The position numbers and the translations under genes are program-made. Source: Apostichopus japonicus (lineage: Eukaryota; Echinodermata; Holothuroidea; Aspidochirotida; Stichopodidae). From it: a stretch of 64,000 nucleotides of DNA. Below, piece by piece: positions 1 to 64,000 of this stretch (its first letter is position 1; every line of letters begins with the position of its first letter). The notes beneath the pieces were generated by a model. That model saw only the letters and a program-made list of their open reading frames with translations. It was not told the origin of the DNA and did no database searches. The DNA lies in the NCBI RefSeq assembly GCF_037975245.1, contig NC_092582.1:15083077-15147076 (forward strand), written 5' to 3'.

Positions 1-255
1 ATGCCATGCCTCTGACTAGTAGGGAATATCAAGCTGTGATGTTTAAGTTTTAAAATATCATCAATCCATACCCCCAGCCTGCCCCCTCCATTTACTGTTT
101 ACTACACAATGCACTATACTGATAATTGAATTACTTAAATGAATTAAATAATTGAATTATTATTCTTGCTATGATATCTAATACTTTTATGTTTATATTA
201 TATTTGCATATAATTGTATATTATTACTATTATAAGTTTAAAAAACAAAACTTAC

Positions 256-3200
256 TTTTTGATGACCCTCGGATTTTAAATGGTTCTGTAACCGATCCTT
301 GAGCATAAAGAATCGTCCACATGGTTTACACTCCTGTAGACCTGCACTTCTTTCCTGCGAAAAAACAGAATAGCGAAGAAAAGTGATAAATGAAATAAAC
401 CAATAGTAAGAACTGATACCTGATATTCCAAACGTTTGGCTAGGTGACCCCACTTTTCCTTTTCATCACCTTGGTGACTCTCCAGTGTTGGATCTTGTGC
501 CCAGGGAAGAAGTCTACGGGGTCCAGGTATCCCTCACCCACTGGAGAAAATGTTTCATGATTAAGGCTGTTTAGTTGCAAAGTGGTGTTATATTTTGAAA
601 CTTTTGATGTAGTTTACATTCAAAGAGTTTTTAAAAATTTTGTTTCCACAAATTCAGCAATTTCTTCTGAGCGTATTGGCAACCTTACAAAATTGCTTGG
701 TGAGCCTAAACAGAGTTGCCACCCCTACTTTGAATATACCAGGGTCCTACAATGCAGTGAGAGGTGTATTTTAATGGTGATGAGCAATCCAAAGTTCTCC
801 AAACAGCCATATTGTGCCCTTCAAGGTTTCTACCAAACTGCAATATCCACTGCAAAGTTCAGCAAAAGTCATGTTTGGTACATGCAATAATAGCATGATG
901 TGGCCTGACAGTTTGATCCTAGCAGGATACAATGGAAATGTATACTGTTTAGCACATTTTAATTTTTAACTACTTAACTGATTGATTGATTGATTGAGAT
1001 ATCCCAGCTAAGCAGGATGCAAAAATGCATTGTGGTTTCGATGATGTAACATGAGCAGTTTTCTTCATGATTCTGACGTAATTTACAGTGAGGATTACAA
1101 GGTTTTCACAATTTGACCCCTGGTGACCCCACATGACCTTTGCCCTCCACCAACAATAATAGCCTTCTTTTAAACAAGGTGGTACTTCTACACACTAAAT
1201 ATGAGGTCTGCCCATGATTCCCTTCTTGAGATATCGTGTTTACAAGGTTTTCACAATTTGACCCCAAGTGACCTTTGACCCACTGATTGATTGATTGATT
1301 GAGATATCCCAGCTAATAAAAATGTGACTTGATCATGTACTTTTATTGCTCTGTACTGACAGACCACAGTTAAGATGGTTTACCTTGATTCCAAGTGTGG
1401 AAGGCTCTGTGTCTTGTCCTCCAGAGGCCTTGTCTCCAGCTTGTGTCCTTCCAATCGAGAATGAGACCCTGCAACAATACAGAGTGATTTGATTTGATTG
1501 ATGGACCGATTTGATTGATTTATGTCGGATTTGATTGACTCGATTGAATAGAGTAACTGACTGATGGATCCGTTTGATAATTTCATTGGATTTGATTATT
1601 TTGCAAACTGATTGATTGATTTGTTTGATGACTAGATTGATTTATTTGATTAACTGACTGAATGAATAATTTAAAAACTTGACTGACTGCTTGACTGAAC
1701 CGTTCTTCAGGTTCGAAGTACTCAACTTACAAAAAGAAGGAAACACTTGGATTCCAATCATTACAACACAAGTGGTAAGGACAACACGATAAGGCTTACT
1801 AATCAATAAAGCTAACAATGTCAGGCCTCAAAATTTGGGCTACTAACTGGCTAAATGTCGGTGGTTTCTGCCATTTGAGGATAAATGCACTGACAATTTT
1901 CTGCCAGTAGACATTAAGAACTCAAACAAACAGTACATCGATATTAACAATCATCAGTCAAAGAATCGGCATGATTACCATACCTAACATAAGCCCTGTA
2001 TTACTGCTTATTAAAAACAAATTTTATTGAACTGCTCTCAAAAGCCTCTTGCAATAACTGATGTGTGTTGTACTTCAGGAAAATGCTATTGAAAACTAGA
2101 TTTTAATCAGCAGATTTTGTTAAGCACTTGCTAACATTGTAAAATTCGACACCTCCTTATAATATAATACTAAGAGATACAAATATAATTATAAAGTATT
2201 CTCCTTGATAGATAGTTTCGCCTTGATTCTGCTATACATTTACGTTCACTATAACCTACACTGCTATACGTGGTACAGTACACACCCAATCTCCCCTCCC
2301 ACTCCCTACAACTCAATCTTCCGTAACTCCTCTTCCCCCAACATCCTCACAAAAATAATCAATAAACTATATTTAATTTAACAGACAGAATTTACAATTT
2401 ATTTTATTACAAAATAATGCTGCTTATGTTACATTGATACTGAGTTGACACATGCTTACAAAATCTTCTCACCAGTCCAGAATAAAATGGTTCAGAGCTT
2501 CACACGGGAGTCACATTATATTCTGACTTTACCTCATCCATCAGTGCTCCATAGAAGACAAGTACTCGAGAGGATTCATTTTGTACTCCCTACTTGCCAT
2601 GACAGTTTCACTTCCTTGAAAGCACTTGTCCGTTTATAACCCCTACACTTTTTAGAGACACCTGACAACTTAAAAGTCTCAGGCGAATGCACTGCACAGT
2701 GTTCCAAGAAGTCATGGCGCGAGTCACTACCTCTCAAAAGCAAATTGACTTGAAGCAGTATTTGGAGTCTCTCTGCCTTAGTTGTTAGAGATGACACACG
2801 TGTTAGAGATGACACATTGACTCACGTCACAATGAGTGGACTCGTCAGGATAATCCACTGGCAACAACTCAACTCGACTGTACCATCATGTGTCTTGTTG
2901 CAAACCTGCTGTAAATCTGCAGTATTTGAAGTCTCTCTGCCTTAGTTGTTAGAGATGACACACATGTAAGAGATAACACATTGACTCACGTCACAATGAG
3001 TAGACTCGTCAGGATAATTCACTGGCAACGACTCAACCGACTGTACCATCATGTGTCTTGTTGCAAGTCTGCTGTAAATCTGCTCACTAAAACCACCTCA
3101 CTAAGAAAGACAGCAATTACATCAACCATCATGCCTCCTCAGTCAACTATTGCCAGACAGAATTGTGCCTTTACCTGGTTGTCTTGACAATAAGGATTTT

Positions 3201-6200
3201 CATTATGAGGTCATCGATTGATCTCATTCCCTGACGTTCCAATCCACTTGCGCTATTAACGGGAAACACCTTTCTGGCAGTTGAGATCATGACTACCATG
3301 AGATCATGTACTAATTCCCATTCTATGTTATACCAACCGCTTCTTGTGCCACAGCTCTTAACTTTGCTAGAGGTTACGGACAGTGACGCTGTTAACCGGG
3401 AGGAGATCCTGTACATATATCTTATGCACTGATATACAAACCCACTAGCATTCCACCAGCTGTCATCTGACTTGCAGCAAGTTAGGAAGGCCAATAAATG
3501 CATTGTCTTGGATTTATAACTCATCTCTTGATATCAAGTTCAATCAAGTTTCAAAAGTTAGCCCCTCACAAATAATAGTAAAGACATTACAGCCATTACA
3601 AACAGTGAGGGACATAGGAGCATCTCACTGCACCGTTGCTGCTGTTCCGACTATTCAGACATTCAATGCAGTGATGGCATGCATGACACCTCACTCAATA
3701 GTACTCCAGTATATTGTTGTTGATGCTATATATGCCAACACCTTACCAGCAGTTGAGACTATTCAATGCAATGATGGAATGCAAGACACCTCACTCAATA
3801 GTACTCCAGTATATTGTTGTTAATGCTATACATGCCAACACCTTACCAGCAGTTGAGACCATACATGCATTCAATGCAGTGATGTATCTCATTGACAGGT
3901 GCTACACCAAGTTCAGATCTTAATGGGGGTTGAGACAGTCAGGCCCCAGACTAAACATGTCACTGACATAATGTCTTTGCTGTTTTAAATGCAGAAAGGT
4001 TGAGCAGGCAGAGGCATCCCGAGAACCTTATATTTTGTCACTGATAAACAAACCCTCCCATCTGTTGCATGAGCCTGTATCTTACTTGCAGCATCAACAG
4101 GCTTCAATGGTCATAAAGTATGAGGATTCAGAGACATTCCAAGCTCCACAATGTTTTTCACTTGCGGTTGCGGTAACAGGTGTATTCATCTCGATGCTGC
4201 TCCAAACCTCTGTCGCTGGACATGACTCTACTCACTGCCAGTTACTGTATGATATTAGCAAGGCCATTGTTCTGATGAGGTCATGGACTGATCTCAATTT
4301 AGTGGTACTTCAGTCCACTGTTGTTGCCTAAGATTACACCTCACTGGTGGTTGTGGAAATTAATCCATCAAACTAATCTCATTGATGTCGGTATCAATGT
4401 TTCTGTCTTAAACTTGGCGAGTGGCAAAGACAAAAATGTAAGGCAAAGAGACATTTCCAAGTAATGTGAACCTCATTCAAAGGTATTTGAATTGACTGTA
4501 GCTCCATAAAGTAGGGCCTGCTGTAGTCAAGACATTGAGGACACTGCTTACAGTGTAGTTATCTTGTTTGTTGATATAAAATGGATTCCAATCCACTTAA
4601 CCTGCACAAGAGTACTCTTTCCTTGAAGTATTACTACCTTCTACTCTTTTATCAACTTGTTAGACAGGCTCATACCATATTGGCAGTCAAAACAGTGAGG
4701 ATATCGAATCATGTCATTCAATGGTACTGCTGTCGAGGAATGAAATGATACCATATTGGCGATCAAGACAGTGAGGTCGATGAATTTAATCCAAATCAGT
4801 GCTACTCCAATTGGTTGTTGATGAACGAACAAGCTCACACCTGATTGGCAGTCAAGGCAGTGATGATATTGCCTTTATCTAATACCATAGTTACTCCATT
4901 CTGCTGTTGATGAACAAGTTCACACCTTACTTCCAGTCCAAACTGTGTGGCCATCAACTTTTCATCAATAAATGGTATCTACTCCAATTAGCTGTTGACA
5001 AACAAGCTCGCACCTGACTGGCAGTCAAGGCAGTGAGGAGAGTGCCTTTATCTGATACCATAGTTACTCCATTCTGTTGTTGATGAACAAGTTCACACCT
5101 TACTTCCAGTGCAGACTCTGAGGTCATCAACTTTTCATCAATAATTGGTACCTACTCCAATTGGCTGTTGACGAACAAGCTCACACCTGTCTGGCAGCCA
5201 AGGCAGTGAGGATATTGCCTTATCTAATACCATAGTTACTCCATTCTGCTGTTGATGAACAAGTTCACACCTTACTTCCAGTCCAGACTGTGAGGTCATC
5301 AACTTTTCATCAATAATTGGTACCTACTCCAATTGGCTGTTGACAAACAAGCTCACACCTGACTGGCAGTCAAGGCAGTGAGGATATTGCCTTATCTAAT
5401 ACCATAGTTACTCCATTCTGCTGTTGATGAACAAGTTCACACCTTACTTCCAGTGCAGACTGTGAGGCCATCAACTTTTCATATACTGCAATTTAACTGT
5501 TGACAAGCAAGCTTATACCTTACTGGCAGTCAAGACAGTGAGACCAACTCCTCTCATTGCATGGTACTCCAATCGACTGATGATGAGCAAACTCAAGTGA
5601 CAGGCAGACGAGAAAGAGAGACCATCTCCAAATCTCAATCCATGGTACTCCATCTGCTGTCAATGAACAAGCACACACACCTTACTTGCAGTTGAGATAC
5701 CTTCACCAGGTGTTGATGAGCAGCAGATCCAAGAAAATTTGGATTGCTTTTGAAAGTCAACCGTTGTCTACAGCAGATCATAACTCTTGAACTCAGATGT
5801 GGTCCTGCAGCATTTGAGGAATAGTCTGCAGATTTGTCCTGGACAAACACTTATCATCTTCAATGATACTCCAGTCGGTGTTTGGATCTGCATATGGCTT
5901 ACATGTCTGAACATAGACGATGTTACAGAGAGGTGCTTGTCATACACTAATGGCCACCAAGCGATTACCTTCTTCTGCATCCAATGGGGTTTCACTGCAT
6001 CTGGGAATGTTCTCTAACATGATCTGCCAACATTTATACATCTTCATATCTGACGTAATCCCATGCATTTACAAAGTCTTCTCCTTGATCTGCATAAAGC
6101 GACTTGCATCATCTCTGATATGACAGCAGCCTGCACAGTACTTTTCTAATGTAAATCATCATACAATCTCCCTCAGGTGCCAAATCCAATGTTTATCATC

Positions 6201-9200
6201 CACGTCTGCATGTTTCTCTTTTTACGATCATCCTCACGGAGGAAGGTACTCTCCATCAGTATCGATGACTGAAGCTGAACATTTCATAGTGAGTCACTAG
6301 AGATGGTCTTGCTCCAACATACTTTCTCCTGCATCTGTCTAAAGCTAATCACCATTTACCTTCTTGCCGTCTGCTGTATATGATCAAATCCAGTGATAGG
6401 AATTCAACCCGAGCCTTTAAATTGTACATCATACTTCCACATCCATCTTCTTCTTTGTACATCGAGCGAGCCATGCTTCATCCATAAACTGTTGTGGTCT
6501 TTTGCTAGGCAGTTCCTCTTCAAACAGAGCTGGGAAAGTAGTACACAATCCTCCTTCCTTGTTGGCTTTGCCCGTGATAATGAGCGTTTTCTCACAATTA
6601 CTGTATTAGGCTGTATGTTTCACCCACTTGTTCTTTCTCTGATATCTGATGGACTACCTTGGTCAATTCTCCACACAGTCAAATCTTTTGTCTTCTCAAT
6701 GTGGAAAAAATTCCCAGGTCTCTGTCTTTTTTAACTGAACGCTGCTTTATGAATGAAGAAGATTCCAATTGGGCTCACAGGAAGGAAACACAATAATCCA
6801 AGCAACAACTGGGTATGCCAGCCAAGTGTTGCTAACAATCTGATTGTATTTGCTGAGACAATAGATGACTTGCAACAGCTATTTCTTTGTCTACATGTGC
6901 CATGGCATAGCACATGATTTAACAGACATCAATGTGATTGTTGTACACTGTTTAACCTCAAAAGTGGTTTAAACAGCTTTCCTACCTTGTCAGTCAACAA
7001 GGTTGTAAACACAAGTAGTATGCTATCTTTGCCTTTCATTGGGTGGTCTTCAGAGGACCTTCAAATATGAAAGGATATGTATTTTGACATCAATGTAGTG
7101 TGTTTCAAACAAATTGTCACTTGTCTTTAACAAATCCTAATTTGCAAAATACAACCCCTGCTCATTGAAGCGAATGTATCACTTTCCAAAAGATCTTGAC
7201 AGAGTTCTCTGGTGATGATTTAAGTGGCAGTCAAGATTTAACACTAAAAAAGTTCCCGGCTGTTGTCGTAGGCAATAAAAAAATTGACAAATGAGAAAAC
7301 CAAAAAGTTGTCCAACAAAATGAGAGAGAGTCCATGAAAGCGGTGGTCTTACGCTTGCTGATTGGGTTGTGCATAATAACACTGCAAGAAACCACAGCCT
7401 TCTGTCATCATCTCTGCATTTTGAAAGCGGGAAATCTCATATAAAACAGGACAATAAAAACCCAAAAAAAAGGAGGAAAAAGAAGTAAAAAAGAAATGAT
7501 TAAGTCTAACCCAGTGAATGGCAACTTCTTGAAAGCATTATGCACTCGGGCTTTCTCTTCTTTCTTGAGTGTCGTTCCAAGTCCGATAGCTTGAGACTTA
7601 TGCTTTGTGGATTTGCAATGATTCACATACTCCTAAAGAGATTAGATGGAAAGATAAAATGTTTGAAAAAAAACTCAAAAGTTTTGGGAAATTCTCATGT
7701 ACATTCCCCCTACCCACATGACGACGGGCAAATCTGCCTTGGCACAAAGCAAAACGGTGGTGTAAAGACACTGATAGGAGTACTGCATATTACACATAAT
7801 AAATAAGTGCAAAATGCAGTTTATTTTATTATCAAGCATAAAAATCTGTCAAACTTCTTCCATCTTTCTTCCAAACATTTCAAAATAAATCTATGTATAA
7901 AAGGTTGTATGTAAAGCTTAAGCTGACCAAACCTCCAACAACATTCAATCTCCATATCTAACAAAGTTATTTAGTTAAATAACACACAACCTGTCTTACC
8001 TGTAGGTGTAACATGTTAAAAGTGAATCAAGTCTCCACCCCAACTCCAAAAAAAGCATCAGAAAGTTAAAGAAAAAATTGGTTGCATTGTAAACCTCAAC
8101 AGTTCTTGAAGTTCTTGAACATCTTGTGTGGTAGATACCTACACTATTCCAGAGGGTATCTACAATATCAAAGATTCACAAGGTTGCACACGTCAATGCA
8201 ACAAGAACATACACAAGGACTTGAGGTTAACCTCTTACCTGCCAAGTATCGTTCTCCTGATCACAAAGGTAGCACATCCAAGGTAGCAAGTCTCTGTTTT
8301 CAAATTTCTCATTGATCCCAATCTTTTTGATAAGTGCCAGCTGAAGGTTCATGGAGAAAATCGCATCAACATTTTTTGTTACAATGACTAAAGTTAACTT
8401 AATATCATTTACTTAAAACATTTTTACATACTTCTTGGTATAGTATGTAAAACACGAGAGCCTGGTTGACGACACACTGTGTCCCCGCATGGCAGCTCCC
8501 GAGGACACTCACAAAGTGTGTTCCTTCCGTTTGCTTCAAAATGAAATTAAATACAGTATGAAGAGGAACGCTGGTAACCACACTTTAAAGAACCTGTGAA
8601 CCCGACAAGAACAAAACCTTATGATGTGACTCTTGCCTCAGTGGTACCAGGTCAGATGTAAGTTGGATATTGTGTTTTGTAGCCACACTGAGAAATTATC
8701 ATCTCATAAAACCTGTGGAATGCACTGGGAAATCTTCCATCAAACATGTAGATCCCAAGGGTGGACATAAGGCATGGAATGGAGTTTGTCTTCATGTAAA
8801 AGGCAACTGTCTCACAAAAACAGGACATAATATCTCATTACATCTCTGCCAACAGAATAGACACCAGCTAGATGAATTGCAACTGGTCGCTGTTGCTAAG
8901 GACATACACAGATGATGCTTCCCACAAAGTCGATCCCAGATATGCCATCTGTCGTCAGAGATTCAGGTTCAACAGACAAGGGTTAGATGACCACTCTCAA
9001 TCAAGAATTTTGTAGAACCCGAGGAAGATATTTCCTACTGAAGTATTAGCTTTGTGATGTGTTCGTCCACAGATAAAACAAAACGTCTGGAAACAGGGTT
9101 TACTTGTTGCCACTGTCTGAAGAAGAGACTCCTAGATGTGTGTAGGCACTGTCCCCACAAAGCCAATAACACATATGCAATGTCTATTATGTCTGGAGAG

Positions 9201-12200
9201 AGTCTAAGGAGACTATCAATCAAGGTGTTACATACGTATTAAAGACACCCTTAAAGATGACTATCGGTCAAGGTGTTACATACGTTTTAGTGACACCCTT
9301 CCCACGAGAGAACTATAAACCTGCTTGGTTTGGATCTCACATGCACAACTGTAACAATAGTCAGCAAGCTATGCCAATCATGGTTTGCTATCAATGCTTC
9401 TTTGAAAAAAATATGATATTTCAAAGTATTCTGAACATAGCTGAATCAAAGAATCAATTGAAAGTCATGATTTCTGTAGACATCTAAAGACATGTACATC
9501 AAGGAGGCCATGGCACATTGGTTGTATCTCTGATCCAACAAAGTGTCAGAAAAGCTTGTATGACAAAGTCTATAAACAGAGTAACAGTCTCACAAAAACC
9601 AAACTGGCTCTTTGGACATGTCTCTGACGATGCTCTTGCTTGCTAGTCGGACCAAAAGGAGCTTTTGGGTGTCTCTCAGAACTAACAAACATTGCATGTC
9701 TTCCAGTTTGTTTACAATGTAGACGGCAGTAAACCCCACAATTACATTGATGGGAGTGTTGTTTTCCTTGAGCATTTTGCTGTCCACAGCCAAATTCGTC
9801 CTGCATCAGAGTCCCAGGAAAGTCAGTCATGATTTCTGTAGACATGTATACACATTTGTTCCAGACAGCCATGACATATTTGTTGTCTCAAGTCGCCAGA
9901 TCCAACAAGAGTCAAAAGAACTTCAATACAGAAGACTGCACACTAGCTATATGAAGTAATATTTCCAAGAAAGGGTAAATCTTGTACAGAAATGCAACTT
10001 CTGGCTTTGTTGTCTTCATCTTTCAACTTAAAAGAAAAACTTGGCAAAGATGCTCCCGCACTCTACTGAACAGAATGCTTAGTCATGAATATGAAGATGC
10101 ACACAGTGTTTTGGAATGTCACCATTTCCCGGCAGGGCTCTCCTCCATGTAAACTTGTAAGGATGCAGCATAACAGTAGGTGTAGCACTGATGAGGATGG
10201 AGTGAAAATAACAGAAGATAGCAAATTACAACAAAGTTAACCACTGTAGATGTAACATCTTCATCTATATATAAGAGGTTCTAACTGTGAAGGCCCCCGC
10301 AGACTAGGGACAAACTTACAGCAAGGTTCACCGCTGTAGATGTAACATCTTCATCTATATATAAAAAGGTTCTAACTGTGAAGGCCCCCACAGACTAGGG
10401 ACAAATTTACAGCAAGGTTCACCGCTGTAGATGTAACATCTTCATCTATATAGGTTCTAACTGTGAAGGCCCCCACAGACTAGGGACAAACTTACAGCAA
10501 GGTTCACCGCTGTAGATGTAACATCTTCATCTATATATAAAAAGGTTCTAACTGTGAAGGCCCCCACAGACTAGGGACAAATTTACAGCAAGGTTCACCG
10601 CTGTAGATGTAACATCTTCATCTATATAGGTTCTAACTGTGAAGGCCCCCACAGACTAGGGACAAACTTACAGCAAGGTTCACTACTGTAGATGTAACAT
10701 CTTCACTTACAGTATCTATAAGAGGTTCTAACTGTGAAGGCCCCTGTAGACTAGGGACAAACTTACAGCAATGGTAACCACTGTAGATGTAGCATCTTCA
10801 CCTATCTATAAGAGGTTCTGCTTGTGAAGGCCCCTGTAGACTAGGGACAAAACTTACAGCAAGGTTCACCACTGTAGATGTAACATGTTCATCTATATAT
10901 AAGAGGTTCTAACTGTGAAGGCCTCACAGACTTAGGGACAAAATTACAGCAAGGGTATCCACTGTAGATGTAACACGTTAACCCATCTATAAGAGGTTCT
11001 AACCATGAAGGGGTGGACTTGAAGGGGGTTGGGGCAGTGGCGGAGCTAGGGGTATTGGTCAGGAGGGGCGAGAATGGTCTGTAGGGGCGCCATCGACACT
11101 ATCAGAGCTATATACGGCTCTGGACACTATCTAAGCGGAGCGCCACCACTGGTTGGCGCGTAGCGTACAGAAATTTTTTGAGTAAAGATACTCTCTAGAT
11201 CGCCAGAAATGACCCGTTCCAGGCCTGGCTAATTTGCAGATAAACGAAGAATAAATAGGTGTCATCGCCAAATTACACCAACAACATGTGACAAATGTCA
11301 ATAAGTAGATGAGAGAGCAATAAAAAAGTCAATAATCACGAATAAGTAAAAAGTGGTAAAGAGCTGAAAGGGTGCCATCAGTCCATTTGAGTCCGTCAGG
11401 GGGGCATCCGCCCCCCCTGACTGTATGGACGCTCCGCCACTGGGTTGAGGGGTTGGGGAGGGAGAATCCAAGCCATTATAGAAGAATCTGAGCTGCTACA
11501 TGAGTGTCATCTGTAGTGCACTGATCCCACAATAACTTGATGACCACAATTCTGACCAGGAAGTTGCTATAGCAACTTTCTATTCTGTCAAAGCCTCAAA
11601 TATTGACAACTTTGCGGTTATGAGGTCACCACTAGATGGATCAGAGACTCAGACTCTGTTCTCAGTGATAAAGTTGTAATGTAAACCTAGCTCAGGGTTG
11701 ACCTGGCATCAGTGATGACATTTAACTTCTGTCGTTCTTTGCTTCGAGAGTGATTTGACCCAATGGAAGCAGCACGGCTTATGGTTTTGTGCCTTTTCTT
11801 CTAATAAGCAATCCTTAACATTCTGTTTGATGATCATATGTCGCGGGGTCTGATACCAAACACAGGGTCCGGCTTGGGTCTTGTTTTTATGCTGAACACA
11901 GAGTGCGGGGTTCGTAAAACACAGCCACACTGTGCTTTAATGTAACTTGGTAGGGCTTCAGCATATGCACGGCGAGCTGGATACTCCGCAAGAGGTAACA
12001 TCAGATGAGGGCAGGCGCGTAGCCAATCGGGGGTGAAGGGGGCGACCACCCTCCCATTGAGTATATTTTTTTTGTACGTTTTTATGATATCGCTAGTAAT
12101 TTCAAATAGAAAATGCTTAGATACAACTTACAAGGCCTGGGAAGTGCCATTTCCAGCGATCTGGGAGGCAATTTCGGCCAAAATTTTCTTCTTCCCGCCA

Positions 12201-15200
12201 ACCCATGGTGCACTACGCTTAGATAGTTTCCAATGCCGAATCTACGGCTCTGATAATTGGCCTACAGGTTCACCTCTCCCTTGGCAAATTCCTCGCTACG
12301 CGCCTGGATGAGGGTATGTGGGAGGGGGTGTGAAAGAGGAATTATGAGTCTAGGGTATAGGCAATTGGAGAAACTTTTGCCAGAGAATCATTCTGTGAAT
12401 CAGCGAGTCATGAAATTGAATAGAAATGAAGGAAAGAGAAAGTTTACCTCGTTGGAAACCAACCAGTACCTGTATCAAGACAGGGAAAATGAAACTCACA
12501 ATGCTTGAAAATGAATATATCCAGTTATCCAAGAATGCTTGAACGTCCTAACTCACATAAGCAGTAAGCTCAGACCTTCATTAGAACTGGAAGGGAGTTT
12601 TTTTACATAGTATGGTATTCAGCAGCTGGCATGTGCATGTGGGGATGCTGAATGGCTTGTATCTTGCACTTAACATCACACTAGGACATCTGGAATGGGC
12701 ATAGTAGGGGGTTAGGAAAGTGGAAGGGGGGGGGGGAGGTTGAGGGTTTGGACAATAGGAAATTAAGGAAAAGTTAGCCAGATATTATTCTGAGAGCAAG
12801 GCAGTATATAAATTATATCAACATGAAGACAAGACAAGGTGTCTCGAAGTGTTAAAACCAAAGTGTTCCTGTATCAAATTTAAAACAGGTTAAATGATCT
12901 TGAACGACAGAGAGAATATAATCTAACAATGCCTGCTGATTTATATACCCTAGAGGCATTCACAATATTGACAGTTCTGACTCTTATATTATTTCAGTAT
13001 AACAGGAATCGTCCTGGAAGGGAGTTATTTGAGAGTGGTGAGTAGCCACATGTGCATGCGTTGGGCGCTGAATGGTTTGTCACCTCTGTTGGCAATCTAA
13101 CAACAGCTTCACCTCATTCTGGAGAAATGGTTTCAGTAATTCTGATGACCATATCTGAAGAGGAAAACCATGGATCGCTCCTGGATGACAAACTTGCACT
13201 ACTCTAGCATGCAAGGCTAGAACCCACAACCTACCAGGTACTACCACTTTCGATGTCAGTGCATCTATCTATTTTGTACGGCAATAGCAGACCCACCCGA
13301 TGGCTCTTGTACATTATCATTCATAATGAAATGTACTGTATTTTCTTGAAAAGTAGATACCAGACGAAACTCAAGAGGCCAACGTCAGCTGCGATAAAGA
13401 AACAAAATTTGCCTCTCACGAAAAGGACGAAAAACCAGAGTAGATGAAGATCAATGCTGTTAATAACAGCATCTTTTTATGTCCAAGCTGCATCTTGCCT
13501 TCTCTGAGACCACCAAGAAGCTTGTCATACAACTAAAGACTGTCAAAGTTCATCTGCAGTATATGAACTCTGTGCAGACATTCTTTTATAAAACATCTAT
13601 ATTTTTGAGGCACTCTATTTTGCCACTTCCTTTAAACCAAGAATTGAATCTAAAGCAAAACCCTACATCTGCTCTTTTGGTTTAGTCAGTCAACCACCTC
13701 CCCCCACCCCATACACACACACACATCTATTGCACTGATTGTTTAAAGTAAATCAAACCATTATTTTGCTTCTACATTCTGAAATTCACATACATCGAAC
13801 ATTAATGAGCAGAAGGCTTTAGAATCCACCATCATGTCAAGCATCGATGTGTCGTTTTAAAGAAGAGGGTTTTTTTTCGCCTGTCGTGATTTAGAAAAAG
13901 TGGACCATACTGTACCTGGTGTGGTTTACTTCCTCTAGCGATTTGGTCCATAAGCTTCAAGCTTTCAGCATTGTACTCCAGGACTGGGGTCACCTGCAAA
14001 TTAAAAGGGCAATTTTTATGCATTTAAAGGTCATTTATTCTTCTGGAGTGAAAACTGTCAAAAAAAATCTAATGGTTTACTTTTATATTAACGAATGCAG
14101 GCAATAGAGACATTCCATATCAAATCACCAGATTTTGGAGTATGTTGTGGTTCGCCCTCTTCTAATAATAACCAAATTTATTGGGCGCATGGGACCTTCA
14201 TAAAATAAAGTATTTTCTGAAGATTTCAGCTGCATTCCTTCAAACTTGGCCAAATTAAATATCACACTTTGAAATTTCACAATTTGTCACCACCGTGGCA
14301 TTCTCTTTGATTTTTGAGGTCTGGTTTCTCAAGTAAACATCCTACTACCTTCCTGTTCCTGAAGTCTATAGATTTCATCCCATAAAATGGGAAATAAACA
14401 ATTTAGGCTGTAAACGTATTGTCATGTGGAGTATAGGTCAACTTAAAATTGCCAAAATATTCAATTTTGGTATTTTTTGCTGAAAAATGTGCCATTTTTA
14501 GTGATGGATTGCTCCTAAACTGTTGCTTCGGGATACTTGATTCTTTCAGAGGTTATGTCTAGTCCAAACAAAACAACATAATGATTACAATGCTTACATG
14601 TCATATAATTTAAATTTGTGCAGCTCTAAAGTTGCTATTTCATGCCGCGATTCAGCATGAGGGAGGGGTTTTGTGTGGATTGTTTTATACCAACTTAATC
14701 AAGCAAGAGCTGTGAGGGATTTTTACATTAATTATAAGTATAAAGTTCTTACAACTTACCAAATTTCAGGGTTCTATTTTTTACAAAAATTGTTTTTGCC
14801 TGTATTGCTATTCATCATGTTTTGAGCCTGGGTATTGTACTTCAAGGTCACTCAATTGAATCCTGTTTCAACATGACGTGTTTTGAGTTTATTGGCTGTC
14901 AAAGACGACCTCTTTTGTACATGGGAGCAACTTTACAACCTCATAAATTAGTATTTAGAAAGGCTAGAACCCGGAAATTAGCTCTCTATGCTGTCCCCAA
15001 AGTTCTATGATAAACTAGCGATATGGTTCAGCCTTGCTGAGCTAGCCAATCACTTTAACGACATGGATTGACAATATGGAGTACAAAATGTTTACGGTTT
15101 ACCTTTTTCACTTCTTTGGTTGGTTTGGTTTGAGTTTTCGATTCAGAATTACTCCTCTTTCTTTGCTTTGCACGATTAGATTTCTGCTGGTTTCCAGTTA

Positions 15201-17200
15201 CTTTCCTCTTCATACCTTGCACCTGGTCATTTCTGAAATCTGTAGGTCTGTTTGGAAAGGGAAACCGTGGGCCCATCATTTGAGGTCCATCCATAAACGG
15301 TCCCATTGCTGGCATCTCCCCTGGAAAATCTAGTGGCCATTGCGGCCCTGGTCCTGGTGGACCTAGCGGTCCTTGTGGCCCTTGTGGGCCGAATGGACCT
15401 GGCATCATGAAATTACCTGATCCAGGGGCATTGTTCATGTTCATCATGTTATCTGGTCCCATACCAAAAGGTGGCTGCTCAAATCTCACTGGATCATTGC
15501 CAAACATTGCAGGCCCATCGAATGGACCGATTCCTGGTGGGCAAGGCATCATCCCCAATCCTTCTTCAAGGTTTTGCAATGTTTGTCTTATGTCAGGGCC
15601 TAAGTCCAACTCCGTCACATCTAGTTTAGGCCGCACACCCCTTCTACCGAGACTGTGGTCTCTCCCACTCCGTTCTTGCTCAGAGGATCTGTTATCATCT
15701 TTCCTACCATCTCTCCCAGCCCTGTCTGGCTCGGAGCGTCTACCATGATCTCTTCCAGTCTGTTCATTCTCCGGGATTATAACACGATCCTTGCCCCCCT
15801 GGAACTGCTCTGAGGGCTTGCCACAACCTCTAACTTCTTGCGCTCGGTCCGAGGGTCTACCATGATCTTTCTCTCCTTGTTCTCGGTCTGAGGGTCTGCC
15901 GGGATCCCTCCCTTCTCGATCTCGCTTTGAGGGTCTGCCACTATCCCTCCCTTTCTGTTCTTGCTCTGACGGCCTGTCGCGGTCTGTCTGTACTTCCTTC
16001 CGAACGCTTCCAGACTTACTTTCACCTTCCATCTTTTCGTTAAATTTATGGAACAAAGCTGCAGGATTTGGAATGGTTACCTCCATCAACGCTTTAGGCC
16101 CCATGCCTTGATTTCCTTGAGTAGGCCCCTGTCGGAATGGTTTCTGTACACCTGGAAATCTGATCGGTCCTCCTCCGATACGTTTACCGTGGTTGTATTC
16201 AAATGATGCAACTTGCTTTTCATTGGTGTTTTGATCTGACCCTACGCTTCTACTATTGCCTGATTCCTGCATTCTTTGGAACTTACTTTTGATCTCTTCT
16301 TTTATAGCTTCAAAGTCGAGGCCGTCGTTTGAAGGCTGGCTTCTCCGGTTCACATTGTCACTGCTCTGAGCCTGTAGAGGAGAACCAGAGGGCTGTGTCA
16401 TGACACTCCAAAAGGGCTGATTGACCCCTCTCGTCTCTCTCTGCTTCCTTCCCAAAGGTTCTTCAAAACTTCCTGTTAGAAATGTGATAAAATGTGGATG
16501 AGAAGTGAAAATATCATTTCTCTGAGTAAAACAATATGAAACAATATGCTCTATTCGAGAAACTTCAGAAAAATTATATCGAATGCTAACATATATTTGT
16601 TCAACAACTGAAAACTGACTAGGAAATTATGGAAGCAAAAATTCTAACAGGAAAGAAGTTATTGGCTAGAATGGGATTTAGAACCAACATTTGACCCTAA
16701 TTGTGGCAAACTAGATGCATAATGTACGGTATGATAAGTTGACTGAAAATATACTTTCATACTTTTTTCACATTCTTATAATTATGTTTAACATTATGTG
16801 CATTCACTAGTCATGTAAGATAAAAGAGCTAGGGGTTTAATAACATGTAAAGACACTCAACATTGCCTAATCTAGTTCTAACAAAATTTGGTGTTTCAGA
16901 TGATATTTAATCCCAAGTTTAACATAGAAAACTACAGCCTCAAAAAAAAAAAAAAATGAAGAGGGGGTACAAACAAATGATAAAATCTTCTTAATACACA
17001 TGAGGTAAACAGGTAAACTGGGAGATATTATGACCATTCTTTTTAACAATAGTATGCACATATTTTGAGTTATGAACATGAAAATGAAAACAAGATTCAG
17101 AGTGAGAATGCTTACCTGCCCTGCTATTTCCTCCTGCTGGGAAGAGTGGATGATTAAACACCCCACCACTGGCGTCACTGTCATCTCTGGACATGGCCAT
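256..17200 (-). CDS. Zinc-finger protein gene with charged repeats, 3' part missing (runs off left edge)
   Basis: I joined six coding exons by GT-AG sites with matching phases: 17200-17116, 16472-15103, 13993-13916, 1468-1384, 540-470 and 354-256. Together they give 596 open codons and no stop; a donor follows position 256, so the gene continues beyond the window. The N-terminus is acidic/polar. Residues around 150-270 are a degenerate charged repeat rich in Arg, Asp, Glu, Gly, Pro and Ser. About residues 340-430 are Gly, Pro and Met rich, followed by a basic Lys/Arg stretch that may be a nuclear localisation signal. The last exon encodes a C2H2 finger of U1/matrin spacing (C572, C575, H588, H594), a type usual in RNA- or RNP-binding nuclear proteins. 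A nuclear RNA-related role is inference; I do not recognise the orthologue. ATG 17200 was chosen because it opens the first joined exon; a second ATG lies six bases downstream. 5' UTR exons were not located. Confidence 0.72.
1015..1320. repeat. Dispersed monomer repeat (family R1), copy 1
   Basis: A head of about 90 bases is followed by two roughly 120-base monomers that contain TTTGACC and TGACCTTTG motifs and the phrase GAGATATCGTGTTTACAAG. The same head and monomers recur at 26390, 34065, 34760 and 57600. The copy lies in an intron of the zinc-finger gene and is flanked by GATT-rich simple repeats. Confidence 0.75.
1480..1690. repeat. Degenerate GATT/TGATT simple repeat
   Basis: The stretch is a loose run of GATT, GATTTGATT and TGACTGA units. 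Shorter GATT runs occur near 980 and 1285. No coding sense was seen. Confidence 0.7.
1815..2115 (+). repeat. Dispersed repeat (family R2), copy 1
   Basis: About 300 bases reappear in reverse orientation at roughly 28110-28415, in an intron of TRUB2. Shared blocks include the text around TTGCAATAACTGATG (1 copy in each orientation), AAGAATCGGCATGATT and TTTTCTGCCAGTAGAC. No ORF is shared. It is an unclassified interspersed repeat; termini are not defined. Confidence 0.65.
2765..3085 (+). repeat. Tandem duplication, two units of about 163 bp
   Basis: The text beginning GTCTCTCTGCCTTAG at 2767 recurs at 2930, and the following 150 bases match closely. It lies in the long intron of the zinc-finger gene. 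Confidence 0.75.
3650..3880 (+). repeat. Tandem repeat, about 103-bp unit, just over two copies
   Basis: TCACTCAATAGTACTCC occurs at 3691 and again about 102 bases later, with matching surroundings. Short ORFs across it are frame readings of the repeat. Confidence 0.75.
4640..5560 (+). repeat. Tandem array, 172-bp unit
   Basis: The phrase CACACCTTACTTCCAGT recurs at about 4921, 5094, 5266 and 5438, a spacing of 172-173 bases. The outer copies are more diverged. The array sits in the 12.4-kb intron. From 5560 to 10200 I see only AT-rich intron sequence with weak local duplications, for example near 9215-9295, and no convincing exon. Confidence 0.8.
10200..11005 (+). repeat. Minisatellite, 85-95-bp unit, about nine copies
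   Basis: TGTAGATGTAACATCTTCAT recurs at about 10245, 10335, 10426, 10511 and onward with spacing 85-91, diverging toward the right end. Each unit also carries GGTTCTAACTGTGAAGGCCC and ACTAGGGACAAA. It is direct and contiguous, with no unique spacers, so it is not a CRISPR array. Confidence 0.88.
11035..11442. mobile_element. hAT-type MITE, 408 bp
   Basis: The element starts CAGTGGCGGAGC and ends with the reverse complement GCTCCGCCACTG. It is flanked by 8-bp duplications GGTTGGGG (11027-11034) and GGTTGAGG (11443-11450), one mismatch apart. The 8-bp duplication and CAGTGG ends fit hAT non-autonomous elements. No transposase is encoded. Confidence 0.85.
12012..12306. mobile_element. hAT-type MITE, 295 bp
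   Basis: The termini are CAGGCGCGTAGC and GCTACGCGCCTG, perfect inverted repeats. The flanks are identical 8-bp duplications GATGAGGG at 12004-12011 and 12307-12314. The ORFs that cross it are incidental. Confidence 0.9.
13454..13472. other. Perfect 19-base palindrome
   Basis: Nine-base arms ATGCTGTTA and TAACAGCAT flank a single A, followed by a T-rich run. It lies in the zinc-finger gene intron. No known element was recognised. Confidence 0.5.
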
Positions 17201-19231
17201 CTGCGATTGAAAGTGAAAAAGACAGCTTAAATCTGACTGAAACGGCTAAAGCCTACTGTTTAGAACATGTAGTTAAAAAGAGTCCTTGAAAATATTTCAG
17301 ACTGATTTAGTGGTAAACCTTATAATCATGGAAAGTAGATGTACAGTGCAGTAGCACACTTATGGCTGTGAAAACAAGCAGATCTATGTACAGTACAAAA
17401 ACAAAACGTTCAGTACTTGTGTATTTTTCCACCTGTTCTTTTCTCTTTCTGATAGCTAAGTCTTATAAAACAATACTGTAGTTCCAAACACTGAAATATG
17501 CTTCATAGGAATATATCAGAAAGAAAATGTTTCCTAATAAAATAATATAAAATATCTATATGTATTATATTCTTTGACAATTGTATGCATTGCTGGACAT
17601 CTGCCTAGTACTCTATCATGGCCGATCTGAAACAGCTGTCCCCTCATCTGAGGGGACTGAGGTTTGGTACAAACAACGAAACCTCCCCCCTCCCCCCACG
17701 GATCATGTTTTAAACAAACAGCAAACATCCTTTAGATTTTAGTCTCGGTCGCCAAATGGCCAGTACTTTTGAAAATATTTGTCTAGGCCTGGTTTTTTAT
17801 TAGTTTGCATGTAGCCTTATGTTTTGTATAAAAGTTCATATTAAGATTTTTTTTTTATTACCACAATTTAGGGTGTGTAGCCCATCTCTACCGTTCAATT
17901 GGACCATATCAGAGCAATGAGTATATGAATGATCATCTTACAGATATCAGTCACGAGTTGATTGCCAATGAATTAATAAACATAAAAATATTTTAGTTAA
18001 AGTTTTGAAGAAAATTTTAATTTGCAAGAAAGGAAAGTTACTTTCCGTCATACAAAACCATGATGTTAGAATATAGCAAAAGTGCAGTCGTTAAGTATAC
18101 GTATATATGGCAGAAAGGAAAGTGTGTAACTCATGGGAATTTGCACAATTTCAGATTCCGAGTTTCTAAAAACTTAGGCTCTAGGTCAGATCAAGTTCAG
18201 TTCTGTGAAACAGTAATGTCATGAAACAATTGAAGACTATTATCTTTTTAAGGAGTGTTTTGTTTTCTTTACCTGCTGAGGCATAATATTATTACTATGC
18301 CTAGCCTTATTAAAAGTCTCTACTGTACTTTATAGTAATAAGTATACTATGATTTCCTTAAGAATAGGAGAGCCAGGACTGAGTTTCAATATCTTCTGAT
18401 AAGGTTTGGTTAAGGCTAGTACCAGGATTTTCCCAGGAAGTATATTAAAGGTGTCTATTTGACACTAACCTTGTTACCATAACCTTGTCACATGTAAACA
18501 ATGTATGATGTGTACTTTACGTACTTCCGGGCACTGATTCTAAATTAGAGTCGTCTCCACCCTTCCAGGCCAATATACACTAATACCTAGCCTACATAGC
18601 TTTTCAATTCCAGTTTAAGTAAGCCTAGGATAACCTATTGTATGTAATGACTAATGTAAGTTAGTCCTAACAACGTAACTAGTACTGGGCTAGCCTAGTG
18701 TTACTGTAGTGGCTGTTACAAAGGCGACTGGACAGGTCGGTTTTCATAAGAGTGCAGTCATCAATTCATCCTTTTTCGTTATCCGTCTTGATTCTGACTA
18801 CTTATATTCGGAGACCACAAACTATTTACTTACATCATTGTATTGGGCTGAACCCGACAATTAGTGACAATGACCGATATACACACTGGTTTCGTTGGTT
18901 ATCCCTCGTGTTTGTTTCGGTAATTTCAGTGTAATGATATAAGCACTGAAATTACTACATAGAAGCCATATCGCACCTGATAACAACAATACACCTTGCA
19001 GCTATTGCTGTTTTTTGAAGGGTGCTTGCGCTATCTTGATACACCCAAAACGATGCCTCGCGCAAATGTACAAGGAGATACATAAGGCACAAAGCCCAAC
19101 CGTCTATCGTTTACCAAGTTTTGATTAAATCGAAATGTTGGAGGGGGCGGGGGAGGGGGAAACGGCTTTACAAAATGTTTGAGCTCCTGGTTTAGAGGGG
19201 CATCAACAATTTATCGACAGGCACCAATGGT
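17201..19231. other. Intergenic region, no gene recognised
   Basis: This stretch lies upstream of the zinc-finger gene start and should contain its promoter and 5' UTR exons. I see AT-rich DNA with scattered short T runs and a few GGAA/TTCC-type motifs near 18528, but nothing that fixes a transcription start. Confidence 0.5.
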
Positions 19232-19599
19232 CAGTGGCGTAGGAAGGTACTTTTGAGTGTGGGGGGGGGGCTGAAGACTGATGGCCGGCATGGGGGAGGG
19301 GGTAAGGGGAGGGGGTAGAATTTGGAATTTTTTGCATTTCCAGGTGGCCTCAGATGCAATTTGGTGCAATATAGCACACTTCAACACCCACTCCATTTTG
19401 TAAACTTAATTTTGTATTTTCACCTGGTCTTAGATGCAATTTGGTGCTCCAAATGAGATTTTTTTTTCTCATTTGGAAATGAAAAAGGGGTTTTCTGACT
19501 TGCGAACCGGGGGGGGGGCGGAATGATACTTCCGCCCCTCCACATTTTTCACTGGGGGGCTGGCGCCCCCCCCCCAGCCCCCCGGTTCCTACGCCCTTG
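19232..19599. mobile_element. hAT-type MITE with G/C homopolymer runs, 368 bp
   Basis: The left end is CAGTGGCGTAGGAA and the right end reads CAAGGGCGTAGGAA in reverse complement. Identical 8-bp duplications CCAATGGT flank it at 19224-19231 and 19600-19607. Several G or C runs inside are typical of this MITE group in this window. The ORF crossing it is a repeat artefact. Confidence 0.9.
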
Positions 19600-19607
19600 C
19601 CAATGGT

Positions 19608-21629
19608 TATTGGAGGGCCACAATAGTCGTGCGCTGTTACTTTGAAGTTTTTGTTCAAATGATGTGGTGGGGTGCGAGAACAATTGTCGATCTGAAAGGG
19701 GATGGGGTATGCCCCTGAGCCCGCGCCTGGAGACCGAACTGCTGGGGAAGGGTTCACATTCAAATGGAGCCATATAGCCTTAGACAAATGCTCAGGTAAT
19801 GATAAACCAATACACATTACAAAGTATGTTGAGGTAAAACATTTTCATGAAGTGGTTTCTATGTATTAATTTCTGTGGTGGTTAGGGTAAGTTTTGACCG
19901 AACGTAAACTGGCAAACCTGAGTGCATTGACCTCCATGACGTATACTTGTATTCCTTGTTCCCGCGGATTCCGCTGACCAGATTTGAGCATGACGACTTC
20001 CGAGTCGAAAAAAATAATATACCAGATAATAAAATCAGCAAAATAGACTAAAATAAGCCTCTTTCTGTCAACAAACTAAATTATCTTCGAAAGCAATCGG
20101 ACAATTCATTTTAAATAGGCCACTTTTCATCCAAACCACTCATGGCCTATTTTCAGCCTTCTTCGAAAAAGTCGGACAAGACTTATTTTAATAGGACTCT
20201 TTTTGTATTTTATGGCCGAAAATAGGTCAATCCGGCAGCCCCGTTGGAAGCGTAATATTTGTACCGTTCAGTTCACGACTTTCGATATATTTCTCCTGAT
20301 TGTTAAGCGTTTTCCTGGACAAGGGGCTTTATGGAGGGAATGAAGGGGAGAGCGAGCCGAAAACTATATACAACAAGACAGAAAACAAACATCGTGAATA
20401 GGCCAAAAAGGCACGTAATTAGGAGGTAGGAAAGTTGTTTTGCAATGTTCCAGTGTCCAGTGGTGGGGAAAAGGAGGGGACGAAGGGGTAAAGGAAGGAC
20501 CATGAGAGACGGGATCGAGTGTTTAGAGAAGGGGTAATGGGGGGGGTGGTAGGAGAAGAGTGACAAGGGGATTAAAGAAACAGGCGTTGAATCGATCATG
20601 TCCAGTGGGAGAGGCTGAGTGATTATATATTAATTTGTTCTCAAATTCCAATATTAACCGAATCAAATCATAAGCTGACTGAGTTGTCCAAGAGTTACCT
20701 AAACGGTATATCATACTCGTGGAAATGACTGTAGATGGGAACATTTCCATCAAAAACAAGTTATACCAGCAGCGTATTGTATAATGTAGCATATCTCTCA
20801 CAATAGGATTGGTTTCATCTCTTTCTCCGATAATATCTGTGAAGCATTAATTGCAATATTGGCTTTCCAAACATAGGTAGAAGGTCCTTTTGCATCCACA
20901 CCTCAAGCTCTGTGCGTGTAAGTGAAATGTTAGCACGTTAGATGACAAATTATACATATAATTCACGTATTTCGTGACGAAATTCTTCCCCATTTAAGTT
21001 TTGAAATCTCTTTACGTTCATTTTGTCCAAGAAAAACGTCCTATTGTTCTAACTCTCAAATATAATTTATCACTATCACCCTCAAATTTACAGTACATGT
21101 CCCCACGAGTCAATGTCTTTGCTCATTCAATGCTATTGATTTATACAGTAGGCTACGTGTAAAGGCTTAGTGCATAACGTGCGATAAAATTAATGTGTAC
21201 TTTAACGGAATACTGACATAAGTTAAAAAGGCCCTTGTATGTAAAATGTATGTCGTAACGTTTGACATGGGCACAAATAAGACCTACAATATGGATTGAA
21301 CCGTAACAGCGAAGCAATTAATGACTCCAAATATGCCATTCAAGCTGTGACTCAGCTACACATTAGGCCTGGCCCACCGACCAAGTACCAGTGAATGTGG
21401 GATAGACTGTGAGAGTGAGAGTGAGTGATTTTTTGGGATATGATGCTAGACCTTCCAAGTTCCATGATCTGAGATGGATATTGAAATAATGGTGGTAGGC
21501 CTAGGGCTAAGATTATTCTATACAATACTTAGCCAGGCACCGGCTTAGTATACAGTTGTGAATGGAAAGGTCAAAATATCTTTATTCCACAATGTACTTA
21601 CTACTATGATATGTTTCTATTCTTTGTAG
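19608..21629. other. Intergenic region and presumed RPL28 promoter, no site fixed
   Basis: RPL28 must have a non-coding first exon here, because a splice acceptor stands just before its start codon (TTCTTTGTAG ending at 21629). Candidate donors are GTAAGT near 20919 and GTGAGT near 21422. I could not choose between them, and no clear pyrimidine-start motif was assigned. Confidence 0.45.
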
Positions 21630-21635
21630 GTCAAG

Positions 21636-24600
21636 ATGGCATCAGTATCTGCAGATGTACAGTGGAACGTCTCAAAGAGGCACAGTTGCTTCGTTCGCAA
21701 GTTTGGAGGAACCACCTTCACCTTGGTATGTTATTTCACAAGGAAATCATATTTTTTCCTGTTGCTCTAAGAGATCTATACTGAAATAATGGTAAATGAA
21801 GTAATATCTCACAGTGTGTATACCCAAATATAACTGTCGACTTCAGGAAGTTTTGGGGTTACTTGTGTGTTTGTTGGGGTGTAACATGAAAAGATTATCA
21901 ACCAGCAAGGCAATTCATCAGAATTACACAACAGTGGATTACAATTGTCAAGAAGGAACAGAAAAGAAAAGCAAAATGTAGTTGTACCTTTGAACTCTGC
22001 TTTATTTTTTGCCATCCATGCATGGACAGTTTGATATGTAGAAACAGCAATACAATGTGTGAATTTGCAGGGATGGCTGATTGGATGAAAGTACCATATT
22101 CCATATCTGGCTGAAAGTAACCAATAAAGGGGGAGTGTTGGGAAAAGGTGGGGGGGGGGGTGAAGTGAAGAATATCCTTTTTCTTGAGGATGATGGTGGT
22201 TAGTGAGTTTAGTCTTCTGCCCAACTTTTTTTCAAAGACCCAATTTAAAATTAATTAGGATTTTAGTTGCATAGGGTCAGTTTCTTAACTCAATCCTGAT
22301 TTTGGATTGGAATAGTGAACTTCTTTAATGAAATGACTGATATTGAGTTTGTGGGTTGTTCTTCAGACACTCTTACTTTCCTATCATTTCAACTCAGTTT
22401 TGTCCTGAGTAACATAGATTTTATCAAGAAGGATTGCTTTAAAGCAGCATTTTGTGTTGGGTCGCTTTTTTCCACCTTTTTAACATGTGCATCGATTTTT
22501 TTAGATGTATCAATCATAAAACAGCAAACTAAGATACCATCCAAGTTTCACCCTGCCAAGAGCGTTAATTAGCGAGTAATTAACGATTTATGTCGATAAC
22601 GAGTAAAAGTGTCCTCGACAAAGTTTTCATATCTCCAAATCCACTAGTTTGAATTCCACCAATCAGTGAATAGTATGTTTATTCATAAGCTATTTGCGTT
22701 TGGTCGCCGTTTTCTACTTTTTTGACATGTCCATCGAGTTTTTTACATACATCAAATCACAAAACAGCAAATTAAGATATTAGCCAAGTTTTTCCCTGCC
22801 AAAAACGTTAATTGGCGAGTATTCCACATACAAAATTAATCGCATTCAGTTCCCAAACCCACTAGTTTGAATTCAACCAATCAGAGATGCAGGTTTAGTT
22901 ATGAGCCGTTGCTAAAAATAGATTCAAGACTTTGCGTTGGTACAACCAGGGAGTTGTTATGCAACTCTCTGGTACAACTGCCATATAGACTGTACACAAA
23001 TCAAGCGTGGTGTTATATTACGTATGTCAATGACGTTCGTAGCGTTTAAATATTCATATTATGGGCGAGGTTTATTGGGTTCCCAACGGAAAATATCTTG
23101 GAGAACAACAAAGTTGAAAGTTGCAATTTTTTCGACTTTCATGCCACCATTTGAAGTACAATATAAATAGATAAGCTAGTTATGTATGTCGTTATGGCAT
23201 AGTGGAGTCAGTGAGGTTGAGAAAAATCATAGAAAAGGATGCAAAATGCTGCTTTTAAAGTAACAGAAAGACAGTGAGTGAATTCAGTGAGAATTTTTTT
23301 CCTTTGAAACGTAATATTTTAAAGGAAAGATTTCTGCCTTGTCTGATTACTCTAGTATTATTCAGTGCTGTTTTGAGCCCTGTCAGATGGAATGTTGGTT
23401 TTATCTAATTTGTGAGAGTTTTGAAGGACTCGTATTCTCTGTCAAGAAGCCAAAGTTGTTTACCCATTGTTTCCCCGTTTATCTCAAATCAACGTAGGAG
23501 CCAAACAATCTGAAAAATAGGCCCACCTACAGAGGTAGTGGACTCATTCACAAGAAGACCGTTGGCGTCATTCCTGCACCCGACAACAAGGGTGTCATGC
23601 TTGTGATGAAGAGGAAGAAGGGGCAGAACAGACCTGCCAAGATGTACAACAAGGTGACATTCAAGAAGGGCTGGAGATCCAACTTGAAGGGAATTGCCAA
23701 CTCTGTCAACGGGTACAGGAGTGATCTCAAAATGGTGAGCAAACGGACAGTTCTATGAAGATGGGGGAAAAGATGAACCTGTACACTTGAGCTCTTAAAT
23801 TGATTGAGATGTTAAATCACCAATAAAGCAGGCCTCGACAAATACGGTCGCCAACTCGCCATTGGCTAGTAGAGTTTTGGCTTCAGCAAATAGAATAATG
23901 CAGTACGCTCGACATTTTGGCAAAGTTACTCGTGGGCAGTTCAAACCCTGAGACCATCTCTACAAACAATTCACAGAATGACAAAAGCAATACCTTGGCA
24001 AACTTTAAGCAAGTTAAAGTTACATGTGTGATTTTTGTCAATGGCCAATCTCAATGAGAATTAACTGTGTAAATGGTTGATTATCCGCAGGTGCATTATG
24101 TATGGAAATTTTTCATGTGTGGAGGTTGTTTACACACTTCACAGAGCATTTATAAAGATACAGCAAAAACTTGAAATCTAGTATAACAATTTATTGCAGG
24201 GAACGGTTTGAGCTTAAGAAGTGCGTGATGTGTTTTAAAGGCGTTCATAAATATGTAGTGTTCATATATTAATTTCTCAACCAATTTTAAAGGTTATTGA
24301 ACAACGATATCATGAGGGCTTGGTTAAGGCAAGCCCTACACTAGCGGCCCGAGTATTTCAAGTGTTCATCACTTTAAGTTTAAATTGTATATTGCACAGG
24401 GCCACAGGAATATAATTTTCCAATGTGCAATTTCAAAGCACCATGTATCTGCCTAAGTGCCTCACCTAGGTTTACAGAAAGTATTGATGTTATAGATCTG
24501 TACTATGGAGACTTGAACAGCAATCAAAGTGGCGAGTGAATTTTGCATACTTAGAGAGTTGATGTTTTGTCGAGGCCTGCCAATTAGTATGAAAAAAAAA

Positions 24601-25349
24601 GATTGTTCCATTTTGCAATAACTGCATCATGTTTTGGATGTTCATACAAATGCAAGGGTAAATTTTATAAATATCCTAGGACAGAAGCTAATGGTACTGG
24701 TTTTTTTTTTTTAATGGTTTCCTTGAATCATTTACTCTGTTTCACTTATTTAAAAGAGGTTGGTATGTCGTTACCAAGTCTCATGGGCTTAGAATTGGAA
24801 GGGATGGGGTCAGGTTGGATGGAACTTTCTGCCCCTCACTTCCTCAACTAGGGATGCATTTTCACAGCTCAGGGTTAGCTCATTCAGCTGGATCCTTTGA
24901 ATTAGCAAAAGGAATACCTGTCAATCCAATGATCTACTTTCCATCTCATATACCTAATAATATATATAATTCTTTTCCTAAATATTTCAACACTGAAATT
25001 TGTGCAGTTAAGATGAGATTTGGAAAAAACATAGTAGACATTTTCAATGTGTGGGCCATCGTAGCGTCTACAAAACAGTTGTAATGGGGGAAGTGCAGGA
25101 AGGTTGTGTCAAGGCATGTCAGAAAGAGTAGAAGAATTTACAAAGGCATAGGAACCAGTGGACTTAAAAGGTTTAACAATTTGGCTCCTTCCTTACAAAT
25201 TTGCTAAAATGGCACGAGAACAAATGCTGACAATTTCTTTTTGATTTTTTTTACAGGCTGCTCTAAGACGTGCAAGTGCCATCCACATGAGTCAGAAGAG
25301 GTCCAGCATCGTCAAGAAGAAGCGAACTCCACGACCCAAGACCACATAG
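21636..25349 (+). CDS. RPL28: 60S ribosomal protein L28 (eL28)
   Basis: Three coding exons, 21636-21725, 23498-23734 and 25257-25349, join in phase 0 to give 139 residues, against 137 in the human protein. L28 is a structural protein of the large cytoplasmic ribosomal subunit. Diagnostic blocks are the EPNNLK motif at the start of exon 2, the GLIHKKTVGV segment, and the MAALRRASAI segment across the exon 2/3 junction, all aligning with the vertebrate protein. The C-terminus is Lys/Arg rich. The start is the first ATG after a splice acceptor at 21629, so the 5' UTR is split, common in ribosomal protein genes. AATAAA at 25393-25398 is the likely poly(A) signal. Its introns carry a duplicated 250-bp block and a 751-bp inverted-repeat element. 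Identification is firm. Confidence 0.96.
22440..22930 (+). repeat. Diverged tandem duplication, unit about 250 bp, in RPL28 intron 1
   Basis: Text around GTCGCTTTTTTCCACC near 22460 recurs as GTCGCCGTTTTCTACT near 22704. It is followed in both copies by the CATCGA-TTTTTT block, AAACAGCAAA, CCCTGCCAA, CGTTAATT, GCGAGTA and TTGAATTC-ACCAATCAG. Two copies are visible and moderately diverged. Confidence 0.75.
22939..22977. other. Short hairpin, related to one at 45475
   Basis: The arms around ACCAGGGAGTTG and CAACTCTCTGGT form an imperfect palindrome. A near-identical hairpin with the same core occurs inside the MULE at 45475-45515. Confidence 0.6.
23829..24579. mobile_element. Inverted-repeat element (MITE-like), 751 bp, in RPL28 intron 2
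   Basis: The left end CAGGCCTCGACAAA has its reverse complement TTTGTCGAGGCCTG at the right end. The flanks CAATAAAG and CCAATTAG are similar but not a clean duplication. The size and CAGGCC ends suggest a non-autonomous DNA transposon; family assignment is uncertain. Confidence 0.65.
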
Positions 25350-27624
25350 ACCAGTTGAGGTGTCATTAGACACAGTTTGAGCATTTCATGCTGAATAAAT
25401 GACATAAAAGTTAACAATTTTGTGTTTTCTTCTTTTCATTACTTTTCTTTTGTATTGTTGGTACTTGATGTCCATTACTTCTTTTATCATTTGGAAAAGT
25501 TGGCTTCTTATGTCATGGAAATTTTCAAATATAAGTTAATTTCCTAGCATGTTGGAAATTGGACATTTTCATCCCACATTTAATTCCATGGGGTGTGATC
25601 TAGACATCTTTTTATATAATAAACCCAAGATACACTCTCCTGGATATATTGGCCAAATGAACACTCATTCAAAATTTGTAAGTAGTATACAAGCTTTTAT
25701 TTGTAACATTCTGATTACCTGATTCTGTAGAAGGAATCAATGAAAACATGTACACCTGTATACAACATATCTCTTCAACTGTCCTTAACACATTATGATA
25801 TGCAGTTAACCCAACTTAAAAGTTCCACATGCATAACATGAAACATAATTCTTGTTACCTCCTTATCAAGTAACACATCACTATAATAGGATTCTGTTCT
25901 CACTTCTATCAAGCTTATGATACATCATTGGATTTTGCCTCAAATCTAAATGTACACGTCAAAGATAAAGGTAACAATTACTCATTTTCCACTGATATCA
26001 GCAGCCTTGGCTTAGAAGGGACATTCCAATGATATAATTCTACTACTGAAAACCACTTTCGGATCATGGTCTTACTAGCATACAATTGAAATGTCTGTGG
26101 CAGATAATTGTGACACTTAAAATATTGCACAATATTAGTTGAAAACTCCATCTAGTTGATTTATCCCTGAAAACCTGATACACTAGGATTAATTGTGAAG
26201 GTTCTCTGTACTTAAAATTCTCATCGCAATGCAACTGATTTGTAAGAAAAATTTTATTTTCCTCTGTCAATAAGTGAGTTAGATATTATACAGAATAGCA
26301 AAATGCGTTTTAACTGAACAGCCGTGATGACATCATTCACCTGCTGATGCCAGATCCCTTCACAAGATACTATCAAATTTGCAAAAAACCAGAATGCAAA
26401 AATGCATTGTGGTTTGGATGATGTAACATGAGCAATTTTCTTCATGAATCTGACCTAATGTATAGTGAGGGTGTACATGATTACAAGGGTGTCACAATTT
26501 GACCTCTGATGACCCCAAATGACCTTTGACCTCCACCAAAAACAACAGGCTTCTTGTACTCAAGAAGTTATTTCTTCACACTCAATATGAAATTTGTCTA
26601 ACCTTCCCTTCTTGAGATATCGTGTTTACAAGCTGGGCCTCACAAACGCACACACACAAACATACGCCATAATGGATGCATAGGTTACAATTATCATCGA
26701 AACCAAAAATCATATCTTCGCCATCCAAATGCTATGAGGATGTGGTTTTGAGATATACATGCAGATAAGTTCTAGCAGTTTCATTAAAGCAATCAACTTC
26801 AGCCAGATGAATATCCCTTTAAATGGTTACAGTAGCTCCCACAAATACTCTTGGCATGAAAAACACAAAATATAATGTTAGCATCCCGGTGAAATTTTCT
26901 TTCAAAAACTTATCTATTGTTTTCGAGATATGGTCATCTGGGATATCCTTGCACTAAAAGTAAACTTAAAGTAAACAAGTGTGATGTCATACTCCAATAA
27001 AAAGGGTTTTATTTCTCTTCATACTTCAAACTAAATTGTCTACCTCAAATAGTTTGTGAGGATTGTTGAAGCTTCACAAGCCTTGTAAAAGATAGTACCA
27101 TATCCATACAAGTTAACAAGAATAGCGTGAAATATAATACATTTAAGTTTCTATGACATTACACTGCTTCCTCAAAGTTACCCCACCTCCCAGTATCAGT
27201 AAGGGAAACTTGGTTCAGTTGGGGTGGGGTTTCCTGCAAAGAAATAGAACACTGCTAAGGGTGTAGTAGCCTTATTAAACCTCGCACAAAATTCAAATCA
27301 ATTGTAAGCACAATCTGAATCTTGCGCTGCTAGCTAATTATAGACCGAAATTAGAGTCTAAAAAAAACCTTTCACTTTTTTACTGGGGTAAGACTGTTAG
27401 ACCCCCTGCATGGGAGTCAGCCTCAGCAACCCCAGGGAGACCACTCTTCTTTATAAAAACCCATTCATTCACCTCTGGCCCTTCCATGAAGGTTCATGCT
27501 CCCCACAGGTCCCCACATTAAAATTTATCAGGGATATGTAAAATTTGTCCCACCTTCCCAACCCATGATACCCTGTGCACGCAAGTCACTTCTAATCCGG
27601 GCAGCTGCAACCTCCAAAGATGCA
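25350..27624. other. Intergenic region between RPL28 and TRUB2 (tail to tail)
   Basis: The region contains both 3' UTRs and the R1 repeat copy at 26390-26715. A reverse-strand AATAAA (TTTATT on the plus strand, 27008-27013) about 610 bases past the TRUB2 stop is a possible TRUB2 poly(A) signal. No further gene was recognised. Confidence 0.5.
26390..26715. repeat. Dispersed monomer repeat (family R1), copy 2, complete with tail
   Basis: The copy has the head, one monomer and a tail with CA-rich DNA and GCATAGGTTACAATTATCAT. Its head and tail are roughly reverse complements, sharing a block equivalent to ATCATCGAAACCA, so the family looks like an inverted-repeat element. It contains TGACCTTTGACCT at 26520-26532, a perfect DR1-type sequence. 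Confidence 0.75.
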
Positions 27625-30600
27625 TCATTCCTTCAAAGGAGCAGACTCTGCACGGTGAACAAAACATCTTTCCTCTTCCTGGGTGATGTCTTTGGAGATG
27701 TTATCCTTCACGAGTCTCTTTGCAAGCAATTCATCTTTTTGTAGTTCTATTGGCAACAGCTTATAAGTTGACATTAACGGGTTACAAGTTCGCAGAGCAT
27801 CCAAGATTGGATCTAGACGCCAGTCTTTTCTCAGCAGGCAATTATCCAAAGAGAATGGCCCTTCCTGAATTTTTCGCACCTTGATCGACACGGCGTTCGT
27901 TTTCAAAAACAGGCCCACATCGTTTATCACCTTCCGAAGGTACTGGGCGCTCTCCCTCAGACAATGGACCTCTGCAACAGAAAACAAAATTCAAAGCTGC
28001 TTTTGGCTGGTTCAATCTTCACTCCATTGCAGATGGTACTGTTATAAAGAATACCATGAAACCATACTGTCCTTGAATTTCACAATTTCTGCCACTTCGA
28101 GCTAAATCTACAGGCTAAAAATCAAAGTTTTCACTGGCAGATTCCTGATTTACAACACACATCAGTTATTGCAAAAGGCTTTTGAGAGCAGCCCAATAAT
28201 ATTTACTGATAATAAGCAGTAACACAGGGCTAATGTTAGGTATGGAAATCATGCCGATTCTTTGACTGATGATTGTTATTATCAATGTACTGTGTGTTTA
28301 GTTTCCTATTGTCTACTGGCAGGAAATTGTCAGTGCCTTTTGTTTTCTACTGGCAAATGGCCAAATTCACTGGTATTTAAGCCTTTAAATGGCCCAAACT
28401 TGGAGGCCTGATCTACATTAAAACATGACATCTTGTATCTGGGCAACGACATTTTAAGAAGCGAAAGGAACCGTTCATTATGTTACTCATCAAAATTCAT
28501 TTGGTGAAAAACCTAGGAAGTTGCCTCAGTTTTGAACCAATGCAATCATATTTGGAGTAATACTCGGTTAGGACAGTCCATAAACTGAACATTAGACAAG
28601 TGCATAAAATCAAGGCTTGACCAAAAAAATTTTTTTTTTTTTTACTACATTAAATTTGTGGGGCAAACGTAGCTTTCTAAACTGGATTATGTGTTATATT
28701 AATAACTGACTTGTTAAATGGTGGCAGTTGAAACGGCTGTAAGGTCCTGTATCACTTAGCTCAATTGAATGGGTATCCATTATGAAAGAATATTATTGGA
28801 CTTTGTTCAAAGATGAACAAAATCCCTTGCTGAAGCAAAAGGTTTAATCTAACATATAGTTAGTCCAATAGACCGGCAGCCCAGTGCACTTTGATCAAAC
28901 GAACGAGGTACCAATATCTGAGTATTGGAACATTTGTGGAAAAACCCAGTATATCCAAAAGTGGATGTCTGCCATGGTCGTTCTGCTGCATGTGGCCCCT
29001 GGGGCCGGTTAAAGGGGGCCCAAAAATGCATCTGATCAAACGAACGAGGTACCACTTGAAACCAATGTCAACTTAATGCATGAATGCCACATAGTACTGA
29101 ATGGCCCATGCCAGACAAATTTTCTGCTGCAAAGGGCCCGCCAGACGCACAAGAAGGGCCCCTAAAAAAATGCATCTGATCAAACGAACGAGGTACCACT
29201 TGAAACCAATGTCAACTTAATGCATGAATGCCACAAAGTACTGAATGGCCTATGCCAGACAAATTTTCTACTGCTAAGGGCCCGCCAGACGCCCCCAAAT
29301 ATGGCCCAAAATGCCCATTATCGTAGCATTGACCCAGATTAAATATGCAAGGTACCACTCAAAACCGGTTATGAACCACACAAAAACAATATTAAATGCA
29401 AAGGTACTTTCCACAGAGTAAAGAACTGCCAATGCAAGACAAATTTTCTTCTGCATAGGTCCCACCAGATAGAAAGAATAGGTGGCCCAATGTGGCCCTA
29501 TATATGGGTCTAAAGAATTGGATATATGTGCCTTGTAACATGACATTTCAAGCTCAGGATTATATTGTTTCCAGCATAAATTGGAGTTACTGTACACAAA
29601 ACCAGTGTTTTATCTTATTTAGCTATTCGCTGCTCTAAGCAAAATAAAGATAACACTTTCACCTAAGCCTCTAAATATTTTGGGATTTGCTGGCCTGTGC
29701 AAAAATTACAGTTCCCCACATTATAATTCTAACACTCTGAGGAAGAGTCTTGCCTGGCTTGGATCCACAGAACTACCGTTGGAAGAGCAAGAATGGGTGC
29801 TACAGCCCTGACTGGTTTGAGGGACCGGCTCTCCCAGATCATCTGTTCCAAGAGGGGGAACTGAGCGAAGATCTTCAAAGTATAGCCGACCAGACGTGGC
29901 TTCCGAGTTTGATGCCGATGATTCAAGTACTGAACCATCTTGGAGTGATGACTCCGACAATGAAACATAGATTTGAGCTTCCATTGTCTTTTTAGAATCA
30001 AGTTCATGGGAATACTTAATTTTCATAAACTTACTAATGATTCTTTTGAGATCTGTCTGAATGGTAAATGCAGTATCTTTTTACAATGCACACACTCCAG
30101 TGTTTAATCACTGTCAAGAGACATTAATTCGCAGCTTATACTTCGAACCTAACATGTGTCATGTTCAGAGTAATCACATAGTGATCTTTTGTTACTATCT
30201 TTGCCAATTATGATTTTAGTACATTTTAAACTAGCAAGATGACTTTCTTGAAAGGTAAAAGATTCCTTCATAGATGAAAACAAAAACCCTCATCTAGCAT
30301 TCATATTTCTGAAAAATGGATGCCACATCTATTTGTTGGACTTGTTACAAGCTATTCGAATTGAATAAGTGTAATGATGGAAGTTCTAAAAGACCAAGAT
30401 GGAGTAATATAGGCCAATTACTCATTTTATATTTTGTATCAAGGAATGGAGTCATACGTGGTGATATCAGTATTTGTTTGTTCAATCTTAGCATTTTAAG
30501 TCCTTTAAAGAGTATACCTAGCATAAAGGTCCATATAAATTTCTATGCTTCAATTATGTATCTTTTAAAAACCATATTGGACAGTTTCAACCCAAACCTT

Positions 30601-33600
30601 TATCGTTAAGTACACGTTATAAAGCATTTTCACCATTGTTTGATAATTGTTTCTTTGTCTGAGCTTAAGAAACAAAACAATCTCTTTTGTTCGACTACAT
30701 GTATGTCTTAAAATGACACTTAAGCGTTCTTTCTCAAGATTTTAAACTTTGTAGATTTACCATGCTAACGTAAACACAGTGTTTTAAGATACAAAATGAT
30801 TTTGGGTTTCTTATTTACAATACATAAACTGATTTTAATCTGCTCCAGTGTTTCCAGCGAAACAAAGTAACTGCCAAGTTAAACACTGCTCACGATACAA
30901 AGTACTGACTGGATAAAAGGAAAAAGAATGGGTAAAAGGAAAAAGAATGGATTTGAGAATGCATTATAACTGTCAGGATCTCCCTCAAAGACTGAGTTCG
31001 CGTCATTTTTGTTTTGCTCAATGAAATGTTCAGTAATTGATACACCTACTAGTATACTAATCTCATTATACCATTGGCCTATGTAGCGGGAAGGAATTTG
31101 AATAATTCAGGATGTTCTTGATTGTTATAGATTGGTTTCTTGTGGTATCTTAACTATTTAAACTGCATAATTTTTTTTACATGTGGTGAGCACTTTGCAG
31201 AAGAAAATTTGTATTGTATTGGCATTTCTTTACTCTGTGGAATGCTACAAATGTCATGTCACAAGGCACATATAGTCTGCATCGATATACAATTCATTAG
31301 GCCTACATAGGGCCGCATTGGGCCACCTATACTTTCTATCTGGTGGAACCTATGCAGAAGAAAATTTGTCTTGCATTGGCAGTTCTTTACTCTGTGGAAA
31401 GTACCTTTGCATTTAATATTGGTTTTGTGTGGTACCAACTATGATTGATCATGGCCCATTTGGGGGCCCCTTTTTAGTGTGTCTGTTAGCCCATTTGTAG
31501 CAGAAAATTTGTCTGGCATGATGATTTCCATAGTCTGTAAGATCAACCCGAACATTCCAAACCGGTTTTGAGTGGTACATTGCATATTTAATCTGGGTCA
31601 ATGCTACGCTAACGGGCATTTTGGGCCATATTTGGGGGCGTCTGGCGGGCCCTTAGCAGCAGAAAATTTGTCTGGCATGGGCCATTCAGTACTTTGTGGC
31701 ATTCATGCATTAAGTTGACATTGGTTTCAAGTGGTACCTCGTTCGTTTGATCAAATGCATTTTTATGGGCCCTTTTGGGGCGTCTGGCGGGCCCTTTGTA
31801 GCAGAAAATTTGTCTGGCATGATGATTTCCATAGTCTGTAAGATCAACCTGAACATTCCAAACCGGTTTTGAGTGGTACATTGCATATTTAATCTGGGTC
31901 AATGCTACGCTAATGGGCATTTGGGCCATATTTGGGGGCGTCTGGCGGGCCCTTAGCAGCAGAAAATTTGTCTGGCATAGGCCATTCAGTACTTTGTGGC
32001 ATTCATGCATTAAGTTGACATTGGTTTCAAGTGGTACCTCGTTCGTTTGATCAGATGCATTTTTTTAGGGGCCCTTCTTGTGCGTCTGGCAGGCCCTTTG
32101 CAGCAGAAAATTTGTCTGGCATGGGCCATTCAGTACTATGTGGCATTCATGCATTAAGTTGACATTGGTTTCAAGTGGTACCTCGTTCGTTTGATCAGAT
32201 GCATTTTTGGGCCCCCTTTAACCGGCCCCAGGGGCCACATGCAGCAGAGCGACCACGGCAGACATCCACTTTTGGATATACTGGGTTTTTCCACAAATGT
32301 TCCAATACTCAGATATTGGTACCTCGTTCGTTTGATCAAAGTGCACTGGGCTGCCAGTCTACAATGGGCAGTTTAACTTAAGTGCACAACTTCCACACTG
32401 AAGAAGGTAAATGATAAATGGTTTGATACATGCTCATACACCCAGAGAGAGCTAAAAATTGTAACCAACAAACTCAAGAATTTCAAACCTGATTCTAGCT
32501 GTGCCATATGAGAGTTTGAAGTTTTAAAAGAAGGAGAAAGTGTCCTCCTAACATACTTACCGATTTCAAAATCAGGAGGTTCAAATTTGGAACACCGCAA
32601 ATCCAATAACAGGCAAGGAATATCACCCGAAGGTTGTAAAAGATTTCTCGATGCAAGTTCATAGGCCTCTTGACTTTGTATATTGACTCCGGAATGCCTG
32701 GTTAAAAAAAGGAAAAGAAAAGTAAAGAGAGTGTTGCAGAAGGAATTGGTCGAAAGAGGAACGAAGGTAAACTGTAGGCACAACACTCCCCTCCCCAATG
32801 AATCTATTACTTGTGCTTGGAGGTTTTCAAACAAATGTACTGAGCAGATTTCAAGGATAAATCAACAAGAAGATTATAATTGGAAAGTAAAGCTTTTGAA
32901 GAACACCTCTGCTGTGATGCTTCAATAATAGAAATACTGTAGTTTACGTTCCATCAATCATTACTCTAGTTGGGGACATTGATGCTGAGATGAAATTTTC
33001 GACCATTTAAGTGTGCAAGATTTTTATATGTTACTGCATTTACAATGAAAGTTTATCGTTACAAAACATTGTGAACTTGCCATGAATTTTGTATACTTTG
33101 AACACTTTTTACCATCTTACTTGCTTTGGAGAGATTTTCACACTATCTGACTCTTCTAGCTTTTTAAGACATAACTAAGATAGCGTAATGTGGGAGTTTC
33201 TTGCTTGGCTGAGTCGTATCAAACATATCCATACTTTTATCAAGTCTTTATGTAAAGCTACCTTTCCTACCATAACGAGTTCCATTAAGACAACTGGGCA
33301 ACAAATCTACAACAGTGAGAATTGAATCAAAATATAGCAACATGTTGCAGTGCCTAATTAACCTGCAAAATCTTCTCACAAAACCTCAATACATCTGGGT
33401 GTCATTTCAGTCCAGACTGGTCAACAACTTTGTCTAAATGGCTTGTTCTGCCTGGAATCATTTCAACTTTTTACCCTTTGATGTTATCTAGCCCTGAAAT
33501 ATAAAGCAGATACTTTCTTTTCAAAGCATGTCATCTGATATCACTTTAAAAAGAGATATGATAAGATTCTCATCGAATAGTTTTCCAAACATGATTCTTT

Positions 33601-36501
33601 CCGATAGACTATGAACCTTGATTTAGCCAAACAAAGTACCACAGAGAAAACATGGAACAGATCAGAAATACTAACCTGATGATATCCTTCTGTGACATTC
33701 GTAACAAACCAGATAGTACCTTCTCAATCTTTGGCTGGGTCACGTGACCTGGAGATGTTATGTAGAGCAAATGCAGAAAACTGTGTAAAAAAGTATTCTT
33801 TGACTTTTCAGTATATAGTCTTTAGTTAAACAAATCAATCCAAAGAAAAGGTAAAGCCAATTGGCTGATTGATTCCTTGCCACATTTTCTGTTTAGAACA
33901 TTCAGCAGTAAGACTGCAAACAAGATTTTTTGCATGGTTGACCATTAATGCTGACGTCAACTTGATCAGCAATGGTCTTGCACTGATGCAGACCTAACCT
34001 GTCAAGTGTAAAGTTCATAGAAGCTTTATTTTTGTGGTTATCTTGTTCCCAAGGTTTTTATTCTTTGGTCTATGTTGATCTCAAAATGACCTTTGACCTC
34101 CACCAATTTCGATAGGGTTCTTTCACTCACCAAGGTGGATCTACATAGCAAGTATGAACTCATTGAAGCTTCACTTTGTGAGTTATTGTGTTTACAAGTT
34201 CACAGAATTTGACCTCTGTTGGCGTCAACCTGTCACCAGGATGCTGATCTCGATTCGTGTGCTGGGGTCTTGACTGGCCGATTCAAGTCCTTCAGAACCG
34301 ACTCCGATTTCTGGTTTTGCAAAAATGGACATCACTCCGTTTGACATTAATGGAAGGTACAGAAACAAGTGAGAAACTCACCGTATGTTGACTTCTCAAC
34401 AATCGTGCCCTCTATATCATGGGAAAATGTAGCAAAGCCAAGTCTCCCATGGATGATATACTGGCTCGGCAGTCTAGCTTGCTTGTAAAAATCTACTCTC
34501 TCCACTCCTTCTTGCAATGCTAGAGCTGAAAGTATCGAGAAATTGACCAGAAAATATGATCTTTTGTCAAATATAACCATAGCTGAATTAAAATGCTTAA
34601 AATAAAACTGAAACTGGTAACCATAATTTTTAAGGAAAGAAAATTAAGTTTCTGTTCTCAGTGAAAGGATGACTTTAGACAACACATGCTGCTTTCAATG
34701 TAAAATATTTTACACTGCATAAGGCTACTCTACCATGCATATATGAGCTCCTTAGATGTTCAGAGTCCCACGTTTTGCCTCTGATGACCCCAAATGACCC
34801 TTGACCTCCACCCAAAACATTAGGGTTCTTGTACTACTTATGGGAAAGCCACATGCCAAATATGAGAACTGCACATGGTTACCCACCTTGAGATGTTGTG
34901 CCAACAAGCTAGGGCACCACATACACACACAGATACACACAGGCTAGCTTGACTGCAAAGGCTACTTGCCTGCCTATGGCAAGTAACCAAGAAAAAAAAA
35001 AAAAAGAATAAAAAATCAGTATTGAATTGTTTAAGCACATCTCTCATTTATTAGGTTCTTCAGGTAGCATCAAACGTTGGGTTACTGTCTATTAAATTAC
35101 TAGTAGGCCCTTGGGTCATTTGTGGTCAAATTGAAGAGATTGATATATTTTGTCACTAAATGCTTACCCATCACACCTGACGACTTTAGGTCATGTCCTT
35201 CCGAGAGAAGACGAAGCCTCAGACTCTTGTATTTTCTCCCTTTTACGAGAGGATGACCAGCCAGGCTTGGAACTGATAAAGCTGTTAATGCATTGGGGTT
35301 GTGATCCAACCTTGCTTCATCTGGAACAATCTTTACCACAGATTCTGGATATGGGTCTGGAAGTTCATTCAGATCTACAAAACAAGAAAATGCCAACAAT
35401 AAAGTAATATACAGGTATTACCGATTAATTCATTACTTGTAATCATGGTCATATCTTTGTTAACCAATATCCCTCATGTGGGAGTCCTAAGTTGTCAACA
35501 TTTTCTTAGTGATTATGCCGTTAACTCCACATTAGCTGATGGTCTTAGTCCTATTATGCATTTAATAGTAAGTAATAATTATTTCTCTTTTAATAGTAAA
35601 TGCTATCTCCAAATCAGAGGTACTGCTTTGTGCTTTAAATAGCACCTTGCTATGCCAACATATTTATGCACAAATTGGAATAGGAAATGCTATCCACTTC
35701 TCCATTTGCCCCGCAACATTATTACAGATACATTGGGGATATATTTTTTGTCTGGCTGGTCACATGGTGAAGAATTGCTCAATTCTTTCTTTTTACATTA
35801 CAATTTACACTTTAACAGTTTCCCCCACATTGTCTTAAGCATTCTACTGTTTACAGACAATGACTTAAGACTTAAATGCATTTGCTCTGACCCACTTGAT
35901 TATGAACATCAGGTATCTATTTTAACTGGTTATTTCTTGAATGTCGTTTACTCCCTTCACATAACTAGACAGGGTATTTCCAGGACCGACAAATTCAACT
36001 GTGAGGTTTCAATCTGTGACTATTTTACAACTCCCTCAACAAATCCTATAGAGCACTTTCAAAGTATCATTAACAAACAGGATTTTGCTTCAGTCAAAGA
36101 TGATCAGTCTGTACGAGAATCTTTCAACTTATGGTACCCCTCATGTTAGCTTTTCGTCAAACCCCTAACCGTATTTATATATATTTTATAGTAGGGAGAT
36201 GAAAGATATTTAGAGCACAGACCATCGGATTTCGAAGTCCATTTTGTAGTCTCTAACTAGGCTTAAACTTACTATACACTGTACTCTGTAGACTAGCCTA
36301 ACGCTTAAGTTACTCCGTATGCAATAGGCTAGCGAAAAGGCCCATACCTCGAAGCAATGCGTGTTTTACTCTCGACGCCACCTGTCCGGGAAGAACATCT
36401 GCAGGTTTGTAAACGGCAAAATGTCCGTTCAATCTGTCGAATACCTCTGTCCTTAGAATGTTTTTCACACCTTTGCTCACGATAGCCATGTTTTTCACCA
36501 T
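27625..36501 (-). CDS. TRUB2: TruB-family pseudouridine synthase, mitochondrial TRUB2 type
   Basis: Six exons join in frame: 36501-36348, 35374-35168, 34525-34382, 33748-33676, 32697-32561 and 27971-27625, giving 353 residues (human TRUB2 has 331). TRUB2 isomerises uridine to pseudouridine in mitochondrial RNA and is needed for mitochondrial protein synthesis. Recognisable blocks are GHFAVYKP near the N-terminus, the catalytic region GHDLKSSGV with the predicted nucleophile D113, the LGFAT...VEKSTYG segment, SQEAYELA, and a C-terminal block around VGLFLKTNAVSIKVR. Two residues found before the catalytic Asp in the human protein are missing. ATG 36501 was chosen because it has A at -3 and G at +4 and precedes a basic N-terminal stretch suited to mitochondrial import; ATG 36489 is the alternative. 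A MULE lies about 100 bp upstream, and intron 5 holds a fold-back element. Confidence 0.93.
28105..28415 (-). repeat. Dispersed repeat (family R2), copy 2
   Basis: It matches 1815-2115 in reverse orientation over about 300 bases. It lies in TRUB2 intron 5, directly left of the fold-back element. No coding content is seen. Confidence 0.65.
28869..32361. mobile_element. Fold-back (TU/FB-like) element, about 3.5 kb, in TRUB2 intron 5
   Basis: The left arm, about 28869-29550, is matched in reverse complement by the right arm, about 31240-32361. The outer ends read TAGAC-GGCAGCCCAGTG inward on both sides. The arms are modular: blocks of roughly 135 bases containing GATCAAACGAACGAGGTACC, CCAATGTCAACTTAATGCAT and CCAGACAAATTTTCT repeat within each arm, and the right arm has extra modules. 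CAAT flanks both ends, but a convincing duplication is not clear. Long modular inverted arms are the mark of fold-back transposons such as the TU elements of sea urchins. The unique centre has no recognisable transposase. Confidence 0.85.
29721..30026 (-). CDS. Short Ser/Glu-rich ORF in the centre of the fold-back element
   Basis: The 101-codon ORF includes the stretch MEAQIYVSLSESSLQDGS and is rich in Ser, Glu and Asp with no catalytic motif. It lies in the unique centre between the inverted arms. Its composition resembles disordered N-termini of proteins found in transposons and in some P2X7-like regulatory proteins, but I cannot identify it. It may be a captured exon, a relic of an element gene or chance. 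Confidence 0.3.
   Translation of the reverse strand: MKIKYSHELDSKKTMEAQIYVSLSESSLQDGSVLESSASNSEATSGRLYFEDLRSVPPLGTDDLGEPVPQTSQGCSTHSCSSNGSSVDPSQARLFLRVLEL
34065..34215. repeat. Dispersed monomer repeat (family R1), partial copy 3
   Basis: One truncated monomer in TRUB2 intron 3 includes TGACCTTTGACCT at 34087-34099 and the GTGTTTACAAG phrase. Head and tail are absent. Confidence 0.65.
34760..34960. repeat. Dispersed monomer repeat (family R1), copy 4
   Basis: One monomer with a CA-rich tail lies in TRUB2 intron 2. The DR1-like site is altered here to TGACCCTTGACCT. A poly(A) run follows near 34985. Confidence 0.65.
35440..36150 (+). pseudogene. Penelope-like reverse transcriptase fragment, broken
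   Basis: Translation of the plus strand shows LLTNIPH, then after about 40 residues FSFNSKCYLQIRGTA. These match the LYTNIPH and FxFN-KxYLQIxGTAMG motifs typical of Penelope-like and related reverse transcriptases. A stop follows at about 35640, and the reading resumes in other frames with remnants of the palm domain (HGEELLNSFF and onward to about 36148). The catalytic Asp-Asp is not preserved in frame. It is an old fragment antisense to TRUB2 inside its first intron, with no intact protein. Confidence 0.65.
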
Positions 36502-36599
36502 TGTACAGCAATTCGTTGCGAGCACAGAACTAGGTTAGACCTAAATGCATTTCTGTGGCTGCCTGCAAAACTCCACAACTAATGAACGCGGTAGCACGT

Positions 36600-36608
36600 A
36601 ACTATAAA
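36600..36608. other. Left target-site duplication of the MULE
   Basis: AACTATAAA directly precedes the left TIR and is identical to 56594-56602 after the right TIR. A 9-bp duplication is characteristic of Mutator-like transposition. Confidence 0.93.
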
Positions 36609-36720
36609 GGAAGCCACTAAATACTAACCCTTACAGCGGGTCGAACCAATTCGAGTGCCCTCGGAACTCGGCTTCGGGTGCAACTGTGCTCGGCGCTCTA
36701 GGTTCCCGAATTACGTCATT
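36609..36720 (+). repeat. Left terminal inverted repeat of the MULE
   Basis: The 112-bp TIR is CpG rich and contains an ACCAATT (CCAAT-type) site and, at its inner edge, TTACGTCA, a CRE-like sequence. The transposase ATG is only 30 bases past the TIR, so the TIR probably contains the element's promoter. This is inference; no transcript start is visible. In the right TIR the CRE-like site is mutated. Confidence 0.9.
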
Positions 36721-36750
36721 GTTGCGTTGCATATTTATCAAGCGCACATC

Positions 36751-39700
36751 ATGGCCGGCATCGAGGATGGTGAACGTACGCAGTGCGATTGGCGTGAATT
36801 TTATTCTGAACGTAAAGATGATCACCTTGGCTTTGTGCTAAATAGGGCAAAATTCGAGGATTTAAAATGTGCATTCGAAGTTGGCACAAAGACGCACTTT
36901 GTCGCAGTGAAAACTTCGGTAAACTTTGGGCATACAGGTGAGTTTACCGTGGTTGTTGTGTCCTTATCAGGTCATCCTATACTCCATATTGTGGTTTAGA
37001 CCTTATGTTTAGACCATGGAGGAAGGAACACGATGTAACTTGATCATGTTGCAGCAGGCCCTAGCAATTAGCTTATCTGATCTCCCCTGATTGATTGGAT
37101 AAGGTGGTTCTTGTGTCCTTATCAGGTCATCCTTTCCCTCCATATTGTGGTTTAGACCTTATGTTTAGATCATGGAGGAAGGAATACAATGTAAATTGAT
37201 CATGTTGATGCAGGCCCTAGCAGTAGCAATTATCTTATCTGATCTCCCCAGATTGATTAAGCAGGGGCGTCGGAGCCGGTGCGGCAGGTCCGGCGAACGC
37301 CGGACCAATATTCACCGCGCAAAAAAGAAGAAGAAATAAAGTAGGACCCCCCAAAAAAAATGGCAACAAATAAAGAACCAAAATGAAACAAGCAAGTAGG
37401 CTAAATGTGACTACTCTGGCATGGCAGGGGTCTTGTTTTCAAGCTCGTGAAGTGCCATTTCCTGCAATCTGGGAGGCATTTTTTCAAAATTTCTACAAGA
37501 CGCTACGCGCCAACCATGGTGGCGCGTAGCGTAGTTTCACCTACCAAGCATCCCCCCCTATAATAATGATAGATGGCCACACTCTGATCTGCCGTACCAA
37601 TCCCAAATAGCTGCCGACGCCCCTGTTAAGGTGGTTCTTGTGTAATTATCAGGTCATCCTTCCACTCCATATTGTGGTTTAGACCTTTTGTTTAGACCAT
37701 GGAGGAAGGAACACAATGTAAATTGATCATATTGATGCATCTGTACATACATTTAGGCAGCGTAGACCTAGGGCTAGGCTACTCCATAATGTCCATGACA
37801 TTTCCTGATTAGGCTACATTTTTAAGAAAATAATCCAGTGCAATGTTTGATTTGTGGGTGATCATTGGTTTTGCAAAACTTGTGAACTTCATATGAACAA
37901 ATGTGGCATATGCATGCATGCATGCACCAACCATCACTTGAACTTGGATTTGTTGCAATTCATTTAACTTTCATGTAAATTAAAGTATGATTTCATCATT
38001 GTACAGTTCTCAAAGTCCATCTACCATTGCAGTTCTTTGTGCACGCAGTGCTATTGTCTTTACCATGTCTCAAAAACTTGTTACATGCTCATGCTTAAAT
38101 GACACAGAATGACCTTTGATATTCATTGCATTGCATGTCCACCCTTCATTTGACATTTTGATTAAATTAATTGAAAAAATTAAAACATTGTTTTCAACTC
38201 CTTCAGAGGTCAACCCACAACACCACCGATTACAGTGGGGTGATGAGATGTTTACTGGGCATCCCTATATTGTGTTGAAAGCTGTTCGGTATGAGTGCCA
38301 TCATGGACCAGACAGGAATGCTGCAAAGAAAGAGAAGGCGAAGAACAAGGTTGTATGCCAATCAACTGAAACTATGTACAATTACCACAATAACCAAAAA
38401 TGTTCTTGTGAGGTCTTTTGAAGTTTGGACTCGATGAAATACAGTCTGACCCCTCTCTTAGTACAAATGCCATTAAAAAGCCAATTACGTTTTTCACCAA
38501 TGCAACAATACAATTACGAAAAATGAATTCTTTGGAGGCAATTTATACACACAGTCCTGCATGAAACATCAAAATATTTTATACTGTCCATTATTCAGTA
38601 GCCTACATTTCTTTAGTAAATTTCTTTTGATATAGAAAACCTTTATCAGTGAATGAAATGCAGAGATGTATGTATTAGGACTTGTAAAATTAATGTAGCT
38701 TCCTTCAACATCTCTTTATAAGGTGGATGCATCCGATCACAATTACAAAAAAAAAAGGATGCGCTTGCAGCCCATGAAGAAAATCAACTGCCCCGCCACC
38801 ATTGTTGCAAAGGAGGTCATCCTGTTCCCTGACTTTGAGGTACTGTTCTTTTGTTAAAAAGTTTACTTAAAGTTGTTCTTAATTAAAGGTAGAATGTTAC
38901 TCGTCCATTTCGTACAAGGTTATCACTGCAGTTACAGTCTAATACCAATTATTCAAAAATTCTTGCTATGATGGTTTACCCATTCCTGTTTGTCATATGC
39001 CTGTCATAGTGATGGTTTGAAATTGCTGGCATGACACAGGCAAATTGGGTGGGTTGGTAGGTAAGGATTTTTTGTGTGTACGATTATGGTTTTGGCCGTT
39101 TTTTTTTCTTCACTTTTCCCATAAAATAGGGTAGGGCTGTCAGAATAGGAAGGTAGCATCCTTTTTATGACCCAACTCCACACTTCCCTGCTCCATAACT
39201 GTAGGGACTACATAGGGGTTGTCCAATTTTTAATAAGGGGACCTGAATACATTATGGGAACAGCAGAAAATCCCCATAACTCAGTCAAAAATTCCCTAAC
39301 AATGAAAAAAAATCTTCTCTATAATGCGCATACAAGGAGACATGCAGCACTATAGATCCCGCCAGGGGGTGGTTGACAAACTTTGGAGTATATGGTTGAA
39401 AAATCGTTTGAAATTGAGCAATTTCTGATTATTTTGCTTTGAACTTGAAAATGTAATGTGGAATCATGTTAGTATAAAATCTGTTACTACAAAATTCTGG
39501 TTATAACAAACATAAAACCTTATACCAACTTTGCATTTATTTGCACTATGAATGAGACTGATGTTCCGCTTAATACAAAACTCTGATGTAACAAACAATT
39601 TGGCTAGGTCTGAAGTTTGTTTTAAAGAGACTCAACTGTAGTAATACAGCTTCTTGTCAAAAAAAGAAAAAAAAAAAGGGCCTGTGCTCCTTAGTTAACA

Positions 39701-42700
39701 GGACACCCCTTTTTTTTTGAGAATCCTTAAAAAATGTTTTTAATTAATAAAAAAATGTTTTTACCACGTTTTGGGGACAAGTTGGCATGCTGCAAAGGAA
39801 AACAACGCAGGTGTAAAATATACATTGTTATGATTGAATATTCCATTCAATAGCTCGCAAAAAAATTGGCCAAGTAAAACAACTCTTCTGTGGCAAGAGC
39901 ATTGTCCAACATTTAGGACTTCCCCATTTATGCCGGTGAGTTGACAATGAGCATGTGGGACAGAACTATTTTTTGGAAGCTACTTCTTAATTTATAATGT
40001 GGTTTTGTCCTCACAGATAACTGGACTTTCTAAATGGAAGAGAGAGCAAATTTCCAAGGAAATTAAAACCAGCCTTGGAGTGGAAGAATGCACCATCAAC
40101 TGTCGGCGGAGAATATTTGTGAAGTTGCCCGCCGACAGCGAACACAGCTTTCACACCCAAGACATAGTAAGATCTTGACATGGGTCTTCGGGCACCATTT
40201 CTGTTTTATTTTTTTTTTAACCAATTCTTTAATGAATCTGCCCAGGCTGTATTCGACTTACATAATCACAGATTAATAATCAGGGGGAATAATCAGGGGC
40301 ACTCACTGACAGTCCCTGAAGTAGAAGCTCAGCAAGCTTCAGGGGAAACCCTTCCTGGGTGGACAGAGTCCCATGCCTCTTCAATTTTTGGAATCTTCCA
40401 AAGAATTGAACGTAAATTTTGATACTGCTCAAAATATTTGTCATGTATACAATTCCTGTGCATGTATGTAACAATCTTCATCCAAAACTATAACTTCAGA
40501 TACTTGTCTTATTTAAATCCACTTTTCCATTTAAAATGCACTTGCGTAATGTAGAAAATGACATTTTGAACATTTTCAGTACATGCAATTATCGTATAGG
40601 CCTACCCACATTTCCACTGCATATTTGTATACATGACTATTTACTCTTGATTTTCAGATTGAAGAGCTGTCAATGCCAATTGATCCTCGTATAACATGCA
40701 AGGTTCAGGAGTATGTCATGGAGGGATTTCAGTCCTCTGCTCTCATTAAGTCCCTCCTTGAAACTTACGTCAGGAAGGAGCTTTTTGCCGAGGAGAAGTG
40801 TCCATCATGGAACAACAGGAGGTTTTTCCCCACCCAACGGGACATCAGCAACATGATCTACTCGACACGTTTAAAATCTCTCAAGTCGAAGTATGACCAG
40901 GAGAACCTTCTTGGAAGCATTGAGGAGTGGAGGCAAGAAAGTCCGGAACACCGCTTCCATTTTGCTCCTGTCTTAGAAGACAAGATTGCTGATGAGGCCA
41001 GTAGTGCTCAGAGATCTGGGTCACTGTTGGTGTTTCAATCACAGTGGCAGAGGCACCTCCTGAGTAGATATGGAGGAGAGTTATGTTTGCTGGATGCAAT
41101 GTACCGCACTACCAAATATGCTGTGCCACTATTCTTCATCTGTGTAAAGACTAACACAGATTATGCTGTAGTTGCTGTTTTTGCCAGTCAGTTTGAAGAC
41201 AGCAACACCATAGTCACTGCCCTCAACATTATTCGTGAGTGGAATCCGGGATGGTCTCCATCGTACTTCATGGTGGATAACTGTGAAGCAGAGATTAATG
41301 CTCTAGAAAATACATTTCCAGGTACATGTTCATATTACAAAGCCACATTCTTTTTTTAGTGCATTTAAAAATTTCCAGCAATTAAGATTGTGAAGTAATT
41401 GACATGAACAGTTTTAGTTCTTTTTTACACTCCAAAACACACTCAAGGCTAAAATGTCAACAAAGTTGGACAAAGCGTGCAAATGCATCTTTCTATAACC
41501 ACAAAATAATGGCAAGATTGGCTTTTTCATTTTCTCTTGGTGTCTAGACTGTAAGGTGATTCTTTGTGATTTCCATCGGGAGCAAGCATGGATAAGATGG
41601 CTGAGAGCCTCAAAGCACGGCCTCCTCGGAGCTAGTGATGATATTTTGCTACTGCTGCAAAGGATTGCACAGGCTACAACACAAGAATCATACGATGCAG
41701 CTCTTGCTAAACTCCACGTCAGCTCATATTGGAGAGACAACAAGACCTTCAGGGAGTGGATACATAATACTTGGCTGAAGAATGCTCAGGTACTTGTTAA
41801 ATGTGAAACAGTTGTTTGGATGTCACAAAAATCGATTTCTCAGATTGTAAACCTGCAGGTTTCTGACACAATAGAATGCTGTAGGAGTACTGCAGTCCTA
41901 AAAGTGCTTGTATGAAGTACCAATAATGTATCTGGTGGCAGAGTGTTGGCAATGTGCAAACTTAATGTGAAATCCATTTTGCTTTTGCAGTAGCCTGGTT
42001 TTCATTTTTGAAATTATACGATTGACATTGAAAACCTTTCCTTTTTACAGTCTTAGAACTTACCAAGTGATTTGTTAAGTTAGTTATGGGTACCTGATGC
42101 AAAAGTCCGACACCAGTTCCAGAACCAGTGGTCAGGTAATTTGGTACCCAGTTATGAGTCATAACCCTTCTTTTGATTTCTTTTACCTATCATTGCAGAA
42201 GTGGGCATGGATTTACAGGCAAGATCGTTTTAACATGAAGATCAACACGAATAATGGCATTGAACGCCAGAATCGTACACTGAAGTATGAGTTCCTGTCC
42301 AGATTCACAGACAGGACCCTGACAGGAATGCTGACAACAGTAATCAAGAAATTTCTGCCAGAAATGCATAGAAGGTAATCGCTAAAGGAGATTATAGGAC
42401 AGTATTTCTACTTTTTAAAAGCGGTATTTGTTTTTTTTTAATCAGTACGTTGTCAAATTTTCCTGAAACAGTTTAGGTTGTGAGTAAAATTTACCGGTTC
42501 AGACTGTCTGATAGCATGACTAGGTTTATTGCAATTGGGACACAGAAACATGCTGCTTTGTTGTTGTATTTTAAAACCATGTGTATAATTTGTTATATCA
42601 ACCTTCATTGTCCATCGTTTCTCTGTTGTTTTTGTTTAAATTACAGGTACATAGAATGCAACCTGAAGGCAACCTCAGTGTACAGATCCTATAATGCTTC

Positions 42701-45700
42701 AATTCCAAGATTTCTCCAAAACAGGCCGAAAGAGTTCATCCTTCACTGTGTCAAGAGATTGTCCAGTGCAGAGGATTGTAGAATCCAGAGGGCCGGCAAC
42801 AGCTTCAAAGTGTGTAGCTTCTCTGAGCACAATAAGGAGTATGAAGTCACACTGGGAAATGATGAGTCAATCCCTTCGTGCCAGTGCTATGACTGGCTGC
42901 ACACCCACTGGCCTTGCAAGCACTTACTTGCAGTTGTCCTGCACCATCCTAGCTGCAGCTGGAATGACCTCCCAGAGCATTACCGGGAAAATCCCCTCTT
43001 CACTTTGGATGAAGTGTGTTTCGGAGGGTCCAACTTGAAGATGGAAGGAGACAATCCCAACGAAGGCATGGAAGTAGGCTCTTCCAACAGCCCAGAACCT
43101 CCACAAAGTGAAATAGGTGAAGAAAATGTCAAGAGTGAACCAAGCAGGAGTTCATTAGCATCTGCGATCAGGGAAGAGGTTGACAAAATCCGTAGTATTT
43201 CCTACCTTGACGTTCCTGTTGACATCTTGTCCAATGCCAAGCAGGAACTTGTGCGCATATCCAATATGCTCTACAGATCTGTGCCTAGTTCAAATGAGCT
43301 GCCAGTGTTGAACCCCGACGCCACTGTGAAGTCATTGGGCAAAATTCCATTTGGAATTAGCAAGTTAACAAGAGGCAAAGGCAAGTACTTGCATTATGTG
43401 CATTGATATATGGTTATCCCAGCTGATTTAATAGGTATTCAGGCCGGGAAAAAAAACGTGTTACTCGTGCAGGTTTTTTGAAAACAAGGAGGAAGCAGGG
43501 CTTTTTATTTTTTATTGATTCAAGATGGCCACCATTTTAAAATTTCCTGCAACAGTTGGTGTTTCCACTGTTCAAAGACACTTAAAAATGAAAGATAAGT
43601 TGGATAAGAGAACTGAACATATTTACAGGTCATTTAGACTTGTATTGGTCTACAATTTATTTTCCGATGAATTTGACTATTTTGGTGATTTTTTTAATGA
43701 ATTTTCAAAACTACAAATGATAATGAAATTCAGGCAGTCTCCAAAAAGGAAGGGGGGGGGGGGGGGACGAGAAACATGATTTTTTTTCTTACTTTGCCCT
43801 TATATATTCCTTTTTTGTGTTTTGATGATAATGTTTGTCTTGCAATTGATCACATTTAATATAACAGGAAATCCATGGTTTCTGTAATGTTAAGTCACCC
43901 TTTTCGCCCACTGTATATCACCCATACTGATTGTCTTGTTGAGAGATTAGATGTACATGTATCACTGTTCTGTTTCCATTTTTAATAGTTCGCAGACATG
44001 CTCAAACAGGCAAAGTGTTCAAGGACCTTCCTCTCAGAAAGAAGAAAAAACAAAAGAATGGTGAGTTTCACTAACAATTAGTAAATTAATGATCAAATAA
44101 TGTGCAATATTCTTCTTTTATACTCAAATAAATTGTTATTTATTGTATTGTTTATAAGCTTTGGGAGGTCAAATTTTTTGAAAACAGTCCACAGTGTAAG
44201 TGATGTGGAGTAAATTTCTCTATATAAAATAATGCTGTCTCTTGGCATCTGTGTACAATTTGTACAGCAGATGTTAATTATGTTACATCTGTTAGGAAGT
44301 TTAGCTTTGACAGGAAGGATGGCGCTGTCAAGAAGAACTGAGAAAACAAAAGACTTTTCTTTCAATTGTATTGGTTATATCGTGTGATTGGATTTTGCAA
44401 TTTCATTTCTAGTAGTCTGAATTACTTTGTGTCGAGATGATAAAAGCTGTGCAGATTCAATGCGTTCCATATGAATAAACCTCATATACTCTGCGTTCAT
44501 TGCGTGTGAGAATGCCTACAGATATCAAAGATTACACTTGAAGTTATTTTGTTTATTTCTGGCAAAGCAAGTGACAACCATTTATCTTTGTGTGTGCAAG
44601 AGATAAACAATTGTCGAACGTTGTGATGTGGGATATCATGTTTTTAAGCCGCTCTAGACATACAGCACTCTCATCTTTGTCTGTGTTGCTTTGTATAAAG
44701 ACGCCATATCCTTAATTATAGCAGGCAACAATGAATTTCATATATTTTTCAGTACTTGTTATAACTATGTTTTATTTTTACTTTTATCTTCACAACCACA
44801 CAGGCAAACAAGCACAGGTTTGTTATAAAAGCTACCGGTTTTCACTAGTCTCCACTATTTTCCTGTGTTTACACTTTAAAGGGAATATGCAACAGTTGCT
44901 TTTGGTGTATGTTTTTTAAATGGATGGATTTAGGGGTTAGTATTCTATAGCAAATATTGTTGAACTGACTTGATTTGAGTTTTGTGTTCATAGATGCTGG
45001 ATAAACAAAGAAAAACAATCAAGCTGTTGTTGTCTGACGAAACAGCAATTTATAGACATCAGGGAATTGTAAGGTCAGGGAACCAGTCTAAATGGCTTTA
45101 ATTCACTATAGGTGTACATGTAATCAATTGCAAACAAACTGCGGACTTAGAATTGTGGTAGGATAAATTGGGGGAAGTAAGTTGACGAAAAGTCAGTTTT
45201 TCACAATGTCGGTCGGCCAACACGCATTGGAAATTTATACAAAAATATCACTTTTCTTCAAAATGGCAGCACACCAGGTGCAACGATTTTACAGCGGTGA
45301 CTTTTCGCAATGGTTACCTTGTCTTAATGTTTTCAAATCTTGTATATTCCCTTTAATATTATTCCATGGTTTACTTCGCTTCCTCTGGTGTATTATATTG
45401 CTTGTACATGTACATAGCATGATTTGTGATGGGGTTTATGTTTCCATCAGAAGGTACAAATTGACTCCGCCTTGGTTAACCAGGGAGTTGTTATGGAACA
45501 ACTCCCTGGGTTAACAAAGACACTTATTTGAACATGGGCGAACATAAAATCAAATATCACTACACTTTAGACATGCCTTTTATGTTGGATGGAATAAGCG
45601 GTTCTTTGGTTCTGTATCTAGAACTGTGTATCCAACTGTTGGTGTGGGTTCAGTAACATACATTTTAGTTGCTCCTTCCGTGACTTATTTGGTATTCAAC

Positions 45701-48700
45701 ATTGCACATTCATGTTTCCTTTCTGCTGTATTCACTGATGGTGTTTCCACTAACGCTAACCCTGCCAGATGCATAAAAGTGCAACTCAATGTAGTTAAGA
45801 AGACTACCTGAATTTGATATGTAGTCTATAAGAGTATGGGCATAAACACCCAATAAGCCCAATTATGAGATAATACCTCTGCTGTGTATCGTAGTTACAG
45901 TATCATATTGACAGTAACAAATCTCTTATTTTTTCTAGATAGGGCTGCCAACCAAAACTCCCTGAATGGGTTAGCGTTAATATGTGTGCCATAGTTTCGG
46001 TGCTGGACCTTTCATTAACATATATTCACCCTGCTTTGTAGTGCTCTCAGCCACATTATTCTATCTTATTTTCTTTTATGGGAACAGCATATGTTCCTGT
46101 CCAGTTCATGTTGCAATATCAACTGTACTGGCCTGGAACAAGCTGCATTCTCTTCAGAATCGTCATTTTTCAAAAACGCAGCATCTCCTTTCTAACAACA
46201 TTGCTTTCGCTGAAATTTTGAGAAACCTGTTCGCAATGCACATCTTTAGCTTTGCTCTCCATACCTGCCTATGTGTATTCCTCATACATGTTTTTTTTTT
46301 TTTTTTGGGGGGGGGGGTTAAGTTTTCAGATTGTTTGTCCTGAAATTAATAAAGAAATAAGAAAAAAAAAGGTGAAAAAGCCCCCGCTCCCTCTCTCCCA
46401 TAAGAAAAACCCACTTTAACAACTAATCATTCATAACACATCAGAGCAAAGTGTTCCCGTGAGAACAGCAGGAGTGGGTTCCAAACAGGAACATGAGTTG
46501 TTCCATTCGGAACACTAAATGCTGGGAACAAGTGACAAAAGATCGGAATTAGCGAAATTCTCTTGTGGAGATTTTCAAATGGAACGTGAATGTTCCGACT
46601 TATAAGACGTTCCCTAACCCTACCTTCACTGACATTTTCAAGCGCCAATAAACTGTGACAATGCCAGAGGAGTTGGAGGTAAAATATTACTTTACGCTTG
46701 GCATCTGCAGCTATTACCTAGTCAGATTTGAATCACTTTTTTCCTTTATGCATGGTGGTTCAAAAACGGTTCTTTTTCAGAGGCATATTTCTCAATAATG
46801 GAGAGACATGTTGAAATTCTTAAAACTGCAAGATTTTGGTCCAGTATATGTTAAAATAAGGCCCAATTTAAGAATTGCAGCCATTAACAGAAAGTGGTAG
46901 CAAATTAATTTGAACTAGTCAATGGCAGTCTTGTAGACATCATGACATTATTGTAAAGCTGTTTACACAATATACAACAAAAATGCTATAGGTTAGGAAA
47001 TCTTAAAACAATTAGATCATGGTTCCCCTACCTCAAGAAATCTGCTTCTGAAAAGTTGTTAAGTTTTTGGGACCACCCTGTAGTGCTTGGTCATGGTCAT
47101 GGCCAGTTAGGGTTTAGCATTTCCTGTTCTTACGAGTGTCATAATGGCAACTTAAACTATTTTGTTTACATCTAATTTGAATTTTTATGACATTTTCGTC
47201 ATTCTGATTTATTAAAGTTTTTTTTTAGTTGGTAATTTTGAGGTGCTGCTTAATAATTACCAGAGAATTTGTGTTCATAAAATTGTGCTACGCCAGACTC
47301 ATCATGCTAAGCCAGAAAAATCATGCTCAAGCTGACATGTATTGCCTGTGCCAGCATGGAAATTAATATTAATGACAAATGTATCACACAAATCACACAG
47401 GAAGTGCGACAGCAATGGCTCCGGAGAATATGAATAGTGCTCCAGCAATGGAGACTGTGAAGCCATGTTTGAAGCAGAAGTCGGTCTGTCATCCTAGCAC
47501 AAGCACTTCAGGTATGAAGTCGGTATTAATGTACTTTCAAAGGAAAATGAATATGTTACAGTGTGTCAAGCTTCATGCAAAGGATGGTGGTGGTTGCCCT
47601 GTTTTTTGGTGGGGGGTGGGGTGGGGGTGGGTGGCTACTTCTTATGACAAGGTTTTTTCCCAAACTTTTAAAATCAATTGCGCATGTGAGATCTTTGTTT
47701 TTATTAACTCTTGTACAGCCAATTGAGATATATATATACCAAGCAAGCGATGCAATGCTAGCTTCAGGAAAAACTCTGCACGGACTGAAAGTCTTTGACC
47801 CAGCACAAAATACATCACACAAAATTGATTAACGTGTGTGTAGTTAGGTTGTAAGTGCATGCACTATCCGGAACTTATGTTGATTCAACTAGCGTTCGAT
47901 GGAAGAGTTTATGTGACTAGTGAATGAACAAAATATTTGAAACCACATGGTACAAGTGATATACTGAGTAGAATTTTTTTTGTAAATTCGCAGCTCCCGC
48001 AATTTTCCAACAGCGGCCTAAACATATGCTAAGTGCGAATCAGAAATCTGGCCAAAATCCTTCTTCTGAGTATTTTATCGTAAAAATTTTGTGTATCAGA
48101 GAGCTTACATTTTTCTTTACAAAATGCACATCTTCAGAAAAAATTAATGGAGACTAATGTAAAAGAGCTAGGTTTTTATTTGAAGCTATGCAGAACTAGG
48201 AAATATCCAGAACTAGGAAAACGAATGTACCCTGTAAAGAACCCAACCCTAACATTCAAATCCCCAAGGTGCTGTTGATTTATTGATAAAAGTCTGCACG
48301 ATAATTCTGTACCACATCTTTGTAGCAAGTATTGTAAGCTCTATGGCCTTAGCCAAACCTGCAACATTTGTAAGGTTCATAAATGTGAATAGTATTTTTG
48401 TAGAAAATGCCCCTTGCAAGCTTTCCTTTCATCGTCTGAGTTTGCTAAGATTCCCAGATAAATAATTTGAAATTAACTCCCGACATCAGCTTTGGGGCAC
48501 TGACTCAGGTACCCTTTTCCAATTCATAACTCTAATTAAGATCTGGACCTCCTATAAACTTAGAAATGATTATGCTGAAAAATCTTTGATGTAGCAGGTA
48601 TGCGTTGTCTAATGGTAGAAATTCAAGGTTAATGTTCATACTGTGTTACATTCCCATTTTTAGCAGAGAGAGGTGTGAAAAGAAAGGCACAACCAGCAGC

Positions 48701-51700
48701 CACGTCATGCCAAAAATCCCCTCTGCAAAGGTTTTTGGATGATCTCGTCAGTTGCCCAAGCAGAGTTCTTGATGTTTGCAGAGCCACTGAAGACTGCAAC
48801 GTATTGGCCACAACACCTATGTCAAGACGGTCGATAAGAATTGCTGCATCTGATCCGGTCTCTTCTCTGTGTTCAGAGATGACAAAGGAGCATGCTTTTG
48901 GGAGAATCAAGGAGGTTGTAGCTTCTCATATGAAGAAGAACTTCAAACCCAAACTCACAACCGAGACAGGTGATGTATGCGAGGTCACCGCATCCATGAT
49001 AACATTTGGTTTTATCACTGGTGTTGATGTTTTGAGTTTGTTGTCAACACTCCAGCAAGTGCCAAGGCAAGACTTTTTGGAGAATGCTGGAATTTCCTTC
49101 ACCCAGATGACAGCAACCAGCAGCACAAAAACACCAAGTGCCTTAACAGTTGGCAACACATCCTTGAAGCAGCAGGACCTGGATACTCTCAAAGGACAAG
49201 CTTGGCTGAATGATAAGGTAAATGATATGTTCAAAACGAGACACACTTTGGGAAGCATTTCTTCCTTCGGTAGTTGCCACCCTATCCATGTTATCTCCCT
49301 GGCTTTAGCCATGACGGGGGATATTGCAATAGTGTATTCGGTCCGTGTGTCTGTGCGTGTTTATGGTGTATATTGAGGACACACATCCAGAGCCTCTTCA
49401 AATAATTGAGGACAGAAATCTATCTAGGCTGACCCTGACAAGAAAATGTGTACAAAACCAATGAGAGATGTTGCAAAAAAAAGTTTAGTATAAACAAAGA
49501 AATGAAGATGAGGAACAATACAACAATATGCAAGTTTAACTTGCTTTATTTTTATAGTGGGGATTGTTTGAAGAAGATAACAAAATGCCTTGGATTGTTA
49601 ACTCTGAAGCACATGAATGTTTTTATGTACAAGTACATGTAGAATCAAATCTAGCACTTTATTCTTCTTTGGTTTTTATTATGCAGGTGATACATGCATA
49701 CTTACATCTACTTTCTCTACACGTGAATTCAAAGTGGCGCCACCATGTGTTCATCCTTCCATGTTTCATCACTTCACTGTGGCAGAGAAACAACTACAGT
49801 CAATGGCTGTTCCCAAGGGTATGAAGTTGTCCAAAACAAGTATTGAACAAAAACCCTTATTGTCCAATGGAGCCTTCGCTGTCTCCAGTCCAACGTCTGA
49901 TATATCTAAACATGCAAATTTATGTGACCCCGCGCACCTGCCAAACTGAGTTGACATGACATCATTTTAATCCAAAATATGGACTAAGCTGTTGATTTGT
50001 CAATTTGGGTGCCAAACATTTTTAATACAAACTAACAGGCATAGAGTAGAAACCTGATATTGGATTTAAAAACTTTCAAAATGCTGCACGTATAGCTCAT
50101 CGTGAGTGTGATGTGAACATGCAAGTGGTCATTTTGTATGCACATTATTTAAAATAGTATGTGGTGATCATTCTAAGAAACATGACTCTACATGAAACAG
50201 CTTATTTTTGGTAACATGATTCACAACGTAAAGCATAACACATATGTAGAAGAAGTCTTTTGGCATAATAATTGGCAAATCTGCTCGCATATTATAGACC
50301 CTTGCTGTGCAGAGTGATATACCATGGACTTCTGCCCCCCCCCCCCCCCTCTGACCAAAATAGTAAGGGGTTTTGGAATCTTATTTGGCTTTTTTGCTCA
50401 AATCAAATCAATGCTGTATGGCCCTATCTTGTGTGCTGTCACTTCAGGAAAATGGAAAATGATTGGGCATTGCCAAATGGGTAATTCAAAGTATGCGCTG
50501 TGCAGTGAAACAGTTAGAATTGTCTTTAAGGCATCTTTTTGCTTACATTGTCATTGAATGACACAACAGACTACCATTCATTAATTAAATATTTTGTTTT
50601 GCTTTTTAAGGTTGCATTTGCAAAGTACACCTGGATCTTGGTTCCTACATGTGTGAATGAAAACCACTGGACTCTACTTGCAGCAAACACAAAGTCCATG
50701 ACTGTAGGCATGCTGAATTCATTGCCAGGCTACGCCTCAACAGCAACAGAGTATCATCAACATTGGATGTAAATATTATCGTAACACTTTGGGCCAAATA
50801 AAATCTACATTCATAAATAAATATACCTTAGGAGGTCTATTCACAATGAACTTGCAATTTCATTATATAGTCTGATTCCTCAGTTTTTCAGGTGCCAACA
50901 AACAGTCAAATAGACAAAAGGAATGGTGTTTTATAACCAACATTTTCAATTGTTGTTAAAATACTTTAGGAACCTTTTTCCCTGACTGTCATTCAAAGGG
51001 TTATTCCTGGAGAAAATGAAACATTACCTCGATTTCCAGAAGATGACAATGGCATTTGGTTGGGGTTAATACTTACCTAGTAAGATAAAGGGTAGTCAAA
51101 TCATTTGATTTTTATCACTTGCAATCATTTTACAGAAAGTACACCAACTCCAGAGCAAAGGTATTAAATGAGACACCAACTGGCTGGTCATATCACAACT
51201 ACACGGTCTCTCATCAGACTGATGGCAACAGTTGTGGAGTATTTGTGCTGATGGTAAATATATTAACAGTGTACCTATTAGAATAAAACTAGAGGTTATG
51301 ATCAGTTTTTTGGGGGGTTAAAAATTGTACAAACTGGCAAAGTGAGGTTCTTGCTGCTGATTTGTCAAAATCGGCAGGATAAGATTTCTATGCAGATTTG
51401 TTGGGGTAGATTCCATCTTCTTCTTTAAGCATGTGGAGGTCAAGATCACCACGTAGTTCTTTAAACAAAGTAGGATATACATGTACTCATATTTGTTCCT
51501 TTATATATTTTCAGTTTGCTGAGCAGTTACTCCACAAGTTGACTCCGTGTATTCTACGTCAGTGCCACGTCAAAAAATTCAGAGAGTTTGCTTTGGCACG
51601 GCTGATTCACCATGCTAAGAAAGGCAAAGACCTGCTTTGTGACCTGCCATACTGTGACATTTCATCAGCGCCATCACAAAAGAAGATTATGTGGATGCAA

Positions 51701-51799
51701 TGTGACAATTGTGATAGATGGGTACACTACCTGTGTGCCAACATCACAAAGAAAGTGCCAAAATATATTTGTCTGTTGTGTCAGGCAATGGGTTATTAA
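36751..51799 (+). CDS. MULE transposase with zinc cluster, SWIM, Ulp1/C48 protease-like and PHD domains
   Basis: Fifteen exons join without a break to 1279 residues: 36751-36937, 38207-38349, 38723-38839, 40017-40166, 40658-41321, 41548-41789, 42199-42374, 42647-43380, 43989-44060, 47401-47511, 48667-49217, 49687-49818, 50611-50768, 51136-51253, 51515-51799. Domains in order: a Cys/His cluster (YECHHG, then NCPATI and HSFH, residues about 80-195) like the WRKY-GCM1 fingers of MULE and CaRF-type proteins; DDE transposase with D345, D406, C427-x2-H430 and E523; SWIM finger C638, C640, C650, H652; Ulp1/C48-like domain (WLNDKVIHAYL, H1112, Q1173, C1179); and PHD finger C1227 to C1274 with H1256. 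The usual protease Asp is Asn (N1129). Intron 8 uses a GC-AG pair. The ATG has a good context. Expected role: nuclear transposase acting on its own TIRs. The protease and PHD roles are inferred. Confidence 0.9.
36948..37740 (+). repeat. Three tandem units of about 155-165 bp in MULE intron 1
   Basis: The phrase around TTATCAGGTCATCC recurs at about 36963, 37118 and 37650, followed each time by CCATATTGTGGTTTAGACC and ATGGAGGAAGGAA. The last gap is larger because a 364-bp MITE interrupts the array at 37262-37625. Confidence 0.85.
37262..37625. mobile_element. MITE, 364 bp, nested in the MULE intron 1 array
   Basis: The ends are CAGGGGCGTCGG and CCGACGCCCCTG. The flanks share TTAAG (37257-37261 and 37626-37630), so the duplication looks shorter than the 8 bp of its relatives. 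Comparison with the intact tandem unit at about 37080-37110 shows where the uninterrupted sequence was. It is similar in style to the hAT-type MITEs at 11035, 12012, 19232 and 52017. Confidence 0.78.
44061..47400 (+). other. Intron 9 of the MULE gene, 3.3 kb
   Basis: This is the largest intron of the element gene. It contains a 41-bp hairpin at 45475-45515 and a T15-G11 homopolymer pair near 46290-46318. I see no internal exon that keeps the frame. The short ORFs here are not supported. Confidence 0.6.
45475..45515. other. Strong hairpin inside MULE intron 9
   Basis: The arms GTTAACCAGGGAGTTGTT and AACAACTCCCTGGGTTAAC pair almost perfectly around ATGG. The same core is found in RPL28 intron 1 at 22939-22977. 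It could be a mini-palindrome element or the junction of two inverted ends. Confidence 0.65.
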
Positions 51800-52016
51800 A
51801 AGCTATATAAAGGTACAGTACATCTGCATTTGTATTTTGTTGAAGTAACAAAAGTGCTAACAATCCAAGGAAGGGTGCTTAATGACTATAAAATCGAATG
51901 AAGTATCAGCTCAGTGAATGATGTATTTTCTCAGAAAATAATATTCAAGGATGACAATTTAATTCAAATGTTGTCAGGTCATGTTTTCAATAACACCAGA
52001 AATAGGCACCCACAAC

Positions 52017-52184
52017 CAGTGGCGTAGCCACGGGGGGCCTGGTGGCAACAGCCCCCCCCCAAAGAACCTTGTCTTCCCCCCCACTGAGATTTTGAATTTC
52101 TAACAAAATTATCATTGATCTACATGATGCCCCCATTGAAATGTTCCAGCGCCACCCACTGAAAAATTCCTGGCTATGCCAATG
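52017..52184. mobile_element. hAT-type MITE, 168 bp, in the MULE 3' UTR
   Basis: The left end is CAGTGGCGTAGCCA; the right end in reverse complement is CATTGGCATAGCCA. Flanks CCCACAAC (52009-52016) and TCCACAAC (52185-52192) are an 8-bp duplication with one mismatch. It lies 218 bp after the transposase stop codon. A candidate poly(A) signal AATAAA follows at 52291-52296. Confidence 0.85.
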
Positions 52185-52319
52185 TCCACAACACATTCTC
52201 AGTCAATTAATTGCAGCTAGGAGATGTCACACACTGAACTGCCCAACAATATCAACTGCGTGCATTCATTCACAGTTTCGCTTAATTTAAAATAAAACCT
52301 ACTAACAGAAATTTCCAAA

Positions 52320-55300
52320 GATAGATATATAAACGTTTAAAGCGGTACTTGCAGCTTGTAAATGTGAAATGTGAACCCAACTAGGTCTTCGTGGTTACTT
52401 GGCTCTATGTAATAACTTGTGAGACCTGCTACTTGATATGAAGATAGATATATTGGTTTGAAACAGTACTTGCAGTTTTTAAATGATATATGTACACCAC
52501 CAGGTCCTGGAGGTTAGTTGACTCTGTGTAATAACCTTTGAGACTTGCTACTTGATATGAAGATAGATATATTGGTTTGACACAGTACTTGCAGTTTTTA
52601 AATGATATATGTACACAACCAGGTCCTGGAGGTTAGTTGACTCTATGTAATAACCTTTGAGACCTGCTACTTGATATGAAGATAGATATATTGGTTTGAC
52701 ACAGTACTTGCAGTTTTTAAATGATATATGTACACCACCAGGTCCTGGAGGTTAGTTGACTCTATGTAATAACCTTTGAGACTTGCTACTTGATATGTAG
52801 ATAGATATATTGGTTTGACACAGTACTTGCAGTTTTTAAATGATATATGTACACAAGCAGGTCCTGGAGGTTAGTTGACTCTATGTAATAACCTTTGAGA
52901 CCTGCTACTTGATATGAAGATAGATATATTGGTTTGAAACAGTACTTGCAGTTTTTAAATGTACACCACCAGGTCCTGGAGGTTAGTTGACTCTGTGTAA
53001 TAACCTTTGAGACCTGCTACTTGAGATGAAGATAGATATATTGGTTTGAAACAGTACTTGCAGTTTTCAAATGATATATGTACACCACCAGGTCCTGGAG
53101 GTTAGTTGACTCTGTGTAATAACCTTTGAGACTTGCTACTTGATATGTAGATAGATATATTGGTTTGACACAGTACTTGCAGTTTTTAAATGATATATGT
53201 ACACAAGCAGGTCCTGGAGGTTAGTTGACTCTATGTAATAACCTTTGAGACCTGCTACTTGATATGAAGATAGATATATTGGTTTGACACAGTACTTGCA
53301 GTTTTTAAATGTACACCACCAGGTCCTGGAGGTTAGTTGACTCTGTGTAATAACCTTTGAGACCTGCTACTTGAGATGAAGATAGATATATTGGTTTGAA
53401 ACAGTACTTGCAGTTTTCAAATGATATATGTACACCACCAGGTCCTGGAGGTTAGTTGACTCTATGTAATAACCTTTGAGACCTGCTACTTGATATGAAG
53501 ATAGATATATTGGTTTGAAACAGTACTTGCAGTTTTTAAATGTACACCACCAGGTCCTGGAGGTTAGTTGACTCTATGTAATAACCTTTGAGACTTGCTA
53601 CTTGATATGTAGATAGATATATTGGTTTGACACAGTACTTGCAGTTTTTAAATGATATATGTACACAACCAGGTCCTGGAGGTTAGTTGACTCTATGTAA
53701 TAACCTTTGAGACCTGCTACTTGATATGAAGATAGATATATTGGTTTGAAACAGTACTTGCAGTTTTTAAATGTACACCACCAGGTCCTGGAGGTTAGTT
53801 GTCTCTGTGTAATAACCTTTGAGACCTGCTACTTGATATGTAGATAGATATATTGGTTTGACACAGTACTTGCAGTTTTTAAATGATATATGTACACAAC
53901 CAGGTCCTGGAGGTTAGTTGACTCTATGTAATAACCTTTGAGACCTGCTACTTGATATGAAGATAGATATATTGGTTTGAAACAGTACTTGCAGTTTTTA
54001 AATGATATATGTACACCACCAGGTCCTGGAGGTTAGTTGACTCTATGTAATAACCTTTGAGACCTGCTACTTGATATGAAGATAGATATATTGGTTTGAA
54101 ACGGTACTTGCAGTTTTTAAATGATATATGTACACCACCAGGTCCTGGAGGTTAGTTGACTCTATGTAATAACCTTTGAGACCTGCTACTTGATATGAAG
54201 ATAGATATATTGGTTTGAAACGGTACTTGCAGTTTTTAAATGATATATATACACAACCAGGTCTTGTAGGTTAGTTGACTCTATGTAATAACTTGTGAGG
54301 CCTGCTAAGAGATAAAGATAGATTATAGATATAATAGCGGTTTGAAACGGTACTTGCAGTTTTTAAAATGATATATGTACACCACCAGGTCTTGGAGGTT
54401 AGTTGACTCTATGTAATAACCTTTGAGACCTGCTACTTGATATGAAGATAGATATATTGGTTTGAAACAGTACTTGCAGTTTTTAAATGATATATGTACA
54501 CCATCAGGTCCTGGAGGTTAGTTGACTCTATGTAATAACCTTTGAGACCTGCTACTTGATATGTAGATAGATATATTGGTTTGACACAGTACTTGCAGTT
54601 TTTAAATGATATATGTACACCACCAGGTCCTGGAGGTTAGTTGACTCTATGTAATAACCTTTGAGACCTGCTACTTGATATGAAGATAGATGTATTGGTT
54701 TGAAACAGTACTTGCAGTTTTTAAATGATATATATACACAACCAGGTCTTGTAGGTTAGTTGACTCTATGTAATAACTTGTGAAATCTGCTAATTGAGAT
54801 GAAGATAAATATAATAGCAGTTTGAAACAGTACTTGCAGTTTTTAAATGATATATGTACACCACCAGGTCTTGGAGGTTAGTTGACTCTATGTAATAACC
54901 TTTGAGACCTGCTACTTGATATGAAGATAGATATATTGGTTTGAAACAGTACTTGCAGTTTTTAAATGATATATGTACACCACCAGGTCCTGGAGGTTAG
55001 TTGACTCTATGTAATAACCTTTGAGACCTGCTACTTGATATGTAGATAGATATATTGGTTTGACACAGTACTTGCAGTTTTTAAATGATATATGTACACC
55101 ACCAGGTCCTGGAGGTTAGTTGACTCTATGTAATAACCTTTGAGACCTGCTACTTGATATGAAGATAGATGTATTGGTTTGAAACAGTACTTGCAGTTTT
55201 TAAATGATATATATACACAACCAGGTCTTGTAGGTTAGTTGACTCTATGTAATAACTTGTGAAATCTGCTAATTGAGATGAAGATAAATATAATAGCAGT

Positions 55301-55545
55301 TTGAAACAGTACTTGCAGTTTTTAAATGATATATGTACACCACCAGGTCTTGGAGGTTAGTTGACTCTATGTAATAACCTTTGAGACCTGCTACTTGATA
55401 TGAAGATAGATATATTGGTTTGAAACAGTACTTGCAGTTTTTAAATGATATATGTACACCACCAGGTCTTGGAGGTTAGTTGACTCTATGTAATAACCTT
55501 TGAGACCTGCTACTTGAGATGAAGATAAATACAACAGTAGGCCTA
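52320..55545 (+). repeat. Minisatellite, 119-bp unit, about 27 direct copies, inside the MULE
   Basis: GATAGATATATTGGTTTG recurs every 119 bases (52443, 52562, 52681, 52800 and on), with shorter variants that lack about 10 bases near ATGATATATGT. Each unit contains CAGTACTTGCAGTTTTTAAA and CCTGGAGGTTAGTTGACTC. Variant units alternate in blocks, indicating block duplications. No coding sense. Confidence 0.93.
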
Positions 55546-56155
55546 CTTGCAGCTTTCTCATATACATGTGTTAACTTAAAATGTCGAGAATAAACCGTGA
55601 TATATTTGGATATTTGTGTATTTGTCTCCTATTTTCCCACTTTTACTTTTTAAAGGTTTTTAGAATCTCTCATCATTTTCAATACAATCAGACTATCGTT
55701 CTGTGTAAGTTGGCCTGGCCTATTTGAATAAAACTTACAAGAACAAACCTCTCGTTTGCCAAAATGAACATATTATCACAATCAAGGATGCCTTTGAAAA
55801 CGAGAAAGCAGGTCGATAACATTAAAGAGGCGTTTTCTTCCACAATTTCAGCCCCACCGTACTCCGGTATACCGCGATTGACCAACCTGGGCCCGTACCC
55901 TGGCCGGCCGGGTCCGCATGCACGCACCCGGCCGCGCCGGCCCAGTCGAGATACCAGCGTATGCGACCGACATCGCGAGCGGGACTTGGCCCGTCAACAC
56001 ATACGTGTTACACGAGCCCGTACCCGCACTTTACACGTAAATGTACAACATGTGTATGTACGTAGTTATGCAAAACTGTGAGGTCATTCTCGCTCGGGAT
56101 CCTTACCGATGAACCGAGCCGCTACGCAAAATTCACTTCAAACGTTTAGATCTAT
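55546..56155. other. CpG-rich spacer between direct and inverted minisatellites
   Basis: The central part (about 55845-56040) is far richer in CpG than the rest of the window. A 105-codon plus-strand ORF (55764-56081) is Arg/Pro rich and resembles no family I know. AATAAA at 55589-55594 could end a transcript. The segment could be an internal promoter, or host DNA captured by the MULE. Neither is shown. Confidence 0.45.
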
Positions 56156-56159
56156 CGTC

Positions 56160-56478
56160 ATTTCAAATAACAGGTCTCACAAGTTATTACAGAGAGTTAA
56201 CTAACCTCCAAGACCTGATTATTTTACAAATATCATTTAAAAACTGCAAGTACCGTTTCAATTTTTCAAACCGCTATAATATCTATCTTTATCTCGAGTA
56301 GCAGGTCTCACAAGTTATTACATAGAGTCAACTAACCTCCAAGACCTGGTTGTGTACATATATCATTTTAAAAACTGCAAGTACCGTTTCAAACCGCTAT
56401 TATATCTATAATCTATCTTTATCTCTTAGCAGGCCTCACAAGTTATTACATAGAGTCAACTAACTTCCGAGACCTGGG
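56160..56478 (-). repeat. Inverted minisatellite units next to the right TIR
   Basis: About 2.5 copies of the 119-bp family occur in reverse orientation, with blocks AGTTATTACATAGAGTCAAC, CCTCCAAGACCTGG and AAAACTGCAAGTACCG. They can pair with the direct array to the left. Confidence 0.9.
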
Positions 56479-56481
56479 CAA

Positions 56482-56593
56482 AATAACGTAATTCGGGAAC
56501 CGAGAGCGCCGAGCACAGTTGCACCCGAAACCGAGTTCCGAGGGCACTCGAAATGGTCCGACCCGCTGTAGGGGTTAGTATTTAGTGGCTTCC
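56482..56593 (-). repeat. Right terminal inverted repeat of the MULE
   Basis: The 112 bp are the reverse complement of 36609-36720 with about six substitutions and no indel. The outermost bases and the following AACTATAAA (56594-56602) match the left side exactly. Confidence 0.93.
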
Positions 56594-56896
56594 AACTATA
56601 AAGGGAGTCGTTGCAGCCTTCATGATAACAAAGTTAAAACTGATGCACCTCTCTGAGCAAAGTAAGAAAATATGCTTTTATTCTAGGCTTTGAAAACGTT
56701 TGGACAATAAAAAATATGAACAGTTAAAAATATGTACTGTCATTGCACATTGCTCAAACTAACATCTATATAGTTTTTCTTTTCCTTGTTGAGATATAAA
56801 CTATATTGATATCTTCATTTTATTGTGAAGATGCCATTGCGCATTTATCTGCGATTTTATTTAACACACACCATAGAAATTGATTAGGTTCTATGA

Positions 56897-56918
56897 CACA
56901 CACACACACACACACACG
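56897..56918. repeat. CA microsatellite
   Basis: The stretch is a short perfect (CA)n run just outside the MULE on its right side. The region 56603-57600 otherwise shows nothing recognisable. Confidence 0.8.
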
Positions 56919-57599
56919 TACAGCTGTGTTTAACATTCAGACCGAGGACCCCATTGTTTTTGCCATTGTTCAAATCCAAGTACCAATTAACCTTAATAAT
57001 ACCCCTTAGCAACATAATTCTTGTGGGGACGTGGTGATACTTTGGAAATCACATCCAAAGACCTGGAATTCTTTTGATCAAGTCCTCAGTGAGAGTACAA
57101 AACAGCACACACACTACAGGGTTTTGTTTTGTTTTTAATCTTTTGAAAATTTTACACATGGGAAAGTTAGTTGAGATGCGTAGTGTTATGTAAGTTTATG
57201 TCGGTATCTTGAAATGACCTTAAAAAAAATGAAACAGTGATTTCTGTGATGGATCAGGTTTTTTTTGTGTACCAGTGGGAATTGTTTGAGTACAGTTGGA
57301 TGTATTGTGCTTGTACTGCACCACAACAGACTGCGCAATGTGTAGCCTACTTTTCCAAAAAAATATGTATATTCAAAACTCCTTTCATAACATTAAAATA
57401 TAACATATTGTGCAGTTCCTCGTATGTAGTGGTTCCCAGTATCGGGTACGTGGTACATATTGATCTGAACATTTTGTGCAATCATTTTTACGACAGTTTT
57501 GAATAAAAGTAGAAACATTCTTTCCAACATAATATTGATAGGCTCGTCTGTGGGAGATACGGTAGCTTATAAAACAAGGTTTCTACAAGTTGGCGTCTG

Positions 57600-58165
57600 G
57601 TGACTCAATAAAATGTTGTACTGAATTATCGTGGTTACAAGGTTTTCACAATTTGACATCTAGTGACCCCAAATGGACTTGTACCTCCACTAAAAACAAT
57701 AGGGATCTTAAACTCGGTGTGGTACTCCTTCACACGAAATAGGAGATTGATCCAAGCTTTCCTTCTTGAGATATCGTGTTTACAAGATTTACATAATTTT
57801 ACCCATGCATGGTGGCCCCAAATGACCTTTGACCTCCACAAAAAACTATAAGCTTTTGCTCTTAAATGTGGTCCTCCAACTCACGAATATGAGATTGGTC
57901 CAAGGTTACCTCTTTGAGATATCGTGTTTACAAGGTTTTCACTATTTGGCCCCTGGTGACTCCAAATAACCTTGACCTCCCCACAAAACAATAGGGTTCT
58001 TCTACTCAATGTGTTACCCATATACACCAAATATTAGATTGGTCCAAGCTTCCCTTCTTGAGATATCGTGTTTACAGGCGAGACGTCACACACATACATA
58101 CACTCTCCGCCTGCATGAATGCATAGGTTACGATTATCATCAAAACCAAAAACACCTATTTTGAA
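57600..58165. repeat. Dispersed monomer repeat (family R1), copy 5, four monomers plus tail
   Basis: Four monomers of about 110-120 bases each end near GAGATATCGTGTTTACA. A CA-rich tail with GCATAGGTTACGATTATCAT and CAAAACCAAAAAC follows. One monomer holds TGACCTTTGACCT at 57823-57835. Monomer number differs between copies in this window (one, two or four). Confidence 0.8.
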
Positions 58166-58286
58166 CGCATTGTTGCGTAATAAAACATAAAGAAAGATAA
58201 TCCGATTGTTGATACAGCCATAAGACCAAAGATTAAGAATATGTTTTATACGATTTCAGGCTGGGGACATAATTAAAACGGGAAAG

Positions 58287-58324
<38 letters not shown>

Positions 58325-58329
58325 TATAT

Positions 58330-58446
58330 ATATATAAATGAAAACGTAATGAGAAGGAAAATCCAGAATAGTGAAAAAACTTCCCGCCTCCACCGGGATT
58401 CGAACCCGGGCCTCCCGCTTTGTACGCGGACACCCTAACCTAGGTG
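58330..58446 (-). mobile_element. tRNA-headed SINE, truncated, with TA tail
   Basis: On the minus strand the B-box-like GGGTTCGAATCC lies in a tRNA 3' half, followed by a body ending in ATTACGTTTTCATTTATA and a (TA)n tail. The same structure occurs at 59872-59993. The tRNA 5' end is cut off near 58440, where an inverted copy of the body begins. Confidence 0.75.
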
Positions 58447-58447
58447 T

Positions 58448-58495
58448 TTTTCACTATTCTGGATTTTCCTTCTCAAAGACGTTTTCATTTATATA
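58448..58495 (+). mobile_element. Inverted copy of the SINE body
   Basis: This stretch is the reverse complement of 58338-58382, beginning CACTATTCTGGATTTTCCTT. With the neighbouring SINE it forms a hairpin-like head-to-head pair. Confidence 0.75.
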
Positions 58496-58547
58496 TATCC
58501 ATTTGCCTTTGTCGTTTACCTCCATTTCATATCTCTCTCTCCGCCTC

Positions 58548-58781
<234 letters not shown>

Positions 58782-59034
58782 ATACACCCAACCACCGAAC
58801 ACCGCCAAAGGAACCGCACACGACGGATAATCCTACCAACAGAACACCGACATAGGAGCAGACGCTGATCATCCTATAATCCCCGGTAATCCCGACGATG
58901 AATCTATATATTCCAGGAGTATAACTTGAAGCTAACAGTTGTCTGATGATCGCCCATAAAAATCAAGACAGCTAGGCTTATAAACCTACACCTCCCACCA
59001 ACGCGTATTCCAAGTGAATGCCAAAAAGTATTTT

Positions 59035-59480
59035 CGGTTCATCATGAAATTGGTCTTCTCCTTCTTGCTTCGTAGATGATTCTTCCTCTTTCTTGCAAAT
59101 TTCTTTAAAGTTCAGGTCTGTTATATTTTGTCCCTGATAGTCCGGGGAATCTTGACACTGTTACGTGATTCTCAATTTCGTTCCTCAGGAACCATTCTTG
59201 TTAAGACTTCATAGCAATCGCATGACCACATGTTGTCCTTCAACATGAGGTCAGATTCGTACCTTCCTTCCAAGAATGTCTCAGGGAGACCAGTGAGGAG
59301 GTTATGTTGGATATTGAAAAGTAGAATGCTGTCCAGACCATTCAACGACATGGCGTGAGCAAAAGTGATGATATTATGGTCAAGATGAATCCACTTGAGC
59401 ATTTTATTCCTGACAAACGCTTTCCTAGGCAGAGTAGCAATACGATTGAAAGAGAGAGATAGATTTCGGCAGTAATAACT
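59035..59480 (-). pseudogene. Partial, decayed copy of the LRR receptor gene (copy A)
   Basis: The minus strand resembles the C-terminal third of the gene at 61831: KMLRWIQLDHN, NIQHNLLTGLPETF and DNMWSCDC equivalents are present. After DNMWSCDC the frame is lost by a likely two-base deletion; the correct frame continues with a TAA stop and then recognisable text. The N-terminal repeats and membrane anchor are absent. It is a non-functional duplicate. Confidence 0.82.
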
Positions 59481-59796
59481 TTATGAGAAGCATGGCGTTG
59501 CTCTGGACTGACGGGCTTGGGGCAACGTGAGGATTGAGGCCTGTGACAAAAAGTGAAAGGTGTATTTAAGGAGTGCAGGAGACCTGTACCTGCATGACTG
59601 AAAACGTTTCAATGGAAGGTACAGTAAAATGTGATTATGTGCGATAAAAATAACTTATACTGCCTCTAGTATACATGCATATGTGACTTCATGTCTCTAT
59701 GGCAATGAATCTTAGCACTTTACAATAATAGCTGAGCTGAAACTCATTTTCACCCTAATATTATATATAAATATATATATATATATATTTATATAA

Positions 59797-59871
<75 letters not shown>

Positions 59872-59875
<4 letters not shown>

Positions 59876-59993
59876 GAAAACGTAATGAGTTGGAAAATCC
59901 AGAACAGTGTAAAAACTTCCAGCCTACACCGGGATTCGAGCCCGGGCCTCCCGCTTTATATGCGGGACAGCCTAACCACTGGGCTATGGACGC
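59872..59993 (-). mobile_element. tRNA-headed SINE, with full 72-base tRNA-like head
   Basis: The head 59993-59922 has A-box-like TAGCCCAGTGGTTAGG and B-box-like GGCTCGAATCC, and an anticodon stem CCCGC/GCGGG around loop ATATAAA. The acceptor stem has two mismatches. The body and (TA)n tail follow on the minus strand. It is a SINE or SINE-like tRNA relic rather than a working tRNA gene. Confidence 0.72.
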
Positions 59994-60059
59994 TGAATTT
60001 GTATGTCCAGAGAGGTTCGAAACCGGTAAGGAAGGTCGTAATTTCACTGTAGGCGTTAG

Positions 60060-61290
60060 TCACCTGTATCGAACAATACCGTACTAGTTCTGTTTTGGTG
60101 ACATATTTGCCCTACTCTAGAGATCGACACGGTGCTAACTAACTCGAAATCATTTGTGATTCCTAAAGCCGGATCTCGAAAGAGATATTATATTCTTAAA
60201 CCCTAGCAGGAATAACATTTTATCATTCTGCCTTAAAACGCAAGGCCGTCTATAAATGCAAGGTATATATAACTGTCTTTATATGTTATAAAATATATAA
60301 TCAATCAATCAAGATGATCCTTTCGAGTGGGCCGTATGCATAAAAATCTACCAACAACAGTAATAGCCATATTTAAACAGGCATTATTATTATTATTGAG
60401 AGGTGTAATAATCATGTCATAAATATGCACTAAAAGCTTTCACACTACTTAAGCTGTAATATAAAAATGTAAAAGGGCATTTTCTCTAATTACACAATTT
60501 CCCTCCCACAATATTAAAATCAAGCGGGACGTTTTAGAATCTTGTCACAACAACAGGGAATCGTCCGTTTATTGCAAAGTTCCGACATTCATTTTATCTC
60601 AAGGAGATATCTTAAGTTTTCCACATATACGTACTACTTTCACAGTTTCTTCATTGTCGGCAAATTGGCTACCATGCTAACCAGGGGGTACCCCAATGAA
60701 AATAACAAATCATTCTCAAATCGATGCCAGCTGTGTCTCAAAATTGAAACGCAATTTGGTCTCAAAATTTGGAGCCCACGGTTACGTGTTCCTACACACA
60801 TTTAATGAAAGAATTATAAATTTAAAAGATAATGCAAAAAATCTCTGTTTCTCCCTTACGCGTATACAATATTTGCTATACTGTGCTTTGCTTTTCAATG
60901 CTATGCTATTCTATGCCATGCCTTACCTTAATTTTATCGTGTTTTTTTTACGCTTTGTTTCAATTGTCTATACGCTGTTGCGAATTTGCTCGTGGGCTAT
61001 TCTTTGTTAAATTCTGTCCTCACCAAAACATAGTACTCATTTCTAAGAAATTATTTCATGCAAAGGCCTGTTGAATAAATACGGCTGCGTCGGTCATTAT
61101 TAGCAAAAATAATATGTAAATTGTATTTACAAAGAGGCTAGTTAAATTTCAACGAAAATATAGATATACTATACAATCACAATAAGCAAGAAGAATAACA
61201 GTTTTATTTACAAAGAGGCTTGTCTCGAACAACGCGAAAGTTCGAATTTCAAAGACAAGCAATGCTACAATTACACATAGGACTATTCCT
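60060..61290. other. Intergenic region, nothing recognised
   Basis: The region is AT-rich DNA with short simple repeats (TCAA near 60300, ATT near 60385). Small ORFs at 60540-61074 have no recognisable similarity and biased composition. Confidence 0.5.
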
Positions 61291-61295
61291 ACACC

Positions 61296-61600
61296 TCACA
61301 CCAATACGCAAGGTAAGCCAAACAATACTTTCGGTTGATCGAACAATTGGTCTTCTTGTGTAGTAGACGATTCTTCCCTGCGAATTTCTTCAAAGTTCAC
61401 ATCTTTTATATTTTGTCCCTGATATTCCGGGGAATCTTGACACTGTACGTCATTCTCAATCTCGTTCTTCGGGGACCATTCTTGCGAAGACTTCATGGCA
61501 CAGTCACATGACCACATGTTGTCCTTCGAAATGAAATAAAATTCGTACCTTTCTTTCAAGAAAATTCCAGGGAGACCTGTGAGGAGGTGATGCCCATGGG
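61296..61600 (-). pseudogene. Partial copy of the LRR receptor gene (copy B)
   Basis: The minus strand reads LLTGLPGIFLKERYEF, then the LRRCT-like DNMWSCDCAMKSSQEW, and ends at a stop at 61296 after FGLPCVLV. It matches the C-terminal cap of the neighbouring gene but lacks all upstream repeats, the signal peptide and the membrane anchor. The cap reading frame is intact, so it could be a recent fragment; no start is apparent. Confidence 0.78.
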
Positions 61601-61830
61601 TTATAAACCTGTGCCTATACCTGTTCGAAACATCCCATTTCTTGAGTTATAAACGTGCCTTAGTTCCTTTGCAGTCGCTTCCCTTTTCTGGTTGATTGGC
61701 CACTGTATATACAGGTTATTGTAAGCAAGACAAAAACAGGTACGGTTATACCACAAAAAGAAAATCATGTTCGCATTAAGTTAAGAGAAACATTAATTTA
61801 CTGAGAATAATACATAAAGGACACTTTTCT

Positions 61831-63387
61831 TCAAATTTCATTTGAAAAAGTGCTACTGTTTATAGTGGAGACATTTTCAACGTTCAATTCTTTCTTACAG
61901 AGTGGCGTGTCCCGGTCAGTTTGGGTCCGCAACTTGCGACGACAACTACCGGCAGCTACAATCAGTATAAGCAAGACAACCACACCTCCTCCTATCAAGA
62001 AGTATCGGAAGTTGATTCGTAACATGGGGTTGGTAGGGATTTCCTCTGTAGCTGTGGACTCTTCCTCTTTCTCGCAAATTTCTTCAAAGTTTACATCTGT
62101 CACATTTCGTCCCTGATATTCCGCTGGAATTTGACACTGTACGTCATTCTCGATCGCATTCTTCAAGAACCATTCTTGTAAAGACTTCATAGCACAATCA
62201 CATGACCACATGTTGTCCTTCAAAATGAGGTCAAATTCGTACATTCCTTTCAAGAATGTCTCAGGGAGACCAGTGAGGAGGTTATGTTGGATATTGAAAT
62301 ATAGAATGTTGTCCAGACCATTCAACGACATGGCGTGAACAATAGTGATCATATTATGGTCAAGTTGAATCCATCTGAGCATTTTATTCTTGACAAACGC
62401 TTTGCTAGACAGAGTAGCAATATGATTGAAAGAGAGAGATAGGTTTAAAAGTTTCGGCAGTCGTGCCAACAAAGAAACTGGGACACTCGTTAGATGATTT
62501 CGGGACAGGTAGAGCATTACAAGATCATGAGTTCCTTCCCCGAAGAGATCACCGTCAACTGTGGATAGGGAATTGTTTTCAACATTTAATAGGGTCAAGT
62601 TTTCGAACGCTGCCAAAGCAAACTTGTCTAAGGCTTCAAAATGATTATGTTCCAAACTTAAATATTTGCAAGAAAATTTATAGTTCGGGTTCAGCGTAGG
62701 CATCTGTCGCAACCCGTTTCCTGAGAGCGAAATTGTTTCTATACTTGTATGAAATTCCTCCCAGTTTCCCAAATTTGTGCCCATGATGCTGTTGTAGGAT
62801 AAGTTCAACGTACGCAATTCGGTTACTCCTGTGAAGGCCATCTCTTCAATAGTTTGAAGACCATTATCAGCCAGCAGAATGACATTCAAATCATTGTTAA
62901 ACGTAAAAGCGTACAAATGGATAACTGTGATCATGTTGCCGCTTAAGTCAATGTTTCCAAGATTAGGTGCTAATCTCATCATACGAGTTGGGACAGTGGA
63001 GAGTTTGTTTTGCTGTAGTGAAATTGACTGGAGCCGTGAGTAATTCATTGCGAACAGTTCTTCCGTTAAAGTGGTAATGCCATTAGCAATCATCTCTAAG
63101 CTGCCCACACCGGCAATGGTAGGCAAAGTGAGAGTTCCCATCTGTAGGTCGGGTATGGAGGTATGCGATACACTGAATATTCTCACCCAAGTAAGCGATT
63201 GACTGAAGTTTAGATGAGTCACGTTTCGACCGTCACAGTGCACTATTGGCCAACAACTTGAACACTCGCACTGTTCTGGACAATCTCGTGGAACAAACCG
63301 GCAGTTGTGAACAAGCACCATATAGCAGAACACAGTGACAAAAAGTAGCGTCATCGCCCCTCGTGTTTGGAACAGACAACGAGCCAT
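61831..63387 (-). CDS. Leucine-rich-repeat single-pass membrane protein
   Basis: A single exon encodes 518 residues. Residues 1-29 form a signal peptide with a hydrophobic core (LLFVTVFCYMVLV). A Cys-rich N-cap follows (CPEQCECSSC). About nine to ten LRRs carry LxxLxLxxNxL signatures such as LRTLNLSYNSI and LLNLSLSFNHI. The C-terminal cap has WSCDCAM. Residues about 461-480 are a membrane helix (FLIGGGVVVLLILIVA), followed by a basic tail of about 38 residues with no TIR or kinase domain. It is expected on the cell surface, binding proteins through the LRR arc, as in LRR adhesion and immune-type receptors. ATG 63387 was chosen because it opens the signal peptide; a splice acceptor TTTCAG just upstream suggests a separate 5' UTR exon. 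Two decayed partial copies lie downstream. The ligand is unknown. Confidence 0.88.
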   Translation of the reverse strand: MARCLFQTRGAMTLLFVTVFCYMVLVHNCRFVPRDCPEQCECSSCWPIVHCDGRNVTHLNFSQSLTWVRIFSVSHTSIPDLQMGTLTLPTIAGVGSLEMIANGITTLTEELFAMNYSRLQSISLQQNKLSTVPTRMMRLAPNLGNIDLSGNMITVIHLYAFTFNNDLNVILLADNGLQTIEEMAFTGVTELRTLNLSYNSIMGTNLGNWEEFHTSIETISLSGNGLRQMPTLNPNYKFSCKYLSLEHNHFEALDKFALAAFENLTLLNVENNSLSTVDGDLFGEGTHDLVMLYLSRNHLTSVPVSLLARLPKLLNLSLSFNHIATLSSKAFVKNKMLRWIQLDHNMITIVHAMSLNGLDNILYFNIQHNLLTGLPETFLKGMYEFDLILKDNMWSCDCAMKSLQEWFLKNAIENDVQCQIPAEYQGRNVTDVNFEEICEKEEESTATEEIPTNPMLRINFRYFLIGGGVVVLLILIVAAGSCRRKLRTQTDRDTPLCKKELNVENVSTINSSTFSNEI

Positions 63388-63439
63388 AATGGGTTGATCT
63401 GAAAGACTGAAAATGACAAAACTTTCTATAGCTACTATA

Positions 63440-63495
63440 GATATGTATCCATCCATCCATCTAACTATTAATCCATCCATTCATTCATTTATTAT
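63440..63495. repeat. ATCC/ATTC microsatellite
   Basis: The stretch contains short CATC and CATT repeats upstream of the LRR gene. From 63500 to 64000 nothing else was recognised. Confidence 0.7.
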
Positions 63496-64000
63496 ATTTC
63501 AGAAATAAAGGAAAACACACTGACATTTCTTGAAAATCTCGAGTTTGGTAATACTTTCTCTGTATTTTGCTATTTACTAAATGAACGCTGTCTTCTTCTT
63601 CTTCTTAGGCCGATTTATAAAGAACGAGATTACTGGTGTTATGATTAGGATTAACATAAAGGTTCTTTTTAGGCGAAAGTTCAACGGGTTTCAAGCATAC
63701 AATGGAGCATCTCAATGACAAATGTGAATATTACATTTGCTCACTTGCTTTTCAAATACGTATATAGTAGCCTATCCAAAGTTTATTATCTTCAGTCGTA
63801 ACTTAGAAAATCTGGCTTCTTTGGAACCCTGAAATGTTGCGATAGATGCTTAGCACTTTTAGCAGATAATATGGCACTCCTCAATTTAACTAACAACTCT
63901 ATTGGCGGCTTGAATATGTTGATGTAAAGGCTATCATGCTTTTATGAGTTATATAGTATATATAGCGGCGGAAATACGATGAAATGTATACTGCTTGCTG

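Follow-up and report, generated by a model that had tools for sequence, protein, structure and literature searches.

Among Mutator-like transposable elements (MULEs), those named Rehavkus are described, in the available text of PMC6446971, as having a 9-bp target-site duplication (TSD), terminal inverted repeats (TIRs) of 26-400 bp, a PHD finger and a minisatellite before the 3' TIR. Very few are known, from Repbase only, and their hosts are arthropods and annelids (PMC6446971, same portion); that portion contains none of the words ulp1, protease and als2cr8. Other animal MULEs, such as Muta1 of Aedes and several arthropod families, have a DDE/MULE core, TIRs and TSDs of 8-10 bp (PMC5225508, in the sections available). 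The 322 complete arthropod elements of PMC13359780 measure 1.4-10.0 kb, and the words PHD, ulp1, intron and minisatellite are absent from its main text as accessible. In plants, some MULEs contain ULP1-like regions, in which the C48 domain is treated as captured (PMC2528002, available part).

Here, we analyse a window of 64,000 nucleotides of the Apostichopus japonicus genome (C22:15083077-15147076), which contains an element at positions 36609-56593. Like Rehavkus elements as described in that portion of PMC6446971 (including Rehavkus-1_TC of Tribolium), it has a 9-bp TSD, TIRs within the 26-400 bp range, a PHD finger and a minisatellite, but it is 20 kb long, resides in an echinoderm and encodes SWIM, ALS2CR8 and C48 domains, none of which is listed there for Rehavkus. 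It shares the DDE/MULE core, TIRs and TSD size with the other animal MULEs, and a C48-type protease with the plant MULEs, except that here this domain is spliced into the transposase frame alongside the PHD finger. Judged from its sequence, the element is very probably a full-length, cut-and-paste transposon of the Mutator superfamily, of Rehavkus-like build, moving itself and short derivatives. Our literature search returned no paper joining ALS2CR8 with a transposase, and no earlier report of the order ALS2CR8-DDE-SWIM-C48-PHD (Repbase Reports and most subscription journals lay outside this search).

Element ends and target site

The features that delimit the element, and its internal repeats, are as follows.

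36600..36608, no strand: left TSD, AACTATAAA
36609..36720, plus strand: left TIR, 112 bp, matched in the genome search
52318..55531, no strand: minisatellite, 119-bp unit, 27.1 copies, preceding the 3' TIR
56171..56477, no strand: subterminal repeat, unit of about 131 bp, 2.4 copies, inverted relative to the minisatellite
56482..56593, minus strand: right TIR, 112 bp
56594..56602, no strand: right TSD, AACTATAAA

The first-pass annotation had called 36609-56593 a complete Mutator-like transposon with two 112-bp inverted termini of about 95% identity, free of indels, and an exact 9-bp target duplication. All of this is borne out: the two TIRs are 95% complementary and align without gaps, AACTATAAA directly abuts the element ends GGAAGCCACT...AGTGGCTTCC on both sides, and the frame between them is open. 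The 9-mer AACTATAAA occurs three times in the window, the third time at 9311. The features by which the Mutator superfamily is recognised, i.e. a TSD of 8-11 bp, TIRs and a MULE-type DDE transposase, are all present.

Transposase gene and protein domains

The predicted gene consists of 14 exons separated by 13 GT-AG introns of consistent phase. Its coding sequence of 3,726 nt translates into 1,241 amino acids with a single terminal stop.

36751..51799, plus strand: transposase gene (basis: phase-consistent exon model, selection test, exon 9 search)
36751-36937, 38207-38349, 38723-38839, 40017-40166, 40658-41321, plus strand: exons 1-5
41548-41789, 42199-42374, 42647-43384, 43996-44060, 48667-49217, plus strand: exons 6-10
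49687-49818, 50611-50768, 51136-51253, 51515-51799, plus strand: exons 11-14

A gene open at every junction had been proposed previously. The frame is indeed open throughout, but with 14 exons and 13 introns in place of the 15 and 14 given earlier, either exon count being a prediction from sequence. A further exon was sought between 41790 and 42199 and proved unnecessary; the phase-consistent chain has 14. Splicing exon 8 straight to exon 10 is out of phase; an exon 9 was therefore sought, and 43996-44060 was the best of three candidates above the splice-score cut.

Pfam was run on two spliced parts, exons 1-8 and exons 10-14. The domains lie in the order ALS2CR8, DDE/MULE RNaseH, SWIM, ULP1-type C48 protease and PHD.

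38207..40880, plus strand: ALS2CR8 domain, residues 66-267, exons 2-5 (PF15299, E 4.8e-40)
40658..42374, plus strand: DDE/MULE RNaseH-like part (PF21056, the ZSWIM1-3 RNaseH-like family, E 8.7e-12; PF10551, MULE, E 2.3e-10, 41.2 bits against a cut-off of 27.6 on the spliced N-terminal half)
42647..43384, plus strand: exon 8 with SWIM zinc finger (PF04434, E 2.8e-8)
49107..51799, plus strand: C48 (ULP1-type) protease part (Peptidase_C48, PF02902, E 1.1e-13, 51.9 bits against a cut-off of 20.7), then PHD finger in exon 14; exons 10-14

The PHD match (PF00628) is borderline, scoring 23.9 bits (E 4.2e-5) on the spliced sequence and 24.2 bits on the exon frame against a cut-off of 24. The structural traits described for Rehavkus are all present in the element, the PHD finger narrowly so. 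Kinship with Rehavkus is likely, as judged by published trait descriptions. The ULP1-type and PHD domains, the minisatellite and the likeness to Rehavkus had gone unremarked in the first-pass annotation.

For the DDE domain, we propose D345, D406 and E523 as putative catalytic triad; these were assigned by eye, and their positions are those of the model. The catalytic set of ULP1/C48 cysteine proteases is His-Asp-Gln-Cys. The window protein contains the motifs NENHW and QTDGNSCG, while the Asp position reads MLNSL, i.e. Asn (window 50611-50768). Asn is also found there in two further relatives on contigs C11 and C17 (L064 and L065, both ILNSL), whereas a diverged family on contig C16, described below, has Asp (ILDSM, L056). 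Since the Asn recurs in two further relatives, it may be tolerated.

Other copies in the genome

The genome (671.6 Mb in 35 contigs) was searched with the left end of the element. The first-pass annotation had held that a lack of further TIR copies would argue for an old domesticated locus; at least 37 TIR matches were found, these counts being lower bounds: the two ends in the window, two that belong to a second full-length copy on contig C5 and 33 other loci. Both ends could be read at 26 of these 33, which are derivatives of 0.6-3 kb or similarly short. The 23 short copies read in one piece span 614-3,044 bp and gave no match to the coding sequence. Those inspected, in the parts listed (L012-L015 and L025), consist mostly of TIR and subterminal repeats. 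The closest pair of short copies is 99.4% alike over 981 bp, and no identical pair was found. At C17:22013233 lies a decayed remnant of coding sequence, 94% alike in part and interrupted by stops. A compound copy was observed at L014:8142-9061, where a further stretch of 63 bp past the right TIR corresponds to the other terminus found in short copies.

The search revealed no more than two full copies, that of the window and that at C5:16220273-16241590 (L009-L011). The latter is 21,318 bp long and in reverse orientation, with intact ends and exons. It has no TSD, its flanks being TGCGTTGAT and TTATTTTGC; a rearrangement is a possible reason. The minisatellite counts 27.1 units in the window copy versus 32.7 in the C5 copy.

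We compared the two full copies using the gene model before exon 9 was included, so that exon 9 is tallied as non-exon in the figures that follow. The exons differ at 18 of 3,661 sites, with no indel, versus 148 of 11,928 sites and 35 indel events in the other DNA before the minisatellite (p 4e-5 for the difference in rate), which sets noncoding divergence at 1.2%. The exon changes comprise 10 synonymous and 8 nonsynonymous ones (pN/pS 0.22, p 0.0014, by simple counting). Together, the lower divergence of the exons and this ratio argue that the frame was under selection. Exon 1 has five of the nonsynonymous differences and no synonymous one, making it the least secure exon of the model: it is either free to vary or wrongly modelled.

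The element had been claimed to be autonomous now or recently. The second full copy, derivatives up to 99.4% alike and selection on the frame support "recently", and the element was probably mobile in the recent past. Whether it is an intact but now silent element, i.e. a recent mover that has been silenced or that lacks a working domain, is a different matter, and we regard this as a substantial possibility. The 1.2% noncoding divergence of the full copies, the lack of an identical pair among those found and the Asn at the C48 Asp position would all fit such silence, while the frame, intact in both full copies, and the recurrence of the Asn in two further relatives speak against it.

A diverged family on contig C16

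A diverged family is represented by C16:26198624-26220627 (L055-L058), a 22,004-bp element with ends GGTTCTCACTCAATC, TIRs 80% alike over 80 bp and a 10-bp TSD, ATTCTCTCAC. Its protein matches that of the window at 37% in the first DDE part, 32% in SWIM and 36% in PHD. The C48 region matches at 29-39% over three pieces, which lie in separate frames, with breaks at the same residues as in the window exons (by eye, between WLNDK and V, and after FVLM). The order of domains is common to both families, and a minisatellite (115 bp x 50) again precedes the 3' end. A copy of about 11 kb on contig C6 is flanked by the TSD GTTGTGGAAC; thus, both copies of this family with two flanks read have 10-bp TSDs. 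Further TIR matches were observed on C6, C11, C16, C3 and C22.

The existence of this family bears on classification. The element could belong to a MULE group of another animal lineage, e.g. near Phantom or the SWIM-bearing groups, and have gained PHD, C48 and minisatellite independently. The Rehavkus row in the available part of PMC6446971, with a PHD finger only, no SWIM and arthropod and annelid hosts, leans that way, as do aphid Phantom elements, also listed there with a minisatellite after the transposase frame. We nevertheless consider this reading unlikely: a TSD of 9-10 bp, a PHD finger and a minisatellite before the 3' TIR co-occur in both families of this genome, and this is the Rehavkus set as given in the same portion. 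A domesticated host gene that still bears transposon ends, its protein kept for host use, would account for selection on the frame and for the finding of only two full copies, but is highly improbable given that these two lie at different places, that at least 33 further TIR loci exist, that the TSD in the window is exact and that the related full-length C16 family has a TSD of its own.

Two diverged families in a single genome, 20 and 22 kb long and each complete with its ends, gene and minisatellite, would settle how such elements are built, with ALS2CR8, DDE, SWIM, C48 and PHD joined in one intron-rich gene. This would bring the group within reach of the yeast assays employed for Muta1. The Pfam matches also suggest that the ALS2CR8- and ZSWIM1/3-type domains of animal genes might have a transposon source.

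Proposed transposition mechanism

For a full-length, Rehavkus-like Mutator-superfamily transposon, the following sequence of events can be envisaged. Binding to the TIR, and possibly also to the subterminal repeats, would fall to the ALS2CR8 domain. The DDE triad would cut the ends and attach them to the target strands at positions 9 nt apart, and gap filling by the host would generate the 9-bp TSD. SWIM and PHD could provide further contacts with DNA or chromatin, and C48 might strip SUMO/ubiquitin-like marks or process the protein. Short copies retain the TIR and repeats and would be mobilised in trans. Repeats related to the minisatellite form much of the short copies, which fits a role of the minisatellite and these repeats as a candidate array of binding sites. 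The observations that we count against this explanation are the absence of a TSD at the C5 copy and in 8 of 28 copies, the borderline PHD score, the C48 Asn, the pattern in exon 1 and the number of full copies, two.

Irregular target-site duplications

TSDs were tallied for 28 copies with both ends, 26 short and 2 full. L020, L028, L029, L031, L038, L043 and L048 were left out as the second end was not found in the stretch read, and so was L047, which has one end. An exact 9-bp TSD is seen in 12 of the 28, a duplication of 9 bp on one side and 10 bp on the other in 8, and none, by the rule applied, in the remaining 8. In the last class, L019 and L039 resemble, by eye, TSDs with 2-3 extra bases, and L014 is included though its right end continues into the second, 63-bp element end. 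For L022, which has an exact TSD, an unoccupied counterpart lies in the flank of L012.

In seven of the eight 9/10 cases (L013, L015, L016, L027, L034, L035 and L044), the additional base may be taken for a second copy of position 5, the centre of the TSD; in L015, L027 and L044 the doubled base lies within a run, so its place is ambiguous. The long side is the left one in three of the seven and the right one in four. In the eighth copy, L036, the extra base is at the outer edge. Under even placement over nine positions, the probability of at least seven of eight at the centre is 1.4e-5, a value calculated post hoc. L034 was registered one base inward, its first element base being altered, and its 9/10 reading depends on this register.

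Chance as the source of the irregularity was set aside: when left and right flanks of different copies were paired, neither a TSD nor the 9/10 class appeared in any of 756 pairs, and no TSD differing by one substitution only occurs among the 28 copies. Loss of a base from a 10-bp target was likewise rejected for L034, and for L034 only: the unoccupied sequence in L048 has a single 9-bp GTTGTGTAG, so that the additional base arose there during insertion or later, a comparison independent of the one-base register. Assembly error is a possible source of irregular TSDs.

We tentatively put forward, as a doubtful explanation, that the doubled central base is a scar of the transposition cycle, left by a break half-way along the TSD, with an overhang of one base, after abortive, one-ended excision. 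The break would fall 4-5 nt outside the element and would be filled in and rejoined. Were this correct, cutting both TSDs at their midpoint and rejoining the ends would regenerate an exact empty site, providing a simple basis for the precise excision reported for MULEs. For Muta1, about 90% precise excision with TSDs has been reported, and cutting outside the TIR suggested (PMC5225508, in its available sections), which suits the one-ended-cut reading.

In a milder form, the repair polymerase would instead slip half-way across the 9-nt gap, and we regard the two forms as an either/or. Liu and Wessler, in 2017, reportedly placed hairpins on the flanking DNA in the MULE mechanism; if valid here, this would shift the odds away from a break in the centre of the TSD and towards a slip during gap filling. 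The set of insertion scars may be informative about cutting by MULEs and about repair by the host.

Genomic neighbourhood and other observations

The first-pass annotation places the element at the TRUB2 promoter. A minus-strand ATG lies at 36501, 99 bp from the left TSD, and the neighbouring gene may be TRUB2-like. Searches of Pfam, NCBIfam and PDB with pieces of it gave no TruB match, and identification by profile was dropped. Insertion beside TRUB2 is plausible.

Towards the far end of the window, 61834-63480 on the minus strand encodes a 549-amino acid leucine-rich-repeat protein in one open frame, and similar-looking fragments lie at 59175-59480 and 61299-61646. Elsewhere in the assembly, the 16,099-base contig C35 is mitochondrial and carries COX1 close to its start. 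Translated by table 9, in which AAA stands for Asn and ATA for Ile, this COX1 includes GGFGNWLIPLMIG and RMNNMSFWLIPPSF; we take this code, by eye, to be that of echinoderms. COX1 is followed by what are presumably ND4L, COX2, ATP6, COX3, ND3 and the start of ND4, also named by eye. Besides mitochondrial C35, contig C29 has COX1-like pieces in several fragments at about 14745-31219.
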